The notes under the pieces: model-generated | What the model saw: the letters and a program-made list of their open reading frames with translations, nothing else | Database searches by the model: none | Told to the model about the DNA's origin: nothing | Shown: piece after piece, positions 1 to 64,000 of the stretch | Layout of the letters: every line of letters starts with the position of its first letter | Position numbering within the stretch: position 1 is the first letter of the stretch | Source: Terebella lapidaria | Taxonomy: Eukaryota; Annelida; Polychaeta; Terebellida; Terebellidae | Reading direction: 5' to 3' | Length of the DNA: 64,000 nucleotides | Assembly (NCBI GenBank): GCA_949152475.1 | Contig: OX424568.1 | Coordinates: 24,899,667 to 24,963,666, forward strand | Position numbers and translations under genes: made by a program

Positions 1-49
1 CCAGGATCCCCGAGGGTCTACTGCCAGGGAACGAACCTCAGCATCACTC

Positions 50-2608
50 ATGTCCGGCGAAAACGACGAAACTGCCCCAGGGAAGACAGGAGGTGAAGAG
101 GAAGACTCTTCGCGGACGGCCTCACTTGCGGACGAGGAAGACAGCGGTTCGCGGAAGCCGACCTTTGCGGAAGAGGGAGACGACCGTTCGCGGAAGACGT
201 TCGCGGAAGACGACCGTTCGCGGAAGACGTTCGCGGACGACAACCGTTCGCGGAAGACGACCTTGGCGGAAGAGGCCGACGACCGTTCGCGGAAGACAAC
301 GTTCGCGGAAGACGACCGTTCGCGGAAGAGCAGCTTCACAGCCAGGGGTAGACGGGACGTTTCGACGAGTGAGGAGCAACCAGGGAGGTCGAGACCTTCC
401 ATGGGCCAGTCGACTAGTCAACAGAGACCCCGGAGCCAGACACCCGACAACCGTTTTCTTTTCAGACACGACTCTGGGTGGCAGCACGATCGAGACAGGG
501 AGAGGTCAACCTACCTTGAGAGCGTTAGGAGGGGCCCCGAGTTCCGACGAGTGCTGGGACCGGAGTACGTCAATCTGGACGGGGAGGACGGCGAAATCTG
601 GGCGAGGAGGGATCGGCTACAGCTACCGGAGCAGAGTCCAAGTGTGGCACCTCCAGAGAATGCAGCATTGAGACGGCTTTGGGACCAGTCCCAGCAGCAG
701 TCTGGTGCAACAGAGCAGCAGTCTGGTGCAACAGGGCAGCGGTCGGGTGTGACGAGTCGACAAACGGGAGTGACTGGAGGACGGGTTACTTGGGCTCCGA
801 CCCAAGAGAGCAGCTCGAGAGGGAGAGGACTTTTCGCGGAAGAGAACATTCGCGGACGAGAGGCATTCTTCGGCGACAGGGACGCTTGCAGCCGGGGATC
901 CTTCGTGGATGAACGGGCTCGTGGGCGAGGGGGAGTCTTTGGTGACGAGGACGCTTGTGACCGGGGAGGGCCCTTCGCGGACGACCACGTTCGCGGACGA
1001 GGACGACTCGCGGAAGAGAGTGTTCGCGGAAGAGAGGAGTCTTCACCCAGACGGCGGCTCGACGAAAGGAGTGATCCAGGCGACCAATCTTCCTTTCCAG
1101 TTTTTCAGAATAGACGGGGAAGACCATTCGCGGATGAGCCGGTTCGCGGAAGACTCGCGGAAGATGGCGTTCGCGGACGTGCATCTTTTGTGGAGGGACG
1201 TCTCCGAGACATCTTGGCGGACGAGCCCGTTCGCGGAAGACTCGCGGAAGACGGCGTTCGCGGAAGAGGCCTGTTCGCGGAAGAACTTCTTCGGGAGCTG
1301 TTGGCGGAAGAGTCCGTTCGCGGAAGGTTCGCGGAAGACAGTGTTCGCGGAGGGTTCGCGGAAGACAGCGTTCGCGGAAGAGGGAGGTCTTCACCCAGTC
1401 GACAACCGAGACAGCCAGCCTCCTGGAGAAATCCAGCTTCTATTTCAGTCACCCAGGGAGGCCGGAGACAGCACCCTTTCTCATCATCGGGCGATGAGGG
1501 GCCTTCATCTGATGGAGGGACCGACAGCAGCCATGGTTACCCAGGACGGGGGAGGAGACCACCGAGGCGGGGACCGCCGCTGCACCGACGAAGCCCTAGG
1601 CCGAGACGGAGGCAGGAGGACTCGTCGTCCGAGGACAGCACAGCCTGGAATCAGAACGGCAGAAGGAACCGGAAGATGCTGACCCCTGACAAGTTCGATG
1701 GGACTTCCATAGAGTGGCCGGTGTACCGGGCCCACTTTGACGTCATCGCAGAGGTCAACGGATGGAGCAAGCGGGAACAGGGCGTCTACTTAGCCGGGAG
1801 CTTGACAGGAGAGGCGCGACGAATGCTGACCAGCCTGAGTCCTGCAGACCGGAGGGACATCGACGTTCTGACCGACAAGCTGACCCTACGATTCGACCCT
1901 GACTGTCAGGAGGAGTCCTACAAGGCGACCTTGGGACAGAGAACCCGCAGGAAGGCAGAGACACCCCAGCAGTACGGCTATGAGTTGCAGCGACTGGCCG
2001 GCCGTGGTTATCCGGATCTGAACTCCGCAGCTCAGGAGGCTATCGCCTTAGACCACTTCTGGAAGGGCCATCCAGATGGGGACATGAAGGTGATGGCGCT
2101 CATGAGGAAGATGAAGACCATGGAGGAGGCCATAGCGTTCGTGACCCAGTACGAATGTGTCAAACCCAAGCCTGGGAAGCCGGTGATGTCCATAGAGTCG
2201 GAGGACTCCGAGCCAGCTCTAGGACGGGTCCTACAGCTGTTGAAGAACCAGCAGGGAGGCGAGATTACCACCAGTGGGCAGCAGAGCAACCAGCCGAACG
2301 TAGCGGGTCTACCCAGACTTCCCTACTTCAAGGGGCTCTTTGAGAGCCAAGACAGGAAGCTGGATCGACTAATCGAGCTGTGTGAGCAGGTGCTATCCAT
2401 CAAGCCGAGGGCCGCCACTGCTGAGAACAAGGGACCAAGCGCTAGGCCGGGACCAGATGACTGTTGGTACTGTGGGAAGCCGGGTCATCGGAAGTACCAG
2501 TGTCCAGATCGGCCGCCACCTCGGACCAAGGAGGAGCGCTTGAGTCGACTAATCGAGGAGATTGGTGAGCGGAACAGTTTGACAGACGAGGTGTCGGAAA
2601 ACCAGTAG
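50..2608 (+). CDS. gag: Gag polyprotein with repetitive N terminus and CCHC knuckle
   Basis: The product has 852 residues. Residues 1 to about 460 are low complexity and built from repeats such as FAEDDRSRK and LAEDGVRGR, encoded by the decamer TTCGCGGAAG and its variants. Residues about 545-720 (from KFDGTSIEWPVYRAHFD) look like a retrotransposon gag capsid domain. A zinc knuckle CWYCGKPGHRKYQC lies near residues 805-818 and should bind the RNA genome. The start ATG at 50 is the first in the frame within the window; an upstream start cannot be excluded because the window begins here. Gag ends with TAG at 2606-2608, and pol continues in the -1 frame. Gag proteins of this class are usually 300-500 residues, so the extra length is the repeat region. 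Confidence 0.88.
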   Translation: MSGENDETAPGKTGGEEEDSSRTASLADEEDSGSRKPTFAEEGDDRSRKTFAEDDRSRKTFADDNRSRKTTLAEEADDRSRKTTFAEDDRSRKSSFTARGRRDVSTSEEQPGRSRPSMGQSTSQQRPRSQTPDNRFLFRHDSGWQHDRDRERSTYLESVRRGPEFRRVLGPEYVNLDGEDGEIWARRDRLQLPEQSPSVAPPENAALRRLWDQSQQQSGATEQQSGATGQRSGVTSRQTGVTGGRVTWAPTQESSSRGRGLFAEENIRGREAFFGDRDACSRGSFVDERARGRGGVFGDEDACDRGGPFADDHVRGRGRLAEESVRGREESSPRRRLDERSDPGDQSSFPVFQNRRGRPFADEPVRGRLAEDGVRGRASFVEGRLRDILADEPVRGRLAEDGVRGRGLFAEELLRELLAEESVRGRFAEDSVRGGFAEDSVRGRGRSSPSRQPRQPASWRNPASISVTQGGRRQHPFSSSGDEGPSSDGGTDSSHGYPGRGRRPPRRGPPLHRRSPRPRRRQEDSSSEDSTAWNQNGRRNRKMLTPDKFDGTSIEWPVYRAHFDVIAEVNGWSKREQGVYLAGSLTGEARRMLTSLSPADRRDIDVLTDKLTLRFDPDCQEESYKATLGQRTRRKAETPQQYGYELQRLAGRGYPDLNSAAQEAIALDHFWKGHPDGDMKVMALMRKMKTMEEAIAFVTQYECVKPKPGKPVMSIESEDSEPALGRVLQLLKNQQGGEITTSGQQSNQPNVAGLPRLPYFKGLFESQDRKLDRLIELCEQVLSIKPRAATAENKGPSARPGPDDCWYCGKPGHRKYQCPDRPPPRTKEERLSRLIEEIGERNSLTDEVSENQ
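109..1395 (+). repeat. Dispersed TTCGCGGAAG/TTCGCGGACG decamer repeats inside gag
   Basis: By eye there are more than 20 near-perfect copies, in two clusters (109-330 and 833-1385). Starts include 148, 187, 200, 217, 247, 286, 302 and 319 in the first cluster, and 1023, 1143, 1230, 1256, 1273, 1317, 1328, 1354 and 1371 in the second. Spacing is irregular, often 13-17 or about 26-30 bases, and copies fall in different reading frames, giving FAE-, SRK- and VRG-type peptides. The unit has no stop codon in any frame, which explains the many long overlapping open frames here. The same decamer forms regular arrays before both TATA boxes of the element. Confidence 0.9.
2596..2602 (+). promoter_or_regulatory. 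Candidate -1 ribosomal frameshift site between gag and pol
   Basis: The heptamer GGAAAAC reads G GAA AAC in the gag frame and ends three bases before the gag stop at 2606. The pol frame is open from 2569 across the gag stop and on into the protease region, and it is -1 relative to gag. An A-site AAC-to-AAA slip is classic. The P-site GAA-to-GGA slip is less perfect but resembles G GAU UUA type sites. I did not find an obvious downstream pseudoknot by eye. Alternatively, pol could start at the ATG at 2632. Confidence 0.45.
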
Positions 2609-2631
2609 GGCTCATACCAGCCCCCAACCGT

Positions 2632-4767
2632 ATGGGCCATTGGCAGGTGTGTGCACGGCTTCACAGGCGAGAAGCTCGACGAAGACGTGAAGAACACATT
2701 GCCAGGGGGGAATTTTTAGTTTCACAGATTTTTAATAGGTTTTTCCGGTGTGCATCCGAAGTAACTGGATGGGCGCAGGAGGAGCTCGAGGATCGAATTC
2801 TCGACTATATGGAGGGCAAGCCTGTCAACACAGACGGGAGTGCCAATGTACAGCAAACTGATGGAGCCGTGGAGCGTCTAATGACCCGCGGAGACGTCGA
2901 CGAAATGCAGACCGATGGAGCCGTGGAGCGTCTGGGGACCCACGGAGACATCAACGAGGTTTCTGCTAGCAGCAAGGAGAACCAACAGGTTACAACCTTG
3001 AGGCTGGAGGCTGCGAAACAGCAGGGACCCCCCTATGCAACTGAACCACAAGCGGCCGTGAAAGAGGAGACGGAGGGCCGGTGGAGCGGAATGACCAAGG
3101 GGCCAGCACAGCAGCTATTGCTGGTGGACGACTCATTACTTATCCGGAGCGGCGGTTCCGAGGGGAGTGATTCCCTTAAGACTGACAGAGAGGACCAGGG
3201 TGGTGCATCACTGTGGGTGGACGACTCAGTACTTATCCAGGGCGGCGTCCCTGAGGAGAGTGGCAGCTCTCTTAAGATTGACAGAAATGGCCAGGTGGTG
3301 TCGCTGTCAGCCGGTGCCCGAGGCACATTGGCGTGGTATGCGGCGTGCCACGTTATGGGGAAGGCGACTCGTATGTTGGTGGACACGGGTGCCTCTTCCA
3401 CCGTTCTGGACGAGTGTCTCTTCGACCAAATGGATGACGAACATAAAGCAATGATAAGGCAGACGAGAATAAGGTTACGGGCAGCAACCGGAGACTACTT
3501 ACAGGTTCAAGGAGAGATGACAGTTCAACTTCTACTGGGCACACGACTCGTGTCGGCAGATGTACTGGTAGCCAAACTAGGGATCCCGGGAGTGTTGGGG
3601 CTTGATGTACTTCAACAGATTGGGGGACAGCTGGATCTGCGTAAGGGCGAGTGGCAGGTGGGCGACACTACCGTAGTGATGAGCTCGGGCCACGAGGGCG
3701 CCGTCTACACACTGGTGACGGAGGAGACGGTCGTCTTGCCACCCTTTTCAGAGATGATGGTGGACCTCAAGCTGACAGGAAGTGAGGGAGGAGTTCCGAA
3801 GGCCGGCCTCGTGCAGTCCGCAAGAGAGCCGTTGGAGGACGACCCCCTCGTAGTGGGACGAGCCCTGGTACGACCCCGAGGACGCCTGGTACCGGTGGTA
3901 CTTCTGAACGCCGGCGCTGGAGCTTGCACTGTGCTGATGGGGACCATCCTAGCCGAGCTTCACGGAATAGAGGCCGTGATCGACCTGGGATTTCGTCCCG
4001 ATGGAGGGAAAACAACCCAGAATGAACCTAAAAGGGAACAGTGGTACCGGGAGGAGAGCGGGAGGGAGCATGAGCCCCTTACACCAAACTCCACCAAGTG
4101 GCGGAACCGGACGCCTGAGCAGCCCGAAACCAGAGTGCACGCCATGCACGCAGAATCGTCGACGAAGACACCAGAGTGCCCGGAGCATTTAGAACCGCTC
4201 CTGGAGGGAATGCATCCGAACTTGACGGAAAAGGAGGTGGAGGTCGTCAGCGATCTCCTTCGACGCCACCAGCAGGTCTTTATGGGACCAGATGGGAGGT
4301 TGGGCCGGACGTCCCTGGCGAAACACGTCATCGACACGGGAGATCACCCCCCGATCAAGCAGCCTCTGAGGAGAGCCCCGTACTACCAACAAGAGCTGAT
4401 CGAGGACGAGGTCGACAAGATGTTGAAAGCTGACGTTGTGGAGCCAAGTGACAGTCCATGGTCGTCTCCCATCGTGCTAGTGAAAAAGAAGGATGGTGCA
4501 CTGAGATTTTGCGTCGACTACCGCCGTCTAAATGATGTCACCCGGAAGGATGCGTACCCCCTGCCTCGAGTCGACGAGAGTTTTGATACCTTGTCAGGAG
4601 GACGATATTTTTCGACGCTAGACTTGGCTAGTGGTTACTGGCAGGTCGAGATGGACGACAGGGACAAGGAGAAGACGGCGTTCACTACCCGTAGTGGACT
4701 CTATCAATTTAAAGTGATGCCGTTTGGATTGGCGACGGCCCCGGCTACTTTTGAACGTCTAATGTAG
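2632..4767 (+). CDS. pol: Pol, first part: aspartic protease and N-terminal half of RT, ends at in-frame TAG
   Basis: The frame is open from 2569; the first ATG is at 2632. A retropepsin-like active site MLVDTGASSTVLD is near residue 248, with a second hydrophobic strand VLGLDVLQQIGG near residue 325. RT begins near residue 575 (KQPLRRAPYYQQELIEDEVD), followed by the fingers motif VLVKKKDGALRFCVDYRRLN, the first catalytic Asp in FSTLDLASGYWQVEM, and the FGLATAPATFERLM stretch. TAG at 4765-4767 then stops the frame 39 bases before the YLDD codons. The same frame continues open to 7650, so this is one interrupted pol gene, not two. It makes the particle protease and part of the polymerase. Confidence 0.85.
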   Translation: MGHWQVCARLHRREARRRREEHIARGEFLVSQIFNRFFRCASEVTGWAQEELEDRILDYMEGKPVNTDGSANVQQTDGAVERLMTRGDVDEMQTDGAVERLGTHGDINEVSASSKENQQVTTLRLEAAKQQGPPYATEPQAAVKEETEGRWSGMTKGPAQQLLLVDDSLLIRSGGSEGSDSLKTDREDQGGASLWVDDSVLIQGGVPEESGSSLKIDRNGQVVSLSAGARGTLAWYAACHVMGKATRMLVDTGASSTVLDECLFDQMDDEHKAMIRQTRIRLRAATGDYLQVQGEMTVQLLLGTRLVSADVLVAKLGIPGVLGLDVLQQIGGQLDLRKGEWQVGDTTVVMSSGHEGAVYTLVTEETVVLPPFSEMMVDLKLTGSEGGVPKAGLVQSAREPLEDDPLVVGRALVRPRGRLVPVVLLNAGAGACTVLMGTILAELHGIEAVIDLGFRPDGGKTTQNEPKREQWYREESGREHEPLTPNSTKWRNRTPEQPETRVHAMHAESSTKTPECPEHLEPLLEGMHPNLTEKEVEVVSDLLRRHQQVFMGPDGRLGRTSLAKHVIDTGDHPPIKQPLRRAPYYQQELIEDEVDKMLKADVVEPSDSPWSSPIVLVKKKDGALRFCVDYRRLNDVTRKDAYPLPRVDESFDTLSGGRYFSTLDLASGYWQVEMDDRDKEKTAFTTRSGLYQFKVMPFGLATAPATFERLM
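4765..4767 (+). other. In-frame TAG inside the reverse transcriptase palm
   Basis: This stop separates the two open pol segments, which are otherwise in the same frame with no insertion or deletion. It falls between the template-grip region and the YLDD catalytic motif (4807-4818). Stop-codon recoding in retroelements normally lies between gag and pol, not inside RT, so a disabling nonsense mutation is the simplest reading. Confidence 0.85.
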
Positions 4768-7650
4768 CTGGCACTGAGGGGACTCCAATGGAAGCGTTGT
4801 CTAATTTATTTGGACGATGTCGTCTGTCTTGGAAAGACTTTCCAAGAAGCCGTGGACAACCTCGAGGACGTGTTCCGGAGACTGCAGGCTGCCGGGCTGA
4901 AGCTGAAACCCGCCAAGTGTGAGCTGTTTCGACAACAGGTCAACTTCCTGGGCCATGTCGTGTCCGACCGAGGCATCCAGTGCGACCCTGCCAAGGTCGA
5001 AGCTGTAACAAAAATGGTTCCTCCGACCACCTTGACAGAACTAAGGAGCTTCCTTGGGTTCGTGGGGTACTACCGCAGATTCATCCCTGACTTTGCCACC
5101 CGAGCGGGACCCCTCAACCACCTGTTAAAGAAGGAAGTCAACTACCATTGGAGCGAGGCTCATCAGCAGGCGTTCGAGGCGCTGCGTCAACCCCTGACCG
5201 AGCACCCCCTGCTGGTGTACCCTGACATGGACCAAGAATTTATTTTAGATACTGATGCTAGCGGCTACGGAGTGGGAGGCGTCTTATCCCAAGTGCAGGA
5301 CGGACGAGAGCGGGTGATCGCCTATGCTTCCAGAACCCTGAGGGACACCCAGCGGAATTACTGCACCACCAAGCGGGAGCTCCTGGCCGTCGTCAGTATG
5401 ATACACCATTTCAGACATTTCTTGTGGGGGAGAGCGTTCTTACTACGAACCGACCACGCCTCTCTCAAGTGGCTACTGAACTTTCGGGATGCGGAAGGAA
5501 TGATCGCTAGATGGGCAGCTCGCATCGCCAGCTACGCCTTCAGGTGTGAGGTCCGACCGGGAGTACAACACGGGAATGCAGACGGGATGTCCAGATGCCG
5601 ACAGTGCCGGAGACCGGATTGTCCCGCCCCTCGCCACACCACAAGACCCGAAGGAGAAGAGGAGGCCTGTCCGACTCAGGAGGAGTGTCCCCTACCCCTG
5701 GAGGACCTCTCTGACGAGGATCTGCTTCCACCGATCAGCGGAGAAGGATGGAGCCCCGGAGGACCTCAAGTTAACATCTTGCGGGAGGTCCCTGTGGAGC
5801 CCTGGACGGAGGACTACTATTGCGGAGATGGAGTCGGGATATTCCAGATCTGGGAGGTGCGCTGCCAGGAGGACCCGAGGACGACTACCCAGCCGACCGA
5901 GGAATGCCTGCCTGACCGGAGCCCCCCACAGACGGAGGAAGGAGCCAGGAGCGTCTGCAGAACCCTGCATCAGCTCCGCCCCTCTGCCTGGGTTTGGTTT
6001 CTCCTGATGATGCTCCTCGCACTGCATGGTTTGGGACCGGAGGTTGTGGCCGGAGCAGCGATCGGCGCGACGGCCGACGTGTGGATGCGCTGCCGAGAGG
6101 AGCCCTTCCTGGACCCATGCCCCAACCCTGTGCTCCGAGATCCAGACAAACAAATGCTAGCTGTCACGCGGGCTATGGCTACGGGAGGACGCCGGAATCC
6201 GATGGAGGGAGCCCCGGAGGCCCAGGTCCTGAATGGTTATTCCCAGGAGGACCTAGTGACCCTTCAACGAGCCGACCCTGAAGTTGGAGGCATCCTCGGG
6301 TGGAAGAATATTTTCACTGAGAGACCTGCATGGCCCGAAGTCAGAACAAAAAGTCAGCAAATGAAGACTCTGTGGCAACAGTGGGACCAGCTGGAGCTAC
6401 GTGATGGGCTTCTGTACCGGCGGTACCAAGCGGCTTGCCAGAACGCACCAATCCATCAACTGGTCGTTCCACAGGTCCTGAGACGCGCCGTCATGAAGGA
6501 GGTCCACACCGGCAAGCTGATGAGCCACCAGGGAATCACCAAAACAGTCCACCGACTAAAAGCGAGAATGTACTGGCCGGGTATGACGAAGGACGTGGAG
6601 CGTTGGTGCCGGGAGTGCCTGAAGTGTAGTGGGAGAAAGCCGCGACCGGGGCCCAAGTACCACCCCATGGGAAATCTACCGGTAGGCGATCGGCTAGAAA
6701 GGGTGGCCATGGACATTTTGGAGCCTGGAACGATCACCAATTCTGGGAACCGGTATATACTGGTCGTGGGTGATTATTTCACCAAGTGGACTGAGGCCTA
6801 CGCTCTACCCAACCATGAGGCTCAGACGGTGGCGGACGTCTTTGTGACTGAGTTCGTGTGCCGCCTGGGAATGCCAGCCAAGATACACACCGACCAGGGA
6901 CGAGAGTTCGAGAGTAAGCTTTTCCTTGAGATGATCAAGATCCTAGGAGGGGAGAAGACTCGGACGACCCCTTATCACGCCAAATCAGACGGGATGGTCG
7001 AGCGATTCAACCGGACCCTGCTGAACCTTCTGGCCGTGGTCGTGGACGAGAACCATGACGACTGGGACGACCATCTGCCCTACGTGATGGCGACTTATAG
7101 AACATCAGTACACGAAAGCACCGGGTGTACACCATTTCGAATGATGATGGGACGGGAGGCAACCACCCCATTGGACCTGAGGTACCGGACGAAACCGGAC
7201 GATTTGGGAGGACCAGTCCCCGAGTGTGCGTCCGAATACGTCGAATGGGTGAAGGAAGCCACCATACAAGCTCACGAGACTGCCCGAGAGTGCCTGAAGA
7301 CGGCTACGGTGCGACAAAAGCGCCATCATGACATAAAATCAGCCGCTCGACATTTTCCGGTGGGCACCTGGGTGATGTATTGGTACCCTCCAAAGGCTAG
7401 ACCAAAACTAGGACTAGGGTGGACGGGACCTTATCTCGTTGTGAAGTCTCATCTCGGATGGATGGTGTCCATACAAGATCGACCCGGTGGCAAGATTAAA
7501 GATGTCCACATTGACAATATAAAAAGGTGCTGGTTCACCCCTGAAACCGACGCCTGGATACCCAATCCGGACGATGTGACCCCAGTCCGGACCCCCAGTG
7601 ATGACGAGGGACGAGTGGAAAACAGCGGGAATGCAGTCCAAACGATGTAA
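4768..7650 (+). CDS. pol: Pol, second part: RT palm, RNase H, integrase
   Basis: This continues the pol frame after the TAG. YLDD, the RT catalytic pair, is at 4807-4818. The RT connection LRSFLGFVGYYRRFIPDFA leads to RNase H with LDTDASGYGVGG (about 5246) and later acidic residues. A linker of about 300 residues follows, containing a strongly hydrophobic run (WVWFLLMMLLALHGLG, about 5990-6035). Integrase has an HHCC zinc-binding domain (from VHTGKLMSHQG to CRECLKC, about 6499-6636) and a DDE triad: Asp in VAMDIL (6709), Asp in HTDQGREF (about 6890) and Glu in MVERFNR (about 6999). A GPYLVV motif near 7429 marks a GPY/F-type C-terminal domain. I see no chromodomain. The protein ends at TAA 7648-7650. 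Confidence 0.87.
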   Translation: MALRGLQWKRCLIYLDDVVCLGKTFQEAVDNLEDVFRRLQAAGLKLKPAKCELFRQQVNFLGHVVSDRGIQCDPAKVEAVTKMVPPTTLTELRSFLGFVGYYRRFIPDFATRAGPLNHLLKKEVNYHWSEAHQQAFEALRQPLTEHPLLVYPDMDQEFILDTDASGYGVGGVLSQVQDGRERVIAYASRTLRDTQRNYCTTKRELLAVVSMIHHFRHFLWGRAFLLRTDHASLKWLLNFRDAEGMIARWAARIASYAFRCEVRPGVQHGNADGMSRCRQCRRPDCPAPRHTTRPEGEEEACPTQEECPLPLEDLSDEDLLPPISGEGWSPGGPQVNILREVPVEPWTEDYYCGDGVGIFQIWEVRCQEDPRTTTQPTEECLPDRSPPQTEEGARSVCRTLHQLRPSAWVWFLLMMLLALHGLGPEVVAGAAIGATADVWMRCREEPFLDPCPNPVLRDPDKQMLAVTRAMATGGRRNPMEGAPEAQVLNGYSQEDLVTLQRADPEVGGILGWKNIFTERPAWPEVRTKSQQMKTLWQQWDQLELRDGLLYRRYQAACQNAPIHQLVVPQVLRRAVMKEVHTGKLMSHQGITKTVHRLKARMYWPGMTKDVERWCRECLKCSGRKPRPGPKYHPMGNLPVGDRLERVAMDILEPGTITNSGNRYILVVGDYFTKWTEAYALPNHEAQTVADVFVTEFVCRLGMPAKIHTDQGREFESKLFLEMIKILGGEKTRTTPYHAKSDGMVERFNRTLLNLLAVVVDENHDDWDDHLPYVMATYRTSVHESTGCTPFRMMMGREATTPLDLRYRTKPDDLGGPVPECASEYVEWVKEATIQAHETARECLKTATVRQKRHHDIKSAARHFPVGTWVMYWYPPKARPKLGLGWTGPYLVVKSHLGWMVSIQDRPGGKIKDVHIDNIKRCWFTPETDAWIPNPDDVTPVRTPSDDEGRVENSGNAVQTM

Positions 7651-7665
7651 ACGATGACGGGAGCG

Positions 7666-7779
7666 TTCGCGGAAGAACCGTTCGCGGAAGCAGCGTTCGC
7701 GGAAGCAGCGTTCGCGGAAGTACCGTTCGCGGAAGCACGTTCGCGGAAGCAGCGTTCGCGGAAGAACCGTTCGCGGAAG
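7666..7779 (+). repeat. Regular array of eight TTCGCGGAAG decamers
   Basis: Eight perfect copies start at 7666, 7681, 7696, 7711, 7726, 7740, 7755 and 7770, a period of 15 bp with one 14. The array lies between the end of integrase and a TATA box. The core TTCGCGGAA is a TTC-N3-GAA partial palindrome. Position and spacing suggest a multi-site binding platform for a transcription factor; this is inference. Confidence 0.92.
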
Positions 7780-7847
7780 CAAGCGAAAAACGTTATTTCG
7801 TTCCACGACAATGCTTTTTCCCCCAGATCCCTGGTCCGCGCCTTTTC

Positions 7848-7854
7848 TATATAA
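7848..7854 (+). promoter_or_regulatory. Internal TATA box ahead of the third ORF
   Basis: CTATATAAG at 7847-7855 lies 36 bp before the ATG of the third ORF and about 70 bp after the decamer array. A start site 25-30 bp downstream would give a very short 5' leader. The LTR promoter has the same arrangement and the same CTATATAAG core. Confidence 0.7.
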
Positions 7855-7889
7855 GCAGGCCGGCCTACGATTCCGTCATCACTTCAACC

Positions 7890-8987
7890 ATGAACACACC
7901 AACTCTGCAGATCATTGAGATACCCGCATTTGCAGACGAAGATTTCGGGGACGTTCCAGATTTCGACTTGGCTGACTTTCTGCCCCTTGAAGTCGACAAG
8001 ATGAGCGACCCACCTACCAAGATAGACAAGCCTGACCGAAAGCGGGAGCGCTCGAGGAGCCGGGAGCGTCGTGAGGAGCCCCGAGGAGGTCGACGGTCCC
8101 CTGCCCGGAAGTTGTCCACCGAGAGAGGGCGACGCTGGTGCAGCCCCTGCCGGATCCACGTGACGGCATCCAACTTTAGCCGACACGTGGCGACCAAACA
8201 CACGCAGAAGGAGGGGCGGCACCTCTGCAAGATGTGCAGCCAGCGATTCGCCCGCCGAGCTGACAGAGACCGGCATGAGACGTCGCATGCCAGCGGCAAC
8301 ACCCTCAAGCCAGGACGGAGGAGGACGACGACCGACACGCCCGTGTCCGACCCCCGAGATGGTCCGACTACTGTGTCTGCCCCTGAGCTGAAGACTGTCA
8401 GCTTTGCGGCCAGCGGGACGACCAGCTCCACGCCGTCAAGCCCCCGGGAGGACGCCCCCAGGTCAGAGGACGCCCCAGACCCCGAGGACGACCCCCCGAA
8501 TAGCGAAGAGGAACCGGAGTCTCAGCAGGAGCGGAGAGAGGCGGAATCCCCGGAGGCCCCCACCCCCGAGGACGACGGACCCCCCGTTCCCAGAGACTCG
8601 GCCCCTACCTACAAGCCCCTAGACCTGAGTTGGTACCTCAAGCCCGTTCCGGAGGAGGAGGACCAACTGCGACCGTATGTGGAGGGCCTGGGCAGAGCGG
8701 TCACTGCCGGAGAGAAGGCCCTGGAGGACCTGGCGTCCACGATAGCCATGGGACGACGCCACCTCACCCAAGCGGAGGCTCGGCTCCAAGCCAAGGAGGA
8801 GCAGAGACAGCTCGAGGCCGAGGTGCTGCAGCTGCGAGGGGAGGCCTCTCAACGAGAGAAGAGCCACCGGAAGGAGCTGCGAGCCCACGTCCGAGAGACC
8901 AAGCTGCTCCGGGAACAGCTCCGAGCATATACAGACACTCGAGACAGGCTGGCGGAGACGTCCGAAAGCGAGGTGGATCGCCAGTGA
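7890..8987 (+). CDS. Third ORF: acidic, two-C2H2-finger, coiled-coil protein (candidate transactivator)
   Basis: The product has 365 residues and occupies the place of env, but has no signal peptide or membrane segment. Residues about 8-33 are acidic and hydrophobic (ADEDFGDVPDFDLADFLPLE), like an acidic activation domain. Residues about 45-80 are Arg-rich, a plausible nuclear signal. Finger 1 is C-x2-C-x12-H-x4-H (CSPCRIH to HVATKH) and finger 2 is C-x2-C-x12-H-x3-H (CKMCSQRF to HETSH). A Pro/Glu-rich stretch follows (about 155-245). The last 90 residues are heptad-like and charged, probably a dimerising coiled coil. The start at 7890 is the first ATG after the internal TATA box. Family homologs are unknown to me; the transcription-factor role is inferred from domain order and from the repeated sites upstream. 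Confidence 0.75.
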   Translation: MNTPTLQIIEIPAFADEDFGDVPDFDLADFLPLEVDKMSDPPTKIDKPDRKRERSRSRERREEPRGGRRSPARKLSTERGRRWCSPCRIHVTASNFSRHVATKHTQKEGRHLCKMCSQRFARRADRDRHETSHASGNTLKPGRRRTTTDTPVSDPRDGPTTVSAPELKTVSFAASGTTSSTPSSPREDAPRSEDAPDPEDDPPNSEEEPESQQERREAESPEAPTPEDDGPPVPRDSAPTYKPLDLSWYLKPVPEEEDQLRPYVEGLGRAVTAGEKALEDLASTIAMGRRHLTQAEARLQAKEEQRQLEAEVLQLRGEASQREKSHRKELRAHVRETKLLREQLRAYTDTRDRLAETSESEVDRQ

Positions 8988-9093
8988 AGTGGAGGGAGAG
9001 AGCCCTGTAAACAACAGACAGGCAGGAAAAGACGAAGAAGGAGGAAGAAGAGAAAAGAAGAGAGAGAAAGGATCAACGGGGACGTTGATCTCC

Positions 9094-9107
9094 AGAAAGG
9101 GTGGAGT
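9094..9107 (+). other. Polypurine tract before the 3' LTR
   Basis: A purine-rich stretch (agaaagggtggagt) directly abuts the LTR start TGTAAC at 9108, the expected place for plus-strand priming. A longer purine-rich region (9027-9070) lies further upstream. Confidence 0.65.
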
Positions 9108-9191
9108 TGTAACAAAACCATGCAACTGCCGCGCTGAAACGTTCGTTAGGAACGGTCACGTGATCTACAAAGTCCACTTGCGAAGACACCG

Positions 9192-9413
9192 TTCGCGGAA
9201 GAACCGTTCGCGGAAGCACGATTGCGGAAGCATCATCAGCGGAAGCATCGTTCGCGGAAGAACCGTTCGCGGAAGCACGATTGCGGAAGCATCATCAGCG
9301 GAAGCATCAGTCGCGGAAGCACCGTTCGCGGAAGAGGAGCCTTCGCGGAAGAACCGTTCGCGGACGCAGTCTTCACCACGTGGAGAAGAGTGCGGAAGAT
9401 ACGTTCGCGGACG
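9192..9413 (+). repeat. LTR decamer array, 15-bp period
   Basis: Perfect or one- to three-base variants of TTCGCGGAAG start at about 9192, 9207, 9221, 9236, 9251, 9266, 9280, 9295, 9310, 9325, 9342 and 9357, with a last copy at 9404. The 15-bp step matches the internal array at 7666-7779. It lies immediately upstream of the LTR TATA box, in the U3-like part of the LTR. Confidence 0.9.
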
Positions 9414-9438
9414 AAGATGCGCGCGCAGCCACCCTGGC

Positions 9439-9445
9439 TATATAA
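9439..9445 (+). promoter_or_regulatory. LTR TATA box
   Basis: CTATATAAGGG lies 25 bp after the last decamer. Genomic RNA would start about 30 bp downstream (near 9470). Confidence 0.7.
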
Positions 9446-9932
9446 GGGAGAGCGGACGGCCGCTCTGAGAGCACTGCAACAGCGACATCGACCGTGGGGA
9501 GATCGTCACCGCCACAGCCAAGGGACTCGACGAACTCCGTGCGGACGACTCCTTCTTCAGGGCCTTAGAGTCAACCGGGATTTAGACCGACTACCTGGAG
9601 AAACCATTCGACTAAGCGGGACGGGAAACTTCAACGGGAAGGGACAGAGAGACGCCGCCGGCTAAGAACTCTTTTTAGTTGTGCCCTCGTGCACTATTTA
9701 TTTTTGAAATGTGATCATACAGTGCTCCATGTCTGAACTTCATATTTGTACGTCACGTGGGTGACCAGCCATACAATTGTAAGTTGATTTGATGTATATA
9801 AATCTTCAATTTATTTACATCTGAGTTGCTTCTTGCCTAAGTGAAGCCGGTGAGCTACGGAGTGATGATACACCAGCGTTGGGGGACACCAATTTAGTGA
9901 CGGCTCTCGAATCACAACGAGCGGGAGTTACA

Positions 9933-10754
9933 TAAAGTCTATACGATCAGAGAAACCAGGTTTTTTGGGCCACACCGAAAACAAGTCATTACCAAACGTC
10001 ACATATACAATCACAAATCATCTGAAGCCATGTGGCATCCAGCTGCCATACATGTGTGGCTGGTAAAGGCGAGACGTAGACCCATGTGGCAGCTATGTTG
10101 TTTGGAATGGAGAACTTCATTGGTCTAGGGTAGGCCTACCACACGCTTCCTTGTGTTTGTTACTCCTATCAAGGTTCCTTTATAATAGTGATTTGAGCGT
10201 GTTGAAACACTGCCGGACGCCAATAATCAGAATGTAATCGTCAAGTTGTAATAACCATGAGCATATACGTGTATCCACGAATTGAAATAAATGGTAGATG
10301 ATTGCATGGGGGTGGGGGGGGGTGTGAATTTTATCAACAATATTCAGCATCCACTCTGGCCATGATGTCATATTAGGGTCGGGATTTGTGTGTGTCTGTT
10401 CATTAGGCCTATGTGTGTGAATAGGAACGTGTAACTCGGAACAAAAATTGTACAATCGTCTTGAAATTTGAGCGATTAGGCCGAATTAGACGATGAGATC
10501 TGTCTTATAAAAGTTGTCTTATGAGACGGATCTTAAGGTGTGAACCAGCGAAAATGTATCTCATGAGTCATATAAAAAAACGTCATGAGATATCTTATAG
10601 ATTTAGAACATGTTGTATTTCGATGAGACACAAATCTCGTGAGATTATGACAACGTTTTTGTTTCCATGGTTATCAATCCCTAGTGGTCATACATTGGGC
10701 TGGGTAATTAGCGAGAAATTCCAAACTGTCGTCAATCGAGTTTGTTTCTTCAAC
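9933..10754 (+). other. Repeat-like flank without a gene
   Basis: AT-rich sequence after the LTR. A poly-G run lies at about 10312-10322. Short self-complementary words such as gtcttatgagac and atctcatgag recur around 10480-10640, suggesting a decayed small DNA transposon. No coding feature is supported. Confidence 0.4.
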
Positions 10755-10915
10755 ATGGACACGGCATCGTGGAGCACAGAAACCGTAGCTAAATTGATTT
10801 CGTTATACCAGACGGAAGCCACGCTCTGGAATGTTACCAGTGAAGAATACCATAAGAAGGACGCCAGACAGGCTGCATTACAGCGCCTTAGTACTTACCG
10901 AAGTAGATATTCCTG
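10755..10915 (+). CDS. MADF-like domain exon, isolated first exon
   Basis: The open frame from ATG 10755 reads MDTASWSTETVAKLISLYQT and continues with LWNVTSEEYHKKDARQAALQ. This is the Leu-Ile-x-hydrophobic-Tyr .. Leu-Trp .. Tyr .. Asp-Ala pattern of the N-terminal half of an MADF (Myb/SANT-like) DNA-binding domain. It ends at a good splice donor (CCTG|GTAAGG, 10916). I find no following exon that completes the domain nearby. MADF proteins accompany PIF/Harbinger transposases and also occur as host factors. It could be a fragment of either. Confidence 0.45.
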
Positions 10916-12600
10916 GTAAGGCCTGAAGCATGAATCACAATGTGGATTCAGTCATGAAGAACATATATACGTGTAAGCACGCCGGGTAAGCGATGACGCC
11001 AATGTGTCTTTCGATTTGGTCGGGCTTTGTTTCTATTGCGAAAAATATTGTCCGCTGTCTTCCAATGCTCCATTCGGGCCATGTTGGTTGGCTATGTAAG
11101 TAGCGGCTGTAACAGTTTTTTTATATAACATTTTCACCGCGTTTTCATCCCAAATTAAAAGCAACAGAAATACACGTAGAATGAAACCTTGTTGTCTTCT
11201 ATCTTCCAAAAAGCAGCATTTCTATACCCCTGGAAAAAGGGTATCGGTGCCACTGGGTTTATTCAAACAATAGTTGAGAATGTACAGCGCCGACTCGTGC
11301 GCAGAGCTGGGACCACATCATCTCGGAAGAAAATAGGTGGAGGTGACAGGGATAACATAACAGCACCGGGAAGAGTTATAGTACCCCTCTCTTGTAAAAA
11401 TAACCTTAATTCGTCTAAAATGTGAAAAATCGCTTTTTCGATGGATGGACATTTTCGCGGGCATTTAAGTTCGCCTTTTGGAGTGCTGGTGGTTTTTTTT
11501 TAATGTTGAAATTTTGATTGATTTTGATTAATATTCCTTCACTGTGTATTTTCCTTTTTTTGTGGAAAAGAAAACTGTTGTCAGTGATGTGCATGTTATT
11601 CTGCTTTCTAAACTTTGCACTGGATACGTTTAAGTATTTACGAGAATACACCCTTTAACCATGTTAACCCTCAGTCACCATAAATTTTCTTCATGTGGTT
11701 TATGCACCCTTTAACCCTTAGTCACCCTCTGTAGTGTGCTGTCTGGCTTGTAACATAACTGCATGGTGAATGGCTTCCGTACATTGCTGCATGGGATTTT
11801 AACCAGACAATCCAAGTACAGTGGAACCTGGAAGGTCAAGGCAGAGTCACCCATTTAAACGAAGTTATTCAGCGATGGCTAACCTGCATGGCTAATTCAT
11901 AGTTATATTGATATGATAGTTATATTGCATAGTATTTATTGACTTACTACGTATGGTACTTCTTGTGAACTTAGTAGTTCAATTCTTAGTAGTTTTTTAA
12001 GAACAATAAATTCGAACATGTAGGCATACATAGGAATACAATCATGTTACCACGAACATACACTTCAACGTTCCTGTAAAATTTGTCAATTGGTGGTTCC
12101 AAGAGCAAACAATCAATTTTCTCCACAAAATGACATGGCGAGCATTTTCAACAAACGTCAATCATATTGCGAACACAACTAGATTTCAGGATCAAAGTCA
12201 ATAAAATTAAAGAACACTCTGCGCCCCTGAGTTTGGGGTTCAGGATCTTCCAGGATTATCATGACGTCACATTGGGGTATTAGGAAGGATAAAGTGTCAT
12301 CCAGAGACCACACCCAGTCTTTGCCTATATCGCTGCCGGTACCTTAGCTGAGGTGGCAGTCTGTCACCTGAAATACATACTTATGTAAAACACTTAATTA
12401 ACACTCTCCGACAATGTGTGCAAAAAGAAATCTAATCATGTCAATTTCAATATTTCATGAGTATTTTAGATACAAACACAGCGAACATTGGAACAATCAA
12501 AACGTGTAATTTTTGCAATCCCATTTTATTATCATTTAAACCTAAACATTGTGGCCTATAGGCCTCGGGCACCCCTGCAATTATGTTTGAACATTGTTAA
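10916..12600 (+). other. AT-rich stretch, no supported gene
   Basis: Open frames here are short and show no recognisable domain. Simple T and A runs are common, and a short near-repeat of 'caccctttaaccctta' type lies near 11650-11730. Nothing else is supported. Confidence 0.4.
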
Positions 12601-12699
12601 AGAAACAAGCAAGGGTATAAAACATACTGAATGCTGATGTACCGTGCACAGGAATGTGTATGCTATATTCGGGTCCAGGTGAAAAAAAATCCAAAAACA

Positions 12700-13250
12700 C
12701 ATCATGGGTTCGACAGAAATCAAATTTTTTTTTCAAAATGGTGGCTGGTTGCCATCTTGGAAATGGGATTTGGATGTAAAAACAATAGGGGGCTGTATCA
12801 AAGTATTTCGGATCAGCAGTTTCGAGAAGATTCGTCGTGAGTTCTCGTCAGGAAATGTCGAAAATAGCTGCTGACGGCCAGCTTGGAAATCGAATGTCCT
12901 TGAAAAACAATAGGAGCTGTATCATCTGATTAGTTCTGAAACTTGCCAGAAAATTGGTTAAAGTGATCATCTGGAAATAGCGAAAACGGCCAATTTTTTG
13001 TTCAAAATGGCCTCTGGCGGCCATCTTGGAGAACGGATCTCCATGGAAAACAATAGGGGACTGTATCGAAGTACTTTACATGAGCTCTGAAAGCATCGCG
13101 AAAATATCATCCGGAAAAAAAAACGGTGAAAACGGCAAATTTTTCGTTCAATCTTGGAAATCGGATCTCCATGAAAAACAATAGGGGCTGTATCTAACTA
13201 CTTTACATGCTTACATGAGCTCTAAATTTTGTGAAGATCGATGCAGGCAT
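12700..13250 (+). repeat. Degenerate tandem repeat, about 130-160 bp unit, four copies
   Basis: The motif 'aaaacaataggggctgtatc' recurs at about 12779, 12905, 13049 and 13168. Each copy is preceded by a 'caaaatggtggctggttgccatcttgg'-like segment and followed by a similar linker. The copies have diverged. Non-coding. Confidence 0.7.
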
Positions 13251-13397
13251 TCGTGAGTTATCATCCAGAAAGCAAACGGCGGAAGAACAAAAAATAGCAG
13301 ACAAAAACATAAGGCATCCCATTTTTAATCGGTGTGCCTAATTACTGTAAATTATCCCAATGAAGAAGCTGATATTACGAGTATTCCCACTAATGCT

Positions 13398-13860
13398 ACG
13401 CTCACACTGAGGTTGGAGGCAGGAGGAAAGAATCACAACATTCTCCTCCGGGTTGGAAAACACTCAGTGGCCTTCCGTGCCGCCTCAGTGTAAAAAAAAT
13501 TGTCTCCCGGGAAAAATAGGCACCCCCTCCCGGAAGAATGAGGGAAGAGATACGGACGAACAGGGAAGAACTGGGGAAGCAGGAGGTAGGAAGTGCGGAC
13601 AAACCCGGGAAGAGCCCCGGGAAGAACCACGGAGGGTCCAAAAATTTCCCTGGAGATATATAATTCTCCATCCCGCTTTCTCCGGGCTCGAAAGAACTGG
13701 GGAAGAAGGGCGGAGTCGCTTCTCCGGGGTTCCTCCGAATTCGGAGGAAAGACGGAAGCCAGGCGGAGCAAGGGCAGAAGAAAATGTACAGCCTGAGGAA
13801 CGGCGGAATAAGAGCGGAAGAACCCCGGAGAAACTGCAGGTATAAGAGGATGCAGGTATT
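13398..13860 (+). repeat. Purine-skewed GC-rich repeat block
   Basis: The block is dense in ggaagaa, gggaaga and cggagg words and open on both strands over more than 300 bases, which is a composition effect. A short inverted repeat (cacactgagg at about 13403, complement cctcagtgt at about 13483) hints at a transposon terminus, possibly of the PIF/Harbinger remnant that follows. No protein domain is recognised on either strand. Confidence 0.4.
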
Positions 13861-13934
13861 TCAGAGCAAATTCCATTAGATACCAAATATTCCAAAGAGG
13901 CAACACGTATGTCACTGCTCAGAACTTCTTAAAA

Positions 13935-15629
13935 AATGCCTGCGAAACGAAAACAACCCCCAAAGAAGAGGAAAATCGTTTCAGAAGAAGAAGATGAAGA
14001 GCCACGAGGACTATAGCCTCCACCTACACCATCGAATATGCAGTCCGATGGAGAACAGTCCACAGCAGGAGCAGCAACGTTGAAGAAGACGCCCAGAGAC
14101 GCAAGGAAAACTATCCTGAACTTCGACTACTTGAGAGAAGAATGTGGCAGAGTGGCTCAAGCAGGACCCCATGCTATATGACAAAGGGATGACAGATTTC
14201 CGGCTGCGAGAACAGTATGTGGGAAGATAAAGCGAAAAAACTCGGTCTGGCCTCTGGAAAAGTCTTGAACTCGTGGTACGACAGCACCAGGACGAATGTT
14301 GGGAAGTTGTTCATGCAAAAGTCCGGGGCACCCTTCAAGAAACTGTCAGAGCGGGACCAACACACCAAGGATACGTTCGGCTTCCTAGTGCGTCATATCG
14401 CGAGGATGTCCGGCAAAACATCTGAAGATGTAAGTACAAGCATTCTAATTCAAGTGTTGAACTAATTATTAAAAATTACTCTGATTTCTATATTAAAATG
14501 TGTATAATTATGTTAAATCTTGGTTTACCTTCTGTCTTTGCAGTATCGCGACAAATGTGGGATGGAGTCCCAGACGGTGGGCCCCAAAACAGATGCCCAA
14601 TCAGAAGAAGAAGACCAAGAAGAGGAGAACCAGGATGAGCGACCGTTCAAGGACACTCCCCCAGATCAACCGGATGTCCCTGTCATTCGACCTCCAAAGA
14701 AAGGGATACTAGGGATCAAGAATCCCAAGAAAATGGCAGCAGCACCATCAGCAGCCAATAGAGTCCTGTCCGAGGTTCGGCGGCAGCAGCAGGACAACAG
14801 AGCGATCCATGAACAGATCTCCACTCTGCTTCAGCCCTCGTCGGGGAATGAGATGATGGTCTGGGACTCCTTCTTGGGGACATCGTCTCAGTCAATTCAC
14901 AGCACTCTGCGTCGTCAGTTCTTCCAGCGGACGCTGGATATCCTGATGAAACTTCAGAACGAGACCAAGAGGATCACCATGGCAGTGCCAATCAGCGTAC
15001 CAGTGATGACCTTACCTTCCTCCGTCTCCCAGACGCTGCCCACCTACTAAGCTGCCAGCGACCACTACTCCCAGACGGGATCGCCTTCGTACTCGAACCT
15101 CCTTGCTTCGAATACACTGCCTGGAACCTCGGGGACCACGAGCTCTCCCTTGCGACCTGCCTACCAGTCCTCCTACATGATTGCGCCCCAACCAGTCCAG
15201 ACCTTGCCAGATGGATGGATGCCACAGTGACTAGCTCCTCCGACCCTGGTGAACACAAGGACACCAGATGCTAACATCGCGCCGCAACAACACCTGGGCA
15301 CCCCAGCCAACCAGGTCGACCCAGTCGAAGGCAACAGCTCTCGCAGCATGCACGGGTTGTCCCAGATATCTGATCTCTCGTTCCAGAGATACATGGACGT
15401 GGACAGTATGAACACTCCCCAGTGCTTGGACCTGTCCCAGGACAGCTCTACCTCAGCGCCCTTGACGACCACTGAACTCCCTGACGCTGCTACTCGAGAC
15501 GCGCCATACCCGCTACGCAAGACAAAGTGCCTCCTACTATTTAATCTTCGTGATTGGACACTTTCTTGGAACTCTTGTATAATATGTGTTATAAAATGCG
15601 TTATAATTAAGCTGATAATTATGATGTAA
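13935..15629 (+). pseudogene. MADF-like gene remnant with stop, frameshifts and split exons
   Basis: It begins MPAKRKQPPKKRKIVSEEED at 13935, then meets an in-frame TAG (14014-14016). MADF-like sequence (WLKQDPMLYDKGMTDFRLRE, then WEDKAKKLGLASGKVLNSWY, about 14155-14330) needs two single-base frame changes. A donor at about 14429 (GTAAGT) and an acceptor before YRDKCGMESQ (about 14545) give an acidic second exon ending at the stop 15048-15050 (QTLPTY). A Pro/Thr-rich frame reopens at 15249. Lysine-rich start, MADF and acidic linker resemble the DNA-binding partner protein of PIF/Harbinger elements. No transposase partner is seen here. Confidence 0.6.
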
Positions 15630-15645
15630 TAGATATAGATTATAT

Positions 15646-15777
15646 CATGGTAGCTTCCTGATATGGTTTTTATCCACGAGTGGTGAGTGTGATATCACGA
15701 ACGAGTGAGCGAAGCAAACAAGTGAGTGATATCATATTCACCACGAGTGGATAAAACCATATCAGGTTGCTACCATG
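15646..15777. repeat. Long palindrome (foldback/MITE-like), arms about 50 bp
   Basis: Left arm 15646-15698 (catggtagcttcctgatatg to gatatcac) is the near-perfect complement of right arm 15726-15777 (gtgatatc to catatcaggttgctaccatg). The loop is about 27 bp. The transcript or single strand would form a stable hairpin. Confidence 0.8.
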
Positions 15778-16301
15778 TTAAAATTTGTTTATTATATGAT
15801 TTAGATCGTGTTCAGTTGAAAGCCAAAAAAAATATACTTGAAATGCACAGAGTTCATTTCCACGTTTGTATTCAAGTATATGAACATACCGTTACTTTTT
15901 CTCTGTGACCTGTCTTCCATGTTGAGTACAGTCATGGGATGAGCGTGTATCTCACTCTGCGGTTGTCAAGCAAATTACGTAAACAAAAACAGAAAACGTC
16001 ATCATTGAAAAAGCTACGTAACTAAGGCCATGTAAACATTGATAAAATGGCTTGTACTTTTGGGATGAAATGTGTGTTGATTTTCTGATCATTTCCTGTG
16101 TTTTGAGCAATGTCAACACTTGTAATTACTCAAAATGTGCGAGAAAAGGCATACAGCATTGTTTGTCGTGCGATAGATCTACTGGTTTATCTCATTTCAG
16201 CTTCGTCTGTTTACAGTGACACATTCTTCAGATGACGCTTCTTGTTCTACGCGGAAAAGTCATTTGATATCATTTTTCGTAGCCGTGGAAAAAAACATCA
16301 T

Positions 16302-16570
16302 GTTGGTAATCTACCCCAATGTTAAATTTCAGCCCCACAGTGGAATTTCAGGGTCTGCACACAAAAACGACTTTTAATTAATATTTGAATTATATACTGA
16401 TTCAAAATAAACATGTTAACTTAATATACACTGCGACTATGTCTGCCGACTTCAAATCAAAGCAATAAATTCATTCTGTACTGGCATAAACATCGTAAAA
16501 GCCCTGAATTTGTTAGAATTTGTTTGATCCCATTTTGGACTGAAATTTAACATTGAGGTAGATTGCCAAC
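16302..16570. repeat. MITE-like element with 31-bp inverted ends
   Basis: Left end 16302-16332 (starting gttggtaatctaccccaatg) and right end 16540-16570 (ending gaggtagattgccaac) are inverted copies with about three mismatches. The 207-bp interior is AT-rich and non-coding. Confidence 0.7.
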
Positions 16571-18388
16571 TTTTTCATTTCTTGAGATAAAATTCTGAAA
16601 CTCCGTGAAAAATTACGGCATGATACCCAATTAAGACACACTAAATTTCAAGTTGATTCGATTATCCAAAACAAAATTATCGCCAAAAATCTTGTTTCAC
16701 TGACAGATGAATTTGACTATAGTAACTTGGGGAATGTTTGCGAATTTTCCACTATGCTTTGTACTGGAAAAATGGTGTACTACACATATTTGCTATATCA
16801 TACTTAGTGATGTACATGTAAGGGTAGTCAATAAATTCACTGACATGCTTTTTGATTTTTTATGAACAGAAACCTTTGACAAATACAAATTTATAGCTGA
16901 GGTGACCAAGTCATAAATGGTCATATCAACCATTCTTCATTGGTTATTTTATGCGATCAATCATTCGGTTAAAACAATCGATTGAGCTTGATTCCTTTAA
17001 CCAATCAAATATCTCGGAATAATCAAATCAGTGGTAACTGTTTACAATTGAGAACGGTCAAGAAAATGAAGAAATTGGTCATAATAAACAATCAATTATG
17101 GTTGGAATAGTAACAAACATTGATTGGTTAATTTAACATATGTGTCAATATGTTTGGACACATATTGACCAGTTATTATGGTTAAATATAACCAAGTTAT
17201 TGGTTGAATTAACCATTTTGTTTTAGAGTGTAGGCTATGCCGCCACCCAAGAGTATCTGGTGTCATTCAAAACGATGCGAATTTATAAAAAAAATCTATA
17301 CTTATAAATAACGCCTATTAAATCATCAAATATAAGGACCCACCCTTGTAAACTTTTTATTTTTTATCATAAGATTGTGTACATACTGTTCTTCGCGACA
17401 TCTTCATACATATATACGTTTCGGCATATTCAAATGTGATTGAGCATTTTATATGCACCAATACGACAACAGATTGCTGATATTTTACATGATAATATAC
17501 ATTAACATTCACACAAATAACGGTACCCCATAAATGATAACGTCGCGGTACGGTAGTGGGGTTCCTACCGTGAATACTATGCATACTATGCGTGTTGTCG
17601 CCCATTTAAAGTCCCCAGCCGCCGCAAATAATTGTTCCCGCTCTCACAGCCTCGTACATACCATATCGTACAAAAACAGCCATGGGCGCCTCTTGGCATA
17701 AACACACCGCAAAACCAACACTCACACGCGTACTTGTAGAGAAAAGAGATATTACCGTGGCAAGGTGTACCCACGTTTTGACATCTTTTCACTAGGTTTT
17801 ATCCTATTAGGATTGAATTGTATTTTCCAGGGACGATCCTCGATTGTGAAGTGAAGACACTTCTTATGACATGGGCGATACAGAATATATTTCTGATATC
17901 GTTCTCTGCTTTCAGGCAGTGTGTTAACCAGACTTAACCAGGTCCTTTATAAGTATATATGTAAACATTCGAAGTCCCTATAGATGACAAACATCTCACA
18001 AATATTCTAGTAACAACAATAAAAAGACAAGTTTATTCAGCAATATTGTCCAATGAAATACATCTATATGTGGTGTGATTCCTAACGTGGTGCTAACGCT
18101 CCAGGTACAAAGACACGAATGTTTGTATAATAAAACCTAGGTCAATGGTTTTCATAAAAGGTGTTAATTTGAGGTCGGTATTTGGAATGAATGAAATTTA
18201 TGACCCACCGAAGACACACAAGGTACGTTAAAAGCAGTGGTCACGGTAAAATTGGATCTAATTATATTGTAAACCTTCTGGTGTGGCTGATGTCCGACGT
18301 GAATGTCGAGTGCACGTAAACAATATTACACATTTCCTGGCATCACCGGGTACATCGCAGATCACATATACAGGAAGCAAGAACAGCC
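16571..18388 (+). other. AT-rich region upstream of the pappalysin gene
   Basis: 16915-17225 is dense in 'aaccaat/attggtt' words on both strands and likely is a decayed palindromic element. The rest shows no domain-bearing frame. A 5' untranslated exon and promoter for the downstream gene may lie in 17.8-18.4 kb, but I cannot place them. Confidence 0.35.
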
Positions 18389-19772
18389 ATGCACGTATTC
18401 TTCATGTTGGCAGTTGTTTTAGCCTTTTCTCCAGTAAATTCCCGGCGAGAGGAGACAGTTACAGTTGACAATGGAGTTCACCAACTCGGCGACAATCGTA
18501 TCATCAACCAACCATATGTCTGTGAGTCAACGCGTGCCAGACAATCTTTCCCACACGAAAATGAAATCATTCGCATTCACAAGGAATATGAAAAGAGTTC
18601 CAGATCAGGTAGGGATAAAAGGTCATTGGACTTGACAGAAAGTGGACTGTATCTTGATGGATCGGCGAGGAAACAAATTTCAATCAGTCACGGATTGGGG
18701 AACATCAGCTCTGAGAGGTTACCAGCAAAGAACTTCACTGTTCTACTATGGGTCAAACCCGAAGGTGGTCAAAAACAAAATGCTACCATAATAGGTGAGT
18801 TTTCCTTCATTATAGCATAATCCGTCGCCTACCGGGGCCATTTTAAATATTTTGTCACATTTAATTTTGTCACATTCAAGTTTCCCCCCAGCAATTCCCC
18901 TCTTTCCGTCATTGTTTCTGTTATTGTGAATCCGCCATACAGGGTTGCAGGACATGTGTCATCCGGACTCCAAAAAAGGCTGGAAATTGGCAGTGTACCT
19001 CGATAGCGCTGATAGTAATTCCAAAGCAAAATTTTCCCTTGGAATCACAACTGATAGAGCCAAAACGGAAATTTTCTCGGTCTCCCCAACACCATTCGCC
19101 ATACACAAGTGGCACCACCTAGCTGCCACGTATGACGGGGTAAACGTTTTGTTGTACGTGAACGGAGCTCTAATGGCACGGGAACATCGTCAATCGGGCG
19201 ACCTCTTCCACGATGGAACAGCTGAATGCAAATATCTGCAAATAGGAGGTGGCCCGTCAACAGCTGGATTTCGTGGCATTGTTGATAGAGTGGTGCTTTA
19301 TAACCGTACGATGGAACACCGTGAAATATCTCAGGCGTCTAGGGGTAATAACATATCTTCATCTGGCGTAGTACTTGTTGAAAACCTGGAGGACCGTAGT
19401 GATCTATGGCTGGATGGAGGTAGAGAACATATTGACACACTACGCCCAGCCGTGCTGGACCACACCGAGGACGACCGAGGTCCCAAGCCACCTTCCTGTG
19501 GGAAGACGGTATGTGATGACCCGGAGGTGGTCATGTCTTATGTCCACAACTGGCAGCTTAGGGCTCCCAAGACACTCAACTACCGAGTCATCTTCCCGGC
19601 TGAAGATGACGGCTCGTTGCCACTCGTCTCAGAGGCACAGATCGAGCTCCAAGACGCCGAACTCAGGGCAGCCTTCAAGCGGTATAATATTAGCTGGCAG
19701 ATGGAGGTGGTGGCCATCAACGACAGCTGGCTACGGGGGCGCACTGTCCTGTATGGCTGCCAAACTGACAAG
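18389..19772 (+). CDS. Pappalysin exons 1-2: signal peptide and LamG-like domain
   Basis: ATG 18389 opens MHVFFMLAVVLAFSPVNSRR, a clear signal peptide. A dibasic site (RDKR, about residue 75) could be a propeptide cleavage site as in the family. The region from KNFTVLLWVKPEGG through KWHHLAATYDGVNVLLYVNG to GGPSTAGFRGIVDRVVLYNR is a concanavalin-like LamG fold. Exon 1 ends ATAG|GTGAGT and exon 2 begins after CATACAG (phase 1). Confidence 0.88.
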
Positions 19773-22700
19773 GTGGGTGTTCTTGCCATATATGAACCAA
19801 TATATCAAGTGCAAGTGATGTCCTCCCCAATACCAATACATAAATAGCCCAATAGTGCAACTCGTACAAGCTATTATGACAAATTTCTGCCACTGTGTCT
19901 GTTTAAGTCTGGAATTGTTTATATACATGCACAAGGATCCCATGTAGTGGGAGCAATAATAATGTGTTGTTGTTTGGAGGTAGGAGATGGGAACTGCCAC
20001 TTGGGGTGTAACCACTCGGCCACTGGCTTTGACGGCGGTGACTGTGACGAGTACATGACCAGTTGCAACAATGAACGATGCGGTAATGGTGTTTGCGAAT
20101 CTACCTGTAACAAGTTCTACCACGACTGGGACGGAGGAGACTGTTGCCTTGACAATGTGTCCGCGTGTATTGACCCCGGATCGACAAAGAAGAGGTATAT
20201 GTCCATGGCGGATTATCGCGAGACAGTAGGACTGGACAACAGTGATGCCGTCAACGTCCACTTCGCTCAGTGGGTCAACTCGGACACCATAGGTGTAGCC
20301 ACCTTTCCATGGACCAAGGACGTGCTTGGAGTTCATGGTATGTCTCGTATTGTCACTCTGTGGTCATGAACCGCCACTAGATCGGCCATAGATTTGTACT
20401 GAAACGTATCGCTGCACAATGTAACCGAACTAATTACTTATAAACTATAAAGCACGAAGGTGTCAACCTGTTACCAACCATTTTCAAATCAAATTTTGTA
20501 AATGCAATATTGTGATATGACCATAGGTGGTGTTGTGGTACGCCTGGATGCGTTTGGTACGACAGACAATTACCTGAACCTCGTGCACGAGCTAGGTCAC
20601 GTGCTCGGTCTGTGGCACGTGCATGTGGGCGTGTCTGAGATGGAGTGTAGTGACCCCTGTCGGGAGACAGCGGCAACCTTGACGCTTGGGGACCTGTGCG
20701 CTGACACAAACCCGACCCCTATCAATGCCAACTGCACGGACCCTGGGGGCCCAAGTGAGCACTGGACGGAGAGACTGGTTTGCGACAGGGAGTACTCAAA
20801 CACACCGTTTAAGAACTACATGGGGTACACAGGTTTGTGCCATTAGCGGGAGCGAAGAATGTCAGAAATACCTTGATATATTGCAAGTTAACTAAATTGA
20901 TATAATATATCTTCAGCAAAATATAGTTTCAGCACGGCTTAAAACACGCGAAAAGTACACAATGAGATTATGATGAAGACAACTGAAAACCGAAAGTCAA
21001 CATCACTTGGAAAAAGACAACAACTCACCGAATTAAAAAAAAAAAACCCTCAATAGTGATATACCACATAGTGAATATGTTAGATCCTGGGTTAAACTGG
21101 CAACATTGTCGACTCTACACAGGTACCGGCTGTGCAGACCACTTCAGCAAACAACAAGTGGCTCGCATGCACTGCTACATTGACCACCAGTACCAGACCT
21201 GGACAGAGAGAGGAGCGCCCGCCCCGGTCCCCACCAAACCTCAGGTACGGTCCCTACTGAAACCCAGTTACGATTCTAACAAAGGCCCCAAGTACAATTA
21301 CAACAACCCCCAGGCACGATCCCCAAAAAACAATGGTCCCCATCATACCCCAGGTACGATACCCACGAAAATCCCAGGTTCGTACCCACCAAATCCCAGA
21401 TTCTGTCGCAATACTACATGGATTTTTGCTTGAGGAGTTTCTTTGGTTGTGCTGATGGTGATCCATATATTCCCTCATAAAATCCCGCATGCGACCCACC
21501 AACTTCTTCATTCGAGGCGTAAGTTCTATTGAGGTCATCTTCAGGTTAGATGAAAATGCGTGTGTGGTGTAGGTGAGCGGTGCCGCTGAGGGCTCGGTGA
21601 CTCTGATGTGGGACCCGCCTGTGGGTCTGGGGCACGTCCCGGGGGACACGTGTGCCCAGTGCATGTCTGACCGCTCCCTACTGCGGTACGGACACGAGGC
21701 CTCGTCACCTACAGACACCGGACTCCATGGCTTCCAGCCCTCCGAGGCCACAGGTAGATACACAATTTACACGGGCACCTCTCAAAAGAAGGTTTTATCT
21801 TTTGGAATATTGACGCCTTTTTCCAATCTGGTCTAAAGAATTTTAATTCTTGATCAATAGTTGTTGGGATGTTGTTGGAATAATACCCTGCCCAGACTAA
21901 TTAGATATATTACTGTCAGATAACAGATCACAAATCATGCCATATTGACAGGTCGACCAGATGCGGCCTCATGTCATTCCATCTTCACGGTGAATGCCTG
22001 GACACCTTACTCTCAGTCAGGTCCCTGTCAGCCAGACCAGTGCCACATCACCATCTCTCTCGAGGATCCCGTCATCGGTCATAGGTTCTTTCGCTTTACT
22101 CTAGTGTGAAATGTCATTTATATGTTATGAAAAGCAACATTGTTGGTATCATTGAATTTTTGTTGACGGAAATGCAGTTTCTAGGCACTATGGTGAAGCA
22201 GTACGCAGTACGTCAGAATTTGTCTTGCAGATTGTACGTTTGGTTCGCATATATTATGCCTGGTGCGGTGCAGGAGATATCCCTGATTTACTTGGGCGGC
22301 GGTACGCACTCGCTGTCCCCTGTACACGCACTGTGTGACGAGCCATACACTGTACATCTTGCAGGACATAAACAGCCCATCACTCACGTAAGTTGTACTG
22401 ACTGGATGACATGCCTTAGTGAGTGTCTGTCAACCACTTGTGCACCCTCGTGCCATCGGCCCCCATGAAACTGAATCTTGTTGGTTCAGATTATCAATCT
22501 ATCGGATGCTATGTGCTCAAACTTAAGTGATCTGAGACGTCAGTGATAATAACGATTCTATTATGTCGTCTCATTTTGTAAGGTATAATATTCAAATCAT
22601 ACCCTGCAAATTGAACAGCAAGGCATTAAAAAATTGTCTATTGCATTCAGGTGAAAATTGTGGGTAACACAGCATCGTTCGCTGTTGATGCGCTCGCAGT

Positions 22701-25700
22701 TCAGTCTGGACCAGATAGTGAAGTGTGCAGGAGGTGTCCTGGTGCAAAATACCTTCTTTACAGGGACCCAGCTTTCATTGATGGAGAGGGCCGCATGACC
22801 GACAGCATCGCTACAGAAGGGAACACGTTCACTGACACGTCCGTACAGAGTTCAGTATATTTGAGAAGTGGACAATAAAATTCACATATGACGCACACAT
22901 ATTGGATAAATTGTTCCATTCTTACACAGTGTCGACAAGAATTCGACCTATGAGTACAGAGTTTCTGTCATCCGCGGATTAATGCGAAGTCGCCAGTCGC
23001 CTTCTTTGTTTTATATCAGTGGCGACCCTTTCTGTGGAAACGGGATAACTGACAGGTGATTAGATGGCTTCCAATACGACTTTCTATATGAAAAATAACA
23101 TACCATCAAAGTCCGTAGGATTAGATAGGATGAGTATCGTTCGTATTCACGTTCGTGTTCATGTGTGTCCTTGAACCAACAATGCATCTCCCATGTTATC
23201 GTCAGTGATACGGGCGAAGAATGTGATGACGCTAACTTTCGGGACGATGACGGCTGTAGCTCCGCCTGTAGACTGCAAGAAAGCTGCACTTGCCAGGGTA
23301 ATCGACCTCTTCTGAGAGTTTCTTCTCGGTCAGATGATAAATTAGTATTGGCTATGTATTCTGGATAAATCTTCTTGTTCAATATATTGGTGGTACTGCT
23401 CACAGGTTCTCCAAGTACCTGTACATGCTCTGTCGGGGGAAAGAGTCTCTGCAATGATTCCCGGGATGACAGTACTCCAGCCTGTCTGGACCGACCTAAG
23501 TCCGGATTCTCCACCACTTGGGGGGTTTCAGCCAGTGCAGGGCCCGGACGAGTCCATTACTTGTCTGCTGGAGGGTGCACGCCTGATGTCGTCGCTGGAC
23601 CACCAACCATCGGTGATGATGTAAGTATTAACGAGAATGATCGACAAAACACGAACAAATGTACCATAATATACAACAGTTGCAAATTTCATGATGTTTA
23701 TGGTTTACAGTTTTGCAATGCCGTGTATGATCCTACGTTGGCATGGCGGCCACAGTGTCTTGACAGTTACTATGGGGCCACAAGTCATACGAGGTACTGG
23801 CTCCGGGTAAGTTCCGCGAATGCAAAAAGATTCGGATGCATGTTCTCCTGGGTGGGCATGCAAGGTATGTCAGCGTATTAAATGCAAACGAAGTAAATGT
23901 TGTCTATAGTATATATTGTGGAAAAGTATGGGGGTTGCAATGTTGCAGTGTCAGAAATAGTTTTGCCTGTGAAAAGTCCCAAACAACAAATGAGCAAAAT
24001 TATAAGATTTTTAGAAATATTTTGAATAACATTTGTCAGCAGTTCAGGATTTTCAGGATTCTCTTGTGCAATATAGAGAAAATTCATTTTCTGAAGCCAA
24101 CAAAGACATGTACGCATGAAGTCACATATATTTTGTATATAGATTATGAAATCAACATTGGAGGCACATTGCCAAGTGTGAGGCTACAACAGGCCTTGTG
24201 ATCGATTCAAGAGCTGCGCGCCTCGCTTATGAGTTATCAATTCATCAATTACATTATTTTCTTTTGTTTCCTGTCATTACCAGCGTGTTCAACGAACGTA
24301 TGATTATTTCCTGCAGATTTGCATAGATACCCCAAATATCTCCAACCTTTTCCTATAGCTTGCACTGGTAGAATATTCTCTCCAGCATTAATCATGCTAT
24401 ACAAAGTCTCCTGATCTGTCGTCATAATGATTTCATCATAAGCCAATTGATGCACATACTTCATGTAGTGCTCTGTCCATGTATTCATAAGCGTGACATT
24501 GGCAAGGAAGGCACCTCCAGCCAACCAGCAGCCTCCTCTAATCAACACCTCCCAGGGAGTCCGCTCTATATCCCTGGGCCTAGCTTCAGAATAGGCCACT
24601 TCACTTATATTATACCTCCTAGGAACTGCTAGCCAGAAATTTGAACAGTTCCCTTCAGCCATTTCACCAATCATGCCTACATAATAACCAATATCAAGCC
24701 ATATTATGTAGCGTGTACAAAACCAGTTTTCCACTGTTACACTATGAACTACTTCATACTTAGCATGCTGTACAGCACTATACTCCAGAACATCCAAGTC
24801 TCTATGGCGACCAATCAAGGGTGATCGATCAATTCTTGTCCGGATCGTATCTATTAAGCTGAATGCCCACATGTCGGTATAGTTCAGGACTAGTACTCTG
24901 GTCTTGGACCATCCTAAGTGACGTCGGAGACTTCTGAAGTACTTGGCGTCTTCTGCTCTGTTGAAGTATGCTACGACAGGGTTGAGAATCAGCTTGTAAG
25001 GAGTCATCCATTTGAAGTAAATGTCAGTGTTGCGATAGGATTTGGCCTTGGGAATTTTTTCTCGCAGACGAAAAAACGCTGTGACGATGGTGATGTCATC
25101 AGAGAGATGTTCACATTCTCGTGCAGTAGCAAGACGTCCATAGCCCCTTATGTGAGCCTGTCAATTAAAACCCATTGCCAAGCATCATAACAACGACCTT
25201 CCTGACATGTGTAACATATTGTACGGAAAGACTCTGAACAATGACTAATATCTTACTTATTATCAACTTTACGGCTTAGGAATCAATTGTGCACATATGG
25301 AAATAAACATGGAAACAATACGCAAGTATATAGAATCCGAGCAAACAAAACCAAATCCATTATCCAATCTCAAAGTCCGGTGTCAGGCAAACTCGAGAAA
25401 ATTTTAAGGAACTTCATGCACCCCCATATATGGCCATAAAGGGGTGAAATCAGGTGTTCCGGAAAGAGTGAGCATTTCCTGCCCCACATGTGGCACCCGT
25501 CATGAAATCCAATACATTAACATGCAAACAGGTCTTGTTGCATATTTGTGACAGATTTTGTGTACTTATCAACCAGATCGTGATGACGTCCATAGAATTT
25601 CTTGAAAGCAGCTATTAGTCTTGGTAAAATATACCCTTATCGCAGCAGTTTAGAGGCTAGCTGGGAGCTTCGGTGAAGTTTTCCACAGTGGCGTCTTCTG

Positions 25701-28700
25701 GCGTAGAAAATGATATATGCGTGGAAATGATATATGCTGTAAATTCTAATGACCTTGAATTTGACCTTTGACTTCATTTTCAATGTCAAAGCAAAAAATT
25801 CTAATATCTCAGTTATTATCAACTTTACAGCTCAGGAATCAATTGTGCAGATATATGATATACCAAAGAAATGATATACCAATTAAGCTGAACATTCTCA
25901 TAACCCTGAACTTGATCTTTGACCTAATTTTCAAGGTCAGAGCACTAAATTGCTAATGTCTTGGCTATTATCGGCCTTACAGCTCCAGAATCAAATTTGG
26001 CTTTTCAGGAAATGATATGTACCGAATATTTTGATGACCTTTAATTTGACCTTTGACTTCATTTTCAAGGTCACAGGAAAAAAATTGCTGATATCTCTCT
26101 CATTATTGAATTTACAGCGTAACACTCAATTGTGGCTATAGAGGACATGAAATATACTAAATATTCTCGTGACCTTGAGTTTGACAAAATGGCTAAAATA
26201 TAAAACATATATTGTCCGGTAACCTTTCTTAGCCCTTGGGCTATAATTTTTATGGTCGTGATCATACGGTGTATTGCTATAGGGCACCATTAAGGGATAC
26301 TTCGAGTCTGTTTGGATATATCGGTACGATCGCTTGCTTAACTGACTAACGAGTGTGTATGAGAGAGTAACTGCGCTTTCGACCCCGTCATCCGTTATTG
26401 TCCAGAACGAAACATTGAAATCGAATTTGAGTCAGCCTTTAGGATAAACCCATAACATAACACACTACACTCCGTAACACTCACGGTCATCTGTGATAGG
26501 TTCTGGATGACGAAAGTTTTCATTTGACTTTTGTAACAGATAATCAAACCAACTTACGATAGGGTGAGATGTAATATAGTAGACTATGAGAAAACCCGAC
26601 ATTGCGAGCATTACGACAATCCGAAGGATCCCTTTGGTGCTGATCTCCATTTTACACACAAGTCAACCTTCTTCCACAAGATTCTCCGCAAAGTCCGTGA
26701 TGCACGCAACTCATCCAGTGTTATTGGCAATGATGGATCGTACTAATATGCATTGTTTCTTATGACGGGGTTGTTGATTTTCATAGTATTTATCACAGAT
26801 AATTATCACAGTCGATTTGCTAGCTGTGTATGTGTTTTATTAATATGCAAACAATTGCAGACACATGGTGCCCTGCATTATTTAGTTATATTTGCTGCTG
26901 CATAATGTCAAGCTTTACTTTTTGTTAGGTAATTTCTGAAATAAAAGGGAGGGGTATCGATTGAATACATTCGATGCTTTTAGTGACCAACATATAATTG
27001 TATGCGCCCTTTGTGTCTCACATAAAAAGCTTGAAATACTGACATGGAATGAAGAATATATGTTTGTTTTTAACAGAATGACTGTGTAGTGACGTGTGGC
27101 TTTTCTTGGTTGCTAATTTCACAGGTGCACTTTCCGACAAGCCGTGTTACGTCATCAGTTATCGTGTACACATCAATGGCTGGTCTTTCAAACACGGATA
27201 TACGGGAGGAAATTGTTACCTACCATCTGATTTCCGACACGGGCATAACACACTTCACCAAAGATAGCAGTATGGCTCTCACGTGTAAAGTTGTGTCTTA
27301 TGTATTGGGAGTCGCACACGACTTGTCCAAGCCATTGGCAACAATTTCGGGCACGTATTAACAGCATTGCTGATCAATATGGTGGTACTTGTCTATACCT
27401 AGCAGACGTGTGTGACAAATGAAATACAAAAATCGAATCAATACAAACCCTTGTAGCGTTATTGCCCATGTCTTGTATCAATAGCCAGTATCTTTACAGA
27501 TGTTCTACTGGAGTACTGGTCGCCATTCCTGGACATACACGCAGTGGGCCTGCGCACAGCTGATTGGCTGAGACAGGTCACGTGTCCTGGGGGTTATTAT
27601 GATGAAAACATGGACACATGTCTAGCGGAGGATGATTTGTGTTTGAGTGTTCCCTGCACCAAGCCCCGGATCAAACACGCTGTTCTCCACTGTAGGGAGT
27701 CCAGGGGTGGAAGTGTATGTGATGTCGAATGCAAGCAAGGGTAAACCTCCTACGGCTTATTTTTATCACACCATACATGTATCAATATAATTGACATGTA
27801 TGGGCCTACATAGCTATCACATGCTGCTTCCAAGTGTCATTCGTTGTGAATCTTACTTCCCTTCACAGTTACGTGCAAGACGGTTTGGACCGTACACTTC
27901 GTTGCCATAACAACACGTGGCAGGGGCAGGTGAGGTGTGTCACTGTCAATTGTGGACTTGCACAAATACCATATGCTAGACTGGACTGCCCAGATGGAAC
28001 AACTTTCGGTGCCAAGTGTAAATTCGACTGCGTGCACCCAGCTAGAAAACGAGGTTAATGCACATAATATTTAAAAGTCAAATTAACTGCAGTGCATTGC
28101 AATTTTATCAATGAACAAATATATTTTACACACTCTGATGACTGACATCCCCGATGACGCCAGCGTGTATAATAATCTTCGGTCAATCTTCGTCACTTTC
28201 CCAAACATATTCCATTTCATGTTTTTATTGGCATCATCAAAATCTTGACATATCGACATATTAATAGGTTGACAATAGTTCCCATGTGTCGACCGTGTGT
28301 TCTGCAGGTGGTAATGTGATCGTGTGTGGTGCTGATGGACTGTGGTCGTTGCCAGAGGGGTACTGTCGTGTGTTCTGTGACCCACTCACCAGGGTCAAAA
28401 ACGCCTCTGTGACATCACGGGAATGCACCAATGGCGTGCAAGATCTGTTCACACAATGTGCTCTCGAGTGTGACCGCGGATTCCAAGTTCGAGGGCAGAA
28501 CGACATGGCGTAAGTATAAATAGGCATCCAATGGCTTGGATCATCTCATTTTCGTCTAAGCAATATCGCCAGTGCAACGCCCTGCCATCTTTCAGGCGGA
28601 GTTACACTCTGACATGCACTTCCTCTGGCGAATGGACGGGGCCAGGCTGTGAGCGAGTCACGTGTCCTACACCCCCGGATGTGTACGCCGGCTCCTATTC

Positions 28701-30768
28701 GTGCTCGAACTCGTATCACGCCGCCAGCACATGCAACATCAAGTGCCCGGATTCTACTTCGGTTTGGATGGTTTCTATAAACGCAGTTTCTGCTCGTTAA
28801 CTTTTGAATGTGATAGGCTTATATAGACTGTCCACATATAGTGTGATATGTTGTGTTGGCGTTGTGAGAGTATTTGAATGAAAAGTCCAGATTTACATCC
28901 AAAGATATTAAATTGAGGATATATCTGTTGTTACCTTGGATACGTGATCCGTTAGGATGTGGCCCCAATGCGGTGTGACAAACGGGGAAAGTGGAGTCGA
29001 CCTTGGGTGGATTGTGACCTCGGGGTTCGTACGTGTCCGGACATCACCCAGCACGGGACAGTATCTGGGGTCAGCGGCCAGTGTCTCAACTATACCTCAG
29101 GTAGTTAAAATCTTACACAATATTTATAATTCAATCGATATGGTATGTCGTGAAAATATCACAAATAAATGAGTGGGAGATCAGGTTCTCCGGAAGAGTG
29201 AGCATATCTTGTGAATTTATTCTCATAAGCTGTGAATTATTCATTTAGAATTCACTTCTCTGGTGATCAGCGCATTTAATGGATGGAAGATACCTTGATG
29301 CCACACCGAAACTATTTGTTATAATATTTTGTGTTGTAGGCTTTGAATGTGAAGTGTCCTGTGTTCAGCCCCGGTATGACGTCATGTGGACGCGGACGGA
29401 CGTGTCTGAAATCCCGCCCGTGGTCCAGACGTCCGTTACCTGTACACTGCAGGGAGAGTGGTACCCTTCCCTCGAACAACTCAGTTGTCAACCGCCCTGT
29501 AACTCCGTAAGTATTTGGGATTTGAATCACTGTCCATTCTGAATTACACCACACCTGATAGGTGATCTAGGTATTTTTTTCATTGATGCACCACGTGTGC
29601 ATTGTTAAACTACTTACGACTTCATAAATATTCCAGTTGTTCGAGTTAGGTTCGCACGGGAGCCCACAGGTGACTATGGTGACATGCACAGAAAAAAAAT
29701 TTTGGTGTTTTTTTCTGGAGAAAATTCAGCACGCTCCCTCGTACTTGGAAGCATTCAGGATTCCACATTCGCATCTGGAAACATTCGAGGTTACAACGTC
29801 CGCACGAGCAAACAGTAACGGTTATTGCATTCCACGTATGAGTGTCATTCAAAAATGTTTGATAATTAAATTGATACGTACATTCATACCACTGAGTCGG
29901 TGTCACTTCTGGTGGACGTTGAATCTGTCCCCGAGGATACCATCAACTCTTGGCTTGTGAATAGGTACTTATGCACTTGTCATACATCTATTCCATGGAG
30001 TTTATTTCGGATTTCTCAATTATTTGTCATGGGTTGTTGGGATGTTGCAAATTACTCGTATCAGGTGTACAGTAAAAACAGCTACATTTCACACACTGTC
30101 TGCCCCCTATGACGCCAGTGTGTGTTAGGGTCGGCTAATTGGTTGGGCTTTGTTTTTATTCCAAAATGTTGTATTTTACCTTTGTTATTGGCATCATCAA
30201 AATCTAGTGGTATTTGTGGTAATAGAGCTATTACGTTCAAACGTGGAAGCAATAAATTCCTCCACAAGAATGAGAAAGTCTATGATCTTTTCACGTGAAA
30301 GCTTTAAAGGTCTCTACATGCGAACGTCGTAGATTTGAACATACGCATGTCTCCTATGGGCTTCCATATGGTAACGTTGGATTGGTTTGTAACGTTGGAA
30401 ATGTTAAGTGTTTGGCAATGCTTTCATTTCCATGCGTGTAGTACATGTATATACATTATAATGTGTAGGCTTTGCATGTACTATCACAGTTTTGGTATGT
30501 TTGGCAGTACTTTATGGGGGACGGTTTCTGTGATGCCGACAATAACCAGGCTCGATGTGGCTGGGATGGTGGCGACTGTTGTTTGTCCACATCCATCTCC
30601 GGTCGGGTCCTTGGATGTGGCCCCCCTTGCGACTGCAAAGATCCTTTGGCAACGGAAAATCGGTCGCCCAGCAACCGCGTGCGCAGGCATTATAAGAGCA
30701 GGCTGTACCGCAGCAAAGGTCGACGGAAGAATAGAAGATTGTTACATAAAACACATTTAGGACGGTGA
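18389..30768 (+). CDS. Pappalysin (PAPP-A-like) metalloprotease gene, about 21 coding exons
   Basis: A secreted zinc metalloprotease; vertebrate pappalysins cleave IGF-binding proteins. Exons by splice signs: 18389-18794, 18943-19772, 19980-20337, 20527-20832, 21123-21244, 21573-21753, 21952-22084, 22231-22387, 22651-22838, 22930-23055, 23206-23297, 23406-23620, 23711-23806, 27125-27350, 27500-27740, 27869-28053, 28308-28509, 28596-28761, 28956-29100, 29340-29506, 30508-30768. Phases agree at every junction except that exon 14 needs a GC donor. The sum is about 1600 residues, close to the vertebrate length. Domain order: signal peptide, LamG-like, two Lin12/Notch repeats, HEXXHXXGXXH protease, Cys-rich middle, several sushi modules, last Notch repeat. 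No stop interrupts the assembled frame. Exon 13-14 is split by a 3.3-kb intron holding another gene. Confidence 0.9.
19980..21244 (+). CDS. Pappalysin exons 3-5: Lin12/Notch repeats and catalytic core
   Basis: Exon 3 has two Cys-rich repeats each with a DGGDC signature (TGFDGGDCDEY, DWDGGDCCLD), which bind calcium in the family. Exon 4 has the extended zinc site HELGHVLGLWH (about 20587-20619), three His ligands plus the general-base Glu. Its 3' end has the Met-turn region NYMGYTG, completed in exon 5 (CADHFSKQQVARMHCYIDHQ). All motifs expected of an active pappalysin are present. Confidence 0.92.
21573..23806 (+). CDS. Pappalysin exons 6-13: middle Cys-rich region with third Notch-like motif
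   Basis: Eight short exons with matching phases. Exon 8 starts within LYVWFAYIMPGAVQEISLIY after TGTCTTGCAG. Exons 10-11 give CGNGITDR..GEECDDANFRDDDGC, the acidic DDG-type calcium-binding repeat that precedes the third Notch repeat in pappalysins. Exon 13 ends YWLR|GTAAGT at 23806. Introns are short (90-350 bp) until intron 13. Confidence 0.82.
24249..26659 (-). CDS. HtrL/YibB-like glycosyltransferase-type gene nested in pappalysin intron 13
   Basis: Two exons on the minus strand: exon 1 26659-26558 (MCKMEIST, then the transmembrane run LRIVVMLAMSGFLIVYYI) and exon 2 25157-24249. The donor is CCTATC|GTAAGT, the acceptor TTGACAG|GCTCAC, phase 0. The joined protein is about 337 residues: a short cytoplasmic tail, one signal-anchor helix and a luminal domain with DITIVTAFFRLR, NTDIYFKWMTPYKLILNPVV, IIWLDIGYYVG and TTDQETLYSM. 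This matches the HtrL_YibB family, predicted GT-A-like enzymes of unknown acceptor. It is a type II Golgi-type topology. The frame is intact. A close paralog lies at 32438-33590. Confidence 0.78.
25735..26190 (+). repeat. Tandem repeat, about 150 bp unit, about three copies
   Basis: 'gaccttgaatttgacctttgacttcattttcaatgtc'-type segments recur at about 25752, 25905, 26036 and 26170, each followed by 'aatatctcagttattatcaactttacag'-like sequence. A single copy lies at about 25240-25290, and an inverted set at 59050-59290. It fills the intron of the nested HtrL gene. Confidence 0.7.
27125..29506 (+). CDS. Pappalysin exons 14-20: beta-rich domain and sushi (CCP) modules
   Basis: Exon 14 starts after TTTCACAG. 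No GT donor at its end keeps the frame; a GC donor (TCGG|GCACGT, 27351) does. Exons 15-20 contain repeated Cys-..-Cys sushi patterns, for example CTKPRIKHAVLHC..VCDVECKQG, CGLAQIPYARLDCPDGTTFG and CPTPPDVYAGSYSCSNSY. In vertebrate pappalysins these modules bind cell-surface glycosaminoglycan. Confidence 0.82.
30508..30768 (+). CDS. Pappalysin last exon: C-terminal Notch repeat and basic tail
   Basis: The exon begins after TTTGGCAG and reads YFMGDGFCDADNNQARCGWD then GGDCC, the last Lin12/Notch repeat. The final 30 residues are strongly basic (HYKSRLYRSKGRRKNRRLL). TGA is at 30766-30768. It joins exon 20 in phase 0. Confidence 0.88.
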   Translation, partial: YFMGDGFCDADNNQARCGWDGGDCCLSTSISGRVLGCGPPCDCKDPLATENRSPSNRVRRHYKSRLYRSKGRRKNRRLLHKTHLGR

Positions 30769-30831
30769 AACATTGCCATGGTGTGGGCTCGATGAAAAAA
30801 ATCATCCCCAATGTTTCTTAGTTCACGAGTG

Positions 30832-30894
30832 AATAAACTGATTACTCATAAAAATGTTGTTCGCTTAACATGCTTAATGGTGTGGATAAATAAA
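30832..30894 (+). terminator. Polyadenylation signals of the pappalysin gene
   Basis: Two AATAAA hexamers, at 30832-30837 and 30889-30894, lie 64 and 121 bp after the stop codon. Confidence 0.6.
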
Positions 30895-30899
30895 CATTT

Positions 30900-32430
30900 T
30901 AAAGCCGCAGATATTTTGTAGGATAATTATATATGTATACCCTACATAGTGATAGAACTTTGAATTGTAAAGATACCCTAACATCGCTGTTGTTTGCATT
31001 GTACAGAACCCCTCTGACTATTACTTTAAATAATTAAATAAAAATTATATTTGATGTCATTCTCCGTCAAAATCAACTACTAGTAATAAAAATCACAAGT
31101 TTGTCATTATAGTGGTTTGAGTTTGACTGGGTTACCCACATTTAAAGCAATCTTCAGTCTAACATGTCTATTGCCATCAATGCATCAAGGTACCGGGGTG
31201 TGCTGGAAAACTTATATCCAGAACAGCACAAGGCCTGGTCATAAGGGGCATGAATGTTCGTTAAAAACTCGCAGACTTTCTCCTGATTTCATAAAATGCA
31301 CAAGGGACTCGCAATGACTATTTGGTGGAACACATATTTTGGGTTCTGCTCTGGAATATCTTCAATGTTTCAAATCTGCAAAAGAAAGACAAACCTTAAG
31401 GATTCATTATTATAATTTGAGATCCTGCCATAATTTGGATAATAATGTTGATATAATTGATATTACTTAATTATGATTATTATGTATAACTAATGATATA
31501 TATTTTATTATTGAATAATTTTTCTCTGGAACCTGATCTCGAACTCAGCTGACTGGGTGTTTGTGATATTGATGTGGCTTTGACTGCTAATGGCATCACT
31601 CGGCTTTTACCAGATACAATGAATTTGAAAAATTCGTTCGAGAATTCAGTCTTGGAATGTGAGTTTGCAGGCTACAATTGTCGGTATCCATATGTTCTTG
31701 ATCTAGAGAAGTCGTATAATGGTGAATTCACCAAGGTCCAATCTACAGGCATAATTGATCAAACCAAGGTGTTATTGATGTGGTGTAGTTTTTTTATCAA
31801 TGTCATTTGCTAAATAAAAGAACATATTCATCTGTTTATCTTTCTGAGTGGACATATAAAGTGTGGCGGCCTATGCGAATTTGCTATTAATTAAACGACT
31901 TTCACAATGACTTTCACCATTCGTAGACTGGAGTGGATGCGTCTCAGTCAACATATTTAGTTTTAAGCATTACCTGGAGTTGTTCTGTGTTGAAACCAAA
32001 TATAGTCATAACATGAACAAAAGCTCATACGTAAGTGCAAAAATACATTTTGAATACCACCAGTTATGGAACTTATCAAATCTTGTGCATACCACACGAT
32101 CTGTACAGTTGTTCACACAATATCATGTACTCATGTATCCTATATCTCTTCAGAGTGGGGAGTCATGTATACTCGCCTATTCACGGGATTTGCTTATGAG
32201 TTTAAAATTGGTTTGCAAGTTGGGCACATTTCTTGAAAACGCCAATTGGATTGGGGTCGGATCGTTCGTTTTTTATTTATATTCCAGAAGTTACCCATTT
32301 TAGCTTCTCTGAAATGAGTGGTATAACTATGAACAACTACAATTATCTCTACATTATGCTGGGTAATCAATACAATACCAGCACAAACAAACATATTGCT
32401 AATCAGATATCAATAACACAAATAATATCG
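30900..32430 (+). other. AT-rich intergenic stretch
   Basis: Between the pappalysin poly(A) signals and the second HtrL-like gene. A short open frame at 31574-31813 (SFENSVLECEFAGYNCRYPY) recalls the Cys-rich extracellular part of DEG/ENaC channels, but without splice context it is not convincing. Otherwise nothing is supported. Confidence 0.4.
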
Positions 32431-32437
32431 AGTGGTG

Positions 32438-33590
32438 TTAGCATTGTGTTGTATTGATGGCATTGGAGTGTCTGGCGCCCGTGTGAAATTGTCCTGCAGT
32501 TTTACAAAGGTACCCCAAATATCTCCAACCTCGTCCTATAGCTTGCACTGGCAAAATGTTATCTCCAGCATTCATCACGCTATACAAAGTTTCCTGATCT
32601 GTGGTCATAATGATTTCACCATACACCAAGTGCTCCACATACTTCATGTAGTGCTCTGTCCATGTCTTCATGAGCGTGACATTGGCCAGGAAGGCACCTC
32701 CAGCCAACCAGCAGCCTCCTCTAATCAACACTTCCCAGGGAGTCCGCATCATGTCCCTGGTTCTAGCCGCAGAGTACGCCACTTCACTTCTGTTATACTT
32801 TGCAGGGACTGATAGCCAGAACTCTGAACAGTTCCTAGCAGCCATTTTATCAATCATGCCTACATAATAACCAATATCAAGCCATATTATGTAGCGTGTA
32901 CGAAACCAGTTTTCCACTGTTGCATTATGAACTACTTCATACTTAGCATGCTGTACAACACTATACTCCAGAACATCCAAGTCTCTATGGCGACCAATCA
33001 AGGGTGATTTATCAATTCTTGTCACAATCGGTTGTATCAAGCTAAATGCCCACATCTCGGTTTGGTTCATGACTAGAACCATCGTTTTAGATTGTCCTAA
33101 ATGACGTCGGAGTCTACTAAAGTAACGAGCGTCTTCTGCTTTGTTGAAGTACGCTACGACAGGGTTGAGGATCAGCTTGTAAGGAGTCATCCATTTGAAG
33201 TAAATGTCAGTGTTGCGATAGGATTTAGCCTTGGGAACTTTGTTACGGAGACGGAAAAATGCTGTGACGATGGTGATGTCATCAGAGAGATGTTCACAGT
33301 CTCGTGTAGTAGCAAAACGTCCATAACCTTTAAAGTGATCCTGTCGAAAAAAAACATCGTCAAGCATCATAGCACCGACTTTTTTTATACTAATATTAAC
33401 ATGGATATTGCAAATCAACAAACTACACTGTGATGTAATCTGGAAGACAGAAGTGCTCATTTGACTTTTGTGATACATTATATTCAAACCTACTTACCAA
33501 TGGTTGATATGGTGAATAGTAAACTGTGAGAAAAATCGACATTGCAAGCACTACAACAATCTGAAAGATCCATTTGATGCGGAACTCCAT
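32438..33590 (-). CDS. Second HtrL/YibB-like gene (paralog of the nested gene)
   Basis: Exon 1 33590-33498 (MEFRIKWIFQIVVVLAMSIF, signal anchor) joins exon 2 33340-32438 through donor CCATTG|GTAAGT and acceptor TTCGACAG|GATCAC, phase 0. The product is about 331 residues. It shares all motifs with the copy at 24249-26659: GYGRFATTRDCEHLSDDITI, NTDIYFKWMTPYKL, IIWLDIGYYVG and TTDQETLYSV. Identity by eye is high through exon 2; the last residues differ. Similarity extends into the upstream flank (33676-33880 against 26759-26900), so promoter and gene were duplicated together. In-frame ATGs upstream (to 33734) are less likely starts because they are not shared. Confidence 0.78.
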
Positions 33591-33696
33591 CTTCGACAAG
33601 ATGAAAATTTCCTGACATATGTCATTATTCAGTGTTGTTCCCAATAATGTATCAACATTCCATCTATTCTTTCTCATGGCGGGGTTAGTGATTTTC

Positions 33697-33768
33697 ATTG
33701 TATTACAAATTGATTTTGTAAGTAATTTCCCCATTGTATTACAAATTGATTTTGTAAGTAATTTCCCC
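33697..33768 (+). repeat. 36-bp direct duplication
   Basis: Two back-to-back copies of a 36-bp unit (attgtattacaaattgattt to aatttcccc) lie upstream of the second HtrL-like gene. Confidence 0.8.
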
Positions 33769-34679
33769 CGTGTGAATTGGCTACATATTTATTTGTCTTA
33801 TTAATTTGAAAACAATAGCAGACACATGGTGTGCTGTATCAGTTAATCATATTTACCCCTGTATAATGTCATGCATTGTGTGGCCTGCGGCAGTATTACT
33901 CTACAAGTAAGCGTCAGGAAATGTAGTAAAAGACATGTGTCGCCTCTCAGCAGTGCACACTGCATAGCTCGATTCCAATGTGGGGAATGGGAAGTTTATT
34001 TGAGTCTGCATTCTTGTAGTTATAACATACTGCAACTATAGTCACAGAGTTTTCACTATTCTGTGAATAACAAGATCAGGGACTTTCCAGACTCAAAATG
34101 GAACAATTTCCAGACCTTTTCCAGACCCATATCAATTCGAAACCCCTATGCACGATACCTCGTTAATATAAATTCAACATGCTACATAACGACATAAAAT
34201 GCTACGCAACAATAGCTCGTTAATATAAATTGAACATGATATATTTCGTCAAACTGCATCGAACGGGAAAATCGCTATAATTTCCGCAAAGCATTGTGCA
34301 CCCTGTCACCAGTACCGAGTAGAAAATCGGTGTTTTGACCGCAAGTCCCCTTTTGCCTGTTTTCAACTGACTGTCATACCTATATAATTCAATAAAGATT
34401 TGTAGATTTGAAGAGATTTATATAAATACAATTGCCTTTATGCCCATTCCATCATGTTCAAAACTTCATGATCACAAGTATACTGGGTACATCGGTTGAT
34501 AAGAAGGATCCGTTACGTGCACGTCAAATATTTTTTGACGAACTTTTTTTCCCCGACCATATCACAATTTGAATGGTCGGCAATACGCTTCATTGAATAA
34601 TGACATGTTTCGGAACAGTGCTCAAGCCATGATGATATCAACCAGCCATCCCCACGGAGCCGCTGTCTGATCGTCAAAT

Positions 34680-34711
34680 CATAGACGTAGAGAGATGGAC
34701 TGCCAACTCGC
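34680..34711 (+). repeat. Left terminal inverted repeat of the P-type transposon
   Basis: 32 bp, beginning CATAGACGTA and ending CCAACTCGC, a perfect inverted match to 49620-49651. Target copy GTCAAAT sits at 34673-34679. Confidence 0.92.
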
Positions 34712-34877
34712 AAATCTCGCTCTCTGTTTATAGTCATTCATCTTGCGTCATGCGAGACTTCAACGAGAGATGTGACCCTGACTTCCGGTTGGGGATTGTT
34801 TACATCTGAAAGCAGTGTGATTCTGTCTGTTTTCTTGCCGTTTGTTCCAAACTTGGGGTGTTTTGGTTATTCTAAGG

Positions 34878-36917
34878 ATGGATATGACAGATATTCTTGA
34901 GGTAAATGTTTCTGTCATGATAAATATGTGCATGTCCATCCGACAACTGCAGAATGTCAACGAGTGTCGAGGTGGCTTTGGCAAAGCTTCTACCAAGGAA
35001 GGGGGGGGGGGGGGGGGCATTCACTTTGGGCTTGGCGGCCTTATTTTCAATTGTACCCTCAGGGGGATGGGGGTCTTTCACTTCTAAATACAAATCCTTA
35101 CAGTGCAGAAGTACAAAAAAGGATGCTGCATATGATTTCTATGCATACCGTTATATTCAGTGTCCCCAAACTAAATACAGCAGAACACAACGATATGTAT
35201 TTTGTTTCACTGTGCAATAAAGCTTTTGTTTTTGTTGCTGTGTCCCCAATATATGTTTATAAGTATACATTCTAGTATGTGTATGGAGTTGTGAATTCAA
35301 AGATTCATGTTAGGTATGGTGGAATAGTTGCTGACAGAAGCATAGACCACTATTATTTTTTTTTATTAATGTAAAGGAATTCCTATCACATGAGTGTGTA
35401 TACTGTTACAGGAGATTGAGGTGGAGGAAACTGATTTTGATATTCCGGATGAAATTGAGAAAGATCGTGGAAAACAAGTCGGAAGCATGATGACAGTGAG
35501 AACATACATTTATTTGACCAAATCGTCCGGCTCAGTTTTCTTTACAAACATGTATATTCATATCATATAGCCTACATATTCGTATTTGTTGACCCAATAA
35601 ACATCAGTCATCATCAATCAACATCATCAATCAACAGTGTCACACCAATAGAATTCAATTATACGACAGTATTTAATCATTTACTCAGTGATATATATAT
35701 ATGAGAGACGTGCCCAAATTTCAGATTGAAGAATATGCAAGTAAGATCAATGACATCGTGAACAACCTGCATTCATCATTTGTGTTCAAGAGAGCAGCGA
35801 ATGATTTTGCAAGAGATACAGAGAAAGGTACATGTTGGTAAATATAATTGAAAATTCTTTTCCCTAAAGGTATTTGAAACAGAACATTTGCATTTGCAAT
35901 GCAAACTTCATACTTGCATTGAATCCATTCGAAACACATTTCTTTCTTTTTATCAACAAGTATTCATCACTTTTACTCTCTGACACTAAGTTGAGGAACA
36001 CTTAAACACATCCTACATAAAATTCAACTGTTAGTTCAGTTCAAATGAGTTATAAAGGATGTCATCAGTTAATATATTATATACAAGTGGTTTTCATGTA
36101 CCAGTTTTCATTCGAAATATCATACGCACATCAACTGCGGCACCTTGCACAAATAACTGTCTAATTACAAAACATTATAATTGCAGTAACAGAGTTCTCT
36201 CAAAACTTGTATCAACTTTTGCTGGAGTCTGCCATCAAGAAGTCAAGGATCGATAGCGTCAATCGCGAGGCATCTCATGCATCTTTCTTTCAACGGTTGG
36301 TTGGTGGAGTCCCCCACTTAACGGCACTGACGGGTAACCATCAGCTTACGATGTGGCTTGCGACGAATGTGGCTGAATTCTGCTACAGCCATCGGCCGTC
36401 TGTGAGCACGGAGGTAGCAGTGGTGTCTCTCTCTGAGGAAGAGCGTGACGTGGCCCACTACGTCGGTGGCTTCGTCTGCAGTAAACTGAAAAGGAGAAGC
36501 AAAGATGAGACCTATGTCGAAACTATTGGGAAACTGATCACAGAGGATCAGCCAGAGGCAGAGACCCTGCTGGCTGCCAAGTCTCGAGGTCGCCTGACTA
36601 ACATTAACGCAGATGCCAAGAGCATGTTTGTTGAATTTGAATTAATTTTTCAGGGTCTATTCAACACTGCGATAAAGGTGGACTTGTCCAATTTCAGGCA
36701 ATCATGTTTCGAAAATCAATTGGTGCAAGATTGCTTTTCCAGTGCACTAGCTGATCTAGACAACGACACATGTAAACATCAGGTCTTGTGTGATATTGTA
36801 GCACTCTATTTCAAGGTACGAGTCAACCATAAATGCAAGATCTTTGTGGAGGGCATCCAAAACCGAAAGAAAATATCGAAAAAAGACAGGGCTTTGAGGG
36901 CTAAGCTTGCAAAGTAA
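34878..36917 (+). CDS. Second gene of the P-type transposon, 313 residues, function unknown
   Basis: Four exons with consistent phases: 34878-34901 (MDMTDILE), 35412-35495, 35725-35827 and 36187-36917. Donors are GTAAAT, GTGAGA and GTACAT; acceptors end in TTACAG, TTTCAG and TTGCAG. The sum is 942 bases, ending in TAA. The N terminus is acidic (EIEVEETDFDIPDEIEKD). The middle reads EFSQNLYQLLLESAIKK, then a Val-Gly-Gly segment (RDVAHYVGGFVCSKLKRR) that recalls the Tyr-x-Ala/Gly-Gly-Phe/Tyr-Val stretch seen near the C terminus of several cut-and-paste transposases. The last 30 residues are Lys-rich (NRKKISKKDRALRAKLAK). I see no zinc finger or catalytic motif. It shares the inverted repeats with the transposase, so it is element cargo or an accessory transposition factor. 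Confidence 0.7.
35001..35017 (+). repeat. Poly-G run
   Basis: 17 consecutive G in the first intron of the second transposon gene; a G-quadruplex-prone stretch on this strand. Confidence 0.9.
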
Positions 36918-36956
36918 AACATTCACACGCACTACTGGGTTAATACTGGTACCTGC

Positions 36957-39900
36957 TTATTTTCTTCTGATTTTCCTGAGTGGCGTGTTGTCAATTATTA
37001 TCGGGTTGTCTGCCCTCTTGGAGCGAATGTTTCCTTTTGGCAACAGGGTCAATGCCAGACTTCTCTGGAGACGCAGCTTGTTCTCTTGATACCTGTAACA
37101 TTGTATGCAAACCTCTCAGTTTAATATACTTCCATGTGCATTCTTTGTCACTCTGTAAAACGTGGAAATCATTTGCGTGTGTGAATAAAACCTTAAAATA
37201 TACAGTTTTCTAGACTCTTACCCATATGTCCACAGCGAAGGGTTCTCGGCACGGATGCCAAGGCTCCTATGTCGCCCGAAATGTTGCTCCAGCGGATCCT
37301 GACAGTAGCGGTTTGTTAGCACCATCTTCACCCCACAGCCCAGGAGGTATTTTGTGGCTTCAATCATGGAGTGAACTGCAGAATAATTGATATCAAATAG
37401 TTGAGTTTGATCAGCAGCTTTAGATCCATGTGCAGAAAGTTTGGGGCAGGGGTTGGGGGGCTAAGGTGTACGCATGGGATGTGGAGTGAGCTGCATGACT
37501 TTATCGAAAAACAAACATAAAGTGACATTACATTGGGAGGGATACTGGTGAGTAAACCTGTTTTTCACCTGTTGTTTTGAGACCATCATAGGTCTGCTGA
37601 GACAGAAACATCTTCTGTTTTTCTGCCTTTGTGTAGCCTTCACGGGTTGCAACAGCCTCACGCCAGTTCTCAACATAGCCCCAAAACTCCTCACTCAGGA
37701 ACTGGTACAAGAAAATAATATCATTTCAATTCGGTATCATGCCCCTAAAGCAAGTTAAAAATGAAAGGAAGTAGTGTATGAGAAGGAAATTATCCCAGCC
37801 ACCCTCAGTTTTCTACATTGAATGCAATAAATTTGTAACATTTCACTGCCATTGTAGAAGCAAGTCTGAAAAATAACATACTGACCCGAAACCTCTCATC
37901 GTCAACACTTGTGAAAGGGGCCAGATACTTGTTGTTTTTCGTCAAACCCTCAGTTGGAGATCTGAAATAAAACAAGAAACACTCACCATTCCGAACAATA
38001 TCACACCTTCAATAGTGGAGGCTGAACAACTCATTAGGATTTTGTGTTGAAAAAATAACATTACACTTTGAAATGGCATTATTACAATATATCTCGGTGC
38101 CTACATCATATAAATGTACCTTGAATTCAGACAGTCGAAGAACTTATCCATCAACAGGATAAATTTGGCTGTTTCCTGACACCCCTCTCCACCAAACGTC
38201 TGCATCACAGAGCCTACAGTGTTGCTTAACACCTACAAAATAACGAAAGTCAATAAAACACAAAGTTATTCGACATGAGTTACACAACTCAATTGATAAT
38301 CATATATTTCCCTGAATACCTGAGCAGCAAGATACACTCGCATAGATGACTGGGGATTGAGGTAGATATGTTCTGCCGTCAGCTTGGTGCGTCTCAGTTG
38401 GCGCTCACTATCGTCCTTGTACAGTTGACAGACGTGAGCCCACAGGATGTCCTGGTCATTGTTCTATCAAAATTAAAGCAAAAAACCACATACAGGACTG
38501 TATATCACTACCAGATTTATCACTATAATGTATCAAACATGACAGAGTGTAATAAATTTTTGACTCATATGTGGTTGTAACAGTGCAAGCTGCGTATCAA
38601 TAGCTTTCAAAGTAGATAACATGTGTGACCGTTATGATTTGGAACATACTGGGGAATAATATATTTGCACATTATGATCTCGTCATAATACAAGACATTC
38701 ATTATTCAGGATTAAGTTAATACTTCCATTTGTGAGACCAGATAGTTTTCTAAATTGTCTTTATAATATTAGTGACTTATATATTGCATGGGAATATAAA
38801 AGAAACACTTAAATGCTTAGTTTGTAATCTATTCCAAATTCAAATAATATCCGTACATTCACTTCGTGGCACGTCACGTGATCAACTTTTGAGGGAGGTT
38901 TGTCAGCCATATTTGCTCACGGAGAGAACACGCCTGAATTTGTCTCCAAAGCTCTTTACGAGTATCCTCGAGTCAGTTGTCCGAACGTAAGAAATATATC
39001 CCAAATAGGGTAACGGTATCATGTTTTATTATATGTCGTGTAACCTAGTTCATGGTTTTATGAATTGCTCAAGCTACAATTAATTGAAATTACGTCTTCA
39101 CAATTAACACGTGGTCGAATCTGAAGTTGAGTGTGAACAGGCTTAAATGCCAATACAGAGTTATGTTACTGTTTGCCTAGCATATAGCAGCGATATATAA
39201 TGAGTTGTTGTTATTCCAGGTGTATTAGAGAACTTACGTAACCTGTAGGCCCGTCAGGACTTGGTCCGGGAAAAGGGTATGTTCACAATCTAATGGTGAC
39301 GTCAGTATTAGACTGATAGTGTCTATTGTGCTTGCATTCATTGCTCAGGGTAATCACCGATCAATGGTTCATACAATTACTAGGGAAGTTGACATATTAG
39401 TGTATCGAATGATAGTGTGTTCCGGGATGAATTATGGACCTTTGACAATACAGCTAGTAAATTGGTATTACCTTATTTTGAGACTAAGAATAGGAATTAT
39501 ATTGAGTGTTAATATGCTAGAGACCATGGGCAATGATCAGTATGTGTACATGTGCAAGATATGACTGTTGTTTTTTATTTGTGTCTGTAGGTCTGTGAGT
39601 GTGCATACAAGTGCAATGCAATAAATGAACAAGAGCACACTGTCTTCATTTTTCCCGAACCTCGGGTCACACATGGCGCTGCGAGCAGGGTTCGAACCTG
39701 CGCGGGAATATCCCATTGGATTTCGAATCCAAAGCCTTAACCACTCGGCCATCACAGGTTAAGGTTGATTTAGGGTCAGCATCTTTGACAGATCAAGAGA
39801 ATTTGATCATTTTGCAGCTGTTTCAGAAATTTTCACATGTATTCAGTCAAAATGAAACAGACTTAGGGTTCACTCAAACAGTGGAACATAGGATCAGGAC

Positions 39901-42900
39901 TATGGATGAAGTCCCAATTAAGCAACCTGATAGGCGCATTCCACCAAATCTAATTCCTGAAGTAAAGGAAATTCTGCAAAACTGGCTGGATATTGGAATA
40001 ATCAGAGAGAGCGAAAGCCCTTATGCTTCTCAGGTTGTTTTGGTTAGAAAGAAAACAGGCGATATCCGAATATGTGTGGATTATCGGATGTTGAACAGTC
40101 GAACAATAAAGGATGCCTTTCCATTGCCTAGGATAGAGGAAAGCATAGAATCACTCCGTGGGGCGAAGTTCTTTTGCTCACTTGATTTAGCTCAAGGCTA
40201 TCTCCAAGTCAAGCTTCATGATGAGGACAAACATAAAACGGCTTTCAGAGCACTCGGGTCTTTGTACGAATTCAATCGTCTTCCTTTCGGTCTTTCGAAC
40301 AGTCCAGCTACGTTTTCTCGTTTGATGTCAAAGTGTTTTGGAACTCACACGGAAGGAATTGTCATATATTTGGATGACATTCTGGTATATAGTTCAACAA
40401 TTCCGGAGATGATTCAGCGATTGGAAACTGTTTTCAGGATTCTACAGTGTCATAACCTGAAGTTAAAGCCAAGTAAATGCCACTTTTTCAAGGAAAAGGT
40501 TTCTTTTCTTGGACATACTGTGTCGGCTAATGGCATTGAAACAGGAACAGATAAAATTCGGGCAGTGTCAGAATTTCAGAAGCCTGTCACGGAAAAGCAG
40601 CTTCGTCAATTTTTGGGCTTGTGTAGTTATTTCCGGAGATTCATTCACAGGTTTGCTCAGATAGCAGGACCACTCTATGGACTGTTGTGTGGCAAGGACA
40701 AGAAACGGAAAACGAATCAGGAACTCCATGGTTGGAACAGTGATTGTGACAAAGCTTTCATAACTTGGAAGGAAAAGCTAGTTAATGCACCAGTATTGGG
40801 GTTTCCTGACTTTTCTGTACCTTTCTGTTTAGAAATTGATGCAAGTATGGATGGATTCGGAGCTATTTTGACTCAACAGCAAGATAATAAACGGAAGGTT
40901 ATTGCTTATGCTAGTCGCCGTTTGCGCAATCATGAGAAGACAATGAAAGGATATAGTTCGATGAAGCTTGAATTTCTGGGGCTCCATTGGGCAGTGACCA
41001 ACAAATTCAAGGATTATCTTTATGGGAGTGAATTCATCATTAAGACGGATAATCATCCATTGACAAAGATTTTGACGGCAAAGAAAACCGCTGCGGATAT
41101 GAGCAAGATCGCTGATTTGTCAGATTATAACTTTGTTATCGAGTATAAATCGGGAAAATCTAATCAAGCAGCCGACGCTCTTAGCCGGAATCCTGTCGAT
41201 GATTTGGATTTGGGGCATAATATTTGTGATCAGGAGGAACTCTTAGAGTTTGTATGTCAACAGTTGAACACAACATTGGTTCCAGATGAAATTATTTCTG
41301 ATTCGTCAGTGGAGACAATATCCTGCAGTCAGGAAGTTGTTCAGTTATCATTTACGGAATATGAAGTGGATGATATGAAACGTCTCCAACAGGATGACCC
41401 TTGTGTTGGTAAAGTTTACCGTTTCGTATTGGATGCCAGGAAACCTTCTTTTGCAAAGTATCGTTTGGATAATGTTGAGGTGAGGAGATTAATGAAAAAG
41501 TGGGAACATCTGGAAATTGTGGATGGGTTACTCTATCGGGTTTTGAAGGAAAACGGAGATGAAATACGGAGAATAGTTTTGCCGTCTTGTCTCAGAGGAA
41601 TGGTTTTGAAAAATCTACATGACTTAATGGGACATCAAGGCATTGAACGCACTATTGCCCTAATTCGTGAACGATGTTATTGGCCTTCACTTACTAAGGA
41701 TGTTGTACACCACTGCAAAACTTGTTCACGTTGTGTGATTGCTAAAGCTCCTGTTCCCAAAGTCAAACCGAAAATGTGTCATCTCCTCGCATCAGAGCCG
41801 AATCAAATCATAGCTATTGACTATACGGTGCTGGAGAAATCATCATCTGGAGTGGAAAATGTGCTAGTCATGACGGATATTTTTACAAAGTTCACAATAG
41901 CTTGTGCCACACGTGACCAAACGGCACCATCAGTCGCCAGGGTTTTGGTAAAGGAATGGTTCAACAAGTTGGGAATTCCACACCAAATTCATAGTGATCG
42001 TGGGAAAAGCTTTGAAAATAGTATCATCAAGGAACTATGCCGAATGTATGAAATCAAAAAATCGAAAACATCTCCATATCACCCTCAGGGTAACTCTCAG
42101 TGCGAGAGGTTTAATCGCTCGATGCATGATCTTCTTAGATGTTTACAGACTGAAAAGAAAAAGCGATGGCCTGAGTATCTCCAAGAATTAGTTTTCATGT
42201 ACAACTGTACGCCTCATACTACAACCGGCTACAGTCCGTATTTCTTATTCTTTGGAAGGGAACCAAGGCTTAGGATTGATAATATTTTGAACATCAATGA
42301 TGAACAGAGTGACACAAGCTGGATGCAAAAACATCGGAATAGGATGAAAGTAGCTTATGAACGGGCGAATCTTAGAATGCAGATGAAAGCACAAAAACGG
42401 AAATCAAGACATGATCGGAAAGCTAAGGCTAAGGAGTTGATTCCTGGAACTAAAGTACTCCTTCGAAACAGACCTAAAGGACGGAGTAAAATACAGGACT
42501 ATTGGGTTACAGTTCCGCATGTGGTTGTTAGTAAGATTTCTCCGACCAGTAATGCATATATGGTGAAGAAATGTCATGGAGACGATTCGACAAAAGCTGT
42601 TAACAGAGTCGATTTACTTGAATATGTCTTGAGCGATCAGGAAGATCAACACAGTGACCCAGCAGTGTTGAATAGGACGTTAAGTGAATCATCAGATGAT
42701 GATATAGTTGGAATAGAAACAGAACCCGTACATGTTCCACCAATCTTGCCAGAGCCGGAGCGAGAACAGTTACAGGCCATGGGGCACAGTGAGAAACAGG
42801 ATAAACGTGAACCAAAAGTTGGACAACGCAGGTCAAAGCGTTCCACAGCAGGGAAGCATTCTAATCCACAGAGACTACCTAAGTCTGCTATGAGTCAAAG

Positions 42901-45900
42901 TCAGTCGATATCTCGTCATTTAAAACACAGGAAATCATACTCGGATTATTCGGATGCAATTTTGGAGCTTGGACGTATGTTGCAGCACAGTTATGAGTGT
43001 GTTCCACACACAGAATCATCGGATTCAGAATAATTGGATTTTATATATATGTATATTTGTAGATATGGCTACCAGATGTGACCAGATACAGATACACTAT
43101 GTGACCAGGTACAGATACCAGATGTGACCAGGTACAGATACACTATGTGACCAGGTACAGATACCTGCTGTGATTAGTGTTTGTTATTTGAAGTGTGGAA
43201 GGAATATTTTAGTATGTATGTACTGATACTATGGGATAAGTGTATAGGGGGTTGTGAATGAAAGGGGCGTGAGTTGCTCATGTGGACATGAGAATCCCGC
43301 TGCCACCAGATGTGACCGTTATGATTTGGAACATACTGGGGAATAATATATTTGCACATTATGATCTCGTCATAATACAAGACATTCATTATTCAGGATT
43401 AAGTTAATACTTCCATTTGTGAGACCAGATAGTTTTCTAAATTGTCTTTATAATATTAGTGACTTATATATTGCATGGGAATATAAAAGAAACACTTAAA
43501 TGCTTAGTTTGTAATCTATTCCAAATTCAAATAATATCCGTACATTCACTTCGTGGCACGTCACGTGATCAACTTTTGCGGGAGGTTTGTCAGCCATATC
43601 TGCTCACGGAGAGAACACGCCTGAATTTGTCTCCAAAGCTCTTTACGAGTATCCTCGAGTCAGTTGTCCGAACGTAAGAAATATATCCCAAATAGGGTAA
43701 CGGTATCATGTTTTATTATATGTCGTGTAACCTAGTTCATGGTTTTATGAATTGCTCAAGCTACAATTAATTGAAATTACGTCTTCACAATTAACACGTG
43801 GTCGAATCTGAAGTTGAGTGTGAACAGGCTTAAATGCCAATACAGAGTTATGTTACTGTTTGCCTAGCATATAGCAGCGATATATAATGAGTTGTTGTTA
43901 TTCCAGGTGTATTAGAGAACTTCCGTAACCTGTAGGCCCGTCAGGACTTGGTCCGGGATAAGGGTATGTTCACAATCTAATGGTGACGTCAGTATTAGAC
44001 TGATAGTGTCTATTGTGCTTGCATTCATTGCTCAGGGTAATCACCGAATCAATGGTTCATACAATTACTAGGGAAGTTGACATATTAGTGTATCGAATGA
44101 TAGTGTGTTCCGGGATGAATTATGGACCTTTGACAATACAGCTAGTAAATTGGTATTACCTTATTTTGAGACTAAGAATAGGAATTATATTGAGTGTTAA
44201 TATGCTAGAGACCATGGGCAATGATCAGTATGTGTACATGTGCAAGATATGACTGTTGTTTTTTATTTGTGTCTGTAGGTCTGTGAGTGTGCATACAAGT
44301 GCAATGTAATAAATGAACAAGAGCACACTGTCTTCATTTTTCCCGAACCTCGGGTCACACATGTATGCAAAATAACAAGCAGAGGAGAGAATGATTACTG
44401 ATCATGTCATTATACATCAAGCTTGTCATTTTTCAATATCTCATCATGGTCATTACCAATCGAAAATGATATACATACCCACAAGTGCCTGGTAGCCTTC
44501 CCTGAGCCCGAGTTTGACATGATGTTCCGTACGGTCTTTATCAAGTGTGGGGCATCACTAAAGAAATACACATCTCGATCTGGGGCATAGAGGTTCTGTG
44601 ACTTGTATCCACTGGTGCCATGCATCTTGATAAGTTTTTGGTTGGGGCCTGCTTTATCACTAGTGGAAGCTATCACCTGGTCGCAAGTGAAGAAAAATAA
44701 AATGGTTATTGTGAATATCTGGAACAATCTGACAATACCATAGAGGATTATTATGGTTATTCATGAATAGATTTTTTTTATGGTATTTGCCTACTTTGAG
44801 GTTGCTGACGCATTCTAGGAGGCCAATAGCTCGCCAGAGTTGAACGAACATCATGTCGGCGGTGGCTGTCCTGGTTGCGAAGTAGCCGATACTCATTTTG
44901 ATATTTGCCGTGATCCCAACAACCATGAACACAAGGGCGTGTGTTGCCAATGCCGAGTCTTCGCTCTGTGAAGGACTGTCCACGAAGCCTACTAGGTCTC
45001 CCGTTTTCTTGTCGTGGACAAGATCACACTTGATCGAAACCTCATCATGGAGCAGACACACCCATCTTTCGTTGTCGGACAAACTTGAGCACATTGCCTG
45101 AAGCTCCTGGAAAACCTCGATCCGGTAGCCAGTGGAAGGATGGAGCACATTGGTGTAATCCCTCAATGTGGTCTCAGATGGCAGTTTCAATACCCCAGTG
45201 TCCTTCAGAGTACGGTACGTGGTCGGGCTCTGTGTGTGGACTAGGATTGCAAACCTCACCATCATTGGGTGCCACCTCATTCCTCCGCTACTCCTGTTGA
45301 AAGCCTTCAACTGTTCACGCCAGAACAAGGCAGTGAAATCATCCTTCTCACATTTATCCATGATGCTTTTCAATCCTTCGTGAGTTCCACTAGAGACTTG
45401 AACCTGTTCATCATTCGCTAGCTTCCGGCGTATGTCCTGGAGTTGCCTCGCTATCTCTCTGTTCTCCTGACGTGTGACCTTGAGGGCCTGTGTGATACGG
45501 CTTTTACTGACACGGGAGAGTGGGGCTGTCTTCTTGAGCATTGTTGTCTCACCAGTTTGTCGTCGTAGTTGCTTGCGCAGTACTAGTCTCTTGGCTTCTT
45601 TACATGGAGTGCACAGGTCACCTTCCTTCAACTTCATTGTGCAAGCATGGGCACGAATGACAGAGGTGCAGGTCATCCTTTCCTCTCTACGTTCATAGGA
45701 CACATGGAGGTAATAGGTGGTTGTCTGTGGCTCCGAAGCGAGGGGGAGGCTTGCGTACTCCTGAAGTTCTGGATCGGTGATACCTGGGCATGGCATCAGG
45801 TCAGCTTCATCGTCGACGATATCAACCTCATCATGTGTGGAACCAACAGGAGGAACCTCTCGCGGAAACTAAGACCAAAAAAAAAAGATACTTTCTCTCT

Positions 45901-48741
45901 AAGTAAGGCAAAGGATTGCTGTTCTGGATCAAATGGAACTGTGCAATCTAGACCTGATAATTTTGAACAGTACGGATGGGTGAATAGCATCCTAACTTGT
46001 CACATCGACATTATACATGCACATGTACACAGGGGTCCCTGTAAGATAAGACCTCACCTATTGGGGAGAGAATGAGGTCTCATCTTACTCATGCTCATGC
46101 TTACAGGAAGTATTATTTCACAGTTCTTATTTCAGTCTATACTGACAGGTAAGTCTTATTTCGGAGGCGTCTTATCTTACAGGGACCACTGTAGAATCCT
46201 ACTGTAGCATGAAAAATACGAAAAACTAGCATCAAGGCCTAAAGGCCTTGGAGGCATTTCGGGGTGAAGCATGAAAAAAAAAACTTGCTGACTCAGGAAA
46301 AACATGACGAAGCTCCCAATGACACCTATAAGACATAAATGCAATTACATGTACAATGATGTATGTGAAGGACAAACTTGATACCCCAACACTATCAGTA
46401 TAATGTCTGTTTTTCTATTGGTAGCACCGTTTCCAAGATACCGACTCAGCGAAAAAATTTCGGGTCAAAGTTCATCCCTAATATCCCTTGAATGTTTGTC
46501 GAGTACGAAAATAACGCCCGTTTCGCTCTACGACGCACAGTTTCCAAGATATCAACAAAAATGAAAAATGCCGACTCAGCGAAAAAATTCAACGTCGAGG
46601 TCATCCATAATACCCCTTAGGCATGTTTATGTACGATGATGAGGCCGAAAATAACATCCGTTTCGCTCTGTGACGCACCGTTTCCGATGCATGAGAGCCT
46701 CAAGGATGACTCAGCTAAAATTATTTCGAGCCCCAGGTCAAAGGTTGTTTGACGGCTTAACCTCAGAATCAAGATCAATAGGCTCCTTCCCTGGTGATAT
46801 ATGAACCTCCATGGAAAGTTCCACAGTCGTTGCCGTAATACTTTTCGAGTTATCGTGCAAAAATTATAAACATTGATTTCAACCTCACGGACCCCGGAGC
46901 TGGCTCAAAACCAATAGGCTTTTTCTACAAATGTTCTACACAACATTTCTAACCAGCGGTGGAAATTTGGCAAAGATACATCGAGGCAAACTGAAGTTAT
47001 CGTGCAGAAACCCAAAAGTGAAGAAAAAAATAAAATTGAAAATTTTGACAAAACCATAAAGGCATTTCTGCTGAAATGCCTTAAGGCCATGTTGTGTATT
47101 TTCTTTGTATCCCGTCAATATTTTTTTCTGGAAAAATCACGATACCATCTTTTTTCACAAAGTAACTCCTGCCAAAAAAGACAAAAAGGTTTGTGTTTTT
47201 TCTCAAAATAATTGCTGTTTTCACCCAACCGCTGACGGGGAAACAAAGCAAAAAACCAACACAGCTTAATGAGCAATCAACATCATCACAGGTCAAATTC
47301 AAAATCATCTGAAGCCGAGTTCAATGTCATCTGATATCACGTCCAAATCATGATCAAATTCAAAGTCACCTGAGGTCAATTTCAAAGTTACATATTGAAA
47401 TGTACATATTCATGAGCCAACTGCCTCACATTATTTTTAGAGACCTGATCAATTTGTGTGTTTTATCCTTCAGGCCTTTGGAGCCAATTAATTTGTGCCA
47501 TATATCATGACAACAAATGGCTAAAAAAACTTGCACTGGAATCCCCTGTATAAAGATGCACTTATACTATGGTGTAACACTGAAAGAAACATGAACACTT
47601 CAACTAAAATTCAAGAACAAACACATAAGTCATGGAATTAAACAACATGAACATTGCAGTTATCCTTGCAACTAAAATCTCACTGGTGGTTTTCTTGGAC
47701 ATGGCTTCAAAGTCTCAACAGACTTTTGTGGCATGAAACGAGTGGGTAAACTGCCCACAGCCAGCTGTCGACGGCCACTCTGGTCTGATAGCACCAGGTG
47801 CAAACAGTAAGTTTACAATGAATGCCTGATCTAACTTCAAACTGTCTTATACTAAATTGTCCAGAAATCCACAATCAATGTCAAGGAATCAAACCACAGA
47901 AATTGAGGACCACAACTGACCAATCCAAAGCACTCTCTTTATCATTTTGTATATGATAGAACATAGATTAGCCTGTAGCACAGTCTAGCAGAAATTGTAT
48001 ACTATATTAGTCCTAACAGGAGCACAGAGAGCCAAAGCAAGACCTCCTGCAGCAGCGCGCACAAAAAAAGAGGTTGAATTTAAGAAAATCACTGAATAAT
48101 ATACAGTTTTTATCTTCAATCCTCTTCATTAGGATTAAAATAACATAAATATGTGAATTGGAACACAAGATTTTATTAGAAAGATTGCAGCATTTACAAG
48201 GTTACAAAAACTGAAAATTTTGGGGGAAAAGAGGCGCCGAGCCGGGTGCTCTACTATTAAGGCACGTGCCATTACTAGGACCAATATGGTAGGCAGATCA
48301 TCTGATGTCTTTTGAGCAACTTACCTGTCACAAAACAGGTTTCCTCAAAATGTCGGGAACAGATGAAAGCCTTCTCTGGGTTGAAGCCCTTGTCACATCT
48401 GTTGATCTTGACAACAATCTTTGAATGCCAGTCTGCATATTTCTCTGAAGAGAAGCAAAAAACAATATTATAATTCTACGACATACATGTCTATCATAAA
48501 CAAACAGAATCTGACATTGTGGGTGTTACTCTCCATTGCCAGGAGTTATTTGTCTTCACGAATGATCAGGACTCATCAAGTCAGATTCAAAGTTTCTACT
48601 TTCGATCAACATTCAACAGTTATTCCTGTTCATGTATTAATATATACCTTTTCTTGGCAGCTGATGGAATGACAGGCCCCGGCACCGTGTCTGGGAGGCG
48701 CTACAACCCACCATACAGCAGAACCTTCCGCCACCACCCAT
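36957..48741 (-). CDS. THAP-domain P-element-type transposase, 780 residues in 11 exons
   Basis: Exons (minus): 48741-48648, 48444-48325, 47784-47684, 45868-44795, 44676-44479, 38463-38320, 38232-38120, 37961-37886, 37701-37569, 37375-37222, 37092-36957. All junctions are GT-AG and in phase; 2343 bases end in TAA. The THAP domain has Cys9, Cys13, Cys60 and His63 (CCMVGC .. ICSRHF), Pro29, Trp37 and an AVPTIF-like box (GSLPTRF). A coiled segment and the P-type core follow: GMRWHPMMVRFAILVHTQSP, Asp in LLHDEVSIKCDLV, VGFVD, then FFSDAPHLIKTVRN and TRHLWNNDQDILW, and a C-terminal DPLEQHFGRHRS region. Candidate catalytic Asp residues are in HDEV and FSDAPH. It resembles THAP9 and Drosophila P transposase. 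A gypsy-like element occupies the intron between exons 5 and 6. Confidence 0.88.
38624..39671 (+). repeat. 5' LTR of the nested element
   Basis: 1048 bp, TGTGACC..GGTCACA. AATAAA is at 39620-39625, near the 3' end, as expected for the R/U5 side. A 72-codon open frame in it is shared by both LTRs but shows no domain. Confidence 0.92.
39674..39758 (-). tRNA. Complete tRNA-Ser(CGA)-derived sequence in the primer-binding position
   Basis: The plus strand starts TGG two bases after the 5' LTR, so the minus strand ends in CCA, which animal nuclear tRNA genes do not encode. Read on the minus strand it gives GGCCGAGTGGTTAAGGC (D arm), TTGGATTCGAAATCCAA (anticodon arm, anticodon CGA), a long variable arm around TGGGATATTCCCG, and GCAGGTTCGAACCCTGC (T arm). 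The acceptor stem pairs with one mismatch and one wobble. Only the last 18 or so bases would be needed as a primer-binding site; the whole tRNA is present. I read it as a copied primer tRNA, not a working tRNA gene. Confidence 0.88.
39716..43033 (+). CDS. pol: Pol without protease: RT, RNase H, integrase (1105 residues)
   Basis: No stop or frameshift. The ATG at 39716 lies inside the tRNA-derived segment, so the first 14 codons are antisense tRNA. Pol homology starts near LTDQENLIILQLFQKFSHVF. RT has RICVDYRMLN, FCSLDLAQGYLQV and the YLDDILVYS active site (about 40367). RNase H has LEIDASMDGFGA. Integrase has an HHCC domain (LHDLMGHQG..CKTCSRC), Asp in IAIDYTVL, Asp in HSDRGKSFE and Glu in CERFNRSMH. 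A Lys/Arg-rich C-terminal tail follows. Protease, expected just upstream of RT, is absent. A normal element would make this as part of gag-pol, so natural translation here is uncertain. Confidence 0.88.
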   Translation: MDFESKALTTRPSQVKVDLGSASLTDQENLIILQLFQKFSHVFSQNETDLGFTQTVEHRIRTMDEVPIKQPDRRIPPNLIPEVKEILQNWLDIGIIRESESPYASQVVLVRKKTGDIRICVDYRMLNSRTIKDAFPLPRIEESIESLRGAKFFCSLDLAQGYLQVKLHDEDKHKTAFRALGSLYEFNRLPFGLSNSPATFSRLMSKCFGTHTEGIVIYLDDILVYSSTIPEMIQRLETVFRILQCHNLKLKPSKCHFFKEKVSFLGHTVSANGIETGTDKIRAVSEFQKPVTEKQLRQFLGLCSYFRRFIHRFAQIAGPLYGLLCGKDKKRKTNQELHGWNSDCDKAFITWKEKLVNAPVLGFPDFSVPFCLEIDASMDGFGAILTQQQDNKRKVIAYASRRLRNHEKTMKGYSSMKLEFLGLHWAVTNKFKDYLYGSEFIIKTDNHPLTKILTAKKTAADMSKIADLSDYNFVIEYKSGKSNQAADALSRNPVDDLDLGHNICDQEELLEFVCQQLNTTLVPDEIISDSSVETISCSQEVVQLSFTEYEVDDMKRLQQDDPCVGKVYRFVLDARKPSFAKYRLDNVEVRRLMKKWEHLEIVDGLLYRVLKENGDEIRRIVLPSCLRGMVLKNLHDLMGHQGIERTIALIRERCYWPSLTKDVVHHCKTCSRCVIAKAPVPKVKPKMCHLLASEPNQIIAIDYTVLEKSSSGVENVLVMTDIFTKFTIACATRDQTAPSVARVLVKEWFNKLGIPHQIHSDRGKSFENSIIKELCRMYEIKKSKTSPYHPQGNSQCERFNRSMHDLLRCLQTEKKKRWPEYLQELVFMYNCTPHTTTGYSPYFLFFGREPRLRIDNILNINDEQSDTSWMQKHRNRMKVAYERANLRMQMKAQKRKSRHDRKAKAKELIPGTKVLLRNRPKGRSKIQDYWVTVPHVVVSKISPTSNAYMVKKCHGDDSTKAVNRVDLLEYVLSDQEDQHSDPAVLNRTLSESSDDDIVGIETEPVHVPPILPEPEREQLQAMGHSEKQDKREPKVGQRRSKRSTAGKHSNPQRLPKSAMSQSQSISRHLKHRKSYSDYSDAILELGRMLQHSYECVPHTESSDSE
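43072..43175 (+). repeat. Short tandem repeats of 'atgtgaccaggtacagatac'
   Basis: About five units of roughly 20 bp between pol and the 3' LTR. Each includes TGTGACC, the first seven bases of the LTR. Slippage or repeated aberrant priming at the LTR edge may have made them. Confidence 0.8.
43311..44359 (+). repeat. 3' LTR of the nested element
   Basis: 1049 bp; near-identical to 38624-39671, with one extra A near 44049. Followed by target copy CATG. Confidence 0.92.
44396..44478 (-). other. Transposase intron sequence next to the nested element
   Basis: The short stretch between the nested element and transposase exon 5 (44479-44676). It contains the GTATGT donor (44473-44478 on the complement). 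No other feature. Confidence 0.6.
46028..46191. repeat. Tc1/mariner-like MITE
   Basis: 164 bp with inverted ends (CACAGGGGTCCCTGTAAGAT on the left; complement of ATCTTACAGGGACCACTG on the right) and flanking TA dinucleotides (46026-46027, 46192-46193). It lies in the transposase intron between exons 3 and 4. Confidence 0.75.
46380..46720 (+). repeat. Degenerate tandem repeat, about 120 bp unit
   Basis: 'accgtttccaagataccgactcagcgaaaaaattt' and 'gaaaataacgcccgtttcgctctacgacgca' segments recur two to three times. Non-coding, within a transposase intron. Confidence 0.65.
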
Positions 48742-48970
48742 TATACAGTTTCAAATCCGAATCGCCTTCAGTTGATTGAGCCAAACCATCTAAAACAAAA
48801 TCATAAAGATAAATACGACAGTCAATAACACGCGTCTGTGAACAGAACGTCATAAACAGGATAATAATTCTACTTAGGTTTACTTGTATTTTGGAACAGC
48901 GTCGTTATTCTCTTCACTAGTAGTGTACATCCCTGCCCCCTTCCCTTCCAAGTTTCATTCCACTCCTCCC

Positions 48971-49015
48971 TTTCTCTCTCTCTCTCTGTCTCTCTCTCAC
49001 TCCCCCCCCCCCCCC
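48971..49015 (+). repeat. CT microsatellite and poly-C run
   Basis: An imperfect CT run at 48971-48998 is followed by 14 C at 49002-49015, near the right end of the P-type transposon, upstream of the transposase start. Confidence 0.9.
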
Positions 49016-49619
49016 TACTGACAGGGGAATACCATAGTCTGATAGTAGCCTCTCTACGTCTATTGACATAACTTATGCCCACAGTAGATGTATACGTATA
49101 TAAGTGAGCAGGTGAGACAAATTAATCCATGGAAGTGGTTCATCCACAGGCCAAACAGTTGGCAGTAGCCTTACTGTGTTGGCCTAGATGACAAGGCAGG
49201 GCCGCCTTCGTTTTTCAGGGCTACCACACAGTTGCACAGTGAATCGAGTGTTACATTGAGATATATATAACAAGCGACCCATTGCTTGGCGGGCTTTGCA
49301 GTTACGATGGGGAAGGGCAAGCATGGCCGAGGGCATGCAACGCCAGCGAGTGTTTGGAAGTGTCGACTCAATAGTTCCAATCCTATTCGTCTCGACTATA
49401 TTGACGTTGATAAACAATATAATTTGATTCTATAGTACGCAAGGATTGTTTTATATCTCACCATCAAGTTTTTCTGGCGACGAATCACAAAGAAATGCGG
49501 TTTATAGGCTAGCTGGTAACGTTCAGACGTTACAACTCTAAATTTTTGGTGACAGCCGGAAGTTCTGGGCACATCTTGGTTGCCGCGCATGCGTGGCGCA
49601 AGTTCTTTACCGTAATTGC

Positions 49620-49651
49620 GCGAGTTGGCAGTCCATCTCTCTACGTCTATG
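49620..49651 (-). repeat. Right terminal inverted repeat of the P-type transposon
   Basis: 32 bp, a perfect inverted match to 34680-34711, followed by target copy GTCAAAT at 49652-49658. Confidence 0.92.
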
Positions 49652-50217
49652 GTCAAATCTTTCGCAGTTGTCAGGCATGAAAAAAATTTGAGAACTTTTC
49701 ACAATCTAACTGAAATTTTTTTTAGTGATTGTCTCCATCTGGTTGTTGACACTGGAAGTTTTAAAACAAATGCTGTGGTAATATTGCAGGTCCTGGACCG
49801 GACAAAAGCATCCACCCAGGGCCGTTTAAACTTTTAATCGTATTTGAATATGTCGCCTCCTCATGGAGGCGACAATGACAATGAAAGAACTAATGTCTAG
49901 TTGTCCGATTTTGCCAGGAAAGTCAGTGATATGGGAAGTGGTTGCATCGATTGCCTCTGAATGTCTACTGATCGTAATCGTGGTCCCACACGAGAGGAAA
50001 ATTACCAAGCCTGTTATGACTGATGTGAATATAAAATATTTATTATGTGGGCCTATATTTTCATCATTAGATATCCATGTGTATGTCCCATTACCAAAAA
50101 AATAGATAAAAATCTCATTGGAACTTTTCGCCTAACACCCTGCTCAACAATCACACAACAGTATTGAGTGTTACGGTATGTGAAGCAGCTCGAAGCAAGG
50201 TGTATTTGTTCAATATA

Positions 50218-50512
50218 TCATGAGGGGGATTCTCTGAATAGCGATACTCCGATCATGAAATGAAAGCACGGGGGAAGTTGATTAAAATATCTGATGATTT
50301 TGTTGACAATAAATAAATGTATAAATAAATAAATAAAATTATCTACATGAGGCACATGGTACATGTTGTGCGCATCATGTAACATCACTGTATATAATAA
50401 TGTGACTTCTGATACACTAATTTCACAGGTGCACTTAACCCTAAGCAAAGTCAAGTCAACAGTTATTGTGTACACGCCAATGGCTGGTTTTCCACATACC
50501 GATGTATTAGAT
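50218..50512 (+). pseudogene. Pappalysin intron 13/exon 14 fragment, copy 2a
   Basis: 50405-50512 (ctaatttcacaggtgcactt, then gtgtacacgccaatggctgg) copies the acceptor and first 80 or so bases of pappalysin exon 14 (27112-27210). 50218-50400 resembles intron sequence also found before the copy at 58730. The frame is disrupted and the fragment stops abruptly at 50512. Confidence 0.7.
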
Positions 50513-50937
50513 AAAGCCCGAGGAGCGTGACGAGGGCTTTGACTAATGTAAAGTCCACCACCCCAAAAAAGAATCCCCCCACACAATCACTATAGCTCAA
50601 GATGTACGAGTTGTGAGTACGTGAACACAAATGTGTTATATAAGAGAGATACACGGGAAATGGTTGCATTCATTTCACAAACAAATGTTGAAGGGACAAC
50701 ATCGTATTGTTCAAGTTAAATTCACACTATGTTCAAATTTTCACGGGATAGTGCACGCCTCCTCACTGTGGAAGGTGATTGCAACCAGTCATGGATATGA
50801 TTATAACTCGCAGGCATAACTTGGGATTATCACACAAGATTTTCATGGATATTAGAAAAATTGGATAGCTTACATGCCACGATATAAATATATCTTGCAG
50901 GGACATTTCTTGTTTTGTTTTTTGATAATCATACACC

Positions 50938-51085
50938 GATGTCTTCTAAACGCTGGTAAACTGGTATGCTGGTACAAGCATTGCAAGGTGCATGAACTCA
51001 ACAATACTGCTCATTTCGTGTATGCCTCAATAAGCCTCACAATGTTTGTACCAGTATACCAGCGTACCAGCGTTTAGAAGACATC
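50938..51085. repeat. Foldback element, 40-bp inverted arms
   Basis: Arms 50938-50977 (gatgtcttctaaacgctggt..) and 51046-51085 (..accagcgtttagaagacatc) are inverted, with a few mismatches and a 68-bp loop. It lies in the sequence that separates the two halves of the exon 14 copy. Confidence 0.78.
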
Positions 51086-51599
51086 GATCATACACAATGC
51101 GATGGATATTGCGAAATTGGATATATAATCTTCACATGAATGCAATGAACGGATATGGTTTGGATTTGTCAGACCAGTGCTTGTGCTGCTCGTTCATCTA
51201 TATACAATAAGGATTAAAAAGGTGCGATACGGATTGAATGGTCAGTGCACGAGTAGTATTACGGAGCAGTACAAGGTACCTGGACCATTATGGGAGAAGA
51301 GTTCGAGCATGTGCTCCTATATGTCAATTGCTATATGTCAATTGACCTTAGGACGGTGTATGCTTTGATTTGTTCGTCCCAGGGGATTACTATTGTTCGG
51401 CAATATTTGTCCGAGGTGAACGCTTCACAGAACATACTGCTCCTACATGCATTTACACATGAATTAATCCCGTTGTGTTGCAATCAATGAAGCGAGCAAA
51501 ACTTCTTTCAATATTTCACAGTTGAGCTCAGCTCCAATACTACAAACATATCGCTCCAATTTTCGCACGTAGCTCTCCATTACCTATTGGTAATGGAGA

Positions 51600-51965
51600 G
51601 AAAGAACAATAGAGTGACGTCACAGGTGGACTTTACATACATGTATACGGGAGGAAATTGTTACCTATCGTGTGAATTCTGACATGGGCACGATACACTT
51701 CACCCATGACAGCAGATTCGCTCTCACGTGTGAAGTTGCTACCAGTCACGCATGACTTGTCCAAGTCATTAGCAAGAACTTCGGGCATGTATTAACAGCA
51801 TTGCTCATCAATATTGTCATACTTGTTTGTATCTAGAAGACGTGTATGACAATGTGAATACAATAATGAAATCAATACAAATCCTTGTAGCATCTTTGCC
51901 CAAACACCTTGCAATCCGATATTTACAGATGTTCTACTCGAGTAATGACCGTCATTTCTGGATAT
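51600..51965 (+). pseudogene. Pappalysin exon 14 to exon 15 fragment, copy 2b
   Basis: From 'atacgggaggaaattgttac' (about 51645) through 'cttcgggcatgtattaacagc' and the intron to 'gatatttacagatgttctac' (about 51920-51940), the order and spacing match 27195-27520. Deletions and base changes break the frame (for example 'ctcgagtaatgacc' in exon 15). This is a non-functional duplicate, separated from copy 2a by about 1.1 kb of inserted sequence. Confidence 0.78.
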
Positions 51966-52612
51966 ACACAAAATATCTTTGACCCCCCCCCCCTCCCCTC
52001 ACTGTCTGGAGCGGCCAGGAATTTTTCATTGTCACGCAAACCTTACCGGTGTACGTTTGTCCATATCTCCGTGAGTTCCGATATAATCTATTTCAAATTT
52101 GGTCTGTAGTTGCTACGTGTCTGTATGATAGATTATACTATGTTAAAACGAGGATTTATTATTATGGTCTATGAATATAGATAACTGAATGTACACAACA
52201 GATAACAAGATATAACTTTTTCATTACGGTGTTGTTTGCTATGATACTGGCACAACAAAAGGTCATATGTTCGTGATCACGAACCGAGAATTAGTTTTCT
52301 AAAGTTCTCTGCAAATAATGTGAAAAATGATGTACAATATACAAGCAAGTTTATCGAGATGTTTCTTTTTCAAGTAGGCCTATGCACGTCGACGAAAGTC
52401 TAGCGTTTTTCAAAACTGTAAGCCCCATTTGTTATTGCATCACATGAAAAGAACGAGCCGCGACAAACAATGACTTGCTTGCTAAATTTTCCGAGTTGAG
52501 TGTATGACATGATTCCACTGAGTTCACCATCTAACTAGCGGCGTCAGATCGCTCATTCGTTTGAGTTGAGTCGTAGTAGTAGTAGAGTAGAGTAGAGTTT
52601 ATTTCCCTCAAA

Positions 52613-52757
52613 TCGAATACACGGCCCAAGTACCATACACTGCTCCTTAATACTGCTCGTCCACTGAAAACATACCATTTAATCCGTCTCACACCTTTTT
52701 AATCCTTATTGAATATAGAGGAAGGCGCAGGATATGATACTTGGGCCGAATACACTA
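52613..52757. repeat. Small MITE-like palindrome
   Basis: Left end 'gaatacacggcccaagtacc' and right end 'tacttgggccgaatacac' are inverted copies with few mismatches. A 'gtagtagtagtagagtagag' microsatellite adjoins the left side. Confidence 0.65.
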
Positions 52758-53295
52758 TAATGATAGATATATACATATAGTACATATGGAACTGACAAAG
52801 AATATTCAAAGAAATAGTTTCATATGATGCACATAACGTATAATATATGATTAGAGGAGGGCATGTATAGCCTACTGGCTGTCTTACAACAAGCCCTATG
52901 AGTGAAATATTGTTAATGAAGGAAAAACCAGTCTTGATGCATAATAGAAGAAGAAAAAACCTAACAGAAAAAACATATTTTTGTAGTCACTTTACGCATA
53001 CAGCGTAATCCGTTCATGTGCACTGCTGCAGCGAGTGAGACATTATGAATGCCGCATGCTTTCACCGACAAATTTGCTACATCTGCTAAATTGGCTTGTG
53101 AAAAATTCGATGAATACTATATATCCATGGACATCATCAAAAAAGTAAGTCTCGGTTCGCGATCTATATCATGTCGCACCAATATCCTGAAAGTTACCCC
53201 CACGCGGCATGTAAATGAATTGAAGATCTACCTTGTTATCTATCAGTGATGTTCAACTATCTGTATTCAGAGCAAACACATGATGAAAGATGAAA

Positions 53296-55387
53296 TTAAA
53301 CATGAACTGGAATCGCACTCTTTACATTGGACTTCCAAGCACAGAATCCAGCGACAGACACTGAAGAATGAGAACGCCTACACTCCTCAACATAAGGCCG
53401 AAGGAGCTCCCAACTAGAAGCTTGGAATATACTTCGCAAAATATCTCTGGACTTATGATGATCGGAAGCGGATTGACCGTACTCTAGTGCTCTGGGAGAC
53501 TTGAAGCCCACCTGTTGTGCAACAGGTTTAATTACTGCATGCCAACCAAGTTCGAATATGGCTTTGGTGAAATGCATCTCCATGTGCCCATATCCTGGGA
53601 GGACCAAAATGTCTCTGAATTTGAGGAATCTCTCTGTAAGAGTGACCTGAACCTCGGGATTGCAAGTCGCCATATGGATTGTGAACTCGTTCTCTTAGTT
53701 GTAACTTCTGGCAGAGCCTGAAAACAGCAACAGTCCTATGCTGCGTAGGGATAGCCAGCAGATATGACAGTCCATCGCAACCTAGAATTGTCCATTTTCG
53801 GCTGGATTGGTTAATGTTGTTCTGCTGCAGAGTTGTCATAACTTGCTGTACACGTACATAACTATTCGGGTTTATCAAAAGTGGTTCCCCCATGTCTAAT
53901 TTTGGACATTGCTCAAGATGATCGTTTGATATGTTCCAGTCGTCTCGTGCTGCAGTTTTTGGCTCTTGGAACTGACAGTTACATTGCCACCAGAAACGTC
54001 ATATGATACTTTTTTGTCCGAATCATCCATTCTCTTCTTCTCACTCTGTGTCATTTTATGCAACATCGTGTGCGGAAATGTATTTCTCTCCCCCCGAAAG
54101 TTTTCCTCCAATGAAACATCGCCTGATGTGATTTCAGCCATATATGACCATTGTGGGGGTGAAAGTGGTGAAGAACATTGAATCCAGCTTGGTTAGTTAG
54201 TGCATATGTGCAGGACATATGTAATTGTGCTTGATGGGATTCTTGAATCCACTGAAGCTCGCCAACTTTTGACAACAACCTAGCTGTTGTCATCAAATGT
54301 TATGACGTCCTGATGGCTAAGTTGATGTCGAATCCAACGAGTTGTCGTGTCATATGAAAGACGTGGACTGCCAGTGGAAATCATGTTGGTGACGACTTTG
54401 CTGCCTGACACAAAATACACATCCTAACTCAGGGAGAAAGAAAGTGGAGTAATGCAAGTGGGATTCAAGGATGACAGGATGAATTGAATGGATCGAGCAA
54501 TTCTGACTTGCTTGGACTCATCTGACAACTAATGGAGCCACTCACAGACGTTAAAACCTCTCAGAAACACCATATATTATTGCGTACTATTACGTAAACC
54601 TGGCAGCTTGACCGCTAACATCATTGCGTTGACATTCACCTATCGCCCTAGCCAGTACAATCAACTTCTCCTGGGACACTAAGCCACTCTGGATGGCAGA
54701 TACCACTACATCCACCAGATTGTTCACATTCATTTCCCCGTCATGAGCCCCCTTGGCTCTTGAAGTTGATGCACCTTCTGCCCTGTCCATGCACTCCTTC
54801 CTCAAACTAACCAAGCATGTGTCGCACAAGTAAGATCCATATTTGGTAACGAAGTGTCCATCCTAAAGCACCTTTTGCAGGGACTTTGACTCTCTCTTCG
54901 ATGCAGTGATGTGCAGAAGTTTCCCAGCCATTCCGGCACTCCTGACATCAACTACAAGAAATATGGCGGCACCCAGATATCTCAATCTATGAGGAATCAC
55001 CGTGTTAATAACAGACAATTTTATGATGCTGGCCACTGGCTCACAAAGCAATGTCCTTTCACACCACACAAGGTGAAGACCACCGCTAGGGATGGTCCAC
55101 ACAGCGGCAAGTATGGCACGTGATCATGCCAGCGTAGCCAGAATGGTAGCACTGGTTGTGTAACAAATGGAAGCAGACTGCGCAGAGTTCACACTCTTGA
55201 CAGTCTGATGCGAACCAGACACTATATGCTGCACGGGACACTTGACTGTCCTATACGACCCAATCCCCCATTCCCACCGAGCATCGGGTTCCACCGGTGC
55301 CTTGATGCTGAATGATATGTCTCTGAGGGCAGGTTTGTGTTGAGGCAAAGGGGAGTGTTTATGCTCATACCCGTCTGTTTCTGACAC
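53296..55387 (-). pseudogene. Degraded Cys-rich transposon-like gene
   Basis: Minus-strand pieces in order. About 55220-55090: a Cys/His cluster (CQECELCAVCFHLLHNQCYH, then ITCHTC), a possible zinc finger. 54860-54590: CDTCLVSLRKECMDRAEG and VDVVVSAIQSGLVSQEKLIV. 53893-53740: LLINPNSYVRVQQVM..WTILGCDGLSYLLA. 53690-53296: FRDILVLPGYGHMEMHFTKA..FKSPRALEYGQSASDHHKSR. Frames change between overlapping pieces and stops intervene. The last two blocks remind me of a family of uncharacterised transposon-linked proteins in marine invertebrates, which I cannot name with confidence. Introns may explain some breaks. Confidence 0.45.
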
Positions 55388-55399
55388 TGCACTGATGGC

Positions 55400-58300
55400 A
55401 AACTGTTGTCCGTGTGGGATATTTTACTCAGAAGAACAGAATGGAATTATCCGTCTTTCATCACTACTACTATTGAATTGTACTTCTTTCTTTCTCTATA
55501 TGTCCTATTTTGCCATTAAGGTGCTAATTGATTTCTTTTTTAATTGAGTGTGAGTGGTTTACTACACATTGTTAAATCTGTATTTAACAAGCAAGTAATT
55601 ACCCCATGATGTATTGTATATTATGTATAATGTATATTCAAGATGAAAAAAACTAGATTATTTAGAACATGGGACTATTTGTTGTACTGTGATCCGCATT
55701 GATGTAAGAAACATTTATTATCATTGTGCTTGCTTGTTCTCATATTTTGTTCCTTGGATATCCTGCAAATAAATGTCCAAAAGTGTGATTGCATTGAAAT
55801 CTTCTCTTTCATTGCAGAATATTGATGTACAAGATGCTTGCTGGACGAAATTGGAACTGTACATTTTTCTTTTTTATCAGGCAAATACATGTAGTTTATC
55901 CACAATCTCATAATATATACATTTATATTCACAGTTAAACATAAAACTTGTGCCAACTGTATGCCTACAAACATTGTCCTGTTTATTTAAAATTCCTTGC
56001 ATGATGCTAAAAAAATCTTACATTTGTGAATCACTGATAATCATTGTTTTCACGACATAATTGACAAGAAATTGCAGTCATGTGATAAAAAAAATCCTTT
56101 TTCATTATGGAAGATATTTCCCCCGCTGAGAAAGCTACATTTCTTGTGAATTATCAAAATATGGTTTGCTTCTAAACTGAATTAACTCATGTCTCAGCAA
56201 GTACAATTTGATTTTTCAACACATAATTTACACTCAATTTTTCCACACACACATCACACACAATTTGGATTTAGATGCAATCATTTTTGAAGAAAAAAAT
56301 ATGAGAATGATCATAGATTAAACACACAATTCATTTTGTGTGCACATTGATTACAATTTACAAATTGTTTTCTAGAAACATGTACTAACATGTGTACAGC
56401 TTGCGACATGATAATGTATGCACCTATTGGCATGTACTCTAGGTTAGTATTATAGCATACAATGACTGGGCACTGCTCAACAACCTATGAGTACAAACTT
56501 TGCCAGGTCACACATCCTGTTAGTATGTTGTGTACAAATATGTATGATAACTATACTGTAGATGTGGCTACATTACCGGGAGATATCTATGCACGTGAAT
56601 TACTGGGAACCATACAAGTTCGTCACACCAATAGATAATATGTGCATTCCGCCTAAGGAGGGAAATATGTAGCCCTAAATATTATATATTGTGTGTACGT
56701 ATGGATATTATGCAATTATGCTTTGCAGTTTGTGTTCCCTGACATCGATGCTGTGGGGAACATGTCAAATGATCATGGACACATACTGCAGGAATGGCTT
56801 GATAATACTTCGCTGTTACAGCCGACTGCGTCTTGCCTCTGTCGTGGGCGGCCTGACTCGCGCCAGTGCATATACCGCCCACATGCAGAGCAGAACAAAC
56901 AACGCGTGGTTCTGTGGTTTTACATTCGGGTTATCCGTCGGGGAAGATCGTGGTCGTTATCAAAATATTTTTTCTTTACATGGTCGTTTATCTATTTATA
57001 GCATATTTACAGCTTTAGAGACCTTTTTGTTGTCATTTCGATGTGAAGGTATTGTGAGCTTTTGCATGTACAAATGTCTTTTTTTCTTTTGGGGCAAGTT
57101 TCAGTCCAAACGGAGAAATAACAATAATCTAAACAAATTTTAATGCAACAAGTCATGAACATGTATTCAAACGCGATATCTATGTAAATCATTTTCCGTA
57201 AAATATTGCTCGAAAATATGCATAACCGTTTGCAGCTTAGCACGCCTCACTCTGAGATGATATGTACATGGAATGACGGCCCACCACCGACCCGGTCATG
57301 GTGGCGGCCTCGCTCAAAACGCTGTTGCACTGGTACTTTCCTTGAATGTCCGGGTGGGTTAGTTACTTTGGCTGATATCGGTCGAACCACAAGCCTCCTG
57401 TTTATCAATACCTTAAAAGCGGTGCACAGGTTTGCAGGTACTCTTCCACCCTGCTTGTTGGCCATCGTGGCATTCTGATTCCTGACTGTGTGGTGGCATG
57501 TCCCACAATGCCGGTGTTGTTATCTTCATGGCATTGGGGTCACGGGGGCTGCCAAACTCAGAACACGTGGTTACCCTTTATCATATTGAACGTATTGCAA
57601 TTGGAGTGATCTGGAAAAGGTAGTAAATTTAGTGGGAATTAGAAACTTGCTCCAAAAGGAATGAAACAGTTGTGCTGCATGCTTCATTCCGGGTATAAAA
57701 TGCATCTGCAGGTGTTTAGTTCTATTGCTGAAATCATATAATTCTGTTGAACATGTTAAAGTATCTTCGCCTATTGTAAAGTACATAGATAGTAATTAAT
57801 TTCTGGTTCACTGATTGCTGTTTAAATTGTGTCAATTTCGTATGCATGAAAATGAGCTGCAATAGGAAATTAATTGAGGCCTCTTTGTATGTGATGTTTT
57901 CTTCATAAACCATACCTTTTGGTCTTTTGTTTGTATGTGAACATCTTCATAAATGACCCACTATGTTTTAAGTTCCTAAAATCTACGTCCTGTTTTCACC
58001 AAAATGTGATTTGTTTGCAAGTATTTAAATTTTCAAGTATCACAAAAATAACTCGAGTTATAAGCCGAATCCGAAACCAAATGGTTTCGGGGATCCCGGA
58101 GCATGAAATCAATGTTTCCAGCTTCCGCATGATAAGCCAAAAATTACTGAGGCATTGGCTGTGAAATTGTGCATGCATTGCTATATTGCACGGATTTCTC
58201 ATACTCGTGAATCTACAATGCTCGAATGGTATTATGTGTGACATTCAATCTTGACAACACATTTGTTGCCTGATCCATGAAGGGACAATTTAATCCAGAA

Positions 58301-58490
58301 ATGGTGCGCAGTACAGCCAGGCAGATCACATCTTAGGATCTCCCATGTATACATGTGCCGGGAAGGCTTCTTATGTTTTTTTCGTCTACCTCAGCATTCA
58401 CTTTGATCATGCTTCACAGCAAAATGCGTCCAAGGCCTTCGCTCCTGGACGTCCAGTTTTCTCTCCCAGAAATGAATAATTTGTGAGTGA
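55400..58490 (+). other. AT-rich stretch, no clear gene
   Basis: A 100-codon frame at 56693-57001 begins after a good acceptor (gctttgcag, about 56729) and reads FVFPDIDAVGNMSNDHGHIL, possibly an orphan exon. I recognise no domain. A CpG-richer patch at 57240-57480 is open on both strands without recognisable protein. The rest is simple AT-rich sequence. Confidence 0.35.
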
Positions 58491-58499
58491 CTGCAATGC

Positions 58500-59060
58500 C
58501 AAATGCATGAAGGCATTCCCGTCATGCATTCCCTGAATAGTGATACTCCGATCACGTTTGGCTATCACAACATATTTGTGATTAACTTTTGAAATAAAAG
58601 GCATGGGAGTGCATTAAATGTATCAGATGATTCTGGTGACAAGAACATATGTGTATGCACTCTCTATCCACTTATAAACAATTTAAATTATTTACACCAA
58701 ACATGGAGTGCCTGTTTTTCTTACCAATATCACTTCTCGGGAAGCCCAGTTATGTCATCAGTTATTGTGTACACGTCAATTGTTAGTCTTTCACACACGG
58801 ACTCCTCACATGCAAAGTTGTACCTTTTGTACTGGATGTCAAACATGATTTGTCATAGTCATTGGCAACATCTTAGGGGCATATATTAGCAGCATTGCTA
58901 GTTTGGCGGTACTTTTCTGTACCTAGCAGAGGCGTACGGCAATTTAAATGCAATAGTCCATCAAATCATCCAGGAAATACAATATCCTTGAAGCATTGTT
59001 CACCAGGTCTTGTTTCAATGCCCAGTTTATTTATAAATGTTCTACTGGAGTTCACAATTG
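58500..59060 (+). pseudogene. Pappalysin intron 13 to exon 15 fragment, copy 3
   Basis: 58740-58800 ('cccagttatgtcatcagtta', 'gtgtacacgtcaattgttag') matches exon 14. 58865-59050 matches its 3' end, intron 14 and 'tttataaatgttctactgga' of exon 15. 58500-58700 matches intron sequence before the other copies ('gaatagtgatactccgatca'). Internal deletions remove about half of exon 14. Non-functional. Confidence 0.72.
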
Positions 59061-59290
59061 ATTCCTAAGCTGTAAAGTCGATAATAAGGAAGATATTAGC
59101 CATTTTGTTCTGTGACTTTGAAAATGAGGTCAAAGGTCGGATTCAGGGTCACAGGAATATTCAGCGTATATCATTTCCTCTATGTTCACTATGGAATACT
59201 AAGCTGTAATGTCGATACTAAGAGAGATGTCAGCCATATTGTGCTCTGAACTTCAGATGAGGTCAGAAGTCGAGTTCAAGCGCGAACGAA
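59050..59290 (-). repeat. Inverted copies of the 150-bp repeat of 25.7-26.2 kb
   Basis: 'gctgtaaagtcgataataag', 'gatattagccattttgttct' and 'gaggtcaaaggtcggattc' are the complement of the repeat in the HtrL-like gene intron. Two units. Confidence 0.65.
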
Positions 59291-60719
59291 AACCAAACCT
59301 GATCATACAGTTTTTGAAAATATGGCCGACAAAACCCAACAGTAGCCATTTTCCGCATTAGAAAAATACAAAAAAAAGTAAATGAAAAATAATATTTCAC
59401 TAAATAAATATTTTCAGGCATTCAAAAAAAAATTCAGGAAGATTCAGGAAGATTTGAATCTTCGTAGCGCCTCTGCGACCTTTTCAATACAAAACGAAAG
59501 AGATGCCGAGCTACAAAGGACTACCACAAACCAGAACGATGTTGGCGAGCGTCCCCACGAATGTCAAATCGTTATAATTCGCCACCCACATTCGTGGGTT
59601 TAAGATTTCGTGGATTTTACGTTTCGCAATTTAGTCATGGTTGTTAACTTTGATAGTCTGAGTACTTTGATAGTTTTGACCCAATGAATTGGTGAAATGT
59701 CAATGTCGAGTGGTAGAATATCAATGCCCAAAAGAGTGAAATTCATTGAGATTCTTTGGTTCCTGGAATATGTTGTGGACCCAGATTCTTCTTGTTTTCG
59801 ATAATCATGATTACGGCTTCACGAGTTTGGCTAAGTTGTAGTACGAATTATTTCAACTGGGTCATCAAGTGATGTTTCCTGTTAATATAGTGGATAAGCC
59901 TATCACGTTAGGTTTATCAGCCCATGAAGTGTGATAATGTAGTACATGACGTCAACGATATCTTTTTATGAAGCAGTAGTGGATGCGTCTCAGTCTGAAC
60001 GAGGCCACGATAGATTACTGTAGTCCGGCAGTAGGGTGGCTCAACCTCAAAGTGTTTGATAAAGTTTTTTTCTCTTCTGATTTTACTTATTTGGTATATC
60101 CGTAAATCGTTCCAGGTGGGTGTGAAATTATCACCCTTGGGGAATTTGAGAAATCCAAGATGGCCGCCATGGAGGGTGATTTCAACCACCTGAAATATAA
60201 TTCAGCCAATAACTTTACTTCTAGAGTACATAGAAGTGCGAACTTGGTGTCTATACCCATGTTTTCTGGTATCAGCTTTACAATGGTGCCACTAAATTAC
60301 ACTTATGCTTGTCCGCCATCTTGGAAATCAAAATGGCCGCCAAATTTTGGTCATTTTTGCCCGAATATGTGCCCAAAACTGTTCGATTTCATATGTAATG
60401 TAGCAGTGGAGCATCATGTATTGCTTCAGTGAATAGTTTTGCAGTTATCGTCATACAATAAACGTTGAGGGGACAGGTGACATTGCCCTCCATGTCTTCA
60501 ACGTTGTCACCATTGTCCCGAGAAGTTCATTTTGCAGCAAGTTTGACACATAGACAGGTCAATCTATGACAAACAACCACCTGACCCACAACAAATTGCA
60601 ACAAAAGGTTTTATCATGGTTTTCACCCCTACTGGGTAAACTGATTAACAGAAAAAAGTCTACCAAAATCTGAATCACGGAAATGGGTCAAAATGGTGTC
60701 ATTTCAACGATGGCCGGCG

Positions 60720-61335
60720 TTGGGCTAAGGAAATCCTTAAACAGCTTTAACTTCTTTAATAACTGTGATAGAAACATAATTTTGGGTTCTAGCCCAGGGT
60801 TTTGAAGGATGAGGAATCCAGTGGTTTCACTAAAATTTAATTCTCATAAGTATTCATCCTGAAATCCATGATGGCGGCAAATAATGAGGCCGTAAACCAA
60901 TGTAATCGACTGTTCGCATCAAGCCCTCAACTTCTTCAATAATTGTGACAGAAATATAGTTTTGGGCTCCAGCCCAGCATTTTGAAGGATGAGGAGTCGA
61001 ATGGTGTCAATAAAATTCAGTTCTGATAAGTAGTCCGCCTAAAATTCACGATGGCGATGACTATAAATGACGCCGTAAACCAATGATGGCGGCAAATAAT
61101 GAGGCCGTAAACCAATGTAATCGACTGTTCGCATCAAGCCCTCAACTTCTTCAATAATTGTGACAGAAATATAGTTTTGGGCTCCAGCCCAGCATTTTGA
61201 AGGATGAGGAGTCCAATGGTGTCAATAAAATTCAGTTCTGATAAGTAGTCCGCCTAAAATTCACGATGGCGGTGACTATAAATGACGCCGTAAACCAATG
61301 AATTCAAATGTTTGCATCATGATCTCACCTTCCTC
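60720..61335 (+). repeat. Left-arm tandem repeats, about 180-215 bp unit
   Basis: The segment 'tttgggctccagcccagcat' starts at 60781 (variant), 60961 and 61176. Each copy is followed by 'ttgaaggatgaggagtc' and 'gatggcggcaaataatgagg'. The same units occur inverted at 62610-63200. Confidence 0.8.
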
Positions 61336-61946
61336 AATATTTGTGATATGATCATAATTTTGGGCGAGTTCAGAATATATGCACAGAAGACATCAACCTA
61401 AAGCAAACAAAAGAAACACCCGGAGGTCGAATGCAAATTCCAAATATTATGTAAAGCATGCACACATCAGTCAACGACGATCATTCAGGGCATCCAAATC
61501 AAACGAGTGATCTGGTCAATCGAATCCATCAGTGTTGTATCAAATAATTTGTATGGCCAATTAAGGGGGATCACTTACAATTAGTTAGAAACGAGTGAAA
61601 ACATTCCAAGAGGCACATGTTTACGTATATATTACACACTGTTTTCAGGGGAAGTTTGAAAATTGTCATTATGTGTGACAAAGGGGGTGAATATAACATG
61701 TATTGATAGGCATGCATTAATATAACATGTATTACCAGCCATGCAGTTTACTCGTGGTTTTAGGACCTTCATTCACCAAAGCCATCTTGGAATTCAGACT
61801 GAATACTTAACAATTGACGTGTTTGAGATATATTTCCTATGACCAGACGCCTCAATTGTCCAGGGGAATTTGATTGTTTTGTTGTCAAAAAATGGACAGT
61901 TTATTGATTTTACGGCTTTCCTTTTAATTCTGATGTGAAATTTTAA

Positions 61947-62574
61947 TGTCGTCTGCTATCCGGGATCCTCGAGGATAGTCCTCTCACCACGGGTCACGAC
62001 GGACGCACGCCCACTATCCTCAGATCCTCGCGGATAGTCCGCTCACCGAGGGTCACTGCGGGTGCAGTGCCTACTCTGTCATCAGAACGTTAACCAGGTA
62101 GCAGCGAGCCCAGACATGCGAACACCACTTAGATACGGGGTCATCACCGTGGTGTTAACTGTAAGGCCGGCTCGCCGCGGTCCGCCTCGGGGGATGGAAC
62201 CCCGGACAGCCCAACAGTCCAACAGAGCCTGTGTCGCACCATCCCGGGTGGGAGATCTGCCCCACCTTGGCCCCCTTTAGAAATTGTCCCCAGGGGCCCA
62301 CGAGGGCCTTAGCTAGAGAGCGAGGACGTAGAGCTCATGGCTGAGCCCTCCGTCGTTCTCTCGCCTTGCTCAGCTCTGAGACAACTTCACTGAACAAAAC
62401 GGCTCCAGAGTATTTATAGTCCCTGAAGCACGAGAACCGAGGGAAGTGATGTAAGGCCATTGTTACAGCATACTGGGCGAGAGAGTTGGAGGGCGTCCAA
62501 AACAAAGGCCAGAAACAAGCGTATTTAGAAAGAATCACCTGCCGCGATCTTTGGGCAAAATCGCGACACTGACA
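61947..62574 (-). repeat. GC-rich LTR-like segment in the foldback centre
   Basis: On the minus strand it starts TGTCAGTGTCGCG and ends GACGACA, with a TATA-like CTATAAATA (62411-62419 on the complement), as in a solo LTR. Direct repeats of 'ctatcctcagatcctcgcgg' type lie at 61965-62060. No clear target duplication is found, so the solo-LTR reading is tentative. Confidence 0.35.
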
Positions 62575-64000
62575 TCCGAGATTTTTTGTTAATATTGTTG
62601 AACCATGAATTTCCTTAGAACAATGGATTCCTCATCCTCCAGAACCCTAGACCAGAACCTAAAATTGTGTTTCTATCACAATTATTTGAGAAGTTAAGGG
62701 TTTGATGCTGACAGAAGATTTCATTGATTTGTGGCCTCGTTCATCGCCGCCACCTTGGATTTCAGAGTGTATACTTATCGGAGTTGAAGTTTATTGACAC
62801 CATTGGATTCGGAGTTGAATCACCCTTCAAATCCCTGGGAAGTTGAAGTTGAGAGCATGATGTAAACATTTGACTTCATTTGTTTACGGCCTCATTAGTC
62901 GCCGCCATCTTGGATTTCAGGCTGACTGCTTATCAGAATTGAAATTTATTGACAACAGTGGATTCCTCTCGTCGAAATGCTGGGCTGGAACCCAAAATTA
63001 TATTTCTGTCAGAATATTTGAAGAAATTGAGGGCTTGATGTGAACAGTCGATTTAATTGGTTACGGCCTCATTAATCGCCGCCATCTTGGATTTCAGGCT
63101 GAGTAATTATCGGAATTAAATTTTAGTGACACCACTGGATTCCTCGTCGTTCAAAACCCTGGACTAGAACCCAAAATTATGTTTCTATCACAATTATTGA
63201 AGAAGTTATAGCTGTTTAAAGATTTCCATAGACCCACGACGGCCATCTTTGAAATGACGCCATTTTCCGTGTTTCGGATTTTGGTAAACTTTTTTTCATG
63301 CTAATCAGTATACCCAGTAGGGTGAAAATCACGATAAAACCGTTTGTTGCAATTTGTTGTGGGTCAGGTGGTTGCTTGTCATAGATTGACCTGTCTATGT
63401 GTCAAACTTGCTGCAAAATGAACTTCTCAGGACATTGGTGACAACGTTGAAGACATGGAGGGCAATGTCACCTGTCTTCTCAACGTTTATTGTATGACAA
63501 TACCTACGGAACAATTCACTAAAACAATACACATTGCTCCACCGCTATGCATTATCTTTGGATATATTTGTCATTACACTACATATAAAATCAAACAGTT
63601 TTGGGCAAATATTCGGGCAAAAATGACCAAACTTACGCGGCCATTTTGATTCCCAAGATGGCGGACAAGCTTAGCTGTAATTTAGTGGCACCATTGTAAA
63701 GCTGATACCAGAACACATGGGTATAGACACCAAGTTCGCACTTCTGTGTACTCTAGAAGTAAAGTCATGGGCTGAACTATATTCCAGGTGGTTGAAATCA
63801 CCCTCCATGACGGCCATCTTGGATTTCTCAAATTCCCCAAGGGTGAGAATTTCACACCCACCTGGAATTTTTCACGTAGGCCCTAATAATGAACAATCAA
63901 GAGAGAAAAAAACTTTATCAAACACTTTGAGGTCAGGCTGTTTTAACAACTTTCACTGCCGGACTATGATATTTGAGATCAAATTGGACCAAATGTTAAA

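Follow-up and report, generated by a model that had tools for sequence, protein, structure and literature searches.

A Ty3-type LTR retrotransposon of an annelid encodes a two-finger protein predicted to recognize arrays in its own LTR, gag and upstream spacer

The window that we analyzed, a 64,000-nucleotide stretch of Terebella lapidaria DNA, opens 14 bp downstream of the 5' LTR of a Ty3-type LTR retrotransposon that we call family A. The Pfam domains of pol, spread over the ORFs 2608-4767 and 4768-7650, follow the protease, reverse transcriptase, RNase H, integrase order of Ty3/gypsy elements (Metaviridae). Together with the LTR pair and a short target duplication, this order bears out the assignment made in an earlier note on this DNA. 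A third ORF, ORF3, lies beyond pol, and a decamer, TTCGCGGAAG, recurs at four places in the element.

1-10003, + strand: LTR retrotransposon of family A, Ty3-type; the 5' LTR precedes the window and is identical to the 3' LTR
50-2608, + strand: gag ORF, 852 aa, with a weak CCHC zinc-knuckle match under the Pfam cut-off
109-328, + strand: gag array 1, 12 TTCGCGGAAG sites with at most one mismatch (motif scan)
833-1380, + strand: gag array 2, 20 TTCGCGGAAG sites with at most one mismatch (motif scan)
2608-7650, + strand: pol (protease, reverse transcriptase, RNase H, integrase), split in this copy by an in-frame stop at 4765-4767
7666-7779, + strand: internal array, eight exact TTCGCGGAAG sites at 14-15-bp steps (motif scan)
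7847-7855, + strand: internal TATA box CTATATAAG, 67 bp past the last array site
7890-8987, + strand: ORF3, 365 aa, intact, candidate self-targeting regulator
7890-8009, + strand: acidic N terminus (residues 1-40), candidate activation domain judged by composition
8139-8201, + strand: zinc finger 1 (residues 84-104), R/N/T, predicted to read G-A-n (motif; code from the available text of PMC12264921)
8226-8288, + strand: zinc finger 2 (residues 113-133), R/D/R, predicted to read G-C-G (motif; same code and source)
8658-8981, + strand: long helix in an AlphaFold2 model (residues 257-364), probably a coiled coil
9108-10003, + strand: 3' LTR, 896 bp, same sequence as the 5' LTR
9192-9413, + strand: LTR array, 13-14 sites with the common core GCGGA-n-G (motif scan)
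9438-9446, + strand: LTR TATA box CTATATAAG (motif scan)

The two 896-bp LTRs of the window copy are identical, and the target duplication TATA flanks the element on each side. Both flanks could be read in 18 of 19 other copies: 16 show an exact 4-bp duplication, one shows a 5-bp match and one shows neither. LTR pairs were readable in 18 of the 19 as well, and differ, computed over the first 827 bp, by 0-4 substitutions per 751-885 aligned bases with 0-134 gap columns. Because the LTRs of a pair are identical in the window copy or nearly so in the others, the family is young. The in-frame stop in pol is absent from all 11 copies, among 20 others selected by their ORF3, that have the stretch in which it falls. 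In the remaining nine, the sequence at that distance belongs to a part of the element 1.5-2.7 kb nearer its 5' end; these copies have therefore lost a large part of pol and retain ORF3.

All 112 genome matches to ORF3 that were scored, part of 1711 first-look candidates, are full length and free of stops. The best 30 of these, including the window copy, were extracted, and reading from the exact start of ORF3 was possible in 29. Every one of the 29 carries 6-9 exact decamers and CTATATAAG upstream of the ORF and the LTR TATA box downstream of it; eight decamers and the TATA box are also present at the 30th locus. The array, the TATA box and the third ORF, whose conservation the earlier note proposed to check, thus occur together in 29 of 29 readable loci, although the frequency of ORF3 loss cannot be read from a set chosen by ORF3.

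The 239 bp that separate the end of pol (stop at 7650) from ORF3 (7890) contain the internal array and its TATA box. Eight sites at 15-bp steps had been claimed here; the eight exact sites are present, starting at 7666, 7681, 7696, 7711, 7726, 7740, 7755 and 7770, with six steps of 15 bp and one of 14 bp. The sequence that follows is as described: CTATATAAG, then an ORF with an acidic start, a basic stretch, two C2H2 motifs and a predicted long helix. The LTR, credited with about a dozen sites at the same 15-bp step and then a TATA box, has nine sites at up to one mismatch (six of them exact), 13 at up to two and 14 at up to three, and CTATATAAG at 9438; the steps are mostly 14-15 bp. The word is far above chance, with 50 matches at up to one mismatch in the 64-kb window where 2.1 are expected from 100 shuffles, and 19,134 exact decamers in the whole genome against 1,184 for the reversed word.

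The invariant part is shorter than the decamer from which the earlier note started. A scan allowing up to two mismatches at any position returned 55 sites (34 in the N-terminal region of gag, eight in the spacer and 13 in the LTR array), which hold 29 mismatches in all: six in column 1, two in column 2, eight in column 3, one in column 5 and 12 in column 9. Columns 4, 6, 7, 8 and 10 have none. Twenty-five chance sites with up to three mismatches, taken from the stretch of gag C-terminal region and pol, vary in every column. Since 28 of the 29 mismatches are confined to columns 1-3 and 9, we take the core to be GCGGA-n-G and not the full decamer.

The arrays within gag are absent from the earlier note. 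Their 32 sites (up to one mismatch) fall in all three reading frames (15/10/7), and the 18 exact ones are spread 6/6/6, so it is the DNA word and not a peptide that is kept in family A. Orientation is nearly uniform, with 16 plus and 0 minus sites in the LTR, 34 and 0 in gag, and eight and one in the spacer.

In the protein encoded next to the internal array, residues 1-40 have a net charge of -10, and 15 of the 40 are F, W, L, I, M or V; the basic stretch that follows (residues 41-82) has a net charge of +11. A single-sequence AlphaFold2 model gives the long helix block-mean pLDDT values of 83-97 across residues 261-360. In this model finger 1 consists of two strands plus a helix, with a block pLDDT of 78-79; its Cys-His spacing is 11 residues instead of 12. 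Finger 2 is modeled poorly: its second Cys and its helix become one helix (114-133), with block pLDDT falling from 77 to 59 to 45. Pfam finger models match ORF3 only under their cut-offs, and in a sequence comparison with solved structures the Tramtrack finger pair was the best of seven weak matches (E 0.029). At E 0.001 the ORF3 of family A retrieved only itself among 7572 candidates scored out of 5.8 billion proteins, a procedure that a distant homologue could escape, and the ORF3 of family C (below) had no relatives among the 5.8 billion. A search of viral contigs with pol gave no relative either. Pairs of decamers in viral contigs (two stretches) and in prokaryote genomes (41 stretches) were assumed to be chance and set aside.

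The available text of PMC12264921 sets out a recognition code for C2H2 fingers in which the residues 1, 4 and 7 positions before the first zinc-binding His (-1, -4 and -7) read, in turn, the 5', central and 3' base, R, K or H specifying G, N or Q specifying A, and D specifying unmodified C, with the protein antiparallel to the DNA; the same text describes the code as incomplete and error-prone. Applied to family A, finger 2 (GCG) followed by finger 1 (GA-n) predicts GCGGA-n, which matches the core of the arrays. The base that the code leaves free falls in column 9, where the decamer varies most, and G10 is a base that the code does not explain.

A genome search with a relative of pol uncovered two diverged families, B and C. 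The ORF3 proteins of the three families can barely be aligned, but their plan and position are common to all, and the order of array, TATA-like box and ORF3 recurs in each. In family B, pol is followed on C9 by a repeat-bearing spacer and then a 370-aa ORF with an acidic start and two fingers; a second ORF3 of the family, on C1, is 99% identical. Its fingers (R/G/K in finger 1, A/D/R in finger 2) predict nCGGnG, and the word repeated in its LTR and ahead of its ORF3 is [A/T]CGGTGCC. The LTR has nine copies of ACGGTGC in 21-bp tandem units, then TATTTAA; the spacer has three copies of TCGGTGCC inside a twofold 141-bp repeat, then CTCTATAAG. CGGTGCC is thus common to the nine LTR sites, where A precedes it, and the three spacer sites, where T does, and the units around it otherwise differ between the two regions. 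The only other 7-mers equally shared are the overlapping GGTGCCT and one AT-rich word. Two limits apply to this agreement. The site copies are non-independent because they lie in the 141-bp and 21-bp repeats, and the spacer does not count as a blind test, since its repeat consensus was known alongside the fingers; the LTR came later. The T and the trailing CC of the word are unexplained by the code.

Family C, found on C7 and elsewhere, has a 365-aa ORF whose fingers, R/N/L and R/D/R, again predict GCGGA-n. Its base-specifying residues and its core are identical to those of family A, so the co-variation of fingers and word rests on the contrast with B. GCGGA sites occur on both strands in the LTR (18 plus, 18 minus), spacer and gag of family C, with inverted pairs in the spacer. 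Its minus-strand gag sites favor one reading frame (9/3/1), and a peptide repeat is therefore possible in C, unlike A. Three further loci were left outside the motif counts: L143, whose 378-aa frame encodes numerous fingers that do not resemble those of the elements' ORF3 and is probably part of the host's own gene set; L145, a remnant of family C that has been rearranged; and L148, where stops interrupt an ORF3 of family B and neither the LTR nor the spacer of B finds a match.

Comparison of each family's own word with 200 shuffles supports the same pairing. GCGGA in family A is found 16 times in the LTR (2.4 expected), nine in the spacer (1.4) and 34 in gag (7.1), against 10 in pol (11.3) and four in ORF3 (3.7); none of these five regions is enriched in CGGnG. 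Conversely, CGGnG in family B is found 16 times in the LTR (6.1 expected) and eight in the spacer (2.4), against 26 in pol (21.4) and eight in ORF3 (9.7). The part of the B gag that was examined shows no array (four CGGnG, 4.2 expected), and GCGGA occurs three times in the B LTR (0.9 expected; reached in 11 of 200 shuffles) and not in its spacer. In family C, GCGGA is found 36 times in the LTR (3.2 expected), 11 in the spacer (0.7) and 16 in gag (4.0), and pol is GCGGA-rich too (36 against 12.3); CGGnG is also raised there, an excess due at least in part to its presence within GCGGAG. By count in LTR and spacer, the predicted word ranks 1st and 5th of 1024 5-mers in A and 1st and 1st of 1024 in C, each tied with its reverse complement since counts cover both strands, and 6th and 2nd of 256 in B; rank alone is not a probability, because neighboring words of a repeat also rank high. 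The reversed finger order gave no enrichment in A, B, C or a fourth family, D.

Family D was found by a search with the ORF3 of B, and its prediction, nCGGnA, was fixed before its DNA was inspected. It has a two-finger ORF3, yet no internal array. The predicted word occurs 10 times in the LTR, against 6.1 expected (reached by 21 of 300 shuffles), and is absent from the 135-bp spacer, with ranks of 27 and 208 of 256. The top LTR word, CCGGTT (six against 0.44), fits three of the four specified bases. Self-targeting by the code-predicted word therefore holds in A, B and C and fails in D, in which the system may be older or of another kind.

The earlier note had proposed that the product of the third ORF binds the repeated word, and three results point the same way: the code match, the finger-order control and the finding that family B has both other fingers and another word. 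At the level of sequence, the predicted binding of ORF3 to its own arrays is well supported. Two explanations that do without such binding fare poorly. It is very improbable that a host factor occupies the array while ORF3 has another job. The decamer does fit, loosely, words that resemble STAT sites (TTCN3GAA) and ETS sites (GGAAG). Against this, the TTC half and A9 are variable while GCGGA is nearly fixed, and the different word of B fits B's own ORF3 fingers; we dropped the STAT/ETS reading because the TTC half is free to vary. Nor is there much left to commend the arrays as neutral tandem duplications arising by slippage and template switching, a reading that we hold to be scarcely credible. 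Slippage would predict both the variation in repeat number among copies and the tandem units that contain the B sites. It would leave unexplained why the core is constant in A where the flanks vary, why the LTR and spacer of B have little in common beyond the core, why word and fingers match in three families, and why C retains the core of A despite a barely alignable ORF3.

We think it probable that ORF3 serves the element as a self-targeting transcription factor, one that binds the arrays, oligomerizes and activates both promoters in a positive loop. In this mechanism the two C2H2 fingers would recognize GCG-GA-n within the core GCGGA-n-G, the C-terminal helix would allow dimers or oligomers to form across closely spaced sites, and the acidic N terminus would recruit the transcription machinery. 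ORF3 on the LTR array would drive genomic RNA; on the array ahead of its own gene it would form an internal promoter and close the loop; and the gag arrays might serve as a downstream enhancer or an anti-silencing array. Oligomerization, activation, the internal transcript and the loop with its sign are what we infer beyond binding, and positive feedback is the likeliest role.

The same binding evidence would serve equally well if ORF3 repressed or insulated the element, through negative copy-number feedback or as a Su(Hw)-like insulator. A coiled coil and dense arrays could form a repressive or looping complex, and a young burst of copies might require control. We nevertheless regard this as distinctly unlikely, given the acidic N terminus of ORF3 and the retention of an intact ORF3 and arrays in nine of 20 copies, picked by their ORF3, from which pol is deleted.

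The main rival gives ORF3 a VANC-like role in sequence-specific anti-silencing, in which it would coat the arrays and strip or block repressive marks. It relies on the same binding and is compatible with promoter activation. The arrays of family A, including the promoter-distant ones in gag, are dense and of single orientation, as the available text of PMC5735166 describes for VANC21 targets. Moreover, the cores of A, B and C all hold CpG and Asp reads unmodified C (PMC12264921, available text), so binding could sense methylation. On the other side, the arrays precede TATA boxes in A and B, the N terminus of ORF3 is acidic and hydrophobic, and the sites of family C lie in both orientations. 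On balance we judge anti-silencing as the sole role to be unlikely, though it deserves serious weight, and retain transcriptional self-activation as the preferred reading.

Whatever its role, ORF3 has been maintained in at least one family. Compared with the C7 copy, two family C copies at dS 0.29 have dN/dS ratios of 0.097 and 0.098, with 20:1 and 21:2 synonymous to non-synonymous changes in the 60-aa finger region; the two close copies compared with each other give 0.65 over 18 changes. Family C ORF3 is thus under purifying selection, with dN/dS near 0.1 in two of three comparisons. In family A, 68 synonymous and no non-synonymous codon differences were summed over 29 loci including the window copy, but given how closely the copies resemble one another, and given that protein match decided the ranking of the loci, these do not prove selection.

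It is tempting to generalize from these families to an animal Ty3-type clade with a private regulatory code, in which each family would have its own two-finger protein and matched arrays that change together; we consider the chances of this to be slightly short of even. The arrays of such a code would lie in the LTR, in the candidate internal promoter of the protein and, in some families, in gag too. If the code is real, each family would gain transcriptional or epigenetic independence from the others and from the host; copies with pol deletions that retain the module would still be inducible. More broadly, a non-retroviral LTR retrotransposon would have evolved both its own sequence-specific regulator and the target. 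The finger-motif pairs within one genome offer a test of co-change between a selfish element's factor and its target, and binding and activation are directly testable with small reagents.

Parts of this arrangement have precedents. The earlier note knew of no described element with this layout. In titles and abstract openings, with the subscription literature mostly outside, we likewise found no LTR element that combines a zinc-finger protein of its own with arrays to match, but the statement needs narrowing, since a protein with its own promoter is known from Grande (PMC7264820) and VANC is known as well (PMC5735166), both going by the available text. Grande, a maize Ty3/gypsy element, has within its 3' internal region a gene for an accessory nuclear protein, gene23, expressed from a promoter of its own; unlike ORF3 it is antisense, and the available text does not mention a self-recognized array (PMC7264820). 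A third ORF in an animal LTR element, as here, is described for bdelloid rotifers, where captured env-like, esterase or exonuclease ORFs are expressed via spliced messages; neither zinc nor a promoter is mentioned for them in the available text (PMC5408684). No homologue of the foamy virus Tas protein was found for ORF3 among the 7572 candidates scored out of 5.8 billion proteins. The foamy virus internal promoter is located inside env, whereas the array and TATA box of family A lie between pol and ORF3. Drosophila gypsy carries about a dozen zinc-finger sites within a Ty3-type element, the Su(Hw) array, which is bound by a host protein and acts as an insulator.

In foamy viruses, going by the available text, the element-encoded Tas is required by both the LTR and the internal promoter (PMC8670036), a regulatory logic that family A would share by analogy; family A differs in having a two-finger C2H2 protein, a Ty3-type element and dense word arrays that extend into gag. 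VANC, encoded by Arabidopsis VANDAL elements, binds a short motif in dense tandem repeats of its own element, and from one family to another the motif varies in step with the protein, as appears to happen here; it belongs to another element class in a plant host, with mainly non-coding targets and an anti-silencing activity (available text of PMC5735166). Family A is an LTR element with zinc fingers and sites in coding DNA too, and the VANC-like dense, single-orientation arrays are true of A, in contrast to the 18/18 LTR of family C. If our reading is correct, these annelid elements would parallel both foamy viruses and VANDAL transposons with a different protein fold.

The stretch between pol and ORF3, the reading frame for the two-finger C2H2 protein, carries CRE-like TGACGT words ahead of ORF3 in each of the three diverged related families of this genome, B, C and D (spacers of the fetched loci L127, L128 and L142); none was seen in the corresponding spacer of family A, the Ty3-type element at the start of the window. 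The family B copy (L137 and L138) is surrounded by a satellite that repeats every 158 bp; the one from family D (L142) adjoins another with a period of about 43 bp. A lone family B ORF3, 84% identical and interrupted by two stops, lies at 626-1720 on the reverse strand of locus L148, and no match to the family B LTR or spacer was present in the 3 kb fetched around it.

Beyond family A, the window holds the following features:

24249-25007, minus strand: ORF matching HtrL_YibB (E 0.003, below Pfam's cut-off)
32438-33487, minus strand: ORF matching HtrL_YibB (Pfam, E 1e-05)
About 38620-44365: second Ty3-type element, with LTR-like repeats seen by eye at both ends
39677-39758, minus strand: whole tRNA-like sequence (Rfam, 53.3 bits)
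39716-43033: pol ORF of the second element
43070-43173: 23-bp tandem repeat, just 3' of that pol ORF's stop

According to Pfam, HtrL_YibB is a bacterial protein whose function is unknown. In the second element, the whole tRNA-like sequence occupies the primer-binding position directly past the first LTR-like repeat, whereas the usual primer-binding stretch comprises only 18 or so bases.

The 23-bp tandem repeat of the second element and the internal decamer array of family A occupy corresponding positions in their elements. P0007, the pol relative used as a genome query, has at its C-terminal end a pentapeptide repeat (SDLRT/SALRP) that likewise falls at the position of the family A array; in DNA this repeat corresponds to a 15-base period.
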